From: Gammaproteobacteria bacterium
GTDB lineage: Bacteria; Pseudomonadota; Gammaproteobacteria; SZUA-152
Assembly: GCA_021647505.1 (NCBI GenBank)
Contig: JAKIUN010000025.1
Coordinates: 1 to 47,413 of the forward strand
DNA: 47,413 nt
Reading direction: 5' to 3'
Position numbers and translations under genes: made by a program. Shown here piece by piece: positions 1 to 47,413 of this stretch (position 1 is its first letter; each line of letters starts with the position of its first letter). The notes beneath the pieces were generated by a model. That model was given only the letters and a program-made list of their open reading frames with translations. It did not search any database and had not been told where the DNA came from.

Positions 1-225
1 ATTCAGACCGTCAAGTCGAATGCCAGGGGTTATCGTTCATTCGATGGATTCAGAAATAGCATATTGTTTTATTGTGGTGGCCTGAAAATGGCCCCATAGG
101 CCTTCACACAATTCTTCGAAGAACCCATCAATGAATGGTTACATTCATTATCGGTTAGTGCCACCCTGAGATGGGAGAGGCATTAATACTTAAAGGACTA
201 AAAACTAAGGACTAAGGAGATTCCA

Positions 226-864
226 ATGATGAAATTTCGTTTTGTACCGGGAAGTATTGTTTGTGCCTCATTGCTTGTTGTTATCGGCGTGGGGAAAGTG
301 AATGCGGCAGGTGATGCTGAGACAGTTTTTAAAGACTCTAAAAACAGTAGCGTAGTTCAGCTTGGGAAGATTTCTGTCAAGCGCGGGGGCGTTGAGCAAA
401 GAATTGCAGGTGCATCCTCCTTGTCAGCCGCGCTCAAAAGTTGTGCGCTTAGTACGCTCCAAGATATGAAGTTGGATGAAACTAACTTTCGGTGGCACGA
501 CGAAGATGTTGATAGTAAGTTCGCTGATCCAGACTTTGTTGGATACGATCTTCAATCCGCGAAATTATGCATTAAATTTAAAGATGTTGATTTCTACAGC
601 GCCACTGCATACACCCCTGAATTAGATGTGGTTCAGTTTGGGAGTACAGTCCTGGATATTCTCCGGGGAAGTAATAACAAAATCGGTGAGCAATGTTGGG
701 ATGTGAAGTCTCGATTACAAGGAAATGCCGGGCCAAATATTCCTTTTATTGTTAATGTTGATGCTGCCCACGATTATAATTATTGGGGAGTCTATCTTTA
801 TCATGCGAAACTGACGACGTGTCACGTTAGTTCAGCAATGAGTCTTGTTCTTCCAGAGAAATAA
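226..864 (+). CDS. secreted hypothetical protein
   Basis: Not recognised. The 212-residue product begins with two Met and a classic Sec signal peptide (basic start, hydrophobic stretch to about residue 23, then NAAG as a likely cleavage site), so it should be exported. The mature part is polar and has four Cys (in KSCALS, KLCIKF, EQCWDV and TTCHVS) that could form disulfides in the periplasm. The start is supported by an AAGGAG-type ribosome binding site 7 nt upstream. It stands alone, converges on the nir/cta block, and ends just before a strong hairpin. The 225 bp upstream carry only a short inverted repeat (130-149, 8-bp arms) and no FNR-type box. No link to denitrification can be argued. 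Confidence 0.75.
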   Translation: MMKFRFVPGSIVCASLLVVIGVGKVNAAGDAETVFKDSKNSSVVQLGKISVKRGGVEQRIAGASSLSAALKSCALSTLQDMKLDETNFRWHDEDVDSKFADPDFVGYDLQSAKLCIKFKDVDFYSATAYTPELDVVQFGSTVLDILRGSNNKIGEQCWDVKSRLQGNAGPNIPFIVNVDAAHDYNYWGVYLYHAKLTTCHVSSAMSLVLPEK

Positions 865-892
865 AATCCCGCTATTTTTTGAATGCCCTATC

Positions 893-930
893 AAGCAAAC
901 CACCGGTTGTCCGGTGGTTTGCTTTATTTA
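893..930 (+). terminator. rho-independent terminator after the secreted protein
   Basis: Perfect 14-bp stem (893-906 with 911-924) around a TTGT loop, followed by TATTTATC. It lies between two convergent genes and probably ends transcription of the upstream secreted protein; the stem could also stop the opposite (sco) transcript. Confidence 0.85.
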
Positions 931-1599
931 TCAATATTCTTCGTAGTAATCGCGCAGCAGGTTAAATTGTTTAACGATTCGTTCATCGTTAATGGGCGGT
1001 GAAAAACTGCCAAACCAGCGGCGCTTCGGGTCGATTAGCATGATCGATGATGCATGGTTGATTTGATAGCTGTCCGGTGACTCGGATGGCTTGCGAATGG
1101 TCAGGATATTCAGCTGTTGGGTCAGTGCATCAATGTCTGATTGACGACCTGTCAGGCCGATAAATGTGGGACTAAAGTAGCCCATGTAGTTTTTTAGCAG
1201 CTCGACAGTATCTCTTTCCGGATCCACGGTGACAAAAATAAACTGTATATTGTCGTTTTTCTTTTCCTCCGCGAGCATGTCGGCGATGTTGACCATTTCG
1301 GTAAGGGTGGTTGGGCATACGTCCGGACAGGAGGTATAGCCGAAGAAGACGAAAGACCATTTGTCTTTGAGTCGGTCGAGGGTGAAGGCTTGGCCATGCT
1401 GATCGGTGAGTGAAAGCCTTTCCAGGGGAAGTGGCTCGGGGCGTAATGTCGACAGCAATGGCAGGGGGATACTGATCTTCTTGTTGTTATCCAGAATTTC
1501 GCTGATTGTCCACGCCATGAGTGGCAGACTGATGAGTACCATGACGGCGATCAGCCAGCGGTATCGAAAATTACTTTTTCTGGGGTCGCTGGTCGTCAT
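931..1599 (-). CDS. Sco1/SenC-type copper chaperone
   Basis: Thioredoxin-fold copper chaperone that delivers Cu to CuA or CuB centres of heme-copper enzymes. About 222 residues from the chosen ATG, with one N-terminal membrane anchor and a periplasmic domain. The copper-binding CPDVC motif sits in the family context FGYTSCPDVCPTTL, and the third ligand His is in QINHASS. The open frame extends upstream to 1683, but ATG 1599 precedes the anchor directly and fits Sco length better. It is last on the minus strand after ctaB (225-bp gap), so it may share the FNR/DNR-boxed ctaB promoter. A second Sco gene lies at 20618 beside the sNOR genes, so this one may serve another oxidase or the same enzyme. 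Confidence 0.9.
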   Translation of the reverse strand: MTTSDPRKSNFRYRWLIAVMVLISLPLMAWTISEILDNNKKISIPLPLLSTLRPEPLPLERLSLTDQHGQAFTLDRLKDKWSFVFFGYTSCPDVCPTTLTEMVNIADMLAEEKKNDNIQFIFVTVDPERDTVELLKNYMGYFSPTFIGLTGRQSDIDALTQQLNILTIRKPSESPDSYQINHASSIMLIDPKRRWFGSFSPPINDERIVKQFNLLRDYYEEY

Positions 1600-1824
1600 T
1601 TTCACTCTTGTCGTGTTTTCCCGCGAGAAGTCCAATGGGTGACGTGTGTGCTTTCGTCTGCCGCTGTCCGGCAAGGATATCACCTGTCAGGATATGCCGA
1701 CAGGGAATTTGACGTGTGGGACTATTGCCGGGTTAATAAATGGCAAGCGGAGATATGCCTGGCGATGTTTCCCTTCGTGCAGCAGCGGCACTTTCTCGCG
1801 CAGCCTTCCTTGCGCGGCATTTTC

Positions 1825-2721
1825 TTACACGGAGTCGTACACCATGCTGGTGAACAGGACGACCAAATAGACGATGGAATAGAAGAACAGCTTCATATCG
1901 CAATCGCGGTCTGACCTGAGGAATTTCAGTGCCTGAAACAGGAAGGCACTACTGATACCGACGGCGGTAACAAGATAGATAGTGCCGGCCATGCCAAGCA
2001 CATAGGGGAGGAGGGCAACCAGCAGCAGGGCCGCTGAATAAATGGCGATCTTTCTTTTGGTTGCCTGTACACCCTTTACAACCGGTACGACGGGGATGCC
2101 CGCGCGTGCATATTCTTCCCGGTACTTGAGGGCGAGACTCAAGGCATGGGGGTGTTGCCAGATAACCATGATCAGAAAGAGGCTCAGGGCATTGAGATCC
2201 ACTCCGCCGCTGATTGCCGCATAGCCGATCACGGGGGGCATGGCCCCGGCAATACCACCGAATTGATTGGCCCAGTGACTGCGTCGTTTCACGATCATGG
2301 TGTAAATGACGCCATAGCCGAGCATGGCCCCGGCGGTCAGCAGTGTGGCCGGCAGGTTGACGAAGATCAGCATCAGTACCAGCGATGAAGCCATTAGCGT
2401 CAGGGCCACGGCCAGGGCACGGGTGGGTGATATCAGGCCGACGACCAACGGTCGCCGGCTGGTGCGCTTCATTAGTTTGTCAATGTCGCGGTCATAGTAT
2501 TGGTTGAGCATGCAAGAGCCGGCCACCGCCATCCCCAGGGTGACAAAGGTCCACAGGAGGATGTCCCATTGGGGCATGATGCCCTTGTTGGCAAAATACA
2601 TCCCCGTCAGGGCCGCGACGATGCTCAGGCCGACGATGCCCGGTTTGGTGAGTTCGATATAACAGGCCAGGGAAGACTTTGTTGCTATGGATTTGGCAAG
2701 TTGACACTCTCTCGCATTCAT
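1825..2721 (-). CDS. ctaB: protoheme IX farnesyltransferase (heme o synthase)
   Basis: UbiA-family membrane prenyltransferase that adds a farnesyl group to heme b to give heme o, the precursor of heme a. It has 298 residues, the normal family length, and about nine membrane segments. The prenyl-diphosphate-binding motif is seen as NQYYDRDID (N73, D77, D81) followed by KLMKRTSRRP, with a second loop around YTMIVKRRSHWANQFGG. It follows nirN on the same strand, but an FNR/DNR box at 2792 gives it a likely separate promoter. Two CtaA-type heme A synthases lie elsewhere in the window, so heme o or a production appears co-regulated with denitrification. Confidence 0.95.
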   Translation of the reverse strand: MNARECQLAKSIATKSSLACYIELTKPGIVGLSIVAALTGMYFANKGIMPQWDILLWTFVTLGMAVAGSCMLNQYYDRDIDKLMKRTSRRPLVVGLISPTRALAVALTLMASSLVLMLIFVNLPATLLTAGAMLGYGVIYTMIVKRRSHWANQFGGIAGAMPPVIGYAAISGGVDLNALSLFLIMVIWQHPHALSLALKYREEYARAGIPVVPVVKGVQATKRKIAIYSAALLLVALLPYVLGMAGTIYLVTAVGISSAFLFQALKFLRSDRDCDMKLFFYSIVYLVVLFTSMVYDSV

Positions 2722-2791
2722 AGGCTTCCCCTTACGTCATACCGGAAATACATGATTGGGTTAATGCTAGTTGCTTGGTCGGGATTTCGAC

Positions 2792-2805
2792 TTGATATAG
2801 GTCAA
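2792..2805 (-). promoter_or_regulatory. FNR/DNR-type box before ctaB
   Basis: TTGATATAGGTCAA, 13 of 14 positions fitting TTGAT-N4-ATCAA. It is centred about 77 bp before the ctaB start, a spacing that leaves room for a class II (-41.5) promoter. It lies between the nirN stop and ctaB. Confidence 0.75.
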
Positions 2806-2827
2806 TGCCGCTGTACTCCAAATTGCC

Positions 2828-4402
2828 TCAATGACTGGTGCCGGCGGAACGCCGGGTCTTGTTGTAGACGTTGTATTTCCCGGACGGTTTTTTCATGGGG
2901 ATGCGCTTGACCTCCTGTAGGGTCTTGGCGTCGTAGATGATGAGGGCGCCATCCATCTCCCAGATACTCACTAATGCGTGGCTGCCGTCGCGGGTGAATT
3001 CTACGTGCCCTACCGTTTTTCCGGGTGCCGGGCGCAGGGTTTTGACGATCTCCAGGGTGCGTTTATCGATGATGTGCATGACATCTTTATTGGGGCCGAA
3101 GAACACGTCTACCCAGGCATAGGGGGTGTTTTCGTGGCTGCGCATGAAAAAGCCGGGGCCGAGGGTATCGATGCGCTTGATCACTTTCCAGTTTCGCATG
3201 TCGATGATGCTGACGACGCCCTCTTTGAGATTCGGCGAGGCCATCACCGTGAAACCCTGATACTTCCAGGTAATGCCTGAACCCAGGTGCGGGAAGCCGG
3301 GCAGATCGATGTCGGCGATCTTACGTCCTCCGTCGAGGAAGACCACCTGGCCGCGACCGCCCTCTCGTGCGGAGCCCATCAGGAAACGATAATCCTGGTC
3401 GAAGAAAAAGTCGTCCAGGTAGTTTTCCAGGACGATGCGGCGCACGGGGAAACGCATCGTTTGGTCCGGAAGGACATCACCGGAGTCCTTGCGATAATCG
3501 TGCACCAGACCGGTGTAGGGCGGCTTGGCATCGTCTTCGTAGGAGATCTCCCAGACCTCGGGAATGTCCTTCAGGGCGACGATGAAGCTGTTGCGTGGCG
3601 CCGCCTGGTAGACCGCGCTGACGCGCGAACTCTTCAGGCCCTCTTCATCACCTACCGGGATCACCTTGATCAGGGAGAGATCGCTGGCGTCAAGCGCCAC
3701 CAGGGTATGGGGGAGATAGTTGCCCACCATCACATAACGTCCGTCACCGGACACGGCCAGGTTGCGGGTATTAATGCCGGCGCGGATTTCGGCCACCAGC
3801 TTCAGGTTGTACATGTCGAATTTGCTGATCCAGCCGTCGCGGGAGGCGAAGTAGACGAAGCGTCCGTTCTGCGCGTACTTCGGCCCACCGTGCAGGGCGC
3901 GCCGGGTGGGAAAACGGTAAATCGGCTCGAAGCTGTCGCCGTCCAGGATGGTGGCATGGTGGTCGCCAATCTCCACCACGATGAACAAGTTGAGCGGGTC
4001 GGCATCGTAGATGGGTTTATCGGGCAGGCTGCCGGGGGCATTATGGATGATTTGCGAGGCGATGATCTCCTCTGCCCTCCACTGCGGAGTTTGTGGCAGG
4101 GGTGTGAAAATGTAGTCCACCAGGGTCTGGATTTGTGTCTTATTGAGCTGGTCACCAAAGGCCGGCATCTGTGTCGCTGGCAGCCCCTCGTGAATGGCGG
4201 TGTGGGCCTTGGCGGGCGAGGTGCGTCCCAGGTTGCCCGGCAACAGGGCCGGCCCCATTCTGCCCAGGCGGTCTTTACCGTGGCAGTCGCCGCAGTGTTT
4301 GTCATACAGCTGGGAGGGCGAAGGTGGTGGGGTGGCGTTGCCGATACCGCTGGTCAGAGCGAACAGGAGAAGGGCGCTGAGGGGGAGGATCGTTTTAGTC
4401 AT
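2828..4402 (-). CDS. nirN: NirN, c-type cytochrome/d1-binding dehydrogenase of heme d1 synthesis
   Basis: Periplasmic cytochrome that, by family knowledge, performs the last step of heme d1 synthesis (dehydrogenation of a propionate to the acrylate side chain) and hands d1 to NirS. It has 524 residues: a signal peptide (residues 1-23), a cytochrome c domain with CGDCH (37-41), then an eight-bladed d1-type propeller similar to NirS and NirF, with family signatures such as RRALHGGPKYAQNGRFVYFASRDGW. ATG 4402 is chosen because it opens the signal peptide and has GAGG upstream; the longer frame to 4780 reads through nirJ. It starts 8 bp after the nirJ stop. NirS itself is excluded because a better match lies at 10070. 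Confidence 0.9.
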   Translation of the reverse strand: MTKTILPLSALLLFALTSGIGNATPPPSPSQLYDKHCGDCHGKDRLGRMGPALLPGNLGRTSPAKAHTAIHEGLPATQMPAFGDQLNKTQIQTLVDYIFTPLPQTPQWRAEEIIASQIIHNAPGSLPDKPIYDADPLNLFIVVEIGDHHATILDGDSFEPIYRFPTRRALHGGPKYAQNGRFVYFASRDGWISKFDMYNLKLVAEIRAGINTRNLAVSGDGRYVMVGNYLPHTLVALDASDLSLIKVIPVGDEEGLKSSRVSAVYQAAPRNSFIVALKDIPEVWEISYEDDAKPPYTGLVHDYRKDSGDVLPDQTMRFPVRRIVLENYLDDFFFDQDYRFLMGSAREGGRGQVVFLDGGRKIADIDLPGFPHLGSGITWKYQGFTVMASPNLKEGVVSIIDMRNWKVIKRIDTLGPGFFMRSHENTPYAWVDVFFGPNKDVMHIIDKRTLEIVKTLRPAPGKTVGHVEFTRDGSHALVSIWEMDGALIIYDAKTLQEVKRIPMKKPSGKYNVYNKTRRSAGTSH

Positions 4403-4409
4403 GGTTGGT

Positions 4410-5630
4410 TTATCCTCGATGCTGCGGTGAATAGCGTTGTTTTTTGCGCCGGGAGACATAGGGCGTGTTGAGCAGGCGTTCGCCCGTCCCGGTGATGCCG
4501 ATCTCTTCGTCGGTGAGATAACAGCCTGGGTCTTCCGCCCAGAAGTCATCGCTGACCTGATAGGCGCGCACCCGCGTGTTGCCGTTGCAGACGTCGAAAT
4601 ACTGACATTCGCCACAGCGACCCTTGACGGTTCGCGGGTGGGCCTTGAGTCCGGCCATGAGCGGGTCGGAGGTATCCTGCCAGATCTGCGAAAAGGGCCG
4701 CTGGTGCACGTCGCCCAGGGTGTAGTCCCACCACATGGTATCCGCGTGCACCCTGCCCAGGTTGTCGATGTTGGCCACATTGACCCCCGATGAGTTGCCT
4801 CCCCATTGGGCCAGTTTGGCCCGCATGTGATCGACCTTGTCGGGGAAGTGTTTTTGTATCCACATCAACAGGTAGACCCCGTCGGCGTCATTGTTGCCGG
4901 TGACGAATTCCTTCGCCTGTCCCTCTTCCACATAGCGCCAGCAGGTATCGAACAGCAGCTCCATGGCCTGGCGGGTGCTCTGGAATACGCTGTCGTCTTC
5001 GCGGTGCACATTACCGCGTCCGGCATAGTTGAGGTGAGAGAAATAAAACTTGTCGATGCCCTCGTCTTCCATGAGTTGCAGCATCTGTGGCAATTCATCG
5101 GCGTTGTCCTGCATCATGGTGAAGCGCAGTCCCACCTTGGCGCCGCTGTCACGGCACAGGCGGATGCCGTTGAGGGCGGCCTCGAAGCCACCGTCCATGC
5201 GCCGGAACACGTCGTGGGTTTCTTTGATGCCATCGATACTGATGCCGACATAGTCGTAGCCTACGGCGGCGATGCTGCCGATGTTGGATTCATCGATCAG
5301 GGTGCCGTTGGTGGACAGGCCCACATAGAATCCCATCGCCTTGGCTCGGTGAGATATGTCGAAGATATCGGGGTGCAGCAGGGGTTCGCCGCCGGAGAGA
5401 ATCAGCACCGGTACATGGAAGCCCTTGAGGTCATCCATCACGGTGAAGATCTCTTCACGGGACAGCTCGCCGGGAAAGTCCTTGTCGGCGGAAATGGAGT
5501 AACAGTGTTTGCAGGTGAGATTGCAGCGACGGATCAGGTTCCAGATCACCACCGGGCCGGGTGGGTTGCGCTTAGGCGTCAACGCCGTGGGGCTTTTTAA
5601 TTCCTGGAGATATTGCGATATACGGAACAT
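4410..5630 (-). CDS. nirJ: NirJ, radical SAM enzyme of heme d1 synthesis
   Basis: Radical SAM/SPASM protein that removes two propionate side chains of didecarboxysiroheme during introduction of the d1 oxo groups. The 406 residues contain CNLTCKHC (C36, C40, C43) for the SAM-binding 4Fe-4S cluster, LSGGEPLLH as the GGE motif, and a C-terminal SPASM-type Cys cluster (CGECQYFDVC, then C in DPGCYL) for an auxiliary cluster. Length and motifs match NirJ. It follows nirH by 18 bp and precedes nirN by 7 bp. A cytoplasmic enzyme; start ATG 5630 has a GGAG-type site upstream. Confidence 0.93.
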   Translation of the reverse strand: MFRISQYLQELKSPTALTPKRNPPGPVVIWNLIRRCNLTCKHCYSISADKDFPGELSREEIFTVMDDLKGFHVPVLILSGGEPLLHPDIFDISHRAKAMGFYVGLSTNGTLIDESNIGSIAAVGYDYVGISIDGIKETHDVFRRMDGGFEAALNGIRLCRDSGAKVGLRFTMMQDNADELPQMLQLMEDEGIDKFYFSHLNYAGRGNVHREDDSVFQSTRQAMELLFDTCWRYVEEGQAKEFVTGNNDADGVYLLMWIQKHFPDKVDHMRAKLAQWGGNSSGVNVANIDNLGRVHADTMWWDYTLGDVHQRPFSQIWQDTSDPLMAGLKAHPRTVKGRCGECQYFDVCNGNTRVRAYQVSDDFWAEDPGCYLTDEEIGITGTGERLLNTPYVSRRKKQRYSPQHRG

Positions 5631-5648
5631 GGTGAACTCCAGTTAGCC

Positions 5649-6143
5649 TTAGGGCCTGTTAGGCCCTATACGCAGGCCGGTCTTTTTCAGGATACGTGTG
5701 CTGAACAGAACCTCGTGTCCACGGTCATTGACACCCAATATAGCGGCGATGTGGCGGACTTTTTCGTCGACCTCGGCGCGGTCACGGCCGTGTACCATGG
5801 CAAACAGGTTATAGGGCCAGGTTGGCAGATGGCGGGGACGGTGGTAGCAGTGACTAACAAAGTCGAGGGCGCCGATGGTTTGTCCGGCTTCCTTTATCGC
5901 ATCATCCGAGACATCCCACACGGACATGCCATTGCCTTTGAATCCCAGGGCATAATGGTTCGGTACTGCGCCGATGCGGCGGATGGCGCCGCTGTCGAGC
6001 ATGCGCTGCATGCGGGCCATGACATCACCAGCGTCTAGGCCCAGCTGTGCGGCGACCATGGCATAGGGGCGCAGCGTCAGAGGCAGTCCTCCCTGGGTGG
6101 CGGCAATGATGCGCCGGTCGGTGGTGTCGATGACGGTATTCAT
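5649..6143 (-). CDS. nirH: NirH, siroheme decarboxylase subunit (Lrp/AsnC fold)
   Basis: One of four Lrp/AsnC-like subunits that convert siroheme to 12,18-didecarboxysiroheme. The 164 residues show an N-terminal winged-helix remnant (TDRRIIAATQGGLPLTLRPY) and a C-terminal AsnC-type ligand domain with HCYHRPRHLPTWPYNLFAM. That block is nearly the same as in NirL, so NirH and NirL form one paralogous type. It overlaps the nirG stop (ATGA), which suggests translational coupling. The individual letter (H) rests on gene order nirD-L-G-H as in Pseudomonas. It is unlikely to be a DNA-binding regulator despite the fold. Confidence 0.87.
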   Translation of the reverse strand: MNTVIDTTDRRIIAATQGGLPLTLRPYAMVAAQLGLDAGDVMARMQRMLDSGAIRRIGAVPNHYALGFKGNGMSVWDVSDDAIKEAGQTIGALDFVSHCYHRPRHLPTWPYNLFAMVHGRDRAEVDEKVRHIAAILGVNDRGHEVLFSTRILKKTGLRIGPNRP

Positions 6144-6583
6144 AGCTCGAAGCGTAATCCTACAAAGAATTCCTCTATCTTCGGCACGTTATACACACGG
6201 CAGCCCGTCTTCTGTTCAATCTCGGCGAGCACTTCGTCTATTCGGGCCGGTGTTTCCGTTGCCAGCACAAACCACATGTTCAAGTGGTGTTCCCGTTGGT
6301 AGTTATGCGCCACCTCCGGGAAACGGTTGACTTGTTCCGCTACGCGGTCGAAGCCTTCGTCGGCCACATGCAGCGCGGCCAGGGTCAGACCGCCGCCCAG
6401 GCGCTCGGCGTGGTACATGGGGCCGAAGCGGCTGAGGATACCTTTTGCAAGCAGGTTTTCCAGTCGTTCAATGAGTTCTTTTTCTGTGATCTCCAGCGTT
6501 TTTGCCACCTCGGCGTAGGGCCGCTCGGTGATGGGGAAGCCTCCCTGTAGCTGGTTGATGATGGCAGTATCCCGGGCATCCAT
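6140..6583 (-). CDS. nirG: NirG, siroheme decarboxylase subunit
   Basis: 147-residue Lrp/AsnC-like protein of the NirD type: winged-helix part (DARDTAIINQLQGGFPITERPY), then LSRFGPMYHAERLGG and the AHNYQREHHLNMWFVLATE block. By family knowledge it works with NirD, NirL and NirH in decarboxylating siroheme. Its ATG shares a base with the nirL stop and its stop overlaps the nirH start, so all four are probably made in a coupled way. The naming rests on position in the nirDLGH run. Confidence 0.87.
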   Translation of the reverse strand: MDARDTAIINQLQGGFPITERPYAEVAKTLEITEKELIERLENLLAKGILSRFGPMYHAERLGGGLTLAALHVADEGFDRVAEQVNRFPEVAHNYQREHHLNMWFVLATETPARIDEVLAEIEQKTGCRVYNVPKIEEFFVGLRFEL

Positions 6584-7119
6584 CAGGGCGGGCCTCCAGA
6601 CTGGCTGTGCATTCTTCCCTCAGCCGGTTGGCGTGGCGACGCATCGATATAGCGGGCTCCGCATTGCTTGAAGCGCCGGCGGCTGAACAACACTTCATGT
6701 TGGATAGTCTTCAGACCACAGCGCTCGATCAGGCTTTCGATGTTGTGTAGCACGGCAGTACGGTTTTGTCCGTGGATCATGGCGAACAGGTTGTAGGGCC
6801 AGTCCGGCAGGTGGCGGGGCCGGCGGTAACAGAGGGTGACGAAATCCACGGCGCCTATGCGCCGGCCAAGCTCATCCACCTGATCATCGGGGATGTTCCA
6901 TACGGTCATGGCGTTGGCGCGATACCCCAGTTCGTGATGACGCACCACGACCCCCAGCCGTTTTATCGTGCCATCGGTCAGCAGCGCCTGGATGCGTTCG
7001 ATGGTCTCGTTTTCACTCAAACCGATACGGGCGCCAATGTCGGCAAAGGGGCGGGATACCAGTGGCAAGCCAGACTGGATGGCGGCAACCAGCTGTTGAT
7101 CCCGCGCGGTTAATCCCAT
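6583..7119 (-). CDS. nirL: NirL, siroheme decarboxylase subunit
   Basis: 178-residue Lrp/AsnC-like protein with the same LCYRRPRHLPDWPYNLFAMIHG block as NirH and an N-terminal winged-helix remnant (RDQQLVAAIQSGLPLVSRPF). It carries a C-terminal tail of about 25 residues after the fold (PRQPAEGRMHSQSGG) that NirH lacks. It overlaps the nirD stop by about 10 bp. Role: partner of NirD in siroheme decarboxylation, by family knowledge. Confidence 0.87.
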   Translation of the reverse strand: MGLTARDQQLVAAIQSGLPLVSRPFADIGARIGLSENETIERIQALLTDGTIKRLGVVVRHHELGYRANAMTVWNIPDDQVDELGRRIGAVDFVTLCYRRPRHLPDWPYNLFAMIHGQNRTAVLHNIESLIERCGLKTIQHEVLFSRRRFKQCGARYIDASPRQPAEGRMHSQSGGPP

Positions 7120-7559
7120 TGCAATGGAAACCCTAAGTCGATGTGGTACTCGGCCAGCATGGGAAGGGACAGTGTAGCGAGACCCGTTTGCCGTTCGATG
7201 TGTTGCAATAAGGCCTGCAGGTGCCCCTGGGTGTCTGCGGTGATGACGAACCAGAGATTGAGGCGGTGTTCACGTTCATAATTGTGATTGACCCCGGGAA
7301 AGGCGTTGATCATCTCCGCCACCGCCTCCAGTCTGGCTTCCGGCACCGTCATGGCCACCAGAGAACTGGCGCCGCACCGATGGGGACGGAAAACCGGTCC
7401 GACCCGGCTGACGACGCCGCGCTCCGTCAGGGTGCGCAGACCACCGATGACCGCTTCTTCTGTCACACCCAATTCCTCGGCCATGTCCGCAAATGGGGTG
7501 GGGGAGGGGGCCAGGTCACGCTGAAAATCGTTCAGCAGGCGTTTTTCCAGTGTATTCAT
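7110..7559 (-). CDS. nirD: NirD, siroheme decarboxylase subunit
   Basis: 149-residue Lrp/AsnC-like subunit with VVSRVGPVFRPHRCGASSL and NHNYEREHRLNLWFVITAD, the same type as NirG. It is the first of four decarboxylase subunits. The start is ambiguous: ATG 7559 is used here, while an in-frame GTG at 7565 overlaps the nirF stop as GTGA and could be the coupled start, adding two residues. Some bacteria carry a fused NirDL; here they are separate, overlapping genes. Confidence 0.87.
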   Translation of the reverse strand: MNTLEKRLLNDFQRDLAPSPTPFADMAEELGVTEEAVIGGLRTLTERGVVSRVGPVFRPHRCGASSLVAMTVPEARLEAVAEMINAFPGVNHNYEREHRLNLWFVITADTQGHLQALLQHIERQTGLATLSLPMLAEYHIDLGFPLQWD

Positions 7560-7561
7560 GT

Positions 7562-8770
7562 TCACAGGCCGATCTCGTGTGCGCGTGAGGTAAAGAAGAT
7601 TCCACTGGGCTTGTCCGCCGGCAGTGTCTTGACCTGGCGGAGTGTCTCTGTGTCATAAATGGCGATGAGGTCTTTGTCTCGAACCGAAATCCATATCTGT
7701 TCACCGCGGGGGGTGAATTCCATGTGTAGTACCGCCGGGCCCGGTTTTAGTGTTTTGATAATGCGCTGGCTTGGCACATCAATCACCTGCACGGTATCGT
7801 TGTTGGGGAAGGCAAAATTGACCCAGATCTGGCGGCTGTCCGGACGTGCCATGACAAATACCGGTTGTCCATGCATGGCAATGCGGCCAACCTCCTGCCA
7901 GGTTTTTTGCTCAATCACCAACACCTCGTGGCGACCGACGGCAGGCACGAACAATAAATCCCCTGCTGCTGCCCAGCCTTCCAGGTGAGGCATTTTATAG
8001 ACCGGCAAGGCCTGCTCGCCACGTCCATAGCCCCCCAGAATACGTTTCACGCCGGCGTCCAGGTTCCACAAATCCAACAGGGCAAGGCCGTCTTCGCCGA
8101 ACAGACCGGCGATGTAGTAACGGCCATCCGGGGTAATGAGACCGTCATAGGGAAATTTGCCGATGTCTCTGAATTTGCGGATTTGCGGGTTTGTGGGGTC
8201 GCGTATGTCGACCACCCAGGTCTCACCCGCATCCCACAGACTGAAGACGAAACGTTGGCCGGGGGCATCCACCAACCCCACCACCTTGGAGCGTTCGCCG
8301 TCGTGGCCGTAGACGGCCGGGATGTCGGCAAGCATCACCAGGGTTTCCGCGTCAAATATCTTTACGCCACCGGGTTTGTAATTGCTGACGGCGATCAGGC
8401 GGCCGTCCTGGGAGATGGCGCCGCCGATGCTGTTGCCGCCCTGCACCACGCGTTTGACCAGCCGTCCACGCAGGATATCCACCTTCGACAGGCCGCCATC
8501 ACGGCCGAAGACGTAGGCATAGCGCTCATCGCGGGAGAATACCACCGAGGCGTGGGACAGATTGCCCAGTCCCTCCACGCGGAAGAGCTGGGTGTGGTGG
8601 CTGGTTTCCACCACCAGGGCATTGCCGGCGGCGCGTTCGATGACGATGCCCATATCACCCGTGCCACGTAGGTCGGTAACGTCTAACTGGGAACAGCCTG
8701 TTATCCCTGTTATCACTATTGATGCCAGTAGTACGCCCAGGGTGAAACGGAAACGGTGCTTATTGGCCAT
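7562..8770 (-). CDS. nirF: NirF, d1-type propeller lipoprotein of heme d1 synthesis
   Basis: 402-residue periplasmic protein with a lipoprotein signal (hydrophobic stretch ending ITGITGC, Cys the likely lipidated residue), then a d1-binding beta-propeller without a c-type heme motif. Family signatures resemble the NirS/NirN propellers (VFSRDERYAYVFGRDGGLSKVDI, YDGLITPDGRYYIAGLFGEDG). NirF acts late in heme d1 assembly, between NirJ and NirN. ATG 8770 is chosen because it begins the signal sequence (MANKHRFRF) and overlaps the nirC stop by about 10 bp; the longer frame to 8881 would run into nirC. Confidence 0.92.
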   Translation of the reverse strand: MANKHRFRFTLGVLLASIVITGITGCSQLDVTDLRGTGDMGIVIERAAGNALVVETSHHTQLFRVEGLGNLSHASVVFSRDERYAYVFGRDGGLSKVDILRGRLVKRVVQGGNSIGGAISQDGRLIAVSNYKPGGVKIFDAETLVMLADIPAVYGHDGERSKVVGLVDAPGQRFVFSLWDAGETWVVDIRDPTNPQIRKFRDIGKFPYDGLITPDGRYYIAGLFGEDGLALLDLWNLDAGVKRILGGYGRGEQALPVYKMPHLEGWAAAGDLLFVPAVGRHEVLVIEQKTWQEVGRIAMHGQPVFVMARPDSRQIWVNFAFPNNDTVQVIDVPSQRIIKTLKPGPAVLHMEFTPRGEQIWISVRDKDLIAIYDTETLRQVKTLPADKPSGIFFTSRAHEIGL

Positions 8771-9107
8771 TATGCAGTCCTTGTAGCATGCTTTTAACCA
8801 ACCATGCGACTTCGTTTTCGCTGAGGATGGGACGCCAGGGAGGCATGGCCGTGTTGGGAATACCGTCGAGTATGACATCACGCAACCATTCGGGGGGTTT
8901 GCCGGATAGATCGGTGGGCAGTAGCGGCGGGCCGAGGCCTCCCTCCAGTGTCAGGCCATGGCAGGAGCCACAATCCTGTTTGAGCAGGTGGATCAGTTCG
9001 CCCTGACGGCTGGGGGAGATCTCTTTTTCCTGGGCATGCAGTGAAGTGGGAGACAGTGTCAGCAACAGTGTCAGGGAAAATGTGGTAACAAAAAAAACAG
9101 CCTGCAT
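8760..9107 (-). CDS. nirC: NirC, monoheme cytochrome c
   Basis: Small periplasmic cytochrome c of 115 residues with a signal peptide (to about residue 25, LHAQ) and one CGSCH site (46-50). A Met axial ligand is available in NTAMPPW. By family knowledge NirC accepts electrons from NirN during the last step of d1 synthesis and can also feed NirS. ATG 9107 is preferred because AGAAGG precedes it and it opens the signal peptide; upstream codons overlap nirE. Order nirE-nirC-nirF supports the name. Confidence 0.85.
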   Translation of the reverse strand: MQAVFFVTTFSLTLLLTLSPTSLHAQEKEISPSRQGELIHLLKQDCGSCHGLTLEGGLGPPLLPTDLSGKPPEWLRDVILDGIPNTAMPPWRPILSENEVAWLVKSMLQGLHNGQ

Positions 9108-9117
9108 AGAAATCCTT

Positions 9118-9927
9118 CTATGGACTCGCACTGGCGCAGAGACGCTCAGCACCTTGAGTGAGTGAAAGATTTGACACGTCCGATTCCAGACAACCCAATT
9201 CTCCGGCGAGCGTGACGACACGTCCAATAACTATCAGTGAGGGTGGTCGGAAGTCAAGTTTGTGCGCCTGTTGTGTGATATCCACCAGGGTGGTGATGCA
9301 GCGCCGTTGTTTGGGTTGGGTACCATTTTCGATAATTGCCGCCGGTGTCGTTGCGGGCAGGCCGGCAGCCATGAGTTTTTGACTGATTTCGGACAGGTGT
9401 CCGAGCCCCATATAGATCACCAGGGTGGTGTCGGGGTCGGCCAGACTGGCCCAGTTCAGGTCGAGTGGCTGATTGGCTTGGCAGTGGCCGGTAACGATGC
9501 GTACCCCGGTGGACAGGCCGCGATGCGTGAGGGGGATGCCAGCATAGGCACTGCAACCCGCAGCTGAAGTAATGCCGGGAATGATCTCAAAGGAAAAACC
9601 ATGTTCACGTAAGTACTTTGCCTCTTCGCTGCCGCGACCGAAGATGAAGGGGTCTCCACCTTTCAAGCGTACGACCTGACGCCCTTTGCGGGCCAGGTTC
9701 ACCAACAGGCCGTTAATCTCATCCTGGGTCATATGGTGGCGCCCCGCAGCCTTACCAACATAGATGCGCTTGGCGCCCGTGGGGAGAAGTTCAAGAATGG
9801 CCGGGGAGACCAAACGGTCATAGACGGTAACATCCGCTTGGCGAAGAATCCGCTGTGCCTTGACGGTCAATAATTCGGGGTCGCCAGGACCGGCTCCCAC
9901 CAGGTAGACATCAGGTACTTTGTTCAT
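9118..9927 (-). CDS. nirE: uroporphyrinogen-III C-methyltransferase (SUMT, NirE/CobA type)
   Basis: Methylates uroporphyrinogen III twice with SAM to precorrin-2, the entry to siroheme and heme d1. The 269 residues include the SUMT signatures VYLVGAGPGDPELLT at the N-terminus, VRLKGGDPFIFGRG, and PGITSAAGCSAYAGIPLTHRG. It lacks the CysG dehydrogenase/chelatase domain, so it is a stand-alone SUMT. The nir context makes NirE more likely than CobA of cobalamin synthesis. It lies downstream of the nirS terminator and starts the nirE-to-nirN run; no FNR box is seen in the 90 bp before it, so it may depend on read-through from nirS. Confidence 0.9.
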   Translation of the reverse strand: MNKVPDVYLVGAGPGDPELLTVKAQRILRQADVTVYDRLVSPAILELLPTGAKRIYVGKAAGRHHMTQDEINGLLVNLARKGRQVVRLKGGDPFIFGRGSEEAKYLREHGFSFEIIPGITSAAGCSAYAGIPLTHRGLSTGVRIVTGHCQANQPLDLNWASLADPDTTLVIYMGLGHLSEISQKLMAAGLPATTPAAIIENGTQPKQRRCITTLVDITQQAHKLDFRPPSLIVIGRVVTLAGELGCLESDVSNLSLTQGAERLCASASP

Positions 9928-10020
9928 GTTTCTCCCTACCTCATTGTTTGAAGTTAACGAACAATTATATTTTTCCAGCGTTCCCTGCCTGGTTGTGTTT
10001 CAGGGAGTTAAAAAATTGAT

Positions 10021-10054
10021 AAAAAGGGGGGGTAATAAGGATCTATTACCCCCC
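10021..10054 (-). terminator. rho-independent terminator after nirS
   Basis: On the minus strand an 11-bp GC-rich stem (10044-10054 with 10027-10037) with a 6-nt loop is followed by a C and a run of five T. It begins 15 bp after the nirS stop. It would set nirS mRNA levels apart from the downstream nirE genes. Confidence 0.85.
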
Positions 10055-10069
10055 TGAGCTTACACCCGC

Positions 10070-11794
<1,725 letters not shown>

Positions 11795-11855
11795 CTACAA
11801 CAGTCTTTTCCTGTACTGCACTCTGACGAGTATGAAAGATTCAAGCCCATATACC

Positions 11856-11869
11856 TTGATATAAATCAA
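11856..11869 (-). promoter_or_regulatory. FNR/DNR-type box before nirS
   Basis: TTGATATAAATCAA, a perfect TTGAT-N4-ATCAA dyad in the gap between the NnrS-like gene and nirS. It implies a long (about 130 nt) nirS leader if used at the usual -41.5 position. Confidence 0.85.
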
Positions 11870-11897
11870 GCGAATAAAGCTTCTAACATTCGTGCAT

Positions 11898-13214
11898 TTA
11901 GCCACGGTTTTCCTGCTGGCCCCGGACTTTTTTGTACACGCTCAACGCCGAGTAAATGTTTAAAAACAACAACAAGGATGAAAAAGCGAAAAATATTGCC
12001 AGAGGATACAAAAACCAGAGTGGTTCAAATACACCGCCGAGGAGTAAAAGCAGTGATAATCCATGCAGATAAAATTGCCGGAGAGTCCACCGATCCTGGA
12101 TGATTTCCTTCATGTTAGGCAATTTTATTCGAGCCCTGTTTTGGCTTTGCAAATGCAGCCAGATGAGGAAAGGAACAATTTTATACAGCATGCCATTGAC
12201 CACCGACACGACAAAGCCGGCGATAAAAAGGATGCCGAGCAGATAGCCAAATCCATGCCAGTTCGCCAGTGCCGGCCATAGTTGCCCGGCCATCCAGAGG
12301 AGTGAGCATGCCAGAAGGCTATACATGGCAAGGTTCCAAAACCGTAATGTGACGTCCTTAAGGCGTCTCCGTCGGCGTCTTTGCAGGTAAAGGGTTGTAC
12401 CGGCAAACAGGGCGAGGCCGGCAGCGAGTGCTGAGGACAGGGCGCCCATCAGCAAGGTCTGTGTTGCGGGCTCGACAATGGGTAGCAGAGACAGGCTGGC
12501 CCACAACACCAGTCCTGTGAGTATCAGCTTTGTCAGCCAGCGTTGCATCCACTGCGGATAGCGGGGAGTCATTTGAAACATGGGTACAACCTCATAGGCA
12601 ACGCCGATAACCAGAACACCCATCCATCCTATGAGGCCCCAAGCCAGATGGACGTCAGTCCATGATTTTGACAAGCCGGTGTCGAAATTCCAGATGTGCT
12701 CAGCGGCGAGCCTCAGCCCAAGGACAACAGCAACCACGAGTGAGCCAACGGCCAACCACATGCCGCTGACGGTTGAGTTGTGTGTCTTTGCCTGCGTCAG
12801 GGAAAAGATGTTAACGACGGTGAACAGCAAAAAACCAGCGCCCAGGAAAAACACGGAAAGTTGTATGGCCGGGTTATTTTCCAGCAACAAACCGCCGGCC
12901 AGAACCAGGGCTCCCAGGGTTAACAGAATATGAATGATGGTGCTGACCAGAAGTGGTCGTGGCATGGGCGAGCCTGTCAGCACCGGGAGCATTTGTGATA
13001 TTGCACCGACCATAATCAGGGTGATATAACCCAGGGCTATAAGGTGCGTTGCCGCGAGTGTCGCGGGTGTCCATCGGCTTAGCAGAGTGTCTGGCCCATA
13101 GCCAATGAAGACGACCGCTGTCAGGATGCCGAACAATGGCGCGGTGAGGAAAAAGCGCAAAGGCACGGAAAGTGGCGGGGCCTGGGCTAGTGAGAGTCCG
13201 GATCGCGTCGTCAT
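11898..13214 (-). CDS. NnrS-like / heme-copper-oxidase-I-like 12-TM membrane protein
   Basis: About 438 residues of almost entirely hydrophobic sequence, some 12 membrane helices. Histidines sit at helix ends in oxidase/NnrS-like patterns: THLIALGYITLIMVGAISQMLP, DVHLAWGLIGWMGVL followed by YEVVPMF, and NWHGFGYLLG. It resembles the NnrS and heme-copper oxidase subunit I group, but I cannot place it in one family with certainty; an NO-tolerance or NO-handling role is inferred from its place directly upstream of nirS. ATG 13214 precedes the first conserved stretch; an in-frame TTG at 13283 has a better AGGAG site and would add 23 residues. No FNR box is visible upstream. Confidence 0.6.
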   Translation of the reverse strand: MTTRSGLSLAQAPPLSVPLRFFLTAPLFGILTAVVFIGYGPDTLLSRWTPATLAATHLIALGYITLIMVGAISQMLPVLTGSPMPRPLLVSTIIHILLTLGALVLAGGLLLENNPAIQLSVFFLGAGFLLFTVVNIFSLTQAKTHNSTVSGMWLAVGSLVVAVVLGLRLAAEHIWNFDTGLSKSWTDVHLAWGLIGWMGVLVIGVAYEVVPMFQMTPRYPQWMQRWLTKLILTGLVLWASLSLLPIVEPATQTLLMGALSSALAAGLALFAGTTLYLQRRRRRRLKDVTLRFWNLAMYSLLACSLLWMAGQLWPALANWHGFGYLLGILFIAGFVVSVVNGMLYKIVPFLIWLHLQSQNRARIKLPNMKEIIQDRWTLRQFYLHGLSLLLLLGGVFEPLWFLYPLAIFFAFSSLLLFLNIYSALSVYKKVRGQQENRG

Positions 13215-13562
13215 CTTGGTTGTATTGTTGTTAGAAGGTTGTTGTCCATAGCTGCGCTTGTTGTAAAGTGCGTTTTCCTGCAATCTTCTCCTTGATCGCA
13301 AGCGCCGGCCATACAGTCTGTGGTGAGGTCAGGAGGCTGCGAACCTAACCTTGCCGGGCTGAAAACCCTATGGATAGCGACTTGGGAAAGTGCGCGCTCC
13401 TCAATCCAGCCTAAATCACTTCGTTCGTCAAATAGCCGGGCTATTCTCTTCAAGTGATAAGCTTATGTGATCTCTCTGGACTGAATTTCCCGAGCTTGCT
13501 GCGGGGTGGTATTCTTCGCTATCAGTAATATTCACCGCAAACGATTAAGTCTGGCAGTTTTC
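13215..13562. other. gene-free leader with nested hairpin
   Basis: No convincing gene. It holds a nested inverted repeat on the leader side of the NnrS-like gene: 7-bp outer arms (13415-13421 and 13452-13458) around 7-bp inner arms (13431-13437 and 13439-13445). No known riboswitch or RNA family was recognised. Confidence 0.4.
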
Positions 13563-13690
13563 TAGTAACTGTCACTACTAGTAACTGTCACTACTAGTAA
13601 CTGTCACTACTAGTAACTGTCACTACTAGTAACTGTCACTACTAGTAGCTATCACTACTAGTAGCTATCACTACTAGTAGCTATCACTAC
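13563..13690. repeat. tandem repeat, 8 units of 16 bp
   Basis: Eight head-to-tail 16-bp units: five of TAGTAACTGTCACTAC, then three of TAGTAGCTATCACTAC. Each unit is itself an imperfect inverted repeat (TAGT at one end, ACTA at the other). The array ends 19 bp after the stop side of the hemerythrin gene. The block of identical variants shows recent unit-by-unit expansion. Confidence 0.97.
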
Positions 13691-13708
13691 AATATTATTG
13701 ATAGGCCG

Positions 13709-14437
13709 CTAGCTTTCGGGTGTTTCCATTGCGATACCAACCGCTTTCTTTGCGATGTCGTCATTTTTTCGCCAAACAAATATTTCAAAAAGGGTCTGCT
13801 TACCTTCGCGGATACAATGTCTATATCCATACTCATCCAGGAGTGTATACAGAGGAAAGGGTTCCCGGCTATGCAATATGCGCAGATAGTGGCCGGGTGT
13901 CAGTGTTTCAATGGCCTCCAGAATTTTTTCCATGGGGCCAGGGGGTTCGAGTTCGCTGACATTCAGCACTCGTTCTTGTTCCATCTGGAGATGCCTCTTT
14001 TTTTCATGTTTTTGAATGTGTGCCAGTATTTTCTCCTGGTCACCTGCCAGTACATCATCCGCCATGGGATAGAGGATATTTTCTTCCTTGGTATTGTGTT
14101 GTCGCATCATGACCAGCAGGGTTTCGGATGAGCCGAGAAAATGATCAGCGTCCTGCGTTTTGATATCATCCTGCATGTCTTTCATGAGTTGCCGCATATC
14201 ATCGTGCTCCAGGCGCATTACCCGTGTGGGGCCTGCTGCATTTGCGGAGTGTTTGTTGAGTGCAGGAAACAGAATATCCTCTTCTTTGAGGAAGTGTTCA
14301 TCCATTTCTTCAATGAATCTTGTCAACGTCTCTTTCGCTTGCCACCATTCATGTCGCTGAACGTGTTCCTCACTGCGAAAAAAAAGCTCGTCACAACGTA
14401 CATGATCCGATGAAAAGGTGTCGCTGATCTTTTCCAT
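13709..14437 (-). CDS. hemerythrin-like / DUF2249 protein
   Basis: 242 residues. The N-terminal hemerythrin four-helix domain has all expected di-iron ligands: H12 (SSDH), H48 and E52 (HFLKEE), H78 (LEHDD), H114 and E118 (HNTKEE). A linker leads to a C-terminal DUF2249 domain (EPPGPMEKILEAIETLTPGHYLRILHSREPFPL). Such proteins are linked to NO sensing or repair of NO-damaged iron centres. ATG 14437 is chosen because GAGGAC precedes it and the hemerythrin fold begins at once; the frame extends to 14485. An FNR/DNR box lies 64 bp upstream, as expected for an NO-response gene. The exact role (sensor, scavenger or repair) is open. Confidence 0.88.
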   Translation of the reverse strand: MEKISDTFSSDHVRCDELFFRSEEHVQRHEWWQAKETLTRFIEEMDEHFLKEEDILFPALNKHSANAAGPTRVMRLEHDDMRQLMKDMQDDIKTQDADHFLGSSETLLVMMRQHNTKEENILYPMADDVLAGDQEKILAHIQKHEKKRHLQMEQERVLNVSELEPPGPMEKILEAIETLTPGHYLRILHSREPFPLYTLLDEYGYRHCIREGKQTLFEIFVWRKNDDIAKKAVGIAMETPES

Positions 14438-14500
14438 GCTGTCCTCTTCATCTCCTTGAGAAGGTGTCTCTCTTGTATAATCCATTCACCAAATCGTACA

Positions 14501-14514
14501 TTGATCTACATCAA
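14501..14514 (-). promoter_or_regulatory. FNR/DNR-type box before the hemerythrin gene
   Basis: TTGATCTACATCAA, a perfect dyad centred about 70 bp before the hemerythrin start. Being symmetric it could also act on the rightward gene at 14698, but the distance there is about 190 bp. Confidence 0.8.
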
Positions 14515-14697
14515 TATGCTGATACATTATACAAATCTGAGCCTTCTTGCCAAGAAGAATGGAGGGGGATCTTGTGTCTGTAGGTATATCTATGCTATCA
14601 ATCTAGGGGTGGCCATCCAATCTGTAAGCGGGGGCTCAATTGCAGGGTAATACCCCCATGAAAAATTGTTACTGTTATGGGGTAGAATGGTAATCTG

Positions 14698-15060
14698 ATG
14701 AACGAAAACAAGATTATATTAGCGATAGTCGTGGTTGCGACCATATTGATGTTCCTGTTCCTGCCGACATTTACCTTTCATGAAGAAGGGTTGAGGGGGG
14801 AGTACCATTTCATATTAAATATTCCTGCGGATCACCAGATCAATGGTCCTCTGATATTGGTTGAGTGGCTTGGCATCGTTTTGTTTGCTGCCGTTGCCTG
14901 GACATTGGTAGGCTCACGCAACAATAAGCGCAAGAAAGCCGAGGAAGAAAATGTACAGCGCACAATAAATATAGCGATAGACTCCTCAGAAAACACAACT
15001 AAAGACCCTGGCTCTGAGTCGACGGGTGCGGGTTCCAGCCTGGATCGGCCACATAAATAG
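14698..15060 (+). CDS. small membrane protein, unknown
   Basis: 120 residues, not recognised. Two clear membrane helices (about residues 5-24 and 50-70) are joined by a short loop with HEEGLRGEYHF. They are followed by a charged, Lys/Glu-rich tail (SRNNKRKKAEEENVQ) and a low-complexity Ser/Thr/Gly end, so the C-terminus probably faces the cytoplasm. It lies between the hemerythrin gene and ctaA on the same strand as ctaA. A role as an accessory or assembly factor is only positional inference. Confidence 0.6.
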   Translation: MNENKIILAIVVVATILMFLFLPTFTFHEEGLRGEYHFILNIPADHQINGPLILVEWLGIVLFAAVAWTLVGSRNNKRKKAEEENVQRTINIAIDSSENTTKDPGSESTGAGSSLDRPHK

Positions 15061-15172
15061 CCCGAAAAATTTTCAGTTGCCAAATCACTCGAAACGAAGT
15101 TAACTATGGCCTAGGCCTATCGCTAGCATCAATAATTTGAAAAGACAAAAGAGAGAAATATACTCTCGATTA

Positions 15173-15186
15173 TTGATCTGCATCAT
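15173..15186 (+). promoter_or_regulatory. FNR/DNR-type box before ctaA
   Basis: TTGATCTGCATCAT, 13 of 14 consensus-relevant positions. It ends 60 bp before ATG 15246 but only 9 bp before the alternative GTG 15195, which favours the later start. Confidence 0.7.
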
Positions 15187-15245
15187 GGCGCAGTGTGAAG
15201 TATGATTTATTTTTTGTCCGAGGCAATCAGGTAATAGTGACAACG

Positions 15246-16295
15246 ATGAATACATCTCAAGAAGTAATGGCGACTCGTAATGGTGAAAAACAGATAGCCT
15301 ATTGGCTCCTTGCGGTGTGCGCTGCGATTTTTTTCATGATCGTTTTGGGTGGCGTTACACGCCTGACGCACTCTGGCCTTTCCATGGTCGAGTGGGAGCC
15401 TATTATGGGGATTGTTCCTCCACTAAACCAGGCCGAATGGGAGGCGACATTTGAGAAATACAAGCAGTTTCCAGAGTATCAGTTAAACCTGGGTATGGAT
15501 CTTGACGGGTTTAAGTCTATCTTTTTTCTAGAGTATGTACACCGCGTATGGGGGCGGATGATCGGCCTGCTGTTCTTGCTTCCGTTTTTGTATTTCCTCG
15601 TCAAGGGTCATATCACAAAGCCCATGATGCCAAAGATGGTGATCATGTTCGTGCTCGGTGGGCTACAGGGAGTGATGGGCTGGTATATGGTAAAAAGCGG
15701 ACTCGTGAATGACCCGCAAGTCAGCCAATACCGGTTGACCGTACACTTGACGGCGGCTTTTGTTATTTATGCCTATATTTTCTGGATGGCAATGAATCTC
15801 TTGTTCACCAGACCCAAGCCGCATGTCATCGATGCCAAGCCGTTACAGCGTTTTGCATGGTTCGTGACGGGCTTGTTGAGTGTAACCATTATCTCCGGTG
15901 GATTCGTGGCGGGTCTCAAGGCCGGTCTGGCCTACAATACCTTTCCGCTGATGGATGGCCATTTTATTCCGCATAACATGTTCGCCCTGGAGCCCTGGTT
16001 CCGGAATTTCTTTGATAATATTGCTGCGGTGCAATTCAATCACCGCCTGCTTGCTGAAATTTCGTTGATTGTTGCCGCTGTCCTGTGGTTTATGTCACGG
16101 CGTTACCACCTGACCGCCCGCGCCCGCACGGCATTTCACCTGTTGCTGGCCATGACAGGGGTGCAAGTCGTACTGGGCGTGGCGACGTTATTGCTTGTGG
16201 TTCCTACATGGTTGGGCGCCACTCACCAGGGCGGTGCCGTTGTTTTGTTCACCCTTGCACTAAATGCTAATCATGCACTATTGACCAACAGATAG
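15246..16295 (+). CDS. ctaA: heme A synthase, Cox15 type
   Basis: Membrane enzyme converting heme o to heme a. About 349 residues and eight membrane helices, of the Cox15 type without paired cysteines: LGGVTRLTHSGLSMVEWEPIMGIVPPLN, the heme-binding EYVHRVWGRMIGL, and NHRLLAEI and ATHQGGAVVLFTLAL for the other His ligands. The frame opens at GTG 15195, but the FNR box at 15173 would then overlap its leader, so ATG 15246 is preferred (ATG 15267 is also possible). A second, cysteine-containing CtaA is at 29135. With ctaB also boxed, heme a supply seems tied to NO or low-oxygen conditions. Confidence 0.92.
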   Translation: MNTSQEVMATRNGEKQIAYWLLAVCAAIFFMIVLGGVTRLTHSGLSMVEWEPIMGIVPPLNQAEWEATFEKYKQFPEYQLNLGMDLDGFKSIFFLEYVHRVWGRMIGLLFLLPFLYFLVKGHITKPMMPKMVIMFVLGGLQGVMGWYMVKSGLVNDPQVSQYRLTVHLTAAFVIYAYIFWMAMNLLFTRPKPHVIDAKPLQRFAWFVTGLLSVTIISGGFVAGLKAGLAYNTFPLMDGHFIPHNMFALEPWFRNFFDNIAAVQFNHRLLAEISLIVAAVLWFMSRRYHLTARARTAFHLLLAMTGVQVVLGVATLLLVVPTWLGATHQGGAVVLFTLALNANHALLTNR

Positions 16296-16319
16296 AGAAT
16301 CACCCGGTTTTTACGTGAT

Positions 16320-16350
16320 ACAGAGCGGCAGTGCTCTGTGTATTTTGTGT
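16320..16350 (+). terminator. possible terminator after ctaA
   Basis: 7-bp arms (16320-16326 and 16333-16339) with a 6-nt loop, followed by a T-rich stretch (GTATTTTGTG). Weak tail, 25 bp after the ctaA stop. Confidence 0.45.
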
Positions 16351-16390
16351 ATATATTTCAGATGCTTGCAGATCGATGATTGCCGGGGGG

Positions 16391-16573
16391 CTATTGTTCA
16401 GGGGTGTTGATGATGGACATCATGATGAATGCCAGGCCGAAGAGTATTATGAAGAAGAGAAAGTGTCGGTAGGGTATCGGTTTTCCATAGGCGGCTTCAA
16501 AGCGATTAAGGGCCCAATCGGCAAAAAAATAGGCGGCGACCGCACCCAATGTGTAGAGAATAGCAAATTCCAA
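16391..16573 (-). CDS. small two-helix membrane protein
   Basis: 60 residues, not recognised. Two hydrophobic segments (residues 4-20 and 38-54) flank a short polar loop with NRFEAAYGKPIPYRHF, a pattern more gene-like than random. It ends in NTPEQ. It sits between ctaA and a cytochrome c gene on the minus strand, in a spot where small oxidase or NO-reductase subunits often occur; that role is inference only. Minus-strand upstream DNA shows no FNR box. Confidence 0.5.
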   Translation of the reverse strand: MEFAILYTLGAVAAYFFADWALNRFEAAYGKPIPYRHFLFFIILFGLAFIMMSIINTPEQ

Positions 16574-16775
16574 GGCTGTCGGGCTCCCGTTTGTTGTTGT
16601 GTGGTAAGGTACCGTCGGACACGATACTAGGTACTACTATAAACCGATGGTGCCAGATCGTAATGGGCCGAATCGGTTTAGAGTCTCCATCCATCTGCCA
16701 GCGCTAACAGGCATAGGCGCGGCCCAAATATACCGCTCCTGGGCCGCACAGATACTCTATACATATTATTCTGTC

Positions 16776-17150
16776 TTATTGCAATCCATTCATAAACTCC
16801 ATCATCTCATCAAGCTTCTCCCCTTTCAGCTTCATGTTGGGCATGGTTGTTTTCGCATCGGGGTCTCCGGTCAATTCCTTGAGCGCTTTCTTGCCGTCAC
16901 CGAGCCACAGGCGCATGTTAGCATCATCCCAGATAAAGTCGGCATTTTTCAGGCTCTTGCTATATTTGCTGAAGCTGGTCGAACCGGCTTTGTTTCCCAT
17001 GAGATTTGTCAGGCCAGGCCCAACCTTGTTCGCTGTACCAAAATCGTGACACGCCTTGCACTTAGCCTCGATGCCAGCGTTGGCGTTCACACTTAGAAAG
17101 GCGCTGGCAGTAATAATGGTGACAGCCGCTGTTTTGATCATCGTATTCAT
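16776..17150 (-). CDS. class I cytochrome c, periplasmic
   Basis: 124-residue monoheme cytochrome c with a signal peptide (cleavage near NANAG, residues 22-26) and CKACH (31-35). GPGLTNLMGNKAG is typical of class I cytochromes, and the axial Met is probably in TTMPNMKLKG. An AGGAGG site lies just before the ATG. An FNR/DNR box lies 70 bp upstream, divergent from the sNOR promoter region. It probably carries electrons to NirS or to the CuA site of NorS; which one cannot be read from sequence. Confidence 0.9.
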   Translation of the reverse strand: MNTMIKTAAVTIITASAFLSVNANAGIEAKCKACHDFGTANKVGPGLTNLMGNKAGSTSFSKYSKSLKNADFIWDDANMRLWLGDGKKALKELTGDPDAKTTMPNMKLKGEKLDEMMEFMNGLQ

Positions 17151-17219
17151 AAAATTCCTCCTGTCGGATATATATGGGTGCCCAGCTGTAGGATTATCGT
17201 GAGTAGAGAGCCTGCCACC

Positions 17220-17233
17220 TTGATATACGTCAA
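17220..17233 (-). promoter_or_regulatory. FNR/DNR-type box before cytochrome c
   Basis: TTGATATACGTCAA, 13 of 14 match, centred about 76 bp before the cytochrome c start; the same geometry as at ctaB. Confidence 0.75.
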
Positions 17234-17630
17234 GCTACGTTCACATTTTCCAGGCTGAATTGCAAGATAACATGTCTAAACAGGGGCTGGTTTACCTCCC
17301 TTGATTCCAGCTTATGTCGCCGCTGTTTCTGTTTTCTGGCTATGTTTGCTGTCTCAAATCACTATAAATGTAGGCAATTTTTCAGTTTGACTTTTGACGC
17401 TGTATCCAGGGTGGAAAAGAGGCGGCATGGGTGGAAACATGAAAAATTTCTCGCTAGCCCATGGATAGTGGCCTTGAATCCAAAATTCTCAACTTTTGTG
17501 CAGCAAATCAACCCGTGTCCCTTTAGTTAGGTGTAATTTACCCCAGAGGCTGAAATGTTGTAAATCTCAACAGGCTTTTCCTGAGTGTGTCGGGGGTTTT
17601 TCGGTGGTGCAGCGTCAAAGCATCTCCAGC

Positions 17631-17644
17631 TTGATGTAGATCAA
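17631..17644 (+). promoter_or_regulatory. FNR/DNR-type box 1 before sNOR
   Basis: TTGATGTAGATCAA, a perfect dyad, 94 bp upstream of box 2. It may act as a second activator or repressor site. Confidence 0.75.
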
Positions 17645-17724
17645 TGGGCTCCCACGATGTTGAGTGTATCACTGTGTTTTAGACATCGTTGAATGCATGT
17701 GCCCGAGCTTGTACACGGGGGTTC

Positions 17725-17738
17725 TTGATGTAAATCAA
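17725..17738 (+). promoter_or_regulatory. FNR/DNR-type box 2 before sNOR
   Basis: TTGATGTAAATCAA, a perfect dyad ending 61 bp before the ATG of the 54-aa protein, the same distance as at other boxed genes; likely the main activator site. Confidence 0.85.
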
Positions 17739-17799
17739 GGAGCAAATGAGTCGATTTAGTAGGATCGTGACGATAGTGGACAACCAGGAGGAGATAACG

Positions 17800-17964
17800 A
17801 TGCCAGACACTGACAAAGCGAACGAAGAGCCAGAACGCATTTCACCAATGCAGTCGGTCTTGGATAATCCCTTTTTGCTGCTTTTTATCGGCGTGGTGGT
17901 GCCGACGGTTTTTTATCTCATATGGGGCATTATGGAACTGCTTTCCATCCCGGTAGCTCAATAA
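17800..17964 (+). CDS. one-helix small subunit of the sNOR cluster
   Basis: 54 residues with a polar N-terminus (MPDTDKANEEPERISP) and one membrane helix (about 22-48, LLLFIGVVVPTVFYLIWGIMELL). A very strong AGGAGGAG site lies 6 nt before ATG 17800, which fixes this start over the upstream one at 17746. It precedes norS by 30 bp in the same operon. The single helix before a CuA subunit recalls subunit IIa of ba3-type oxidases, so it is probably a structural subunit. That is inference from size and position, since no motif identifies it. Confidence 0.7.
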   Translation: MPDTDKANEEPERISPMQSVLDNPFLLLFIGVVVPTVFYLIWGIMELLSIPVAQ

Positions 17965-17994
17965 ACCAATAATGATTTAAGAGGGAGGAAGACT

Positions 17995-18543
17995 ATGTCT
18001 ACCCATAATACCCTAACCCCCCCACCGAATGATTGGTGGCGACATCCCATCGGGCGAGATGAGCTTCTCTGGATCAGTATTGCCGCTGCCTGGTGTGTGA
18101 TCATGACCTTCATGATGATCTACTGGTATTTTGCCGGCAATCAGAATCAGGCGGGTGAGGCCTACCGTATCAGCCCGGAAGCCTTTGCGGCGAAGGCCGA
18201 AGAAATGGTGGATAAATACACGATTCGGACGGAGACGGAGCTTGAGGTGCCGGTAGTGGCAGTACCACCGGGGGGCGATGTCTATATCGCTTCCAGTCAG
18301 TATCAGTGGAACGTGATACCGGAGTTGAAGCTGGGCGAGACGTACCGGTTTCACCTGTCATCGGTGGATGTGAATCACGGCTTTTCGCTTCAACCGATCA
18401 ATATAAATCTTCAGCTTGTCCCGGGTTATGACTATGTGCTGAATTTCACGCCAAATGCCGTCGGTGAATACAATATAGTCTGTAATGAGTATTGTGGCCT
18501 TGCTCACCACGCCATGGTCGGCAGACTCTACGTTGTCGAATAG
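17995..18543 (+). CDS. norS: NorS, CuA subunit of sNOR-type nitric oxide reductase
   Basis: Subunit II-like protein of 182 residues: one membrane helix (25-46) and a periplasmic cupredoxin domain. All CuA ligands are present: H128 (DVNHGF), C163, E165, C167, H171 and M174 in CNEYCGLAHHAM. It would take electrons from a cytochrome c and pass them to NorY. The short, one-helix form is that of B-type oxidases. The norS-norY-senC order is that reported for the sNOR cluster of ammonia-oxidising bacteria. GGGAGG precedes the ATG. A true ba3 oxidase is the alternative, but the NorY active site argues against it. Confidence 0.85.
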   Translation: MSTHNTLTPPPNDWWRHPIGRDELLWISIAAAWCVIMTFMMIYWYFAGNQNQAGEAYRISPEAFAAKAEEMVDKYTIRTETELEVPVVAVPPGGDVYIASSQYQWNVIPELKLGETYRFHLSSVDVNHGFSLQPININLQLVPGYDYVLNFTPNAVGEYNIVCNEYCGLAHHAMVGRLYVVE

Positions 18544-18558
18544 GGGGAGGAAAAAATA

Positions 18559-20250
18559 ATGTCTAATGATTCTGAATTCCGTACCTGTCCTGACACCGGT
18601 CTACGCATTCATCTGCCAGCTGAAAAGCTGATGAAGGCCAATGCCGTTGCGGCGGTTGTCTTCCTGTTGATTGGTGGTATTTTTGGTCTGGCCGTGGCTC
18701 TGACACGCTGGCCGGCTGTGCATCTGTTACCTGCTGAGTGGTTTTATATCGCCCTGACGGCACATGGTGTCGATGTCTTGGTGGTATGGATTATCTTCTT
18801 CGAGATGGCGATTTTGTATTTTACGTCCACGGTGCTGCTTAACAGCCGCTTAGCGACGCCCAAAGTAGGGTGGATTGCTTTTGTGCTCATGTTGGTCGGC
18901 GCGGTGATGGCAAATATAGTGATCCTCGATGGCTCATCGACGGTGATGTTCACCTCCTACCCGCCACTCAAGGCCAATCCACTATTCTACCTGGGGTTGA
19001 TTCTGTTCGCGGTGGGGGCGTTATTGGTGTGTTTTGTTTTTCTGGGCACATTGGTCGTTGCCAAGCACGAAAAGACCTATGAAGGGTCTCTACCGCTGGT
19101 TGTGTTTGGCGCCTTGATAGCGGCGATCATCGCCGTATTCACCATTGCCAGTGGTGCGATCATCCTGATTCCCACTTTTCTCTGGTCGCTTGGCTTGGTG
19201 GGTGATATCGACCCGCAGATGTATCGCCTGGTGTGGTGGGCCTTCGGCCATTCCTCGCAGCAGATCAACATGGCGGCGCAGATTGCCATCTGGTACGCCA
19301 TTGCTGCCTTGTTGTTCGGTGCCAAGCCTCTGTCCGAGAAGGTCAGCCGTATGGCCTTCTTCCTCTATCTGCTCGCACTACAGCTCGGCTCTGCGCATCA
19401 CCTGTTGTCTGATCCTGGCGGCAGCATGTCATTCCGGGTCTTCAACACCAGCTACGCCATGTACATCGCCGTACTGGGCAGCATGATCCATGCCTTCACC
19501 ATTCCCGGCTCGATTGAAGCGGCGCAGCGAGAGAAGGGCTTGAACAATGGTCTGTTCGAATGGTTACGCAAGGCGCCGTGGGATAATCCGGTGTTCTCCG
19601 GGATGTTCCTGTCACTGGTTTTGTTCGGCTTTATCGGCGGCATCACCGGCGTCACCATGAGTGTTCAGCAGATCAACATGATCATTCACAATACAGCCTA
19701 TGTGCCTGGCCATTTTCACGGTACGGTTGCGGCGGGCACAACCCTGTCATTCATGGCCCTGACCTATTGGCTGTTGCCTGTGCTGTGGCGCCGGGACATA
19801 TTTATGCCCAAGGTGGCACAATGGTCCACCTGGATGTTTGGTCTGGGTATGGGTGGATTTGCTATCTTTTTCATGGCGGCGGGACACCTTGGTGTGGCGC
19901 GACGGCACTGGGACATGACCTTCGCGGGCAACCCCCTGGGCTTTGAGTATTCCGCTACGGTCTATCTGTTCATGGGTGCTGCGGGCATCACTGCGGTGAT
20001 TGGTTCTCTCGGCGCCTTGGCTTACATTCTCTGCACCGTAGGGACAATATTGTTCGGTAAGCGCAGGCCTGAAAATGCTGCACCGGTTGTTTCTTCAGAA
20101 GGTGTTGAGGCGATCACAAGCTACGGAAACCGTAGCAAGGGTTGGGAAGCCCCTGGTTCTCTGGTACTGGTCGCCGTGTTTATGGTGTTCCTGGTTGTCT
20201 ACTACTTTGCTAACTGGAAGTACTTGGGGAGTGTCTGGGGAATCAGATAG
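18559..20250 (+). CDS. norY: NorY, catalytic subunit of sNOR-type nitric oxide reductase
   Basis: Heme-copper superfamily subunit I, 563 residues and about 13-14 helices. Ligands: H69 (TAHGVD, low-spin heme), H231 on TM6, H280-H281 (SAHHLLSD) for the metal B site, and H385/H387 (PGHFHGT) for the hemes. The TM6 motif reads GHSSQQ, so the residue four after H231, Tyr in B- and A-type oxidases, is Gln235; loss of that tyrosine is the mark of NO reductases of this superfamily. It should reduce NO to N2O. It starts 15 bp after norS and is followed by a strong terminator. Oxygen reduction cannot be ruled out from sequence alone. Confidence 0.83.
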   Translation: MSNDSEFRTCPDTGLRIHLPAEKLMKANAVAAVVFLLIGGIFGLAVALTRWPAVHLLPAEWFYIALTAHGVDVLVVWIIFFEMAILYFTSTVLLNSRLATPKVGWIAFVLMLVGAVMANIVILDGSSTVMFTSYPPLKANPLFYLGLILFAVGALLVCFVFLGTLVVAKHEKTYEGSLPLVVFGALIAAIIAVFTIASGAIILIPTFLWSLGLVGDIDPQMYRLVWWAFGHSSQQINMAAQIAIWYAIAALLFGAKPLSEKVSRMAFFLYLLALQLGSAHHLLSDPGGSMSFRVFNTSYAMYIAVLGSMIHAFTIPGSIEAAQREKGLNNGLFEWLRKAPWDNPVFSGMFLSLVLFGFIGGITGVTMSVQQINMIIHNTAYVPGHFHGTVAAGTTLSFMALTYWLLPVLWRRDIFMPKVAQWSTWMFGLGMGGFAIFFMAAGHLGVARRHWDMTFAGNPLGFEYSATVYLFMGAAGITAVIGSLGALAYILCTVGTILFGKRRPENAAPVVSSEGVEAITSYGNRSKGWEAPGSLVLVAVFMVFLVVYYFANWKYLGSVWGIR

Positions 20251-20341
20251 CGCGGACAGTCTCCATGCCGGTGTGAGAAGGGAGCTTTATTCCTCCCATC
20301 CTTCTTTCACCCGATGGTTTTCGCAGAGTCTGATATCCATG

Positions 20342-20371
20342 CCACCGACGCAATGTCGGTGGTTTTTTTTT
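20342..20371 (+). terminator. rho-independent terminator after norY
   Basis: 8-bp stem CCACCGAC/GTCGGTGG with a 5-nt loop, followed by nine T. It closes the 54-aa/norS/norY transcript about 90 bp after norY and separates senC. The rest of 20251-20617 holds no gene; a half-matching FNR-like site (TTGAT at 20495-20510) is too weak to call. Confidence 0.93.
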
Positions 20372-20617
20372 GTCCGCTGCCAGCAAAGTGTGTACACGTT
20401 CTTCAGGTTTTGTCGATCAATATGGGGCTCGAAATTGCTCCTTGTGGGCAAGATGATGCCGTGCAATGATGGCTTAGGATTTGGCTTCGGCAGTGATTGA
20501 TCGAAACATAAAATTTTCGAATGATAGAAAGGTACTTTTGACGCTACAATAGACTTTCCCGTGTAAATACCGGGCTGGATATTTTCAGGCCACAGAGACA
20601 ACGGAGGCATAGAAAGC

Positions 20618-21505
20618 GTGCGGCATCCATCATTGATACAAATTGTTGCTTTCCTGATGGCGTTTCTATGTACATACAGTGTTGCGCATAGTCAGGAAAC
20701 CTCTGTGGCGACTTCCTCCTTTGCCGACAATGAAGCGGAAAACACAGATGACACCGCATTATCACGTCATATTGATGACCAGACGGCACTGGAGTTCAGT
20801 CAAGCCGCGATAGGTCGTCCGCTGAGTGATTACAAGCTGTTTGACCGTGAAGGAAAGCCCGTAAAATTTACCGATTACCGGGGAAAACCACTGGTCATTA
20901 GCATGATCTATTCCAGTTGCTTTCATACCTGCCCGATTATTACCCAATACCTCGCGCGTGCGGTAGATCTGGCGCGCAGCGCAGTGGGCGAAGACGGCTT
21001 TAATATCGTCAGTATTGGTTTTGATGCCCGTTATGACCGGCCGGACTCGATGAAAACATTCGCCCGTCAGCGGGGTGTCTCCGGGGATCCTTATTGGGAG
21101 TTTCTTAGTGCGACAGATGCGGCTGTAATGCAGCAATTATCGGATAATCTCGGTTTTATCTTTACTAAAACACAAACTGGGTTTGATCATCTTGCGCAAG
21201 TGACCGTGGTCGATAGTGAAGGAAAAATATACAGACAGGTCTACGGGGAAAATTTTAATCCCCCCATCTTGGTGGAAACATTAAAGGAACTTATTTTTGG
21301 CAATACGGCGTCGTCGGAAATAAGTTTTGAGCGCCTTGTCAACAAGGTGCGCTTGTGGTGCACGATCTATGATCCAGCAAGTAATACCTACCGCTTTGAT
21401 TATTCGATGGTCGCTGGTCTTGGCGTCACGTTTATTATTCTTTCCATTTTCATATATGTCATTGTCCGTATGTGGGTAAGGTTTTTGTCCACGGGCAGTG
21501 CCTGA
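20618..21505 (+). CDS. senC: Sco/SenC copper chaperone of the sNOR cluster
   Basis: 295-residue Sco-family protein with a signal peptide (cleavage near AHSQ), Cu-binding CFHTC (C101, C105) and the distal His in GFDHLAQ. It has a C-terminal extension ending in a membrane helix (about 268-288), unusual because Sco proteins are normally anchored at the N-terminus. It probably loads copper into NorS CuA and/or the NorY site. The start is GTG 20618 with GGAGG upstream. It follows norY but lies behind the terminator, so it needs its own promoter or read-through. Confidence 0.88.
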   Translation: MRHPSLIQIVAFLMAFLCTYSVAHSQETSVATSSFADNEAENTDDTALSRHIDDQTALEFSQAAIGRPLSDYKLFDREGKPVKFTDYRGKPLVISMIYSSCFHTCPIITQYLARAVDLARSAVGEDGFNIVSIGFDARYDRPDSMKTFARQRGVSGDPYWEFLSATDAAVMQQLSDNLGFIFTKTQTGFDHLAQVTVVDSEGKIYRQVYGENFNPPILVETLKELIFGNTASSEISFERLVNKVRLWCTIYDPASNTYRFDYSMVAGLGVTFIILSIFIYVIVRMWVRFLSTGSA

Positions 21506-21707
21506 GTGGTCAAATCTAATTATTCGTGAGTACGCAATTGATCCCAAAGTCCATTACTTATACGCATGTACACATGCAAAACATGCTAATAGAGCCGCGT
21601 TTTATGCTTTGCCCAACGAGCAGCTGTTTTTGATGGGTCGACAACTTTGAATCCCCGTTCGGCCTATCCAGAAGAATAGAGGTTTCCCATTGATAAGGGC
21701 TGCTTTG

Positions 21708-23264
21708 ATGAGGTTGAAAAAGGCGGGATTATGCCTGTTTCAGGCCCTGGAACGATTGATTGGCCATACTTTTGCTGGGTTTAGTAATCCCTTTTATAGC
21801 TTGGGAGCCCTGGCGTTCTACCTTTTTTATATTATTGTTGGAAGCGGTATTTATTTATTTATTTTCTATGAGCCTTCTATCAAGGGTAGTTTTGATAGCG
21901 TTGACTATTTGACCCATGACCAGTGGTATTTTGGCGGCATCATGCGCAGCCTTCACCGTTACGCATCGGATGCCCTGGTGTTGGTCATGGTCTTGCATAT
22001 ACTTCGCGAGTTTGTTTTGGATCGTTACCGGGGCGCTCGTTGGTTTACCTGGGTGACCGGTTTCCCGGCCTTGGTCTTGATTTTTATCAGTGGTTTGGTT
22101 GGTTACTGGCTGGTGTGGGATACGTTAGGACAGTATATTGCCGTGCGATCAACCGAGTGGCTGGACTGGCTGCCAATATTCTCTGAACCCTCGGCACGAA
22201 ACTTCCTGACCAATTCCAGTGTTTCCGACCTGTTCTTTCGTCTCATCCTCATTGGCCATATTGCGATTTCCATCTTTCTCTTTGTCGCCTTGATGGTGCA
22301 TGTGAAAAATATCAGCAAGGCGATCATCAGTCCACCACGGAACCTTGCCGTTGGAACTTTTTTGTGCCTGCTGATCTTGTCGCTGGTGCTGCCGGCAGTC
22401 AGTCAGGAGCGTGCGGATTTGAGCCAGGTGCCCGGTATTATCAATATTGATTGGTTCTACATGTTTGCCTATCCCTTGATGGATCGCTGGTCAATGGGGG
22501 GCGTGTGGGCGCTGGTGGCGGTGATAACGCTATTGTTGCTGTTCTTGCCTTGGTTACCCCCGCAGCGTAATCGGCCTGTGGCGAAGGTATTGCTGGAAAA
22601 GTGCAGTGGCTGTAACCTGTGTGTCATGGATTGTCCCTATGAGGCGATCATCCTGCAACCACGTACTGATGGGCACCCCAGCTATGTTCGTGAAGCGGTA
22701 GTGGTTGCGGATAACTGTGTCGGCTGTGGCATTTGTACCGGTGCCTGTCCGTTCTCCCGGCCGCCGCGAGGGGAGGAGTTGTTGACAACAGGGATTGATA
22801 TACCCTCGCGGGACATTCAGCATCTCTACCGTGTAAGCGCTCTGGCGCTGGAGGCTTTAAATTCCAACGCTGCTTCAAGCACTAAGGTGCTGGTCTATGG
22901 TTGTGATCATGGAGCGGCCCTGGGGAACCTGGATATCCAAGACATCGCGGTGGTCAGCTTGCCCTGCACGGCGGCATTGCCAGTCTCATTCATTGGCTAT
23001 ATGTTACGTCATGGTGCCGATGGTATTTTTCTGACGGGTTGCCGTAAGGGGGACTGTTACTATCGGCTGGGTAATATCTGGATAGAGCAGCGTCTGAGCC
23101 TTGATTATCAATCTCGGCCCCATTTACCTCGGTGGATTTCCCGCGAACGCGTCGGTTATTGCTGGGCCGGGCCGGGTGACGAAAGGCACCTGACAACGGC
23201 GATTGACCGCTTTCAGAAAGGCTTGCATGTTGCTTCAGCAGTCGTCAACAGCGAGAGTGAGTAG
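21708..23264 (+). CDS. cytochrome b6 - ferredoxin - MvhD fusion protein 1
   Basis: About 518 residues in three parts. First, a cytochrome b6-like membrane part with both H-x13-H pairs (H83/H97 in SLHRYASD...VLH; H184/H198), family marks RYRGARWFTW and GYWLVWD, and extra helices to about residue 285. Second, a ferredoxin part with two 4Fe-4S motifs (CSGCNLCVMDCP from 299, CVGCGICTGACP from 337). Third, an MvhD-like part (about 392-480) with Cys in VYGCDHG, LPCTAAL and TGCRKGDC. It probably links the quinone pool to a low-potential iron-sulfur chain. ATG 21708 is used; an in-frame TTG at 21690 is possible. The partner is unknown: no HdrA or hydrogenase is nearby. Confidence 0.85.
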   Translation: MRLKKAGLCLFQALERLIGHTFAGFSNPFYSLGALAFYLFYIIVGSGIYLFIFYEPSIKGSFDSVDYLTHDQWYFGGIMRSLHRYASDALVLVMVLHILREFVLDRYRGARWFTWVTGFPALVLIFISGLVGYWLVWDTLGQYIAVRSTEWLDWLPIFSEPSARNFLTNSSVSDLFFRLILIGHIAISIFLFVALMVHVKNISKAIISPPRNLAVGTFLCLLILSLVLPAVSQERADLSQVPGIINIDWFYMFAYPLMDRWSMGGVWALVAVITLLLLFLPWLPPQRNRPVAKVLLEKCSGCNLCVMDCPYEAIILQPRTDGHPSYVREAVVVADNCVGCGICTGACPFSRPPRGEELLTTGIDIPSRDIQHLYRVSALALEALNSNAASSTKVLVYGCDHGAALGNLDIQDIAVVSLPCTAALPVSFIGYMLRHGADGIFLTGCRKGDCYYRLGNIWIEQRLSLDYQSRPHLPRWISRERVGYCWAGPGDERHLTTAIDRFQKGLHVASAVVNSESE

Positions 23265-23333
23265 AAAGATGATTCCCTTTACTGACCACGTGCCGATTCC
23301 GGGCTCCTGCGAACAGGTTTCCAGCGAAAAACA

Positions 23334-23347
23334 TTGATCTAGATCAT
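23334..23347 (+). promoter_or_regulatory. FNR/DNR-type box before fusion protein 2
   Basis: TTGATCTAGATCAT, 13 of 14 match, ending 74 bp before the start of the second fusion gene. It gives the second fusion and its downstream genes a promoter of their own. Confidence 0.72.
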
Positions 23348-23421
23348 GCTCAGTCAAGCGATAAATTGGTTAATCTTGATCGTGCCAATGGGGATTTTCC
23401 CGGACTCGGGAGTTATGCGAC

Positions 23422-25011
23422 TTGCTTAAACTATTTCAGGATACCGGGCGCCGGGCATTCTTGTTTGCTGATCGTTTGGCAAATGCCATTTTTGGCTCGA
23501 AGTGGAATCCCCTATATCACCTGGGCACGATGGCCTTTTTCTTCTTCTACATCGTGCTTGCCAGCGGCATCTACATCTATATCTTCTACGACACGAGTGT
23601 TGTGGATGCGTATACCTCCGTTGAATACATGACGCATGAACAATGGTATTTGGCGGGTATCATGCGCAGCCTGCACCGTTACGCATCGGATGCGATGGTT
23701 GCCACCATGGTTCTGCACTTGCTGCGCGGCTTTTTTTTCGACCGTTATCGTGGCGCGCGCTGGTTTTCCTGGACAACCGGCATTCCGATGCTGGTAATGG
23801 TCTTCGCTATCGGTATTACCGGCTATTGGCTGGTGTGGGATCTGCTGGGACAATTCGTTGCCGTTCGTACCTCTGAATGGATCGACTGGTTGCCCATTAT
23901 CGCCGAGCCCACGGCGCGTAATTTTCTGACCAATACCAGCGTCACGGATCTCTTCTTCAGACTCCTGGTGGTGATCCACGTGGGCCTGCCACTGATGCTG
24001 CTGGGCTTGATGCTCCTGCATGTCACCCGACTCAACGATGCCAAGATCAATCCCCCGGCCGGGCTGGCGATAGGGGCTACCGTGGCGTTAGTGGTGCTGT
24101 CACTGGTCAAGCCGGCCGTCAGCCATGAGGCGGCAGACCTGAGCACGCTACCGACCCAATTGAACCTGGACTGGTTTTATCTGTTTATCTATCCGTTGAT
24201 GGATCGGTGGTCGATGGGCACCGTGTGGGCTTTGGTTGGTGGCGGCCTGCTGTTGCTGGCGCTGCTGCCCTGGATGCCGCCAAAGCGCCGTGAGCCCGTG
24301 GCTGTGGTCTATCCCGATGATTGCAGTGGGTGTAATCTGTGCATTGTGGACTGTCCCTATGAGGCCATCATGCTGGAAGCGAGAACGGGGGCGACAAGTG
24401 CAGGCCGCTATCAGCACCTGCCGATTGCCGTGGTTGACGAGAGCAAGTGTGTCAGTTGCGGTATCTGCACAGGCTCCTGCCCGTCCTCCACCCCCTTTCG
24501 TCAAACCGATGAAATACGAACCGGCATCGATATGCCGCATAAAAATATTCAGGATCTGCATGCCGCAACTCGCGAGGCACTCACCAAACTAACAGGACAG
24601 ACCAAGGTACTGGTTTATGGTTGCGACCATGGCGTCGAGATGAGCAAAGTGATGCAGGCCGAGGTTGCCATGATCAGCCTGCCCTGTACTGGCGCATTAC
24701 CGCCGTCGTTCATCGTTTATGCCTTGCGGCAGGGTGCCGACGGTGTTTTTCTTACCGGTTGCCGCAGTGGTGATTGCTTTCACCGTCTCGGAAATGACTG
24801 GGTGGATCAGCGCATTACCCATCATCGTAAGCCCTATCTGAAGCGTTCGGTTCCTCGCGAGCGGGTCAGACGATACTGGGCTGCGACCTCGGATCACAAA
24901 CAACTGGTCAACGAAATCGAATCCTTTTGTCAATCATTGCGGGATATGTCCCCGGCGGCTGCAACGGCTGAGGCACAAGATGTGTTGCCGGGCAGTGAGA
25001 CGCGGGAGTAA
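23422..25011 (+). CDS. cytochrome b6 - ferredoxin - MvhD fusion protein 2
   Basis: Paralogue of the preceding gene with the same order of parts, 529 residues: cytochrome b6-like with H85/H99 and H186/H200, ferredoxin motifs from C301 (CSGCNLCIVDCP) and C343 (CVSCGICTGSCP), and an MvhD-like part with VYGCDHG, LPCTGAL and TGCRSGDC. The two proteins align over their whole length, so this is a tandem duplication that has diverged; they may form a heterodimer or act at different potentials. The start is taken as TTG 23422 (GGGAG about 10 nt upstream) because no in-frame ATG precedes the conserved first helix. The 166-aa gene follows after 4 bp. Confidence 0.85.
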   Translation: MLKLFQDTGRRAFLFADRLANAIFGSKWNPLYHLGTMAFFFFYIVLASGIYIYIFYDTSVVDAYTSVEYMTHEQWYLAGIMRSLHRYASDAMVATMVLHLLRGFFFDRYRGARWFSWTTGIPMLVMVFAIGITGYWLVWDLLGQFVAVRTSEWIDWLPIIAEPTARNFLTNTSVTDLFFRLLVVIHVGLPLMLLGLMLLHVTRLNDAKINPPAGLAIGATVALVVLSLVKPAVSHEAADLSTLPTQLNLDWFYLFIYPLMDRWSMGTVWALVGGGLLLLALLPWMPPKRREPVAVVYPDDCSGCNLCIVDCPYEAIMLEARTGATSAGRYQHLPIAVVDESKCVSCGICTGSCPSSTPFRQTDEIRTGIDMPHKNIQDLHAATREALTKLTGQTKVLVYGCDHGVEMSKVMQAEVAMISLPCTGALPPSFIVYALRQGADGVFLTGCRSGDCFHRLGNDWVDQRITHHRKPYLKRSVPRERVRRYWAATSDHKQLVNEIESFCQSLRDMSPAAATAEAQDVLPGSETRE

Positions 25012-25015
25012 GGCT

Positions 25016-25516
25016 ATGCAGATATTTCAATATCTTGGGCAGGCATTCTGGTACCTTCTTTTTATCGCCTTCATTGGCTATTTTTCTACGTCTCCCGCCT
25101 ATACCTTTATGGAACCGGATCAGTCACTGATTAAGCTTGCCTTTAATCATTCTGGAAAATTAAAACTAGCATGCCGGGAGTTTACGGCGGAAGAACAGGC
25201 CGCAAAGCCGAAACACATGCGTATAAAGTTCGATTGTCCCAGGGAGCGTTCCCCCGTCTATGTGATTATGAAAATTGATGGAAAGCTTATTTTTGAAAAA
25301 ACCATTCGTCCATCGGGTTTTGCAAAGGACTTGTCTTCGCCCTTGTATGAGCGAATTTCACTAAAGACTGGCCAATATCACTTATATCTCGGTATGCGGG
25401 ATCATGTCGATACTGAAGGCCTTGACTATGAGTTTGATGGCTCTGTTACGTTGGCGGCATCGCAAATTCTGGTGATCGGTTTCGATTCTGAATACAATGA
25501 GTTTACATTTCAGTAA
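25016..25516 (+). CDS. membrane-anchored protein with extracytoplasmic domain, unknown
   Basis: 166 residues, not recognised. One N-terminal helix (residues 6-24, LGQAFWYLLFIAFIGYF) anchors a polar, beta-rich domain with two Cys (LACREF and FDCPRE) that could form a disulfide. The domain shows none of the CuA ligands. The ATG is 4 bp after the stop of fusion protein 2 and inside an AGTAAGG-type ribosome site, so it is surely in the same operon. Its position before an oxidase-like subunit I suggests an accessory or subunit II-like role; this is inference. ATG 25016 is preferred over an upstream start inside the fusion gene. Confidence 0.7.
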   Translation: MQIFQYLGQAFWYLLFIAFIGYFSTSPAYTFMEPDQSLIKLAFNHSGKLKLACREFTAEEQAAKPKHMRIKFDCPRERSPVYVIMKIDGKLIFEKTIRPSGFAKDLSSPLYERISLKTGQYHLYLGMRDHVDTEGLDYEFDGSVTLAASQILVIGFDSEYNEFTFQ

Positions 25517-25666
25517 ATTATCGGCGGGTGTTCATGTGGCAGTTAAGTAGCAGGTGCTATAAGAGACAAACCGGAACAACAATGATATTAAAGAAGAGCT
25601 TGCCGGCACTATAACCGCAGTATTGCTGTGTGTACAGAAGATGACGTTAGCTTACGAGGGCTATTA

Positions 25667-27043
25667 ATGAGCAAAAATTATTCCTATGTATTGCCAGAGC
25701 CTGATGAAGAATTACGCCGACTTTCCGCAGGTTGGCTGATATTGGGCATTGCGGCGCTGGTAGCTGCGGGCTTGCTCGCCATCCTTCTAGTCATGGCGCG
25801 CACGCCCTATATCAAGGATATTTTCCCCTGGGACAATTTCTTCAAGACCGCGATGGTTGTTCACGTCGATCTTTCCGTGCTGATGTGGTTCTTGCCCTGT
25901 GCTGGTATTATATGGAGTTATAATTCCACCCGCCGGTATCTCAAAACAGGGTGGGCGGCGTTGTGGCTGGCATCCATTGGTACGGTCATTGTTGCGGTAT
26001 CACCATTTATTGGCTCTGGCGAGCCCCTGATGAATAATTACTTTCCCGTCATTGACAGTCCGGTGTTTCTTAGCGGGATGGTCTTGTTCGGGGTCGGTTT
26101 TACGCTGCTGGTTATGCGTAGCCTGAGTCTTGGCTGTTCACCGATCGGGCCATTGAACAGTGGCACAGCGGGACTGCGTATTGGTATATACACGGCCTCT
26201 ATTTCCTCGATTGCTGCGGTGGGCGCATTGATTTGGGCTTATTTTCTCATCCCTGATTCCGTGCAGGGCTGGGAGTATTATGAGGTTTTATTCTGGGGCT
26301 CCGGTCATGTCTTGCAGTTTACGCATACCCTGCTGATGATCGTAGTCTGGCTGTGGCTGGCCAGTGTCGGCGGTGTGCGCCTCACACTGTCTCCGCGCCT
26401 GACCAGTATCATCTTTGGCCTCGGCGTCGTGACGATCCTTGTCACGCCTTACATTTACCTCAGCATCGATATCATGTCGGTTGAGTCTGCGGTCTGGTTC
26501 ACCCGCTTGATGACCGCTGGCGGTGGTTTGGCCGCGCTACCTTTTGGTCTGGTCGTGATCATTGGCATGTACCTGGCCGGCCCGCCTTCTGCGCAAGACC
26601 GGGTTCTTCGGATGACGCTTTTTTATTCACTCCTTTTATTCGGAGTCGGTGGTGTTCTTGGTTTCATGATACGAGAAAGCAGCACGCTGATTACGGCCCA
26701 TTACCATGGGTCAAATGGCGCGATTACTGTGGCCTTTATGGGAATGGTCTATTTCTTGTTACCCAAGATCGGTTTTGATAAAGTACAAATGCGTTTGGCC
26801 AGGATCCAGGTGCATGCCTTTGGGCTGGGCCAGCTGCTACATGTTTTGGGGCTTGCCTGGGCCGGAGGCTACGGTATGCAACGAAAAATCTCTGGAGAAG
26901 GGCAGAGCCTGGATAATTTCCAGCAAACCGCCGGTATGGCCATTATGGGCATTGGTGGCTTGATTGCTGTCATTGGAGGCGTCTTGTTCCTGTATCTCGT
27001 GGTGCGTGCCATGTGGCCAAAAAAGCACCAGACGTCGGTATGA
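25667..27043 (+). CDS. divergent heme-copper oxidase/NO reductase subunit I-like protein
   Basis: 458 residues and about 12 helices, the size of NorB. Heme-type histidines are kept: H66 (VVHVDLSVLMWFL) and H345/H347 (TAHYHGSNGA). TM6 has H214 and H220 in SGHVLQFTH. Between H220 and H345 there is no His at all, so the TM7 His-His pair that binds CuB or FeB is missing; the aligned stretch reads TPYIYLSI. A further H383/H392 pair lies in VHAFGLGQLLHVLGLAWAGG. It may be an electron-transfer subunit or a new type of NO-active enzyme. ATG 25667 follows GAGGG. It ends the operon of fusion protein 2. Confidence 0.7.
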   Translation: MSKNYSYVLPEPDEELRRLSAGWLILGIAALVAAGLLAILLVMARTPYIKDIFPWDNFFKTAMVVHVDLSVLMWFLPCAGIIWSYNSTRRYLKTGWAALWLASIGTVIVAVSPFIGSGEPLMNNYFPVIDSPVFLSGMVLFGVGFTLLVMRSLSLGCSPIGPLNSGTAGLRIGIYTASISSIAAVGALIWAYFLIPDSVQGWEYYEVLFWGSGHVLQFTHTLLMIVVWLWLASVGGVRLTLSPRLTSIIFGLGVVTILVTPYIYLSIDIMSVESAVWFTRLMTAGGGLAALPFGLVVIIGMYLAGPPSAQDRVLRMTLFYSLLLFGVGGVLGFMIRESSTLITAHYHGSNGAITVAFMGMVYFLLPKIGFDKVQMRLARIQVHAFGLGQLLHVLGLAWAGGYGMQRKISGEGQSLDNFQQTAGMAIMGIGGLIAVIGGVLFLYLVVRAMWPKKHQTSV

Positions 27044-27448
27044 CGGGAGAGAAACACGGGGCTTGAAAAAGACTGTCGAGATTCGAGGTAAAAGAGCGAT
27101 TTTGGGGGGCAAGTTCGTTGGGCTACAGTGAGTCGCGGCGATACATGATCAATGGTGCCTGGATTCTGTCAGCACGGCATATTAGGTGGCCGGGCTAGGT
27201 AAATAAACTGATAAAACAGGGAAAGTCATGTGTTTTTTAAAATCAGTTTGTCGGGTAAGGTGGGTAGAGTGCGTCAGGCATCGTACTCTGTGTACCCTGC
27301 AAAAAAATATTGGGTCGACTTTTCTCAGGAGCGTGCACGTTCCTTATCTTCTCGATAGCCAGGGGATAGCTTGTGTGTATGCCAATGCTGTTTTGATTGA
27401 GTTTTCGTCATTGTCTCATCACACTGAAGTGAAAAACGGGTTTCTTTC
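27044..27448. other. gene-free region before the DNR-type regulator
   Basis: No gene accepted. It contains one copy of the 18-bp palindrome (27327-27344) and the presumed promoter of the regulator; no FNR box was found, so self-regulation is not indicated. Confidence 0.4.
27327..27344. repeat. 18-bp palindrome, copy 1
   Basis: AGGAGCGTGCACGTTCCT, one change from the perfect dyad AGGAACGTGCACGTTCCT (a G:T pair in a hairpin). Confidence 0.85.
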
Positions 27449-28138
27449 ATGAGAAATGCCTCCATTTTGGCGAACATCCCCTTATTCAAAGAGTTGGATT
27501 CCAGTCAGCTTGCAAAGATTGCATCCGCCACCCACGAGATCAGCGTCAATAAAGGGCGCATCCTGTTCAATAAAGGCGACCCTTCTGATGGCTTCTATGT
27601 TGTCATCTCTGGCCGCATAAAGCTTTCATTTGTATCGAGAGACGGGAAAGAGTTTATCGCAGAAATATTTGGGCCCAACCAGAGTTTTGGGGAAGCGGTG
27701 ATGTTTCTGGGCAAGCCATATCCTGTCTGTGCCCAGACATTGATGGATTCGAAGATTCTACATGTACCAAAGAGCGTTGTATTTGATGGCGTCGACCATA
27801 ACTCGGGATTTGCCCGTCGAGTGATAGCCGGGCTTTGTGCCCGGCTGGTGGATAGAATTCAAACACTGGAATACCTGACGGTGTATTCCAGTATCCAGAA
27901 GGTCATTGGCTATCTGTTACGGGAAATAGAATTGGCCGAGTCGGCAAAGAATACAACATCTAACGAAGCTGACGTGCTCCTCGCTGTTAATAAAGCCACA
28001 CTTGCTGCGCAGTTGAATCTTACCCCGGAAACGCTCTCCCGGGTTTTGCACAGACTGGCGGATGAGGACTTGATACGCGTTGAAGGAAAGACCATTCATA
28101 TTTGCCATGTGCAGAAAATGCGTGATTTCAGCAGTTGA
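27449..28138 (+). CDS. Crp/Fnr-family regulator, DNR-like
   Basis: 229 residues: an N-terminal cyclic-nucleotide-type sensor domain (about 10-130), a dimer helix, and a C-terminal helix-turn-helix (about 180-203) with PETLSRVLHRL. The E194, S197, R198 pattern is the one by which FNR and DNR read TTGAT half sites, matching the boxes across this window. The N-terminus has no Cys cluster for a 4Fe-4S centre, so it is not FNR itself; DNR-type NO sensing through heme is likely. It is the best candidate for regulator of nirS, ctaB, ctaA, sNOR, cytochrome c and the second fusion operon. Confidence 0.88.
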   Translation: MRNASILANIPLFKELDSSQLAKIASATHEISVNKGRILFNKGDPSDGFYVVISGRIKLSFVSRDGKEFIAEIFGPNQSFGEAVMFLGKPYPVCAQTLMDSKILHVPKSVVFDGVDHNSGFARRVIAGLCARLVDRIQTLEYLTVYSSIQKVIGYLLREIELAESAKNTTSNEADVLLAVNKATLAAQLNLTPETLSRVLHRLADEDLIRVEGKTIHICHVQKMRDFSS

Positions 28139-28226
28139 GAGCTGTCACAAAAATAAGTTGCATTTATTGCGCAGGGTCGTTGTTTCCCTTCAAGGCGCAG
28201 GAAATCGCGTATACTCATTGCATGTA

Positions 28227-28244
28227 AGGAACGTGCACGCTCCT
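28227..28244. repeat. 18-bp palindrome, copy 2
   Basis: AGGAACGTGCACGCTCCT, flanked by GTA and TAC so the dyad extends to 24 bp (28224-28247). It lies 89 bp after the regulator stop, between convergent genes. Confidence 0.87.
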
Positions 28245-28304
28245 TACCGTTCGCGCCATGTTTTGTATGGGTATGAACAGTCTGCCCGCCTTGCTTGGCT
28301 TAGT

Positions 28305-28802
28305 TCACGGACATAGATAAGGATAACAAGGAGGAGGGGGAGAAGGGAGATTAGAGGGATCAACGCACAAAGGATCAAATGGGGGAAGTGGGCTAGGTAA
28401 CGGCCATACATACTTTTTCACTATTGTAAAGTTTAAGCGGTTTGATTGTCGTGCAGATTTCGACCCCACGGCAACTCTTTCGTTTCTAATCCAGCCGCAA
28501 TGTATGGAATCAGGCGGTACTCTTCCCACGACGATGGTCAGAACCCCTTGGCTATTAGTCGTACCGATGAGTTGGCCAACGTGTGTGTGGATTCCCGGCT
28601 TGCCATTAAACTGTGTATGGGTTCGCCATGAGTAGACATTTTTGTTTGCTTGTATTGGGTTGGTAGAAATCGTATGTATCGCATAACTAGTACGATCATA
28701 CCAAAGGTTGTAGACCGTTGTGCCGTAGCGGGACGAGAAGGTCTGAGCAAATACACTGCTGCAGAAAAGAGAGAGCATCATAAATATTAATATTTTTTTC
28801 AT
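28305..28802 (-). CDS. secreted hypothetical protein with Pro-rich tail
   Basis: 165 residues, not recognised. The signal peptide is clear (KKILIFMMLSLFCSSVFAQ, cleavage after residue 19). The mature part contains HTHVGQLIGTTNSQGVLTIVVGR and ends in a Pro- and Cys-rich tail (SPPPPCYPYLCP). Four Cys in the mature part suggest disulfides. A GGG-type ribosome site lies before the ATG. It stands alone on the minus strand between the regulator and the second CtaA gene; nothing links it to NO metabolism. Confidence 0.68.
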   Translation of the reverse strand: MKKILIFMMLSLFCSSVFAQTFSSRYGTTVYNLWYDRTSYAIHTISTNPIQANKNVYSWRTHTQFNGKPGIHTHVGQLIGTTNSQGVLTIVVGRVPPDSIHCGWIRNERVAVGSKSARQSNRLNFTIVKKYVWPLPSPLPPFDPLCVDPSNLPSPPPPCYPYLCP

Positions 28803-29134
28803 TTCTAATTTCCCTTTAAAAAAATTGAAAAAATTATAGACATTTGCTTAACCAATCTCTGCTCAAAACATCATAAAATCTCCTCCAGTGAATAGAATAG
28901 GGTGCAAAGTGTAGGCCACGGAGCTGCCTTTTTCCAGGAATTATGATAGGAAATTCGGGTATGATGTCATTACTTGGTCGACATACGATTCCTCAGTCAT
29001 TCAGGAAATACAGTGGTTTTCGATGAAAACATTGGAATTATGTCGACTATCCCGTGTTCTTCTTAGTAATATGGGACACTACACTGGTAACAAGTCACTG
29101 CTACTTGTCATTGTGAGCAAACGGCCATCGTTGA
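28803..29134. other. intergenic region, nothing recognised
   Basis: Divergent promoter region between the secreted protein and the second heme A synthase. The 50 bp before the minus-strand gene are very A/T-rich. No FNR box, repeat or RNA gene was found. Confidence 0.4.
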
Positions 29135-30148
29135 ATGTCTAGTCGCCTCTCTTCCTTATTTTCCAAGCTCGTTACCGTATCCCTCGTTCTGTCATTTGCG
29201 TTGATTGTCTTGAGTTCCCACATGCGTTTGTCGAACCAGGGGCTGGGATGTGACGACTGGCCTGATTGCTATGGCCGTATTGATATCGTCAAGTATGCCG
29301 GAGATATTGCTGCCACGGCTTCACGCAGCCTGCAACCGGGGACGCTGGCGCCACCGACTGCGGTGGAGCGGGCACACCGGGGGGTTGCCAGTGCTTTACT
29401 GGTTCTTATCGCGGCGCTTGTGATCGTCGCCTGGCGTCAGCGCAAGGACTCGGGGCCGGGCATGACCCTGCCACTTGCGGCCCTGGCTGTCACCCTGTTT
29501 CTGGCCGTGCTGGGCGTGTTGTACGGATCACCGCTCCTCAGGCCGCCCGTGGTCATGGCCAACCTGCTGGGGGGTATGGCGCTGCTTGGACTGCTTTGGT
29601 GGCTGCATCTGTCCCTGAGTCGGGGGCCGGCAGTGGATGTTTCAGCGGGGGCGGAAACACTACGAAAGTGGGCGTTACTCGGGCTGGCGCTGATTGTTGT
29701 GCAGACGGTATTGGGCGGTTGGGTGAGTTCAAATTTTTCGGCTCTGGCCTGCTCGACATTTCCGCTCTGCAATGGCCTGCTGTGGCCGGAGATGGATATC
29801 CCCGCAGGCTTTACGCTGCGTCATCTATTGGCCGTCAGCCCTGAGGGGCGGGTGATTGTCGAGCAGGCGGCGACGATGGCTGTGCATATGGTGCATCGCC
29901 TGGGGGCCGTCCTTGTTTTGCTGTTCATGGGCTGGCTGGGCTACCGGGCGCTGAAACTGGGCGGCCGTATCCGGGGCCTGGGCATGGCCATTCTTGCACT
30001 CTTGGCCTTGCAGGTCTTGCTGGGCATGACGATCATTATTTTCAGTGCGCCCCTTGGTGTCGTTGTCACCCATAACGCCACGGCTGCGTTGCTGTGGCTG
30101 ACCCTTCTCGCACTTATCTACCGTCTGCTGCAAAGCCGGCGTCATTAA
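29135..30148 (+). CDS. ctaA: heme A synthase, cysteine-containing CtaA type
   Basis: 337-residue membrane protein with eight helices that oxidises heme o to heme a. Unlike the Cox15-type copy at 15246 it carries paired cysteines in both halves: SNQGLGCDDWPDCYGRI and ALACSTFPLCNGLLWP, known from other CtaA lines to form disulfides. Heme-binding His are in VERAHRGVASAL, VHMVHRLGAVL and VVTHNATAALL. No FNR box is seen, so unlike the other copy it may be expressed under aerobic conditions. The 18-bp palindrome begins on its stop codon. Confidence 0.9.
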   Translation: MSSRLSSLFSKLVTVSLVLSFALIVLSSHMRLSNQGLGCDDWPDCYGRIDIVKYAGDIAATASRSLQPGTLAPPTAVERAHRGVASALLVLIAALVIVAWRQRKDSGPGMTLPLAALAVTLFLAVLGVLYGSPLLRPPVVMANLLGGMALLGLLWWLHLSLSRGPAVDVSAGAETLRKWALLGLALIVVQTVLGGWVSSNFSALACSTFPLCNGLLWPEMDIPAGFTLRHLLAVSPEGRVIVEQAATMAVHMVHRLGAVLVLLFMGWLGYRALKLGGRIRGLGMAILALLALQVLLGMTIIIFSAPLGVVVTHNATAALLWLTLLALIYRLLQSRRH

Positions 30149-30165
30149 GGAACGTGCACGTTCCT
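30148..30165. repeat. 18-bp palindrome, copy 3
   Basis: AGGAACGTGCACGTTCCT, a perfect dyad; its first base is the last base of the ctaA stop codon. Confidence 0.9.
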
Positions 30166-30451
30166 GACCCGCCATTGGGATGTCCGCTCTGTTGGTCGAC
30201 TATTGAATCTCACTGACCGATCCCAATGTATGTCTGTGGGGGCGAAAAGTTTCTCTGGGTTGGGTGCATGGATCCCGGAAATACCCCTGTCTGTGCCATG
30301 CTTTTCATAGCCTGGTAAAAAGATATGCCAAACTGTCTACTGTGTTGTGGTGTTGTCCGCTATAGCTATCCGGCCAAAAGTGGTCAGGGCAGTGTCGATT
30401 ACGTCTGGATTTGATCGGTCTCCGATTGGCAAGTTTTCTGAGGACAAGCAA
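30166..30451. other. intergenic region before the efflux genes
   Basis: No gene. It probably holds the promoter of the HlyD-type gene, but no clear box or binding site could be named. Confidence 0.35.
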
Positions 30452-31480
30452 ATGAAAAAAGGTCTTTCTGCCTTGCTGGCGATTGCCATTATTAGCGGGA
30501 TTGGTGCCTATTTCTGGCTACAGTCACCCCAGGATAGTAATGACGGCAGCCAGCTTGCTTTATACGGCAATATCGATATCCGTGAGGCGCAGCTGGCCTT
30601 TAACGCCAGTGAACACATCGCCGAGATACGGGTGCAGGAGGGCGACCATGTCAGTAAAGGGCAGCCGTTGGCGCGTTTGCACACCGAGCTGCTGGAGGCA
30701 CAGCTGGCCGAGGCCGAGGCGGCGGTGGAGGTTCAACGACAGGTGCTGGCGAGACTGGAGGCCGGCAGCCGTCCGGAGGAGATCCACAAGGCCGAGGCCG
30801 AATTACAGGCTGCCGAGGCCCAGGCCAAGGCGGCGCATGACAGCTACCGCCGCGTGGCGCGGTTGCTGGAGAGGAAGCTGGCTTCGCCGCAGGACGAAGA
30901 ACAGGCCCGCTCCCAGGCCGATGCCGCCGCTGCCCAGGTGAAAGCGGTGCAGGCTACACTCGCCCTGCTCAAGGCCGGTGCGCGCAAGGAGGACATCGCA
31001 GCTGCCCGTGCCCAGCTCACAGGGCGCAGAGCGGCCCTAAAACAGGCCCAGCAGCGGCTTACCGATGCCAGCCTGTATGCCCCCGCCGACGGCATTATCC
31101 GCAATCGCATCCTTGAACCTGGTGATATGGCCTTCCCCCAGTCGCCGGTATTGACCCTGGCCTTTCTTGATCCTGTGTGGGTGCGTGCCTACCTGCCCGA
31201 ACCCATGCTTGGCCGTGTGCGTCTGGGTGCCACCGCCTGGATCACGACGGACAGTTATCCCGGCAAACGCTACCAGGGCTGGGTGGGCTATGTGTCACCC
31301 ACCGCCGAATTCACGCCGAAGACTGTGCAGACGCCCGAACTGCGCACCCGACTGGTTTACTCTGTGCGCATCTTCGCCTGCAACCCCGACGGCGAGTTGC
31401 GACTGGGCATGCCGGTTAGCGTGGATATCGAGCTGGATCAGGCGGATGCGGGAACTCTGCCTCGTCCCTGTGGCAATTAG
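30452..31480 (+). CDS. HlyD/YbhG-type periplasmic adaptor protein
   Basis: 342-residue membrane-fusion protein of an ABC efflux system. One N-terminal helix (residues 5-22) is followed by a lipoyl-like strand region (YGNIDIREAQLAFNASEHIAEI) and a long alpha-hairpin very rich in Ala, Glu and Gln (about 80-205). The beta-barrel part ends with LGMPVSVDIEL. It resembles E. coli YbhG. ATG 30452 has GAGGA upstream; the frame opens earlier at 30347. It is first in a run with the double ATPase and two permeases; the substrate is unknown. Confidence 0.9.
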   Translation: MKKGLSALLAIAIISGIGAYFWLQSPQDSNDGSQLALYGNIDIREAQLAFNASEHIAEIRVQEGDHVSKGQPLARLHTELLEAQLAEAEAAVEVQRQVLARLEAGSRPEEIHKAEAELQAAEAQAKAAHDSYRRVARLLERKLASPQDEEQARSQADAAAAQVKAVQATLALLKAGARKEDIAAARAQLTGRRAALKQAQQRLTDASLYAPADGIIRNRILEPGDMAFPQSPVLTLAFLDPVWVRAYLPEPMLGRVRLGATAWITTDSYPGKRYQGWVGYVSPTAEFTPKTVQTPELRTRLVYSVRIFACNPDGELRLGMPVSVDIELDQADAGTLPRPCGN

Positions 31481-31500
31481 CCATGTTGGAAAAGACAATT

Positions 31501-31611
31501 CCCTCTCCCAAGCTTGGGAGAGGGCCAGGGTGAGGGTTGATGAGCGCTGCGTGTGAAGCGGCTGCGTCGCTGGCCCCCTCATTCCGGCCTTCTCCCCCAA
31601 GGGGGAGAAGG
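31501..31611. repeat. REP-like double palindrome
   Basis: Two 24-bp hairpins, 31501-31524 (perfect, CCCTCTCCCA half) and 31588-31611 (CCTTCTCCCCC half). Between them lie inner sequences that also pair imperfectly (around GGGCCAGGGTGAGGG and its partner near 31570). The second hairpin is followed by GGTTTTTAC and may act as a terminator. It is the style of dispersed intergenic palindromes found in many proteobacteria; no second copy is in this window. Confidence 0.75.
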
Positions 31612-31631
31612 GGTTTTTACGGCGGTAGCCA

Positions 31632-33419
31632 ATGATAAGTGATGCTGCGCTTTCCTTTCACAACGTCCGCCAGGTCTTCACTGGTGGTGAGCACGCCCTG
31701 TGTGCCCTGGACAGCGTCAGTTTTGCTATCGCCTCGGGTCAGGTGACCGGCCTTATCGGTCCCGATGGTGCCGGCAAGACCACCCTCATGCGCCTAGCCT
31801 GTGGCCTGCTGCGTCCCGCCCTGGGTGAGATCCGTGTGCTGGGGCTGGACGCCGTGGACGAACCGCAGGCCGTGCAGTCGGCAGTGGGCTATATGCCGCA
31901 GCGCTTCGGCCTTTACGAAGACCTCAGCGTGCAGGAAAACCTTGACCTCTATGCCGAACTACAGGGCTTGCCGCTGGAAAAGCGTACTGCCCGCTATGGC
32001 GAATTGATGCACATGACCGGCCTCGCACCCTTTACTGCCCGCCTCGCCGGTCGCCTTTCCGGTGGTATGAAACAGAAACTGGGCCTGGCCTGCGCCCTGC
32101 TGCGTGCACCACGCCTGTTGTTGCTGGATGAACCCACCGTCGGCGTGGATCCGGTATCGCGGCGTGAGCTGTGGGCCATCGTCTATCGCCAGGTGCAGGA
32201 GCAGGGTATGAGTGTGCTGCTCAGTACCGCCTATCTTGATGAAGCCGAGCGTTGCGACGAAGTTTTACTGTTGCACCAGGGCAAACTGTTGGGGCAGGGG
32301 GCGCCGGCCGATTTCAGCGCCGAGGTACAGGGGCGTATATTTCAGGTTAGTGCCGCAGATATTTCCCAGCGCCGCTTGCAGACCCGTCTCAGCCAAGCTC
32401 CGGGGGTACTCGATGCCCTGGTGGAAGGAGAGGCGGTGCGTCTGGTCATGCAACAGACTGGCGAACCTACGGCGGCGGATTTGTTACCGGATCTTAAAGA
32501 CGTGCGTATAAATTCCGCTACGCCATGCTTCGAGGATGCCTTCGTCGCCCGCCTCAAAATCCGCCACGACGGTGCGGCAGCCCTCGGTGGTATGGATTTG
32601 CATATCGGCGCTTCTGGTGATGAAAAGGTGATTCAGGTACACCGACTTGTGCGCCGTTTCGGTGATTTTATTGCCGTCAACGATGTCAGCTTCAGCGTGC
32701 GCCGTGGCGAGATATTTGGCCTGCTGGGCGCTAACGGGGCGGGCAAGACCACGACTTTCCGTATGCTCTGTGGCCTGCTGCCGGCCAGCGGTGGTGAGCT
32801 GTCGGTGGCTGGTCATGATCTGCATACCGCCAGCGCCGAGGCCCGTCGACACATCGGCTATATGGCACAAAAATTTTCCCTCTACGGTGATCTTTCGGTG
32901 TTGCAGAACCTGCGTTTCTTCGCCAGCAGCTATGGCCTGCGCGGCCGCGTGCAGACCGAGCGTGTTCAGTGGGCACTCGATACCTTTGAATTGACGGGCT
33001 ATCGTGAAGCCAATGCCCGTGATTTGCCGTTAGGCTACAAGCAACGTCTGTCCTTCGCCGCCGCCCTCATGCACGAACCGGAGATCCTGTTTCTCGATGA
33101 ACCCACCTCCGGCGTCGACCCGTTGGCGCGGCGTGAATTCTGGGCACGCACCAACGCCCTGGCCGAGGCCGGGGTGACGGTGCTGGTGACCACCCACTTC
33201 ATGGAAGAGGCCAACTACTGCGATCGATTGGTGATCATGGCCGACGGCAAGGTACTGGCCGAGGGTACGCCACGTGAAATGAAGGCCCGTGCGCGCAGCG
33301 CGGATCACCCCGACCCCAGCATGGAAGATGCCTTTATCCAGCTTATCGAACAACGTGAGCAGGGCGGGGGAAAAGATGGAAAGCATGGCGGGAAGAATGA
33401 CGAGGAGGTGGCGGCATGA
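31632..33419 (+). CDS. double ABC ATPase, YbhF type
   Basis: 595 residues with two nucleotide-binding domains in one chain. NBD1: Walker A GPDGAGKTTL (43-52), signature LSGGMKQKLGLA, Walker B LLLLDEPTVGVDP. NBD2 (from about 335): GANGAGKTTTFRML, signature variant LPLGYKQRLSFA, Walker B ILFLDEPTSGVDP. The GPDG variant of NBD1 is shared with E. coli YbhF. It energises the export system formed with the HlyD and permease neighbours. The stop overlaps the next ATG (ATGA). Confidence 0.93.
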   Translation: MISDAALSFHNVRQVFTGGEHALCALDSVSFAIASGQVTGLIGPDGAGKTTLMRLACGLLRPALGEIRVLGLDAVDEPQAVQSAVGYMPQRFGLYEDLSVQENLDLYAELQGLPLEKRTARYGELMHMTGLAPFTARLAGRLSGGMKQKLGLACALLRAPRLLLLDEPTVGVDPVSRRELWAIVYRQVQEQGMSVLLSTAYLDEAERCDEVLLLHQGKLLGQGAPADFSAEVQGRIFQVSAADISQRRLQTRLSQAPGVLDALVEGEAVRLVMQQTGEPTAADLLPDLKDVRINSATPCFEDAFVARLKIRHDGAAALGGMDLHIGASGDEKVIQVHRLVRRFGDFIAVNDVSFSVRRGEIFGLLGANGAGKTTTFRMLCGLLPASGGELSVAGHDLHTASAEARRHIGYMAQKFSLYGDLSVLQNLRFFASSYGLRGRVQTERVQWALDTFELTGYREANARDLPLGYKQRLSFAAALMHEPEILFLDEPTSGVDPLARREFWARTNALAEAGVTVLVTTHFMEEANYCDRLVIMADGKVLAEGTPREMKARARSADHPDPSMEDAFIQLIEQREQGGGKDGKHGGKNDEEVAA

Positions 33420-34537
33420 GTGCACGTCTACGCCGCCTGTGGGGCATGATTCGCAAAGAGAGCCTGCAAATCCTGCGTGATCCGTCGAGCATCTCCATTG
33501 CCTTCATCATGCCGGTGATCCTGTTGCTGTTGTTCGGCTACGGCGTGTCGTTGGATGCCAAAAATATCCCCTTAGGCATCGTCATCGAACAGCCGGATAC
33601 CGCCACTCAATCTCTGGCCGGCGCCTTCGACCGCTCCGAATTCTTCCATCCACAGCGCTTCGGCGCCATACAGGAGGCCCAACAGGCACTGGCCGAGCGC
33701 CGCATCGACGGCATTCTCTGGTTGCGCAATGATTTCTCCAGTCGCCTGCTGAGTGGCAACGAAGCTCCCATCGGCGTTTTCGTCAATGGCGTGGACTCCA
33801 ATCAGGCCAATATCACCAAGGGCTATATTCAGGGCACCTGGCTGGCCTGGTTACAACATTTTGCCGTTGCCCAGGGGCGGGCGCTCGATCTGCCGGTGGC
33901 GATGGAACAGCGGATATGGTTCAACCCGGCCCTCTCCAGCCGTCTGTTTCTGGTACCGGGATTGATCGCCATCATCATGACCATGATTGGTTCCCTGCTC
34001 ACCGCCATGGTGGTGGCGCGTGAATGGGAGCGCGGCACCATGGAGGCATTGATGGTGACGCCGTTGCACATGGGCGAGATGCTGGCCGGTAAGCTGATTC
34101 CCTATTTCGCGTTGGGCATGGGCGGTATGCTGCTCAGCGTGGCCATGGCCCTGTATCTGTTCGACGTGCCGTTGCTCAGTCCTTTCTGGTTGCTGATGCT
34201 CTGTTCGGCGTTATTCATGCTGGTGTCGCTGGCCATCGGCTTGTTGATTTCCATCGTCACCCGCAACCAGTTTCTTGCCGGCCAGGTGGCGCTGGTGGTC
34301 AGTTTCCTGCCCAGTTTTCTGCTCTCGGGTTTCCTGTTCGACATTCACTCCATGCCCGAATGGGTGCAGACCATTACCTATCTGGTGCCCGCACGTTATT
34401 TCGTCGCTATTTTGCAGACGTTATTTCTCGCAGGCCCGGTGTGGCCGGTGGTACTGGTCAATGCCGGGGCCATGTTACTGATGCTGGCGATTTTGACGGT
34501 GCTGGTGGTTAAGAAGTCCTACAAGCGGCTGGATTGA
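33416..34537 (+). CDS. ABC-2 type permease, YbhS type
   Basis: 373 residues. First helix near residues 25-46 (FIMPVILLLLFGYGVSLD), then a large extracytoplasmic domain (to about 175), then five helices. The VAREWERGTMEALMVTPLHMGEMLAGKLIPY block is typical of ABC-2 permeases. It overlaps the ATPase gene by 4 bp. It forms a heterodimer with the permease at 34680, by family knowledge. Confidence 0.92.
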   Translation: MSARLRRLWGMIRKESLQILRDPSSISIAFIMPVILLLLFGYGVSLDAKNIPLGIVIEQPDTATQSLAGAFDRSEFFHPQRFGAIQEAQQALAERRIDGILWLRNDFSSRLLSGNEAPIGVFVNGVDSNQANITKGYIQGTWLAWLQHFAVAQGRALDLPVAMEQRIWFNPALSSRLFLVPGLIAIIMTMIGSLLTAMVVAREWERGTMEALMVTPLHMGEMLAGKLIPYFALGMGGMLLSVAMALYLFDVPLLSPFWLLMLCSALFMLVSLAIGLLISIVTRNQFLAGQVALVVSFLPSFLLSGFLFDIHSMPEWVQTITYLVPARYFVAILQTLFLAGPVWPVVLVNAGAMLLMLAILTVLVVKKSYKRLD

Positions 34538-34583
34538 CACAAGGCGGCAACGTGAATAAAAGAGCTTCAATGCGAAGAGATTC

Positions 34584-34650
34584 AATGCAAAGACGCAAAG
34601 AACGCAAAGGTTTTTTGACGGTTTTTCTTTGCGGCCTTTGCGTTGGGTTT
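34584..34650. repeat. CGCAAAG inverted-repeat element
   Basis: Left side with three CGCAAAG-like copies (CGCAAAGAA then CGCAAAGG), right side with the complement (TTCTTTGCGG, CCTTTGCG); perfect 10-bp arms 34601-34610 and 34635-34644. This style of element is widespread between genes of environmental bacteria. It separates the two permease genes, so the run is not a tight operon here. Confidence 0.7.
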
Positions 34651-34679
34651 CTTCATATCCTGACAGGGGATATCGTCTT

Positions 34680-35792
34680 ATGAGTTTCTTCCACATCCTC
34701 TCCCTGGCCCGCAAGGAATTTCTTGCCCTGATGCGCGACAAGCGCAGCCGCATCATTATCATCGTGCCGCCCATCATCCAACTGTTTATCTTTGGCTTTG
34801 CCGCCACCTATGACCTCAATGACGTGCCGGTGGCAGTTTACAGCGAAGACCGTGGCGGCGCCTCGCGTGAGTTATTGGCACGCATCGAGGGCTCGCCGCA
34901 TTTCTCCATTCTTCACCAGATCAGTAGCGACGCCGAAATCGCACCGCTCATCGATGATCGCAAGGTATTACTGGTGATCCGTCTCGGTCAGCGTTTCAGC
35001 GCTGATTTGCAGCGTGGCGATCCGGCGCCACTGCAATTGATTATTGACGGCCGAAATTCCAACACCGCTATGACCGCTCTCAATTATCTACGTGACGTGG
35101 TGCTGGACTTTAACCGTGAATGGCAACATGGACACGGCCAAACCGGCCCACCGGTCAAACTGGAAATGCGCGCCTGGTATAATGAGAATCTGCAATCCCG
35201 CTGGTTCATTGTGCCTGGCATTGTTGGTTCACTGATGCTGGTGGTGACCCTGCTGGTCACCGCTCTATCGGTGGCGCGCGAGCGCGAGCAGGGTACCTTC
35301 GATCAACTTCTCGTTACGCCACTGCGGCCGGTAGAAATCCTCATCGGCAAGGCCATCCCCGGTATTGTTATCGGACTGCTGGAGGCGACCCTGATCATTG
35401 TTTTGATGGTGTGGTTTTTCGAGGTGCCACTGCGTGGCAGCATCCCGGCCCTGTACCTGGGTATTCTGTTGTTTCTTATCGCCACCGTGGGTGTGGGGTT
35501 GATGATCTCGTCCATTGCCGTCACCCAGCAGCAGGCCATTCTTGGCGCCTTTCTGTTCATTGTTCCGGCGGTGATTCTGTCTGGTTTTACCACCCCCATT
35601 GCCAACATGCCAGAGATGGTGCAGTGGCTCACTTACCTCAATCCGCTGCGCTATTTTCTCGTTATTGTGCGTGGTGTGACCCTGGAGGGCGATGGCTTTG
35701 CCCTACTGTTCCACCAATTCTGGCCCATGGCCATCATCGCTGCCGTCACCTTGATTTTGGCTGGATGGTTGTTCCGGCACCGGATGTATTAG
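34680..35792 (+). CDS. ABC-2 type permease, YbhR type
   Basis: 370 residues with the same plan as the preceding permease: an N-terminal helix (IIIIVPPIIQLFIFGFAA), an extracytoplasmic domain, and five C-terminal helices with VAREREQGTFDQLLVTPLRPVEILIGKAIP. ATG 34680 with AGGGGA upstream is the likely start; the frame opens at 34629 inside the repeat element. It completes a YbhGFSR-like exporter. Substrate unknown; E. coli relatives are multidrug or cation exporters. Confidence 0.91.
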   Translation: MSFFHILSLARKEFLALMRDKRSRIIIIVPPIIQLFIFGFAATYDLNDVPVAVYSEDRGGASRELLARIEGSPHFSILHQISSDAEIAPLIDDRKVLLVIRLGQRFSADLQRGDPAPLQLIIDGRNSNTAMTALNYLRDVVLDFNREWQHGHGQTGPPVKLEMRAWYNENLQSRWFIVPGIVGSLMLVVTLLVTALSVAREREQGTFDQLLVTPLRPVEILIGKAIPGIVIGLLEATLIIVLMVWFFEVPLRGSIPALYLGILLFLIATVGVGLMISSIAVTQQQAILGAFLFIVPAVILSGFTTPIANMPEMVQWLTYLNPLRYFLVIVRGVTLEGDGFALLFHQFWPMAIIAAVTLILAGWLFRHRMY

Positions 35793-35951
35793 GGGGAGCT
35801 GGGGTGCCTGACTTTCGCGCACTTGAATCGGCGAATAGCCAAAAAAACTGTGCAAAATGGTGTTATTCAACAATTTTTTTGGGAGAAATGCTTTACCTTC
35901 CGGGTATGGTCAATGGACTAAAGGTTCAAATATTGGTAATGCAAGGGAGGG

Positions 35952-37061
35952 ATGTCAGTGGAATCACAGGCCAACATCAGTAAGCTTTCCGCGCCGCGAC
36001 TGCATCGAACCTACCCGCGTATGCGTCTGTTTAAGCAACTTGATGCTGCTCAGGCAATACCGCTGATCTGGGTCTCGGCCCCGGCTGGATCGGGCAAGAC
36101 ATCGCTCATTGCCAGCTGGCTCAGGGCCAGAGAGCACCACGCCTACTGGTACCAAGTGGATGAGGGTGACGCGGATATTGCCACCTTCTTTTATCACCTG
36201 GGTCTGCTGTGCAAGCGGGCCGCCCTGCGCCGAAAGCAGCCAATGCCGCTCCTGATCCCTGAGTATCTGGCCGGTCTGCAAGCCTTTAGTCGCCATTTCT
36301 TCCGTGAGCTGTTCAAGCGCATCAAGACCCCCGGCGTACTGGTGTTGGACAATTATCAGGACGCGGGGTTGTCCCTACACGAGATTTTGCAGGCGGGTTG
36401 CACTGAGATTCCTGAGGGCGTCAATGTCATCGTTATCAGTCGCAACAACCCAGCGCCAGCCTTTGCCCGCTTCCGGGCCAACGGCACGCTAACCTTGCTG
36501 GACTGGGAACAGCTCAGGCTGACACAGGAAGAAACCTGTGCCATTGCCAATCAAACCGTCGATAGTCCTCTGGATGACACCGATGTGCAAGCTCTATACG
36601 CGCAGAGCGATGGTTGGGCAGCGGGTCTGGTGCTGTTGGCTAAACGGGTGAGGCGGTTTGCTAAGTCCGGCCTGGATCCGACGGGCTCACAAGCCCTGTT
36701 TGACTATTTCGCGGCTGAACTCTTTGACCGTCTGGATTCGGACACTCGCCATGTGCTTACCCGCAGCGCCCTGCTGCCAAGCGTGAGTCCGGACACGGCG
36801 CGCGCCCTGTCCGGCAGAATGCAGGCTGAATCCATCCTTAAGACCCTGTGTCGTCATAATACCTTTACCGTGTGTCGCCGTATGAATTCCATTCCCTGTT
36901 TCGCACCTTCCTGGAACAACGCCTTCGTAAAGAATTACCGGCGGCCGAGTGTGCCGCTCTGCAATGCCAAGCTGCCGAACTCCTGGAGGCCGAAGGCGAC
37001 ATCGATGCCGCGATCATCTGGCGTATCAGGGCAGATGATAATGAGGGTGCTGCCATCCTGA
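35952..37061 (+). CDS. MalT-like ATPase part of a split regulator (N-terminal fragment)
   Basis: N-terminal fragment of a large regulator. Walker A is APAGSGKTS (44-51) and VLVLDNYQDAG is the Walker B region; the layout is that of the MalT/STAND ATPases. The true sequence ends near CRHNTFTV; the last about 60 residues, from CRRMNSIP on, are out of frame. Removing one TG from the GTGTGT at 36870-36875 joins it to the next frame and gives a 1051-residue protein. It follows the efflux genes by 159 bp on the same strand and may control them. Confidence 0.75.
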   Translation: MSVESQANISKLSAPRLHRTYPRMRLFKQLDAAQAIPLIWVSAPAGSGKTSLIASWLRAREHHAYWYQVDEGDADIATFFYHLGLLCKRAALRRKQPMPLLIPEYLAGLQAFSRHFFRELFKRIKTPGVLVLDNYQDAGLSLHEILQAGCTEIPEGVNVIVISRNNPAPAFARFRANGTLTLLDWEQLRLTQEETCAIANQTVDSPLDDTDVQALYAQSDGWAAGLVLLAKRVRRFAKSGLDPTGSQALFDYFAAELFDRLDSDTRHVLTRSALLPSVSPDTARALSGRMQAESILKTLCRHNTFTVCRRMNSIPCFAPSWNNAFVKNYRRPSVPLCNAKLPNSWRPKATSMPRSSGVSGQMIMRVLPS

Positions 37062-39109
37062 TTATGGCGCATGCCCAGAGCTATCTGGCGCAGGGGCGGG
37101 CCAGTACCGTGGCGGGCTGGATCACGGCTCTGCCGACGGTGGTTGTCGCGCAAAATCCCTGGCTGGGGTATTGGCATGGCCTGGGTGAGCTGGCCAGCAA
37201 CCCCGGTGTGGCTCGTGTTCAGATGGAGAACGTTTACGGACGTCTCAAGGCTCAGGGAGACCGTCCCGGCCAAGTACTTGCCTGGTGTGCAGTGGTGGAT
37301 AGTTATGTCTACAAATGGCAATGTTTGGCGCCGCTGGATCGCTGGATTGACGAGGCCGGGGCAATTGATGCCAGCACCCTCGATACGTTGCCCGCCGCTC
37401 TTTGTGACCACTTTGCTTGTGGTTTTTTCAAGGCATTGATGCTGCGCCAACCCGCGCATCCGCTGATTGGGCACTGGGCGCAACGGGTACGGGATATCGT
37501 GTTATTCGGCGATGATCCCCAACTACGATTCCGTATCGGCCCCCTGTATTTGCAGTACGCCGGACTCAATGATCTGAAGGGCGCCGCGATTGCCCTGGAG
37601 GCGTTGCGCACTGTGGGCCGCCAGATCGACGGCTGCAACGTGATCGGCATCTCCCTCCAGGCCATGGCCGCCGGTTTAGCCCAGGTTACCGGCAATCACG
37701 AGGTGGCCATGGATCATGTGCGTGAGGGATTGGCACAGACCGAACGCTCGGGGGTGCGTATCTGGAATCAGCCCCTGATGGGACATGCCGCTATGTCTGC
37801 TTTGTTACGCGGGGATCGTAATCTGGCCGAGGATTATCTCGCCCGGATGAACGACAGCCTGGTGGCCGACCGCTACATGGACCTGTCGACGTACTACTTT
37901 GTCGCTGCCTGGCACGGGCTGCATTATACCGACGGAGAGACAGCCTTGCGTTATGCAAGGCTCAATGGCGAGTTCCTCATCAAGTCAGGGATTCGTCTCT
38001 ATGCGCCCTTTGCTGATCTGATGCTGGCCCAGGCTGAGTTTGCGAATGCTGCTGTCGATGAGGCCAAGCGCAAAGTGGAAAACGCCCTGAATCTGGCGGG
38101 GCGTGACAACAACCGGCTTGCCTTGTATCTAGGCTGGCTGTTGAAGGCCCACATGGCCAGCCAGTTGGAAGAGGAGGCCGATTGTCTTGAGGCCCTGCGC
38201 CGTGCCCTGGGTATTGCCAGGGCCGAGGGCATGAATGTCCACTACCTGACTCAGTCGGCAATCAGGGCGCTTTACGTCCTGGCCCTGGCGAACGATATTG
38301 AAACTGAATATGTGTGCGCTGCAATACGCACACAGCGCTTGAGCCCGCCTGAACCGCAGCACGTCCCCGACAACTGGCCTTTCCCTGTGAAGGTTTATAC
38401 GCTGGGGCGCTTTAGTCTGCTGATTGATGATACTGCCCTCAGCGAAACACAGAAGAAAAAACAGGCCAAACCCCTGACCTTGTTAAAGGCGCTTATTGCC
38501 ATGGGTGCGCGTGACGTACATGAGGAACAGTTACAGGAGGCCCTGTGGCCCGATGCCGAAGGCGATGCCGCGCATCGTGTTCTCATCACCAACCTGCAAC
38601 GGCTGCGTAAGCTGCTGGGTGAAACAGCGGCCATCGACTATGGCGATGGCCGCCTGTCATTGTCCCCCCTGCACTGCTGGGTAGACACATGGGCCTTCGA
38701 GCGGGGTATTACGGATGAACAGAGGCAAGCCAGTGCCATTATCCAATACCGCAGTGGTTTTCTGCCCAGTGAGGAGGCCGCCTGGGCCTTGGTTCCGCGT
38801 GAACGCCTGTGGCGTAAATTCAGTCGGGCCGTGGTTGCACGGGGTGAGCGTCTTGAGGCCAGCGGTGCCTGGGCCGAGGTTATCACTCATTATCAACAGG
38901 CCCTGGATGCCGACCCCGGTTGCGAAGCTTGCTATCAGGGTCTGATGCGTGCCTACGCAATTCAGGGGCAGCACCAGCAGGCCCTCAAGACCTATGATGA
39001 TTGTCGGCAGCTGATGCAGGCCCTGCATGATATTGCCCCTTCCTCACAGATGGAATCACTGTATCAAGAGATCCGTATAGCAGCGACAGAAGATCTGCCT
39101 GTTATTTAG
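36872..39109 (+). CDS. SARP/BTAD part of a split regulator (C-terminal fragment)
   Basis: C-terminal fragment of the same gene, opening with VSPYEFHSLFRTFLEQRL, which continues the previous frame after the GTGTGT slip. It contains TPR-like helical repeats (to about residue 495), then a winged-helix DNA-binding domain (VKVYTLGRFSLLIDDTALS, EEQLQEALWPDAEGDAAHRVL), then a BTAD domain to the end (ALVPRERLWRKFSRAV, ALKTYDDCRQLMQAL). The combination of a MalT-like ATPase with a SARP/BTAD end replaces the LuxR-type end of MalT. Alone it would be expressed only if the GTG at 36872 is used, so the gene is either inactive, phase-variable or misread. Confidence 0.75.
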   Translation: MSPYEFHSLFRTFLEQRLRKELPAAECAALQCQAAELLEAEGDIDAAIIWRIRADDNEGAAILIMAHAQSYLAQGRASTVAGWITALPTVVVAQNPWLGYWHGLGELASNPGVARVQMENVYGRLKAQGDRPGQVLAWCAVVDSYVYKWQCLAPLDRWIDEAGAIDASTLDTLPAALCDHFACGFFKALMLRQPAHPLIGHWAQRVRDIVLFGDDPQLRFRIGPLYLQYAGLNDLKGAAIALEALRTVGRQIDGCNVIGISLQAMAAGLAQVTGNHEVAMDHVREGLAQTERSGVRIWNQPLMGHAAMSALLRGDRNLAEDYLARMNDSLVADRYMDLSTYYFVAAWHGLHYTDGETALRYARLNGEFLIKSGIRLYAPFADLMLAQAEFANAAVDEAKRKVENALNLAGRDNNRLALYLGWLLKAHMASQLEEEADCLEALRRALGIARAEGMNVHYLTQSAIRALYVLALANDIETEYVCAAIRTQRLSPPEPQHVPDNWPFPVKVYTLGRFSLLIDDTALSETQKKKQAKPLTLLKALIAMGARDVHEEQLQEALWPDAEGDAAHRVLITNLQRLRKLLGETAAIDYGDGRLSLSPLHCWVDTWAFERGITDEQRQASAIIQYRSGFLPSEEAAWALVPRERLWRKFSRAVVARGERLEASGAWAEVITHYQQALDADPGCEACYQGLMRAYAIQGQHQQALKTYDDCRQLMQALHDIAPSSQMESLYQEIRIAATEDLPVI

Positions 39110-39429
39110 AAAATCTGTCTGTCAGGAACGTACACGTTCCTCAGCCTTCACCGTACCTGCTGATTATCGCTATGCCTGCTATCGACAAGTGCTGATCGTC
39201 GGATAGTGAAACGGCAATATTCCCACTATTTCCCCATGTTACTCCGGTGTTACTGATCGCCACTACTGTGAACCCATGCATGCGACAGGGCTGCACGAGG
39301 ATCATAACAAGTTTGAGTGGCAATGGAGAAAGGAGGAAATTTAATGCCAGAAGAATAAGGAAATGGATAATCAGTACGGATATGGAAAAAAGAAGTACCT
39401 GGAAAAATTAAAAGATAAGGAGAGTAATT
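39110..39429. other. intergenic region with palindrome copy 4
   Basis: No gene. It holds palindrome copy 4 at 39124-39141, 15 bp after the regulator stop, and an AAGGAG-type site before the protease gene. Confidence 0.4.
39124..39141. repeat. 18-bp palindrome, copy 4
   Basis: AGGAACGTACACGTTCCT, one change near the centre relative to the perfect copy. Confidence 0.87.
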
Positions 39430-40362
39430 ATGACGCATGAAAAAGAGAAAATGCAATTCGCAAAAATTCAGCAAGTGAGGGAAAGCAGCGAAGAGAGTAT
39501 CCTCGGACTTGCGAATGTTGTCGGCCTTGGCATTGGATACAAGGAAGTAAAAGGGGAGACAACCACTGAAACCTGTATCAGCGTTTATGTGCAAAAAAAG
39601 ATGGCTGTGAAGGATCTGGAATCTTCTGATCGGATTCCGGAGGCACTGGATGATGTGAAGACTGATGTGGTTGAAGTCGGTCTCATTGAGACGCAGGCCT
39701 TTACCAGCAGAGTGCGTCCAGCGAAGCCGGGCTACAGCCTTGGGCACTTTAGAGTGACGGCGGGAACATTTGGCTGTTTGGTCAGGAGTATCCGTTTCCC
39801 ACACCGTATCTATATGCTCAGTAACAACCATGTTCTTGCAAATTCAAACGCAGCTAAAATCGGTGATCCAATCTTACAACCTGGCCGAGCCGATGGTGGA
39901 AGTCCTCCGGAAGATACCATTGCTCGCTTATCCCGGTTTAAAAGGATTCGATTCAATGATCCAGAAGCTTACAACCTAGTGGATGCTGCGATCGCAATAC
40001 CGATCAGTCGGCGGCATGTCATTGCATCAATTGTCGGGATTGGCATTCCCAAGGGAACAATCGAGGCCACGCTTGGAATGGCGGTGATTAAGAGTGGCCG
40101 AACGACGGAAACCACGGTTGGAAAGGTTACTGGCATCGATGCAACGGTTGCTGTGAACTTTGGCCGCCCGGGTGTCGCCTATTTCCGTAATCAGATCCTG
40201 ACTACGAATATGTCTCAGGGAGGTGACTCGGGCTCTTTGCTGTTGAGTGGACAGACGAATGAGGCCACAGGGCTGTTGTTTGCAGGTTCGAGTAGGGTAA
40301 CAGTCCATAACAACATCAGCAATGTGTTGATGGCGCTTGATGTGGAAATTGTAACCGCATAG
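39430..40362 (+). CDS. trypsin-like serine protease-like protein
   Basis: 310 residues. The chymotrypsin-fold triad can be placed as H134 (MLSNNHVLAN), D185 (LVDAAIAIP) and S267 (QGGDSGSLL). No signal peptide, so probably cytoplasmic or released by another route. Residues 25-85 form a separate domain (NVVGLGIGYKEV, CISVYVQKK, IPEALDDVKTDVVEVG) resembling the small protein encoded next, perhaps a propeptide or inhibitory domain. The protease assignment is from motif pattern; substrate unknown. An AAGGAG site precedes the ATG. Confidence 0.75.
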   Translation: MTHEKEKMQFAKIQQVRESSEESILGLANVVGLGIGYKEVKGETTTETCISVYVQKKMAVKDLESSDRIPEALDDVKTDVVEVGLIETQAFTSRVRPAKPGYSLGHFRVTAGTFGCLVRSIRFPHRIYMLSNNHVLANSNAAKIGDPILQPGRADGGSPPEDTIARLSRFKRIRFNDPEAYNLVDAAIAIPISRRHVIASIVGIGIPKGTIEATLGMAVIKSGRTTETTVGKVTGIDATVAVNFGRPGVAYFRNQILTTNMSQGGDSGSLLLSGQTNEATGLLFAGSSRVTVHNNISNVLMALDVEIVTA

Positions 40363-40590
40363 GTAAAAATATACTATTATTGACCCGGTGGTTATATATA
40401 TTTTGCGTTCAGTCAGTGCCTGCCTGTGGTAAAGCATCAAAAAACCACGACTACATTTCTATAGTCAATCCTGATACTTTGCTACAGGCGGGTATATACT
40501 GGCTGAATGCGGTACATATCGTCGCCGAGTTAGTAGTAAGGGGAAGCATTGCCTGCGAGCTAATCCTTGATCTGGGTAGGAAAAATTAGT

Positions 40591-40851
40591 ATGTCAAGCA
40601 GCTTAGAGGGGGGGAAGGCGGTTTTGAAAAAAGACACAAGAGAAATTGAGAGAATGCGAGCTAAATTTGATAGCACAATCATGGCGATAAAGGGCGTGGA
40701 ATCTATCAGTATTGGCTTGAACGAGCAAGATAAGGCCTGTCTTATGCTAGGAACTTCGATTCCTGTTGAGCAGGTTAGGGCCAAACTGCCAAGAGAAATA
40801 TTCAATATTCCTATCAGTATTGTCTATATCGGAAAGATCGGTGCTCAGTGA
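40591..40851 (+). CDS. small protein resembling the protease N-terminal domain
   Basis: 86 residues. GVESISIGL, ACLMLGTSIPVEQVRAKLP and FNIPISIVYIGKIG follow the same order as NVVGLGIGY, TCISVYVQKK and KTDVVEVG in the protease 230 bp upstream, so the two share a small alpha/beta domain. It may be a stand-alone inhibitor or chaperone of that protease. Start ATG 40591 has a TAGGAA site about 10 nt upstream; a TTG at 40567 is in frame. The gap between the genes shows no other gene. Confidence 0.6.
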   Translation: MSSSLEGGKAVLKKDTREIERMRAKFDSTIMAIKGVESISIGLNEQDKACLMLGTSIPVEQVRAKLPREIFNIPISIVYIGKIGAQ

Positions 40852-40960
40852 CAAATAACAACTTGGTCAGATCAATGTCTTTTGCCATGTTATCGGGTTT
40901 GCCAGCATTCAGTTGTTAATGCGCTGGACGTTAATAGGGTAGCCCGATTAGTAGTTACTT

Positions 40961-43009
40961 TCAGGACTTCTTGTTTATGCTTGTGGGTGAATCAGTATTT
41001 TTTTCCACTTCGTGTTTTTTCCGTACGGGAATGGTGATTGCATCACGAGCCATATCAACAATGGGAAGCTTTATTGTGTCATCTTCTAAGGCCCATCGAG
41101 CATAGCGATTATTGAATTTTCTGTAACGGACTGTAGAGCTGATTGTAATTGGGCCCTTTGCCCAGCTAGGAATTATAAATTCATAAAATACAATATCGGA
41201 GTCAGCTGCCTTGATGGTCTTTTTGTAACTATCCCCAACGGTATTGAACAAATCATGCTTCCAAACATGTTGACCGTGCCTGTCTATTGGAATAGATAAA
41301 TAAAATTGAGCGGATGGGTCGACGTCATTGTTATCTGTTAGTGCGCCACTTTCAAAAATAACTCTATTTTGAGCATCAACAACTCTAAGATGTATCCATA
41401 CCTCATTTATGTCTGTGGATCCGCCTGGAAAATCATGGCCAACATTCGCGTTGGTAACAATCACGTTTAGTGAAACTTGCTCATTAAGATAATAGTAGGT
41501 GGGTGATTCCTGTTTCAATGAAATTTCAGGTGAAATATATTTTTGGCCAAGGGTGGCGTCGGATCGGTTAGGTTTCTCGATATTAATACGCACTTTATCA
41601 GCTTGAAGGAATTCTGTAGTTAAGCGCAATTGTTCTTTGTCACCTGTGTAGAAAGGGATGGCTGTATTTGCTCCTAGTGACCGGTGAGATCGTGTCAAAC
41701 CATTTTTATCTGCTGAGGGGTCATCAATGTCTTTAAGTGGAAAATGGCAATCCTGGCACCTGGTAATTTGTTGGTCAGAAAATTCATGTGTGCTTTGCCC
41801 GGAGTAAGGGCTGTTCAACCATGCTGAATATTCATCCTGCATTTTTACCCATCCCCAATTGTTGATATCTTTGTCCATAAATTGAGTATGGCATGTAGCG
41901 CAAAATTCTGATTGCGAAATAATAGGTCGATTCATGTCAATACGGTGGCTACGAGGTTGTATGCGTATCAGATAATTATGTAGTTTTGTTGCCAGCCAGT
42001 TATCGCTGTCAGCAAAAAGATAGTCATTTTTGGGGGCTGCATTATAACTGGCAACACCTTTGAGATGCACGACCCGGTCTATTCCGTGACAACCCATACA
42101 GCCAACACCCTCAACCATATGCCCATAGGTATCCAGCTTTCCTCCTGTCGTGAGTTCACCACCAAGTAAGGCGATGGGTGCATGGCAGCCTTCACAATAG
42201 CGGGTTGCCGGCATGCCCATTTTTTCGGCGAGTAAATTAATATTGGTTTGATAACTTTTATCCGATGCAGCCTGCGCATGCATCGATGATTTCCATTCTT
42301 CTGTGACAGCCGCATGACAGGTTCCACAACGATCTGAATTTGCCAGGCGACGAGGGTCAAGAAACCCACCGGTAAACGATGTTGTCTGGCTGGGGCTGAA
42401 TGGATTGTCTCCATAGCTTAGCTGATAAGGTGTAATCGCGGCGACGTCTTGGTAAGGGGAGGGTAGTTGTTTATATGAAAAAGTCAGAATAAACAAAATG
42501 ACACTGCAAATAATGATCCCGTTGAATATGTTTTTAAATGTGACAGACGTTATTGTACTGAATGATTTAGTGCTGCTTTTAAGACGCTTTTTAGGCAAGG
42601 TCAGCTTGTGTAAAATAACATGAAAAATTAATATGGCCAGGCTTGCCATCGCGGCCAGGATGTGTGTTTCATAAATCCAGCGTTTTGATTCTGACTGGCC
42701 AAATAACGTGATATGGAAACCGCTGATGGATACATAGATGATAACGGCAAGGGAAAATACGCCAGTTACTGTCATCAAGGGACGTTTGAGACCCTGTGTT
42801 CTTTTGAAATGATGGCCAATATAACGCAGTAACGGGGCGCTCATTAATATGCCGGTGAATACATGAAGAAGATATATCCACTGTATCCAAATGGCATTGT
42901 TGGGTATGAAATAGCTAATGAATCCACTGGCTGATACCAATACCAGCGCGGTTAAAAAAAGATTAATACTGTAACGTTCTTGTGTTATGAGATTGTCTGG
43001 TTTTGACAT
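40961..43009 (-). CDS. membrane cytochrome b - pentaheme cytochrome c fusion protein
   Basis: 682 residues. The first about 200 form five membrane helices with paired His (LLHVFTG...IGHHF; ETHILAAMASLAILIFHVILH), like a b-type quinol-linked cytochrome. The extracytoplasmic part has five CxxCH sites (CGTCH near 228, CEGCH, CMGCH, CATCH, CQDCH near 420) in a c554-like arrangement. The C-terminal beta-rich domain has GHDFPGGSTDINEVWIHLRVVDA, seen with related multiheme proteins. It probably moves electrons between quinol and the periplasm. It starts 16 bp after the giant FG-GAP gene and is surely co-transcribed. The substrate is unknown. Confidence 0.82.
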   Translation of the reverse strand: MSKPDNLITQERYSINLFLTALVLVSASGFISYFIPNNAIWIQWIYLLHVFTGILMSAPLLRYIGHHFKRTQGLKRPLMTVTGVFSLAVIIYVSISGFHITLFGQSESKRWIYETHILAAMASLAILIFHVILHKLTLPKKRLKSSTKSFSTITSVTFKNIFNGIIICSVILFILTFSYKQLPSPYQDVAAITPYQLSYGDNPFSPSQTTSFTGGFLDPRRLANSDRCGTCHAAVTEEWKSSMHAQAASDKSYQTNINLLAEKMGMPATRYCEGCHAPIALLGGELTTGGKLDTYGHMVEGVGCMGCHGIDRVVHLKGVASYNAAPKNDYLFADSDNWLATKLHNYLIRIQPRSHRIDMNRPIISQSEFCATCHTQFMDKDINNWGWVKMQDEYSAWLNSPYSGQSTHEFSDQQITRCQDCHFPLKDIDDPSADKNGLTRSHRSLGANTAIPFYTGDKEQLRLTTEFLQADKVRINIEKPNRSDATLGQKYISPEISLKQESPTYYYLNEQVSLNVIVTNANVGHDFPGGSTDINEVWIHLRVVDAQNRVIFESGALTDNNDVDPSAQFYLSIPIDRHGQHVWKHDLFNTVGDSYKKTIKAADSDIVFYEFIIPSWAKGPITISSTVRYRKFNNRYARWALEDDTIKLPIVDMARDAITIPVRKKHEVEKNTDSPTSINKKS

Positions 43010-43025
43010 GATAAGTTATCCGCGA

Positions 43026-46000
43026 TCAAGAGGATGATTCATTTTTATGGAGTATTTTTAGAACCTGTTTTCCATGTTTTGAAATTAATGATTCTGCCGC
43101 AAGAAAGCGTATTTCCGCTTTGATATTTGGATTATTTAACTGCTGCCACATGAATTTCTCAATTAAGGGGGTTTGTATGGGAACCAGTTGCTCGATGGCC
43201 AGCTTGTGAATAGGGTCGAGGGGGTTTTTGGCAATTTTTAAAAGTATGGCTGAGCTGTAAGTCAGGTCAGACTGTGAAAGAGTCCGGGTCAAGTGAGTTC
43301 TGACAGATATGTCAAGGTCAATATCAGTTAGCAGACCAACCAGAGTGCGTCTGGCCCAGGGTTCCTTGCGCAGCAATAAAATATCAATGACTGACTTTTT
43401 TATACTAATGTTAGGATTTTTTAGTGCATTCGACAGTTCGGCTGGCGGAAGCTTTTGTTGTGCATGTGATTTGTAGTTGCTATTCCAATACCGTAGCGCG
43501 GCGATTTTGAGTAAGCTGTTTTCATGGTCAAGCAGTGTTTCATTGATTGGTGTCGCTTGGCCATTGAAACGGCTGGCTGTTGTTAATGCCTCGATTCGGA
43601 GAGCCGTACTCATTTCTTCATTATAGGCGATATCAATAAGTCTATTTACTATTTCCAGATTAAGGTCTTTGGCCACAGCCTTGATTGCTGCCAGGGTGGT
43701 TTTCTCATTGTGCAAAGATTCCAACAGTATTTTTTGTGGCGGGATGAAGTTCATTTTTTCAGTGGCATAAAGAATCGCGTTACGTACTGATTCAGCGGGA
43801 TCGGTTAATCCCTGAATGGCCAACATCACATTTTCTGGCGAACTGTTTTTGAGCAGAGCTGTATAAGCCTTTGCGCGTATTCCAGAATTTTTGGTGAGGA
43901 TAAGTTTATTGACCAAGCTCTCCGGGAGGGTGACGCCACTATGCTCCAGAATAGCAATTATTTTTTCGGCAATCGGATCATTGAGGGTGGTTTTGGATAA
44001 GAATAGTTGAGTATCCGCATGGGAATACCACTCATCGACCAGTGTGACTAATTTTTGGCGACTGTATACAGATCCATCATTTTGGTTTAACAATATGGCG
44101 ATAATGGTATCCAGTCCCAGCCTGATCTCAGAAGGGTTTTTTATATCCAGTAGTTGTTTAAATATTGAGGGTATGCCGGCATAGGCCAGTCGCTTTAGTG
44201 CAATCAGGCTATGTGCCTTTACCGAAGGGGGCTCACGCGGGTTTTCGAGTAACGCCAATAAGGGTTTGATTGCCCGTTGTTCGCGAATGAGGCCCAGTGC
44301 CCGGGCAGCTTCTGTTCTGACGCCTATATCAGGATCTTTTAGTCGCGTTATTAATGGTGCGACGGCCCTGAATTGTTCAGCATCACCCAGTGCTCGAATT
44401 GCAGCGATTTTTACCGAAGGTTCTTCGTCGTCAAGCAATCTGATCAGGTAGGGAATAGCAAGATATTTTCGGTATATGACTGCTTCTTCTTCCCGGAAAA
44501 AAAATGCGAAGCTTTCAGCCGTGTTAATACGCACATCAGAATTGATGTCATTAAACATTCTTAGCAGCCAGCGGATGGACTCTTCCAACTCGTAATCACG
44601 AATTGCAGAAACCGATGCATGGCGAATAGTGGCGTTTTTGTCGTCCAGCAATTGAATGAGAAGCCGAAAGCCATTGGGGCTTTTGTGGTTCTTTAATAAT
44701 GCGATGGCAGCAAGGCGTACAGCCTCTACAGGATCCACCAAAGCGGCCTCCAGTTCAGGCAGGGCCTGGTCTGCTTCGGCGTATTGGGTGATCCATTGTA
44801 TATATTTTATTCGCGCCCGGGGATCTGAAGCACCCAGTGAAAGCGATAATGTATTGGCGGGCGGTTTTGTAATTATGCCGGCAGTCGAGGGGACGGCTGA
44901 AGTCTGACCTTGTTTAATATTAAGATACTGATTCAGTGGAAAATCTTTGTAGTTTGAGATTTCTCCATCCGGCCACTTTACGGTGAGTGTGACCGGCGTG
45001 CTGGTATTGCCAAGCCCAAAATGAATCCGGGGGTCATTGCTTGAGAGAAAACTGTTGCCTCTGCCGGCGATTTTTAACTGTGTGATATCTTTATTTTTTA
45101 GCCATACGCGTGCACCGATAGCGTCGCGATTACTTCGAGTGCCGATCAATTTTATACCTAACCAGCGGGTATCGGCTGGGAGTGTGTTTACTAGAAGTTG
45201 TCCAATGTCGTTATTATGCGCGACATATATATCTATATCGCCATCATTGTCGAAATCTGCATACACAGTACCTCGTGCAGATTGTATATCCTGCAATGCA
45301 TCTCCTGCATTCCAAGTGGCCTCATAAAATTCACCGTTTCCATTATTGAGCCAAAACTGTTTGCTTTGCCCTTGCGTGATTTTGTTGGTATCGGGATCAG
45401 GAGTTATGAGTCCATTTGCAATAAAAAGGTCTTGCCAGCCATCGTTGTTAAAATCGTGCAGTCCGGATCCCCAGCCTGAATAACCGGCAAATTGACCTTT
45501 TGCAAGGCCGAGTGTTTCGGCTTGATCACTGTACTCCCACTGTTTTTTACCGCTATCGCTTATATTATTGACCAACAATAAATGCGTTTGCGTCTGACCA
45601 CCGGTGATAATGATGTCGATGTCGCCATCATTGTCAAAATCACCACTACTAATACTATGGTGCGCTAAAGCACTGCTTAGGTTGATTCGTGTGCTGCTTT
45701 CCTTGAATTTACTGTTACCCTGGTTGATCAGCAGGGTGTTTGATCCGCCACCGCCATCATTGCTGACAAAAATATCAGGCTGGCCATCGTTGTTTGCATC
45801 AAGCCAGATAGCATCCAGGCTGCGGCCGTCCTTGTCTTCGACACCGGCTAGGAATGATACATCTTCAAAGCGAAATTTCCCCTTGTTTCGATACAGTCGA
45901 TTGGGTTCCGCATCGTAAAGTGTGGCGTTAAATGTAGCAGGTATGCTGCCTTCAAATTGACTTTGTGCTTCATAGGTTTTTGCACCTTTGGAATATTTAA

Positions 46001-46694
46001 TATAGTTGGCGATATAAATATCCAGTAAACCGTCACCATCATAATCCGCTAGAGTTGCAGAGGTAGACCATGATTCACCGCTAATGCCACTGGGGATGGT
46101 AACGTCGATAAACCGCCCTTCGCCATTATTTTTATAGAGTGTATTGCTTCCCAGGTTAGTGATGAACAGATCGGTATGGCCATCATTATTGAAGTCACCA
46201 CTCACGCAGCCCATTCCCCAGGACGATGTTGCCAGGCCGCTTTCTTGTGTTACATCCTCAAACTTACCATTTCCCAAATTTTTGTAAAGTGCATGTCCCT
46301 GATGTTTCTGCCACCAATGTTGTTTTCGGTAATAGCGTGTTTGGCCACTGCCGTTAATCAAAAACAGATCAATCCAGCCATCATTATTGTAGTCCAGTGC
46401 ACATGCACCAGGGGCCAGGGTTTCATCGATTCCGGTTAGGTAGTTGTCTCCCTGATGGTGGCTAAGGACGAGCCCGGCTTCTAGCGTGTCATCCTTGAAT
46501 ACAGGTGTGTGAGGTGAAAGGGGTTTATCCAGGCTGGAGAGAGTCACTGTATTATCAGCTTTTTGTGGAGGGGATAAATGAAAAGGAGTGCTTGGGGTGA
46601 GCAGGATGATGGTGATAGCTACCAAGCTGCTAACTCCAATATTGATTACCCAGCTCCGCATGTTCTGCGCCGATTTCTTTTTGAATTGTTTCAT
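43026..46694 (-). CDS. giant FG-GAP/VCBS - ASPIC - HEAT repeat protein
   Basis: 1222 residues. An N-terminal signal anchor (about 15-33) is followed by a propeller with seven Ca-binding motifs of the type DxNxDGxxD (DYNNDGWIDLF, DFNNDGHTDLF, DYDGDGLLDIY, DANNDGQPDIF, DFDNDGDIDII, DFNNDGWQDLF, DFDNDGDIDIY). Then comes an ASPIC/UnbV domain (about 535-610, IGARVWLKN and HFGLG) and from about 650 to the end many HEAT-like repeats (VRLAAIALLKNH, VKIAAIRALGDAE, VRTEAARALGLIRE). It is a large exported scaffold, first in the operon with the pentaheme protein, and probably holds that cytochrome at the outer side of the membrane. Confidence 0.88.
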   Translation of the reverse strand: MKQFKKKSAQNMRSWVINIGVSSLVAITIILLTPSTPFHLSPPQKADNTVTLSSLDKPLSPHTPVFKDDTLEAGLVLSHHQGDNYLTGIDETLAPGACALDYNNDGWIDLFLINGSGQTRYYRKQHWWQKHQGHALYKNLGNGKFEDVTQESGLATSSWGMGCVSGDFNNDGHTDLFITNLGSNTLYKNNGEGRFIDVTIPSGISGESWSTSATLADYDGDGLLDIYIANYIKYSKGAKTYEAQSQFEGSIPATFNATLYDAEPNRLYRNKGKFRFEDVSFLAGVEDKDGRSLDAIWLDANNDGQPDIFVSNDGGGGSNTLLINQGNSKFKESSTRINLSSALAHHSISSGDFDNDGDIDIIITGGQTQTHLLLVNNISDSGKKQWEYSDQAETLGLAKGQFAGYSGWGSGLHDFNNDGWQDLFIANGLITPDPDTNKITQGQSKQFWLNNGNGEFYEATWNAGDALQDIQSARGTVYADFDNDGDIDIYVAHNNDIGQLLVNTLPADTRWLGIKLIGTRSNRDAIGARVWLKNKDITQLKIAGRGNSFLSSNDPRIHFGLGNTSTPVTLTVKWPDGEISNYKDFPLNQYLNIKQGQTSAVPSTAGIITKPPANTLSLSLGASDPRARIKYIQWITQYAEADQALPELEAALVDPVEAVRLAAIALLKNHKSPNGFRLLIQLLDDKNATIRHASVSAIRDYELEESIRWLLRMFNDINSDVRINTAESFAFFFREEEAVIYRKYLAIPYLIRLLDDEEPSVKIAAIRALGDAEQFRAVAPLITRLKDPDIGVRTEAARALGLIREQRAIKPLLALLENPREPPSVKAHSLIALKRLAYAGIPSIFKQLLDIKNPSEIRLGLDTIIAILLNQNDGSVYSRQKLVTLVDEWYSHADTQLFLSKTTLNDPIAEKIIAILEHSGVTLPESLVNKLILTKNSGIRAKAYTALLKNSSPENVMLAIQGLTDPAESVRNAILYATEKMNFIPPQKILLESLHNEKTTLAAIKAVAKDLNLEIVNRLIDIAYNEEMSTALRIEALTTASRFNGQATPINETLLDHENSLLKIAALRYWNSNYKSHAQQKLPPAELSNALKNPNISIKKSVIDILLLRKEPWARRTLVGLLTDIDLDISVRTHLTRTLSQSDLTYSSAILLKIAKNPLDPIHKLAIEQLVPIQTPLIEKFMWQQLNNPNIKAEIRFLAAESLISKHGKQVLKILHKNESSS

Positions 46695-46844
46695 GTGGAA
46701 ACCTTTTTTATGGCTGCGAACATATTTTCTGTGAAATCAGTGGGTCGGTGAGATTATGCAAGCACCCTGAAATTTCCGGGTTAAGTACTGAAAAAGCACA
46801 ATGAATGGTTGTATTTGAACCAGATAGTACTAACAGAAAGCAAG

Positions 46845-46861
46845 TGTCGGGATACTTTACG
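46845..46861 (+). promoter_or_regulatory. putative activator site, copy 1
   Basis: TGTCGGGATACTTTACG, an imperfect dyad; related copy at 47014. Confidence 0.45.
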
Positions 46862-47013
46862 TGTCTGGTTTGGTTTTGGATGGCCTGTAAAAATAAGCAT
46901 GTTAACAATAGGTTAGCATTATCCGCTAGGTTTTTTGTGGGGCGCGATGTGGTGTGTGATACGAAAAATGCCATGTAAAGTACGCGAACCTGGCAGTAAT
47001 GACAGAAATGTGC

Positions 47014-47030
47014 TGTCGGGATATTTTACA
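47014..47030 (+). promoter_or_regulatory. putative activator site, copy 2
   Basis: TGTCGGGATATTTTACA, an imperfect TGT...ACA dyad about 65 bp before the sigma-54 promoter, the usual place for an enhancer-binding protein. Confidence 0.5.
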
Positions 47031-47093
47031 TGGTGGGTTTGGTTTTTGGGAGTTTTATCGGAATTGCCATTATAAACAATGGATTAATGCTAG

Positions 47094-47110
47094 TGGCTTG
47101 TTTCTTGCTT
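47094..47110 (+). promoter_or_regulatory. sigma-54 (RpoN) promoter
   Basis: TGGCTTGTTTCTTGCTT: GG and GC 10 bp apart as required, with TTGC at -12 and TGGC at -24. It lies about 140 bp before the start of the last gene. Confidence 0.65.
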
Positions 47111-47250
47111 GCTTCGCTGCGGTGTGTGTTATACGGCTGATGTGATGAATTAGGGCAGTAGTCTGGTTAGGGGCAGTTTCATTTTGGGGTTGGTGCACTG
47201 GATGAGATTTAAATCTGAATCCGTACTTTCAGGTTAAAGAGAGGTTTTCT

Positions 47251-47413
47251 GTGGCGATAATTTATAAAGCGTGTGTCATATGCAGTACATTATGCTTGAT
47301 GTTGTTAGCTGGCCCTGTATCCGCCGTGCCGTTTGTCAACGGTGATTTTTCTGCAGGATCCTCAGGATGGACTGATGCGAGTGCCACGGGTTCCGCCTCC
47401 GTGGTTGCCGGGC
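47251..47413 (+). CDS. secreted protein, PEP-CTERM-like, cut by the window end
   Basis: The first 54 residues are visible: a signal peptide (MAIIYKACVICS, LMLLAGPVSA) and the mature start VPFVNGDFSAGSSGWTDASA. The FxNGDFS-G-sGW pattern at the mature start is common in exported choice-of-anchor and PEP-CTERM proteins sorted by exosortase. Start GTG 47251 has AGAGAGG upstream. The C-terminal sorting signal would lie outside the window, so the class is a guess. The sigma-54 promoter and the dyad upstream fit the RpoN/PrsR-type control known for PEP-CTERM genes in some proteobacteria. Confidence 0.65.
   Translation, partial: MAIIYKACVICSTLCLMLLAGPVSAVPFVNGDFSAGSSGWTDASATGSASVVAG

Follow-up and report, generated by a model that had tools for sequence, protein, structure and literature searches.

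A cytochrome b–ferredoxin–MvhD fusion protein almost always accompanies the genes of a predicted eNOR-type nitric oxide reductase

What role do two tandem membrane proteins, each joining a cytochrome b to ferredoxin and MvhD domains, play beside the genes of a nitric oxide (NO) reductase? The question arises from a window of 47,413 nucleotides (the whole stretch of DNA analysed) of a gammaproteobacterial genome, which an earlier note made from the sequence had described as a single-strand cluster of a 54-residue protein, an sNOR-type reductase, a copper chaperone, two such fusions, a 166-residue anchored protein and an oxidase-like protein without histidines in transmembrane helix VII. A reading-frame check bore out this gene composition, with every cluster ORF open at the coordinates in Table 1 and on the plus strand. 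In both fusions Pfam identified a Cytochrome_B domain, two 4Fe-4S motifs and an FlpD/MvhD domain, the last with profile scores of 49 and 76 bits against a cut-off of 22; we refer to this type of protein as FUS, of which the window encodes two. The 54- and 166-residue proteins (p54 and p166) matched no family in the Pfam search. A hemerythrin gene also lies near the cluster, as do genes for NirS, a small cytochrome c and two COX15/CtaA homologues.

Table 1 Positions of the cluster genes, neighbouring genes and regulatory boxes within the window
Feature	Position	Strand	Basis or remark
FNR/DNR box TTGATGTAGATCAA	17631..17644	+	0 mismatches
FNR/DNR box TTGATGTAAATCAA	17725..17738	+	0 mismatches; 62 bases 5′ of p54
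p54: 54-aa one-helix conserved protein, probable small eNOR subunit	17800..17964	+	cluster gene 1 in 31 loci
NorS: CuA cupredoxin subunit	17995..18543	+	Pfam; CuA motif
NorY: eNOR-type catalytic subunit, Gln235 replacing the His–Tyr tyrosine	18559..20250	+	Pfam COX1, alignment
SenC/Sco copper chaperone	20618..21505	+	Pfam SCO1
Fusion A: cytochrome b + 2×[4Fe-4S] + MvhD	21708..23264	+	Pfam, alignment
FNR/DNR box TTGATCTAGATCAT, 5′ of fusion B	23334..23347	+	1 mismatch
Fusion B: cytochrome b + 2×[4Fe-4S] + MvhD, TTG start	23422..25011	+	Pfam, alignment
p166: N-terminal anchor helix + beta-sandwich, probable FUS partner	25016..25516	+	predicted structure; FUS–p166 fusion in L107:7887-9935
HCO2: heme-copper-oxidase fold, both heme sites kept, CuB ligands of helix VII missing	25667..27043	+	alignment, predicted structure
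CRP/FNR-family regulator, DNR-like	27449..28138	+	Pfam, NCBIfam
CtaA1 (COX15), heme A synthase homologue	15195..16295	+	
CtaA2 (COX15), heme A synthase homologue	29135..30148	+	
Small cytochrome c, transcribed divergently to the cluster, candidate CuA donor	16776..17150	-	CxxCH in sequence
NirS cytochrome cd1 nitrite reductase	10070..11779	-	

eNOR is a recently recognized NO reductase of iron oxidizers and denitrifiers that derives from the B family of heme-copper enzymes, and its annotation as a cytochrome oxidase is a frequent error. By type, the active-site residue is Gln in eNOR, Asn in sNOR, Glu in cNOR and qNOR and Tyr in the oxygen reductases (table in PMC8756737). The window's NorY carries Gln235 there, aligned with Y237, the tyrosine of the His–Tyr pair in the ba3 oxidase of T. 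thermophilus (alignment score 204 bits); Gln holds this position in 33 of 33 sequences aligned, and the heme and CuB ligands H69, H231, H280, H281, H385 and H387 are equally constant (33/33). Of the K-channel-type residues at ba3 positions, Y246, S308 and H311 never vary and T314 is kept in 32 of 33 sequences, with Val or Ile at the position matching ba3 Y244, and the CuA motif CxExCGxxHxxM occurs in the window's NorS and in all 32 homologues. Judged by these residues, p54–NorS–NorY is an eNOR-type NO reductase, sharing with eNOR the Gln at the helix-VI tyrosine position, the six metal-ligand histidines, a CuA subunit II, candidate K-channel residues and, as closest relatives of solved structure, the B-family ba3 oxidases. 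It differs in its company: the literature examined describes two subunits, whereas here p54 and FUS–p166 are constant companions.

The name sNOR given in the earlier note is thus wrong, since Gln rather than Asn stands in every NorY aligned. Under that name FUS would be the unnamed orf1 of norSY-senC-orf1, and the gene order NorS–NorY–SenC–next gene does match (PMC4940428), but the reading is already contradicted by the Gln and agrees poorly with the conserved K-channel-type residues, sNOR being listed without a proton channel; we consider it extremely improbable. Given the eNOR identity, the norSY-senC-orf1 literature on ammonia oxidizers, the organisms that the sNOR debate concerns (PMC6967387), is therefore not directly applicable. 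No ammonia oxidizer occurred among the sampled genomes, and the AMO control was silent as well, so that the sample speaks weakly on whether FUS is the orf1 of those organisms.

The pattern that would have told against the link, fusions found without one another and without denitrification genes, was clearly not seen: the fusions follow the reductase closely. FUS and NorY were each found in 24 of 274 gammaproteobacterial genomes and shared 23 of them (Fisher p=3e-31, for genomes that are related rather than independent and include many MAGs); a sample of 259 Pseudomonadota genomes held FUS in 32, NorY in 29 and both in 28, several of the non-gammaproteobacterial FUS matches coming from one or a few families. 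NorY was present in 15 of 15 good-quality genomes outside the Gammaproteobacteria that carry FUS. The genomes with NorY alone, G285 and G354, are both cut mid-cluster by a contig edge (21 nt past the NorY match and just past SenC, respectively), and those with FUS alone (G236, G403, G419, G427 and G508) are all incomplete or contaminated. The order p54–NorS–NorY–(CtaB)–SenC–FUS–p166–(HCO2) is found again in some 40 loci belonging to at least two classes, and FUS distances correlate with NorY distances (Spearman 0.81, Mantel p 0.001). As far as gene distribution can tell, FUS is almost always found with eNOR and appears to be its near-obligate partner, in the window's bacterium and in dozens of relatives.

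Regulatory sites and neighbouring genes tie the cluster to denitrification. The FNR/DNR boxes reported earlier were recovered, two of them perfect before the cluster and one with a single mismatch before the second fusion, and the gene after the cluster indeed encodes a CRP/FNR-family protein. The window holds 10 boxes with at most one mismatch, compared with a mean of 2.1 in shuffled sequences, none of 100 of which reached 10. Across loci, a box stands before p54 in 18 of 31 and before the FUS gene in 16 of 46 (p=1e-9), against about 5% expected in either case. Of 24 gammaproteobacterial genomes with NorY, 20 carry nirS, versus 32 of 250 others, and the gene often lies physically near the eNOR cluster. 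Co-occurrence, synteny and boxes together uphold the assignment of the fusions, p166, HCO2 and the regulator to an NO-reductase cluster linked to nirS. The co-occurrence of the four genes downstream of SenC, which the earlier note named as a check, held for FUS and p166 with eNOR and less strictly for HCO2, which also occurs beside heme A synthesis genes.

The residues conserved in FUS indicate what it may carry. In an alignment of 48 sequences, the heme-b histidines H85, H99, H186 and H200 are present in all save one gap, the eight ferredoxin cysteines are conserved except in truncated or divergent single sequences, and the MvhD cysteines C401, C422, C447 and C452 are found in at least 47. 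NCBIfam models liken the ferredoxin–MvhD tail to the HdrA2 C-terminus; for the membrane part the resemblance is to ExtP/ExtQ and cytochrome b6. Beyond the four-helix cytochrome b domain, FUS continues in a stretch whose sole PDB matches are b6f subunit IV and the C-terminal region of cytochrome b; these matches are weak (E 0.44-1.4), and both place the FUS sequence DWFY on the Qo motif PEWY. Because this stretch aligns with subunit IV and cytochrome b, and because the D and W are invariant (48/48), FUS likely has a quinone site on the periplasmic side. Its ferredoxin/MvhD part would face the cytoplasm. FUS thus shares with the cytochrome b of bc1 and b6f the four heme-b histidines, the Cytochrome_B domain and a subunit-IV-like stretch with a PEWY-like motif, and differs in having DWFY for PEWY and a fused ferredoxin and MvhD; unlike the bc1/b6f complexes, it has no Rieske or c1 partner in the eNOR cluster, no Rieske gene being found among the cluster genes examined. 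A replacement of complex III by FUS was rejected, since all but one of 25 such genomes (24 of 25) encode the cytochrome c1 of bc1.

On the presumed cytoplasmic side, the C-terminal portion of the HdrA2 model covers the ferredoxin–MvhD tail of FUS, in which the four MvhD cysteines are retained; unlike HdrA2, FUS lacks the HdrA flavin domain, sits on a membrane cytochrome b and is not accompanied by a hydrogenase or formate dehydrogenase. Among 24 genomes with an MvhD/FlpD-domain protein, 15, the window's included, encode none besides FUS; on this count we rejected FUS as a partner of an HdrA/MvhD system, and an HdrA-type partner is not needed because most of these genomes encode no other MvhD protein. 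The search for a cytoplasmic partner of MvhD found none, and no cytoplasmic acceptor gene lies nearby. Related cytochrome b proteins exchange the tail: one in G104 carries [2Fe-2S], FAD and NAD modules, and one within the eNOR locus of G178 carries flavodoxin, FAD and NAD(P) modules, although the latter may be an assembly chimera because the first 864 bases of its gene are identical to the FUS gene of that locus. Cytochrome b–[2Fe-2S]–FAD/NAD(P) fusions (L059) share the cytochrome b part with FUS and join it to a module for electron input from the cytoplasm, whereas FUS carries two [4Fe-4S] motifs and MvhD and no flavin or NAD(P) module. Since its relatives replace ferredoxin and MvhD with NAD(P)H-type flavin modules, there is a hint in the sequences that electrons enter FUS from the cytoplasm.

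p166 is predicted to fold as one N-terminal helix followed by a beta-sandwich (AF2 pLDDT 92); its two paired cysteines are either both present or both absent in 29 of 31 sequences. Because it forms the C-terminal part of the FUS polypeptide in G179 (a 682-aa ORF), and because the two genes are still paired in loci where NorS and NorY are not adjacent, p166 is probably a FUS subunit and the two probably form one complex. The single connecting helix would place p166 in the periplasm, across the membrane from MvhD. A structure search of the PDB with p166 returned generic beta-sandwiches (Z at most about 9) and no prominent copper or electron-transfer protein.

A functional parallel is CcoG (FixG), a cupric reductase that is encoded behind cbb3 oxidase and has, besides two [4Fe-4S] clusters, an Ig-like domain in the periplasm (PMC7558416). 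FUS with p166 resembles it in the membrane location, the two [4Fe-4S] motifs, a beta-sandwich that would likewise be periplasmic and a gene position behind a heme-copper enzyme; in contrast to FUS, CcoG has neither cytochrome b nor MvhD, and the two are not homologous beyond the ferredoxin domain, where about 58 columns align, with no match of FUS to the FixG family. Profile comparison of p166 with CcoH and with the CcoG tail gave nothing, and homology to either was rejected. eNOR and every single FUS domain are already known, and one ORF joining cytochrome b6, DMSOR-beta-like FeS and FlpD domains, RME88945.1, stands in an appendix table of PMC8756737, listed for its C1 cytochrome domain and with neither its function nor a link to eNOR discussed there. 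In a literature search that did not extend to the main eNOR study (PNAS 2024), we found no paper describing FUS–p166 as part of eNOR, none tying MvhD and cytochrome b to NO reductases and no described NO reductase with a membrane electron-transfer partner of this kind, in agreement with the earlier note, whose author knew of no complex of such composition.

We propose, at what we judge to be an even chance, that FUS and p166 constitute a transmembrane electron-transfer module dedicated to eNOR, serving either its supply or its maturation. A soluble cytoplasmic donor would deliver electrons to the MvhD [2Fe-2S]/[4Fe-4S] clusters of FUS, from where they would traverse the membrane via the two b hemes and exit on the periplasmic side to a quinone site and/or the copper and heme centres of eNOR, which would thereby be kept supplied, or be reductively matured, under NO stress; both the direction of flow and the electron acceptor are here what we infer. 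A dedicated reductant module is favoured because of the hint of cytoplasmic input, the presence of complex III and the dispensability of an HdrA-type partner. The flow of quinol electrons through the fusions to or from a membrane complex, as suggested previously, is one option of several, and with bc1 so widespread, electrons can already pass from quinol to cytochrome c by a generic route. Some observations run against the favoured reading: its direction derives from two paralogues, one of them (G178) possibly chimeric; supply through FUS would be extra where bc1 is nearly always present; and the window's genome already encodes a CcoG-like copper reductase at its cbb3 operon, identified by its ferredoxin region and its location behind ccoNOQP.

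A tentative alternative confines the module to maturation, with FUS and p166 as the eNOR counterpart of CcoG, making Cu(I) or reducing SenC or heme intermediates; its further tenet, also doubtful, is that they serve the loading of CuA and the binuclear centre and pass no electrons in turnover. The position of FUS directly after SenC and among CtaB, CtaA and HCO2 fits this, as do the CcoG-like overall plan with the p166 beta-sandwich and the aid that heme-b periplasmic reductases give to heme-copper oxidases elsewhere (CrpH, PMC13038864), but the alignment with CcoG is limited to the generic ferredoxin part, p166 shows no alignment to CcoG or CcoH, the fully conserved Qo-like motif would be superfluous in a pure metal reductase, and a CcoG for cbb3 is already present. 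Electron splitting makes use of that motif: FUS would oxidize quinol at the Qo-like site and pass one electron to the CuA of NorS, which we think unlikely, while the second would travel through the b hemes to the cytoplasmic ferredoxin/MvhD part, NO reduction driving the reduction of a low-potential carrier there, a step that we rate as improbable too. The retained DWFY and both b hemes, the lack of a Rieske gene in the cluster, the ever-present CuA subunit and the MvhD clusters on the presumed cytoplasmic side all suit such splitting, and the altered PEWY and the lack of a nearby gene for a cytoplasmic acceptor weigh against it. In its boldest form, a long shot, FUS–p166 and eNOR would make up a Rieske-free assembly coupling quinol oxidation at DWFY to NO reduction and to reduction of MvhD-type clusters, with HCO2 as a heme-A-carrying part or chaperone; if true, this would be NO-driven electron bifurcation via a b-type cytochrome. 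It is highly unlikely, finally, that FUS and p166 are a general NO-stress or repair module co-regulated and linked with eNOR and never interacting with it: a third of loci have FNR/DNR boxes of their own before FUS and some genomes place it apart from NorS and NorY, but the co-occurrence is near-absolute in both directions across families and classes, and the module, expected on this account in nirS genomes without eNOR (n=32), was not seen there except in G236, which is incomplete.

Since FUS–p166 accompanies eNOR in nearly every sampled genome, it is the first place to seek the electron or cofactor supply of this reductase, which the link makes addressable by gene deletion. FUS–p166 beside a COX1 gene is also a practical marker separating eNOR from oxygen reductases in metagenomes.

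HCO2 belongs to the COX1 family (Pfam) and is predicted to adopt the 12-helix COX1 fold (AF2 pLDDT 87), with cbb3 CcoN as best PDB match. H66, H214, H345 and H347 are invariant in 16 aligned homologues, so both heme sites are kept, together with one CuB histidine in helix VI; helix VII has a His in 0 of 16, as had been noticed for the window's protein. A role as second NO reductase was rejected, the CuB ligands being missing. HCO2 occurs in 19 of 24 NorY genomes versus 11 of 250 others, of which G121 probably has a cut-off eNOR cluster because p166 adjoins HCO2 at the contig end. Outside eNOR loci its gene adjoins ctaA and ctaB or is flanked by them, with aa3 oxidase genes or rpoH in the vicinity (L202, L027, L028), and in L199 it lies beside ctaA, sco and nirS. 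By gene neighbourhood, HCO2 is tied less tightly to the module and is linked, independently of it, to the genes of heme A synthesis as well; it would be a heme-only accessory of heme-A-type enzymes of the CtaA/CtaB branch.

The window's genome (98% complete) encodes three COX1-family proteins, cbb3 CcoN, NorY and HCO2, an inventory that contains no aa3 oxidase and no cNOR or qNOR and thus makes eNOR its only NO reductase of the heme-copper superfamily; NorB or qNOR is likewise absent from 11 of 18 genomes inventoried. Around the eNOR cluster, where CtaA was examined, two CtaA homologues flank it. Because CtaA genes stand at the cluster although the genome encodes no aa3 oxidase, heme A or O may be a cofactor of eNOR or HCO2, and the presence of CtaA/CtaB at the cluster makes an NO reductase with heme A or O a testable possibility.

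p54 (window 17800-17964), the first gene of nearly all eNOR clusters, encodes a conserved one-helix protein with the motif MQ..LDNPFLLLFLG...PT.FY..WG.ME. It matched no family in Pfam or NCBIfam at a meaningful score and is probably an unannotated subunit of eNOR, the NO reductase with Gln at the active-site tyrosine position. In L031, a close relative, the interval from the second fusion to HCO2 (12858-13521) has no called open reading frame for p166, the probable partner of the cytochrome b-[4Fe-4S]-MvhD fusion protein (FUS); the gap would accommodate p166, and a frameshift in the assembly possibly accounts for the missing call.

Further genes in the window and in other genomes are listed in the table. 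Relatives of the 467-aa protein lie close to eNOR clusters in L025, L088 and L110, and the 165-aa protein is retained in L031 (16130-16609). A small hemerythrin-like protein often adjoins FUS/p166 (L086, L089, L091, L094, L095 and L101), with a Pfam Hemerythrin match in L086. Where HCO2, the heme-copper-oxidase-fold protein lacking the helix-VII CuB ligands, stands alone, it repeatedly neighbours rpoH and/or the heme A synthesis genes ctaA-ctaB of aa3 oxidase clusters (L202, L027, L026 and L200).

Coordinates of additional genes in the window and in loci from other genomes
Feature	Location	Strand	Remarks
467-aa protein	window 11898-13301	-	adjoins nirS; no Pfam match
Hemerythrin-DUF2249 protein	window 13709-14485
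165-aa protein, secreted-looking	window 28305-28802	-	no Pfam match
Cytochrome b + flavodoxin + FAD + NAD(P)	L100:1672-4212	-	eNOR locus of G178; second gene with same cytochrome b
Cytochrome b + [2Fe-2S] + FAD + NAD(P) fusion	L059:448-2436	-	G104
qNOR-like protein, ~780 aa	L239 (G124:C24)		FeB His-His pair replaced by His-Asn
qNOR-like protein, ~780 aa	L240 (G116:C79)		FeB His-His pair replaced by His-Asn

Cytochrome b is also joined to flavin modules. The cytochrome b part of the L100 gene shares 864 identical bases with the FUS gene of the same eNOR locus, reflecting either a recent module swap or an assembly chimera; the G104 fusion lies distant from that genome's eNOR cluster. Sequence comparison of the qNOR-like proteins revealed AHNFYW at the FeB site, compared with GHHWYW in the G178 qNOR, an altered pair that we presume to resemble that of nitric oxide dismutase (Nod).
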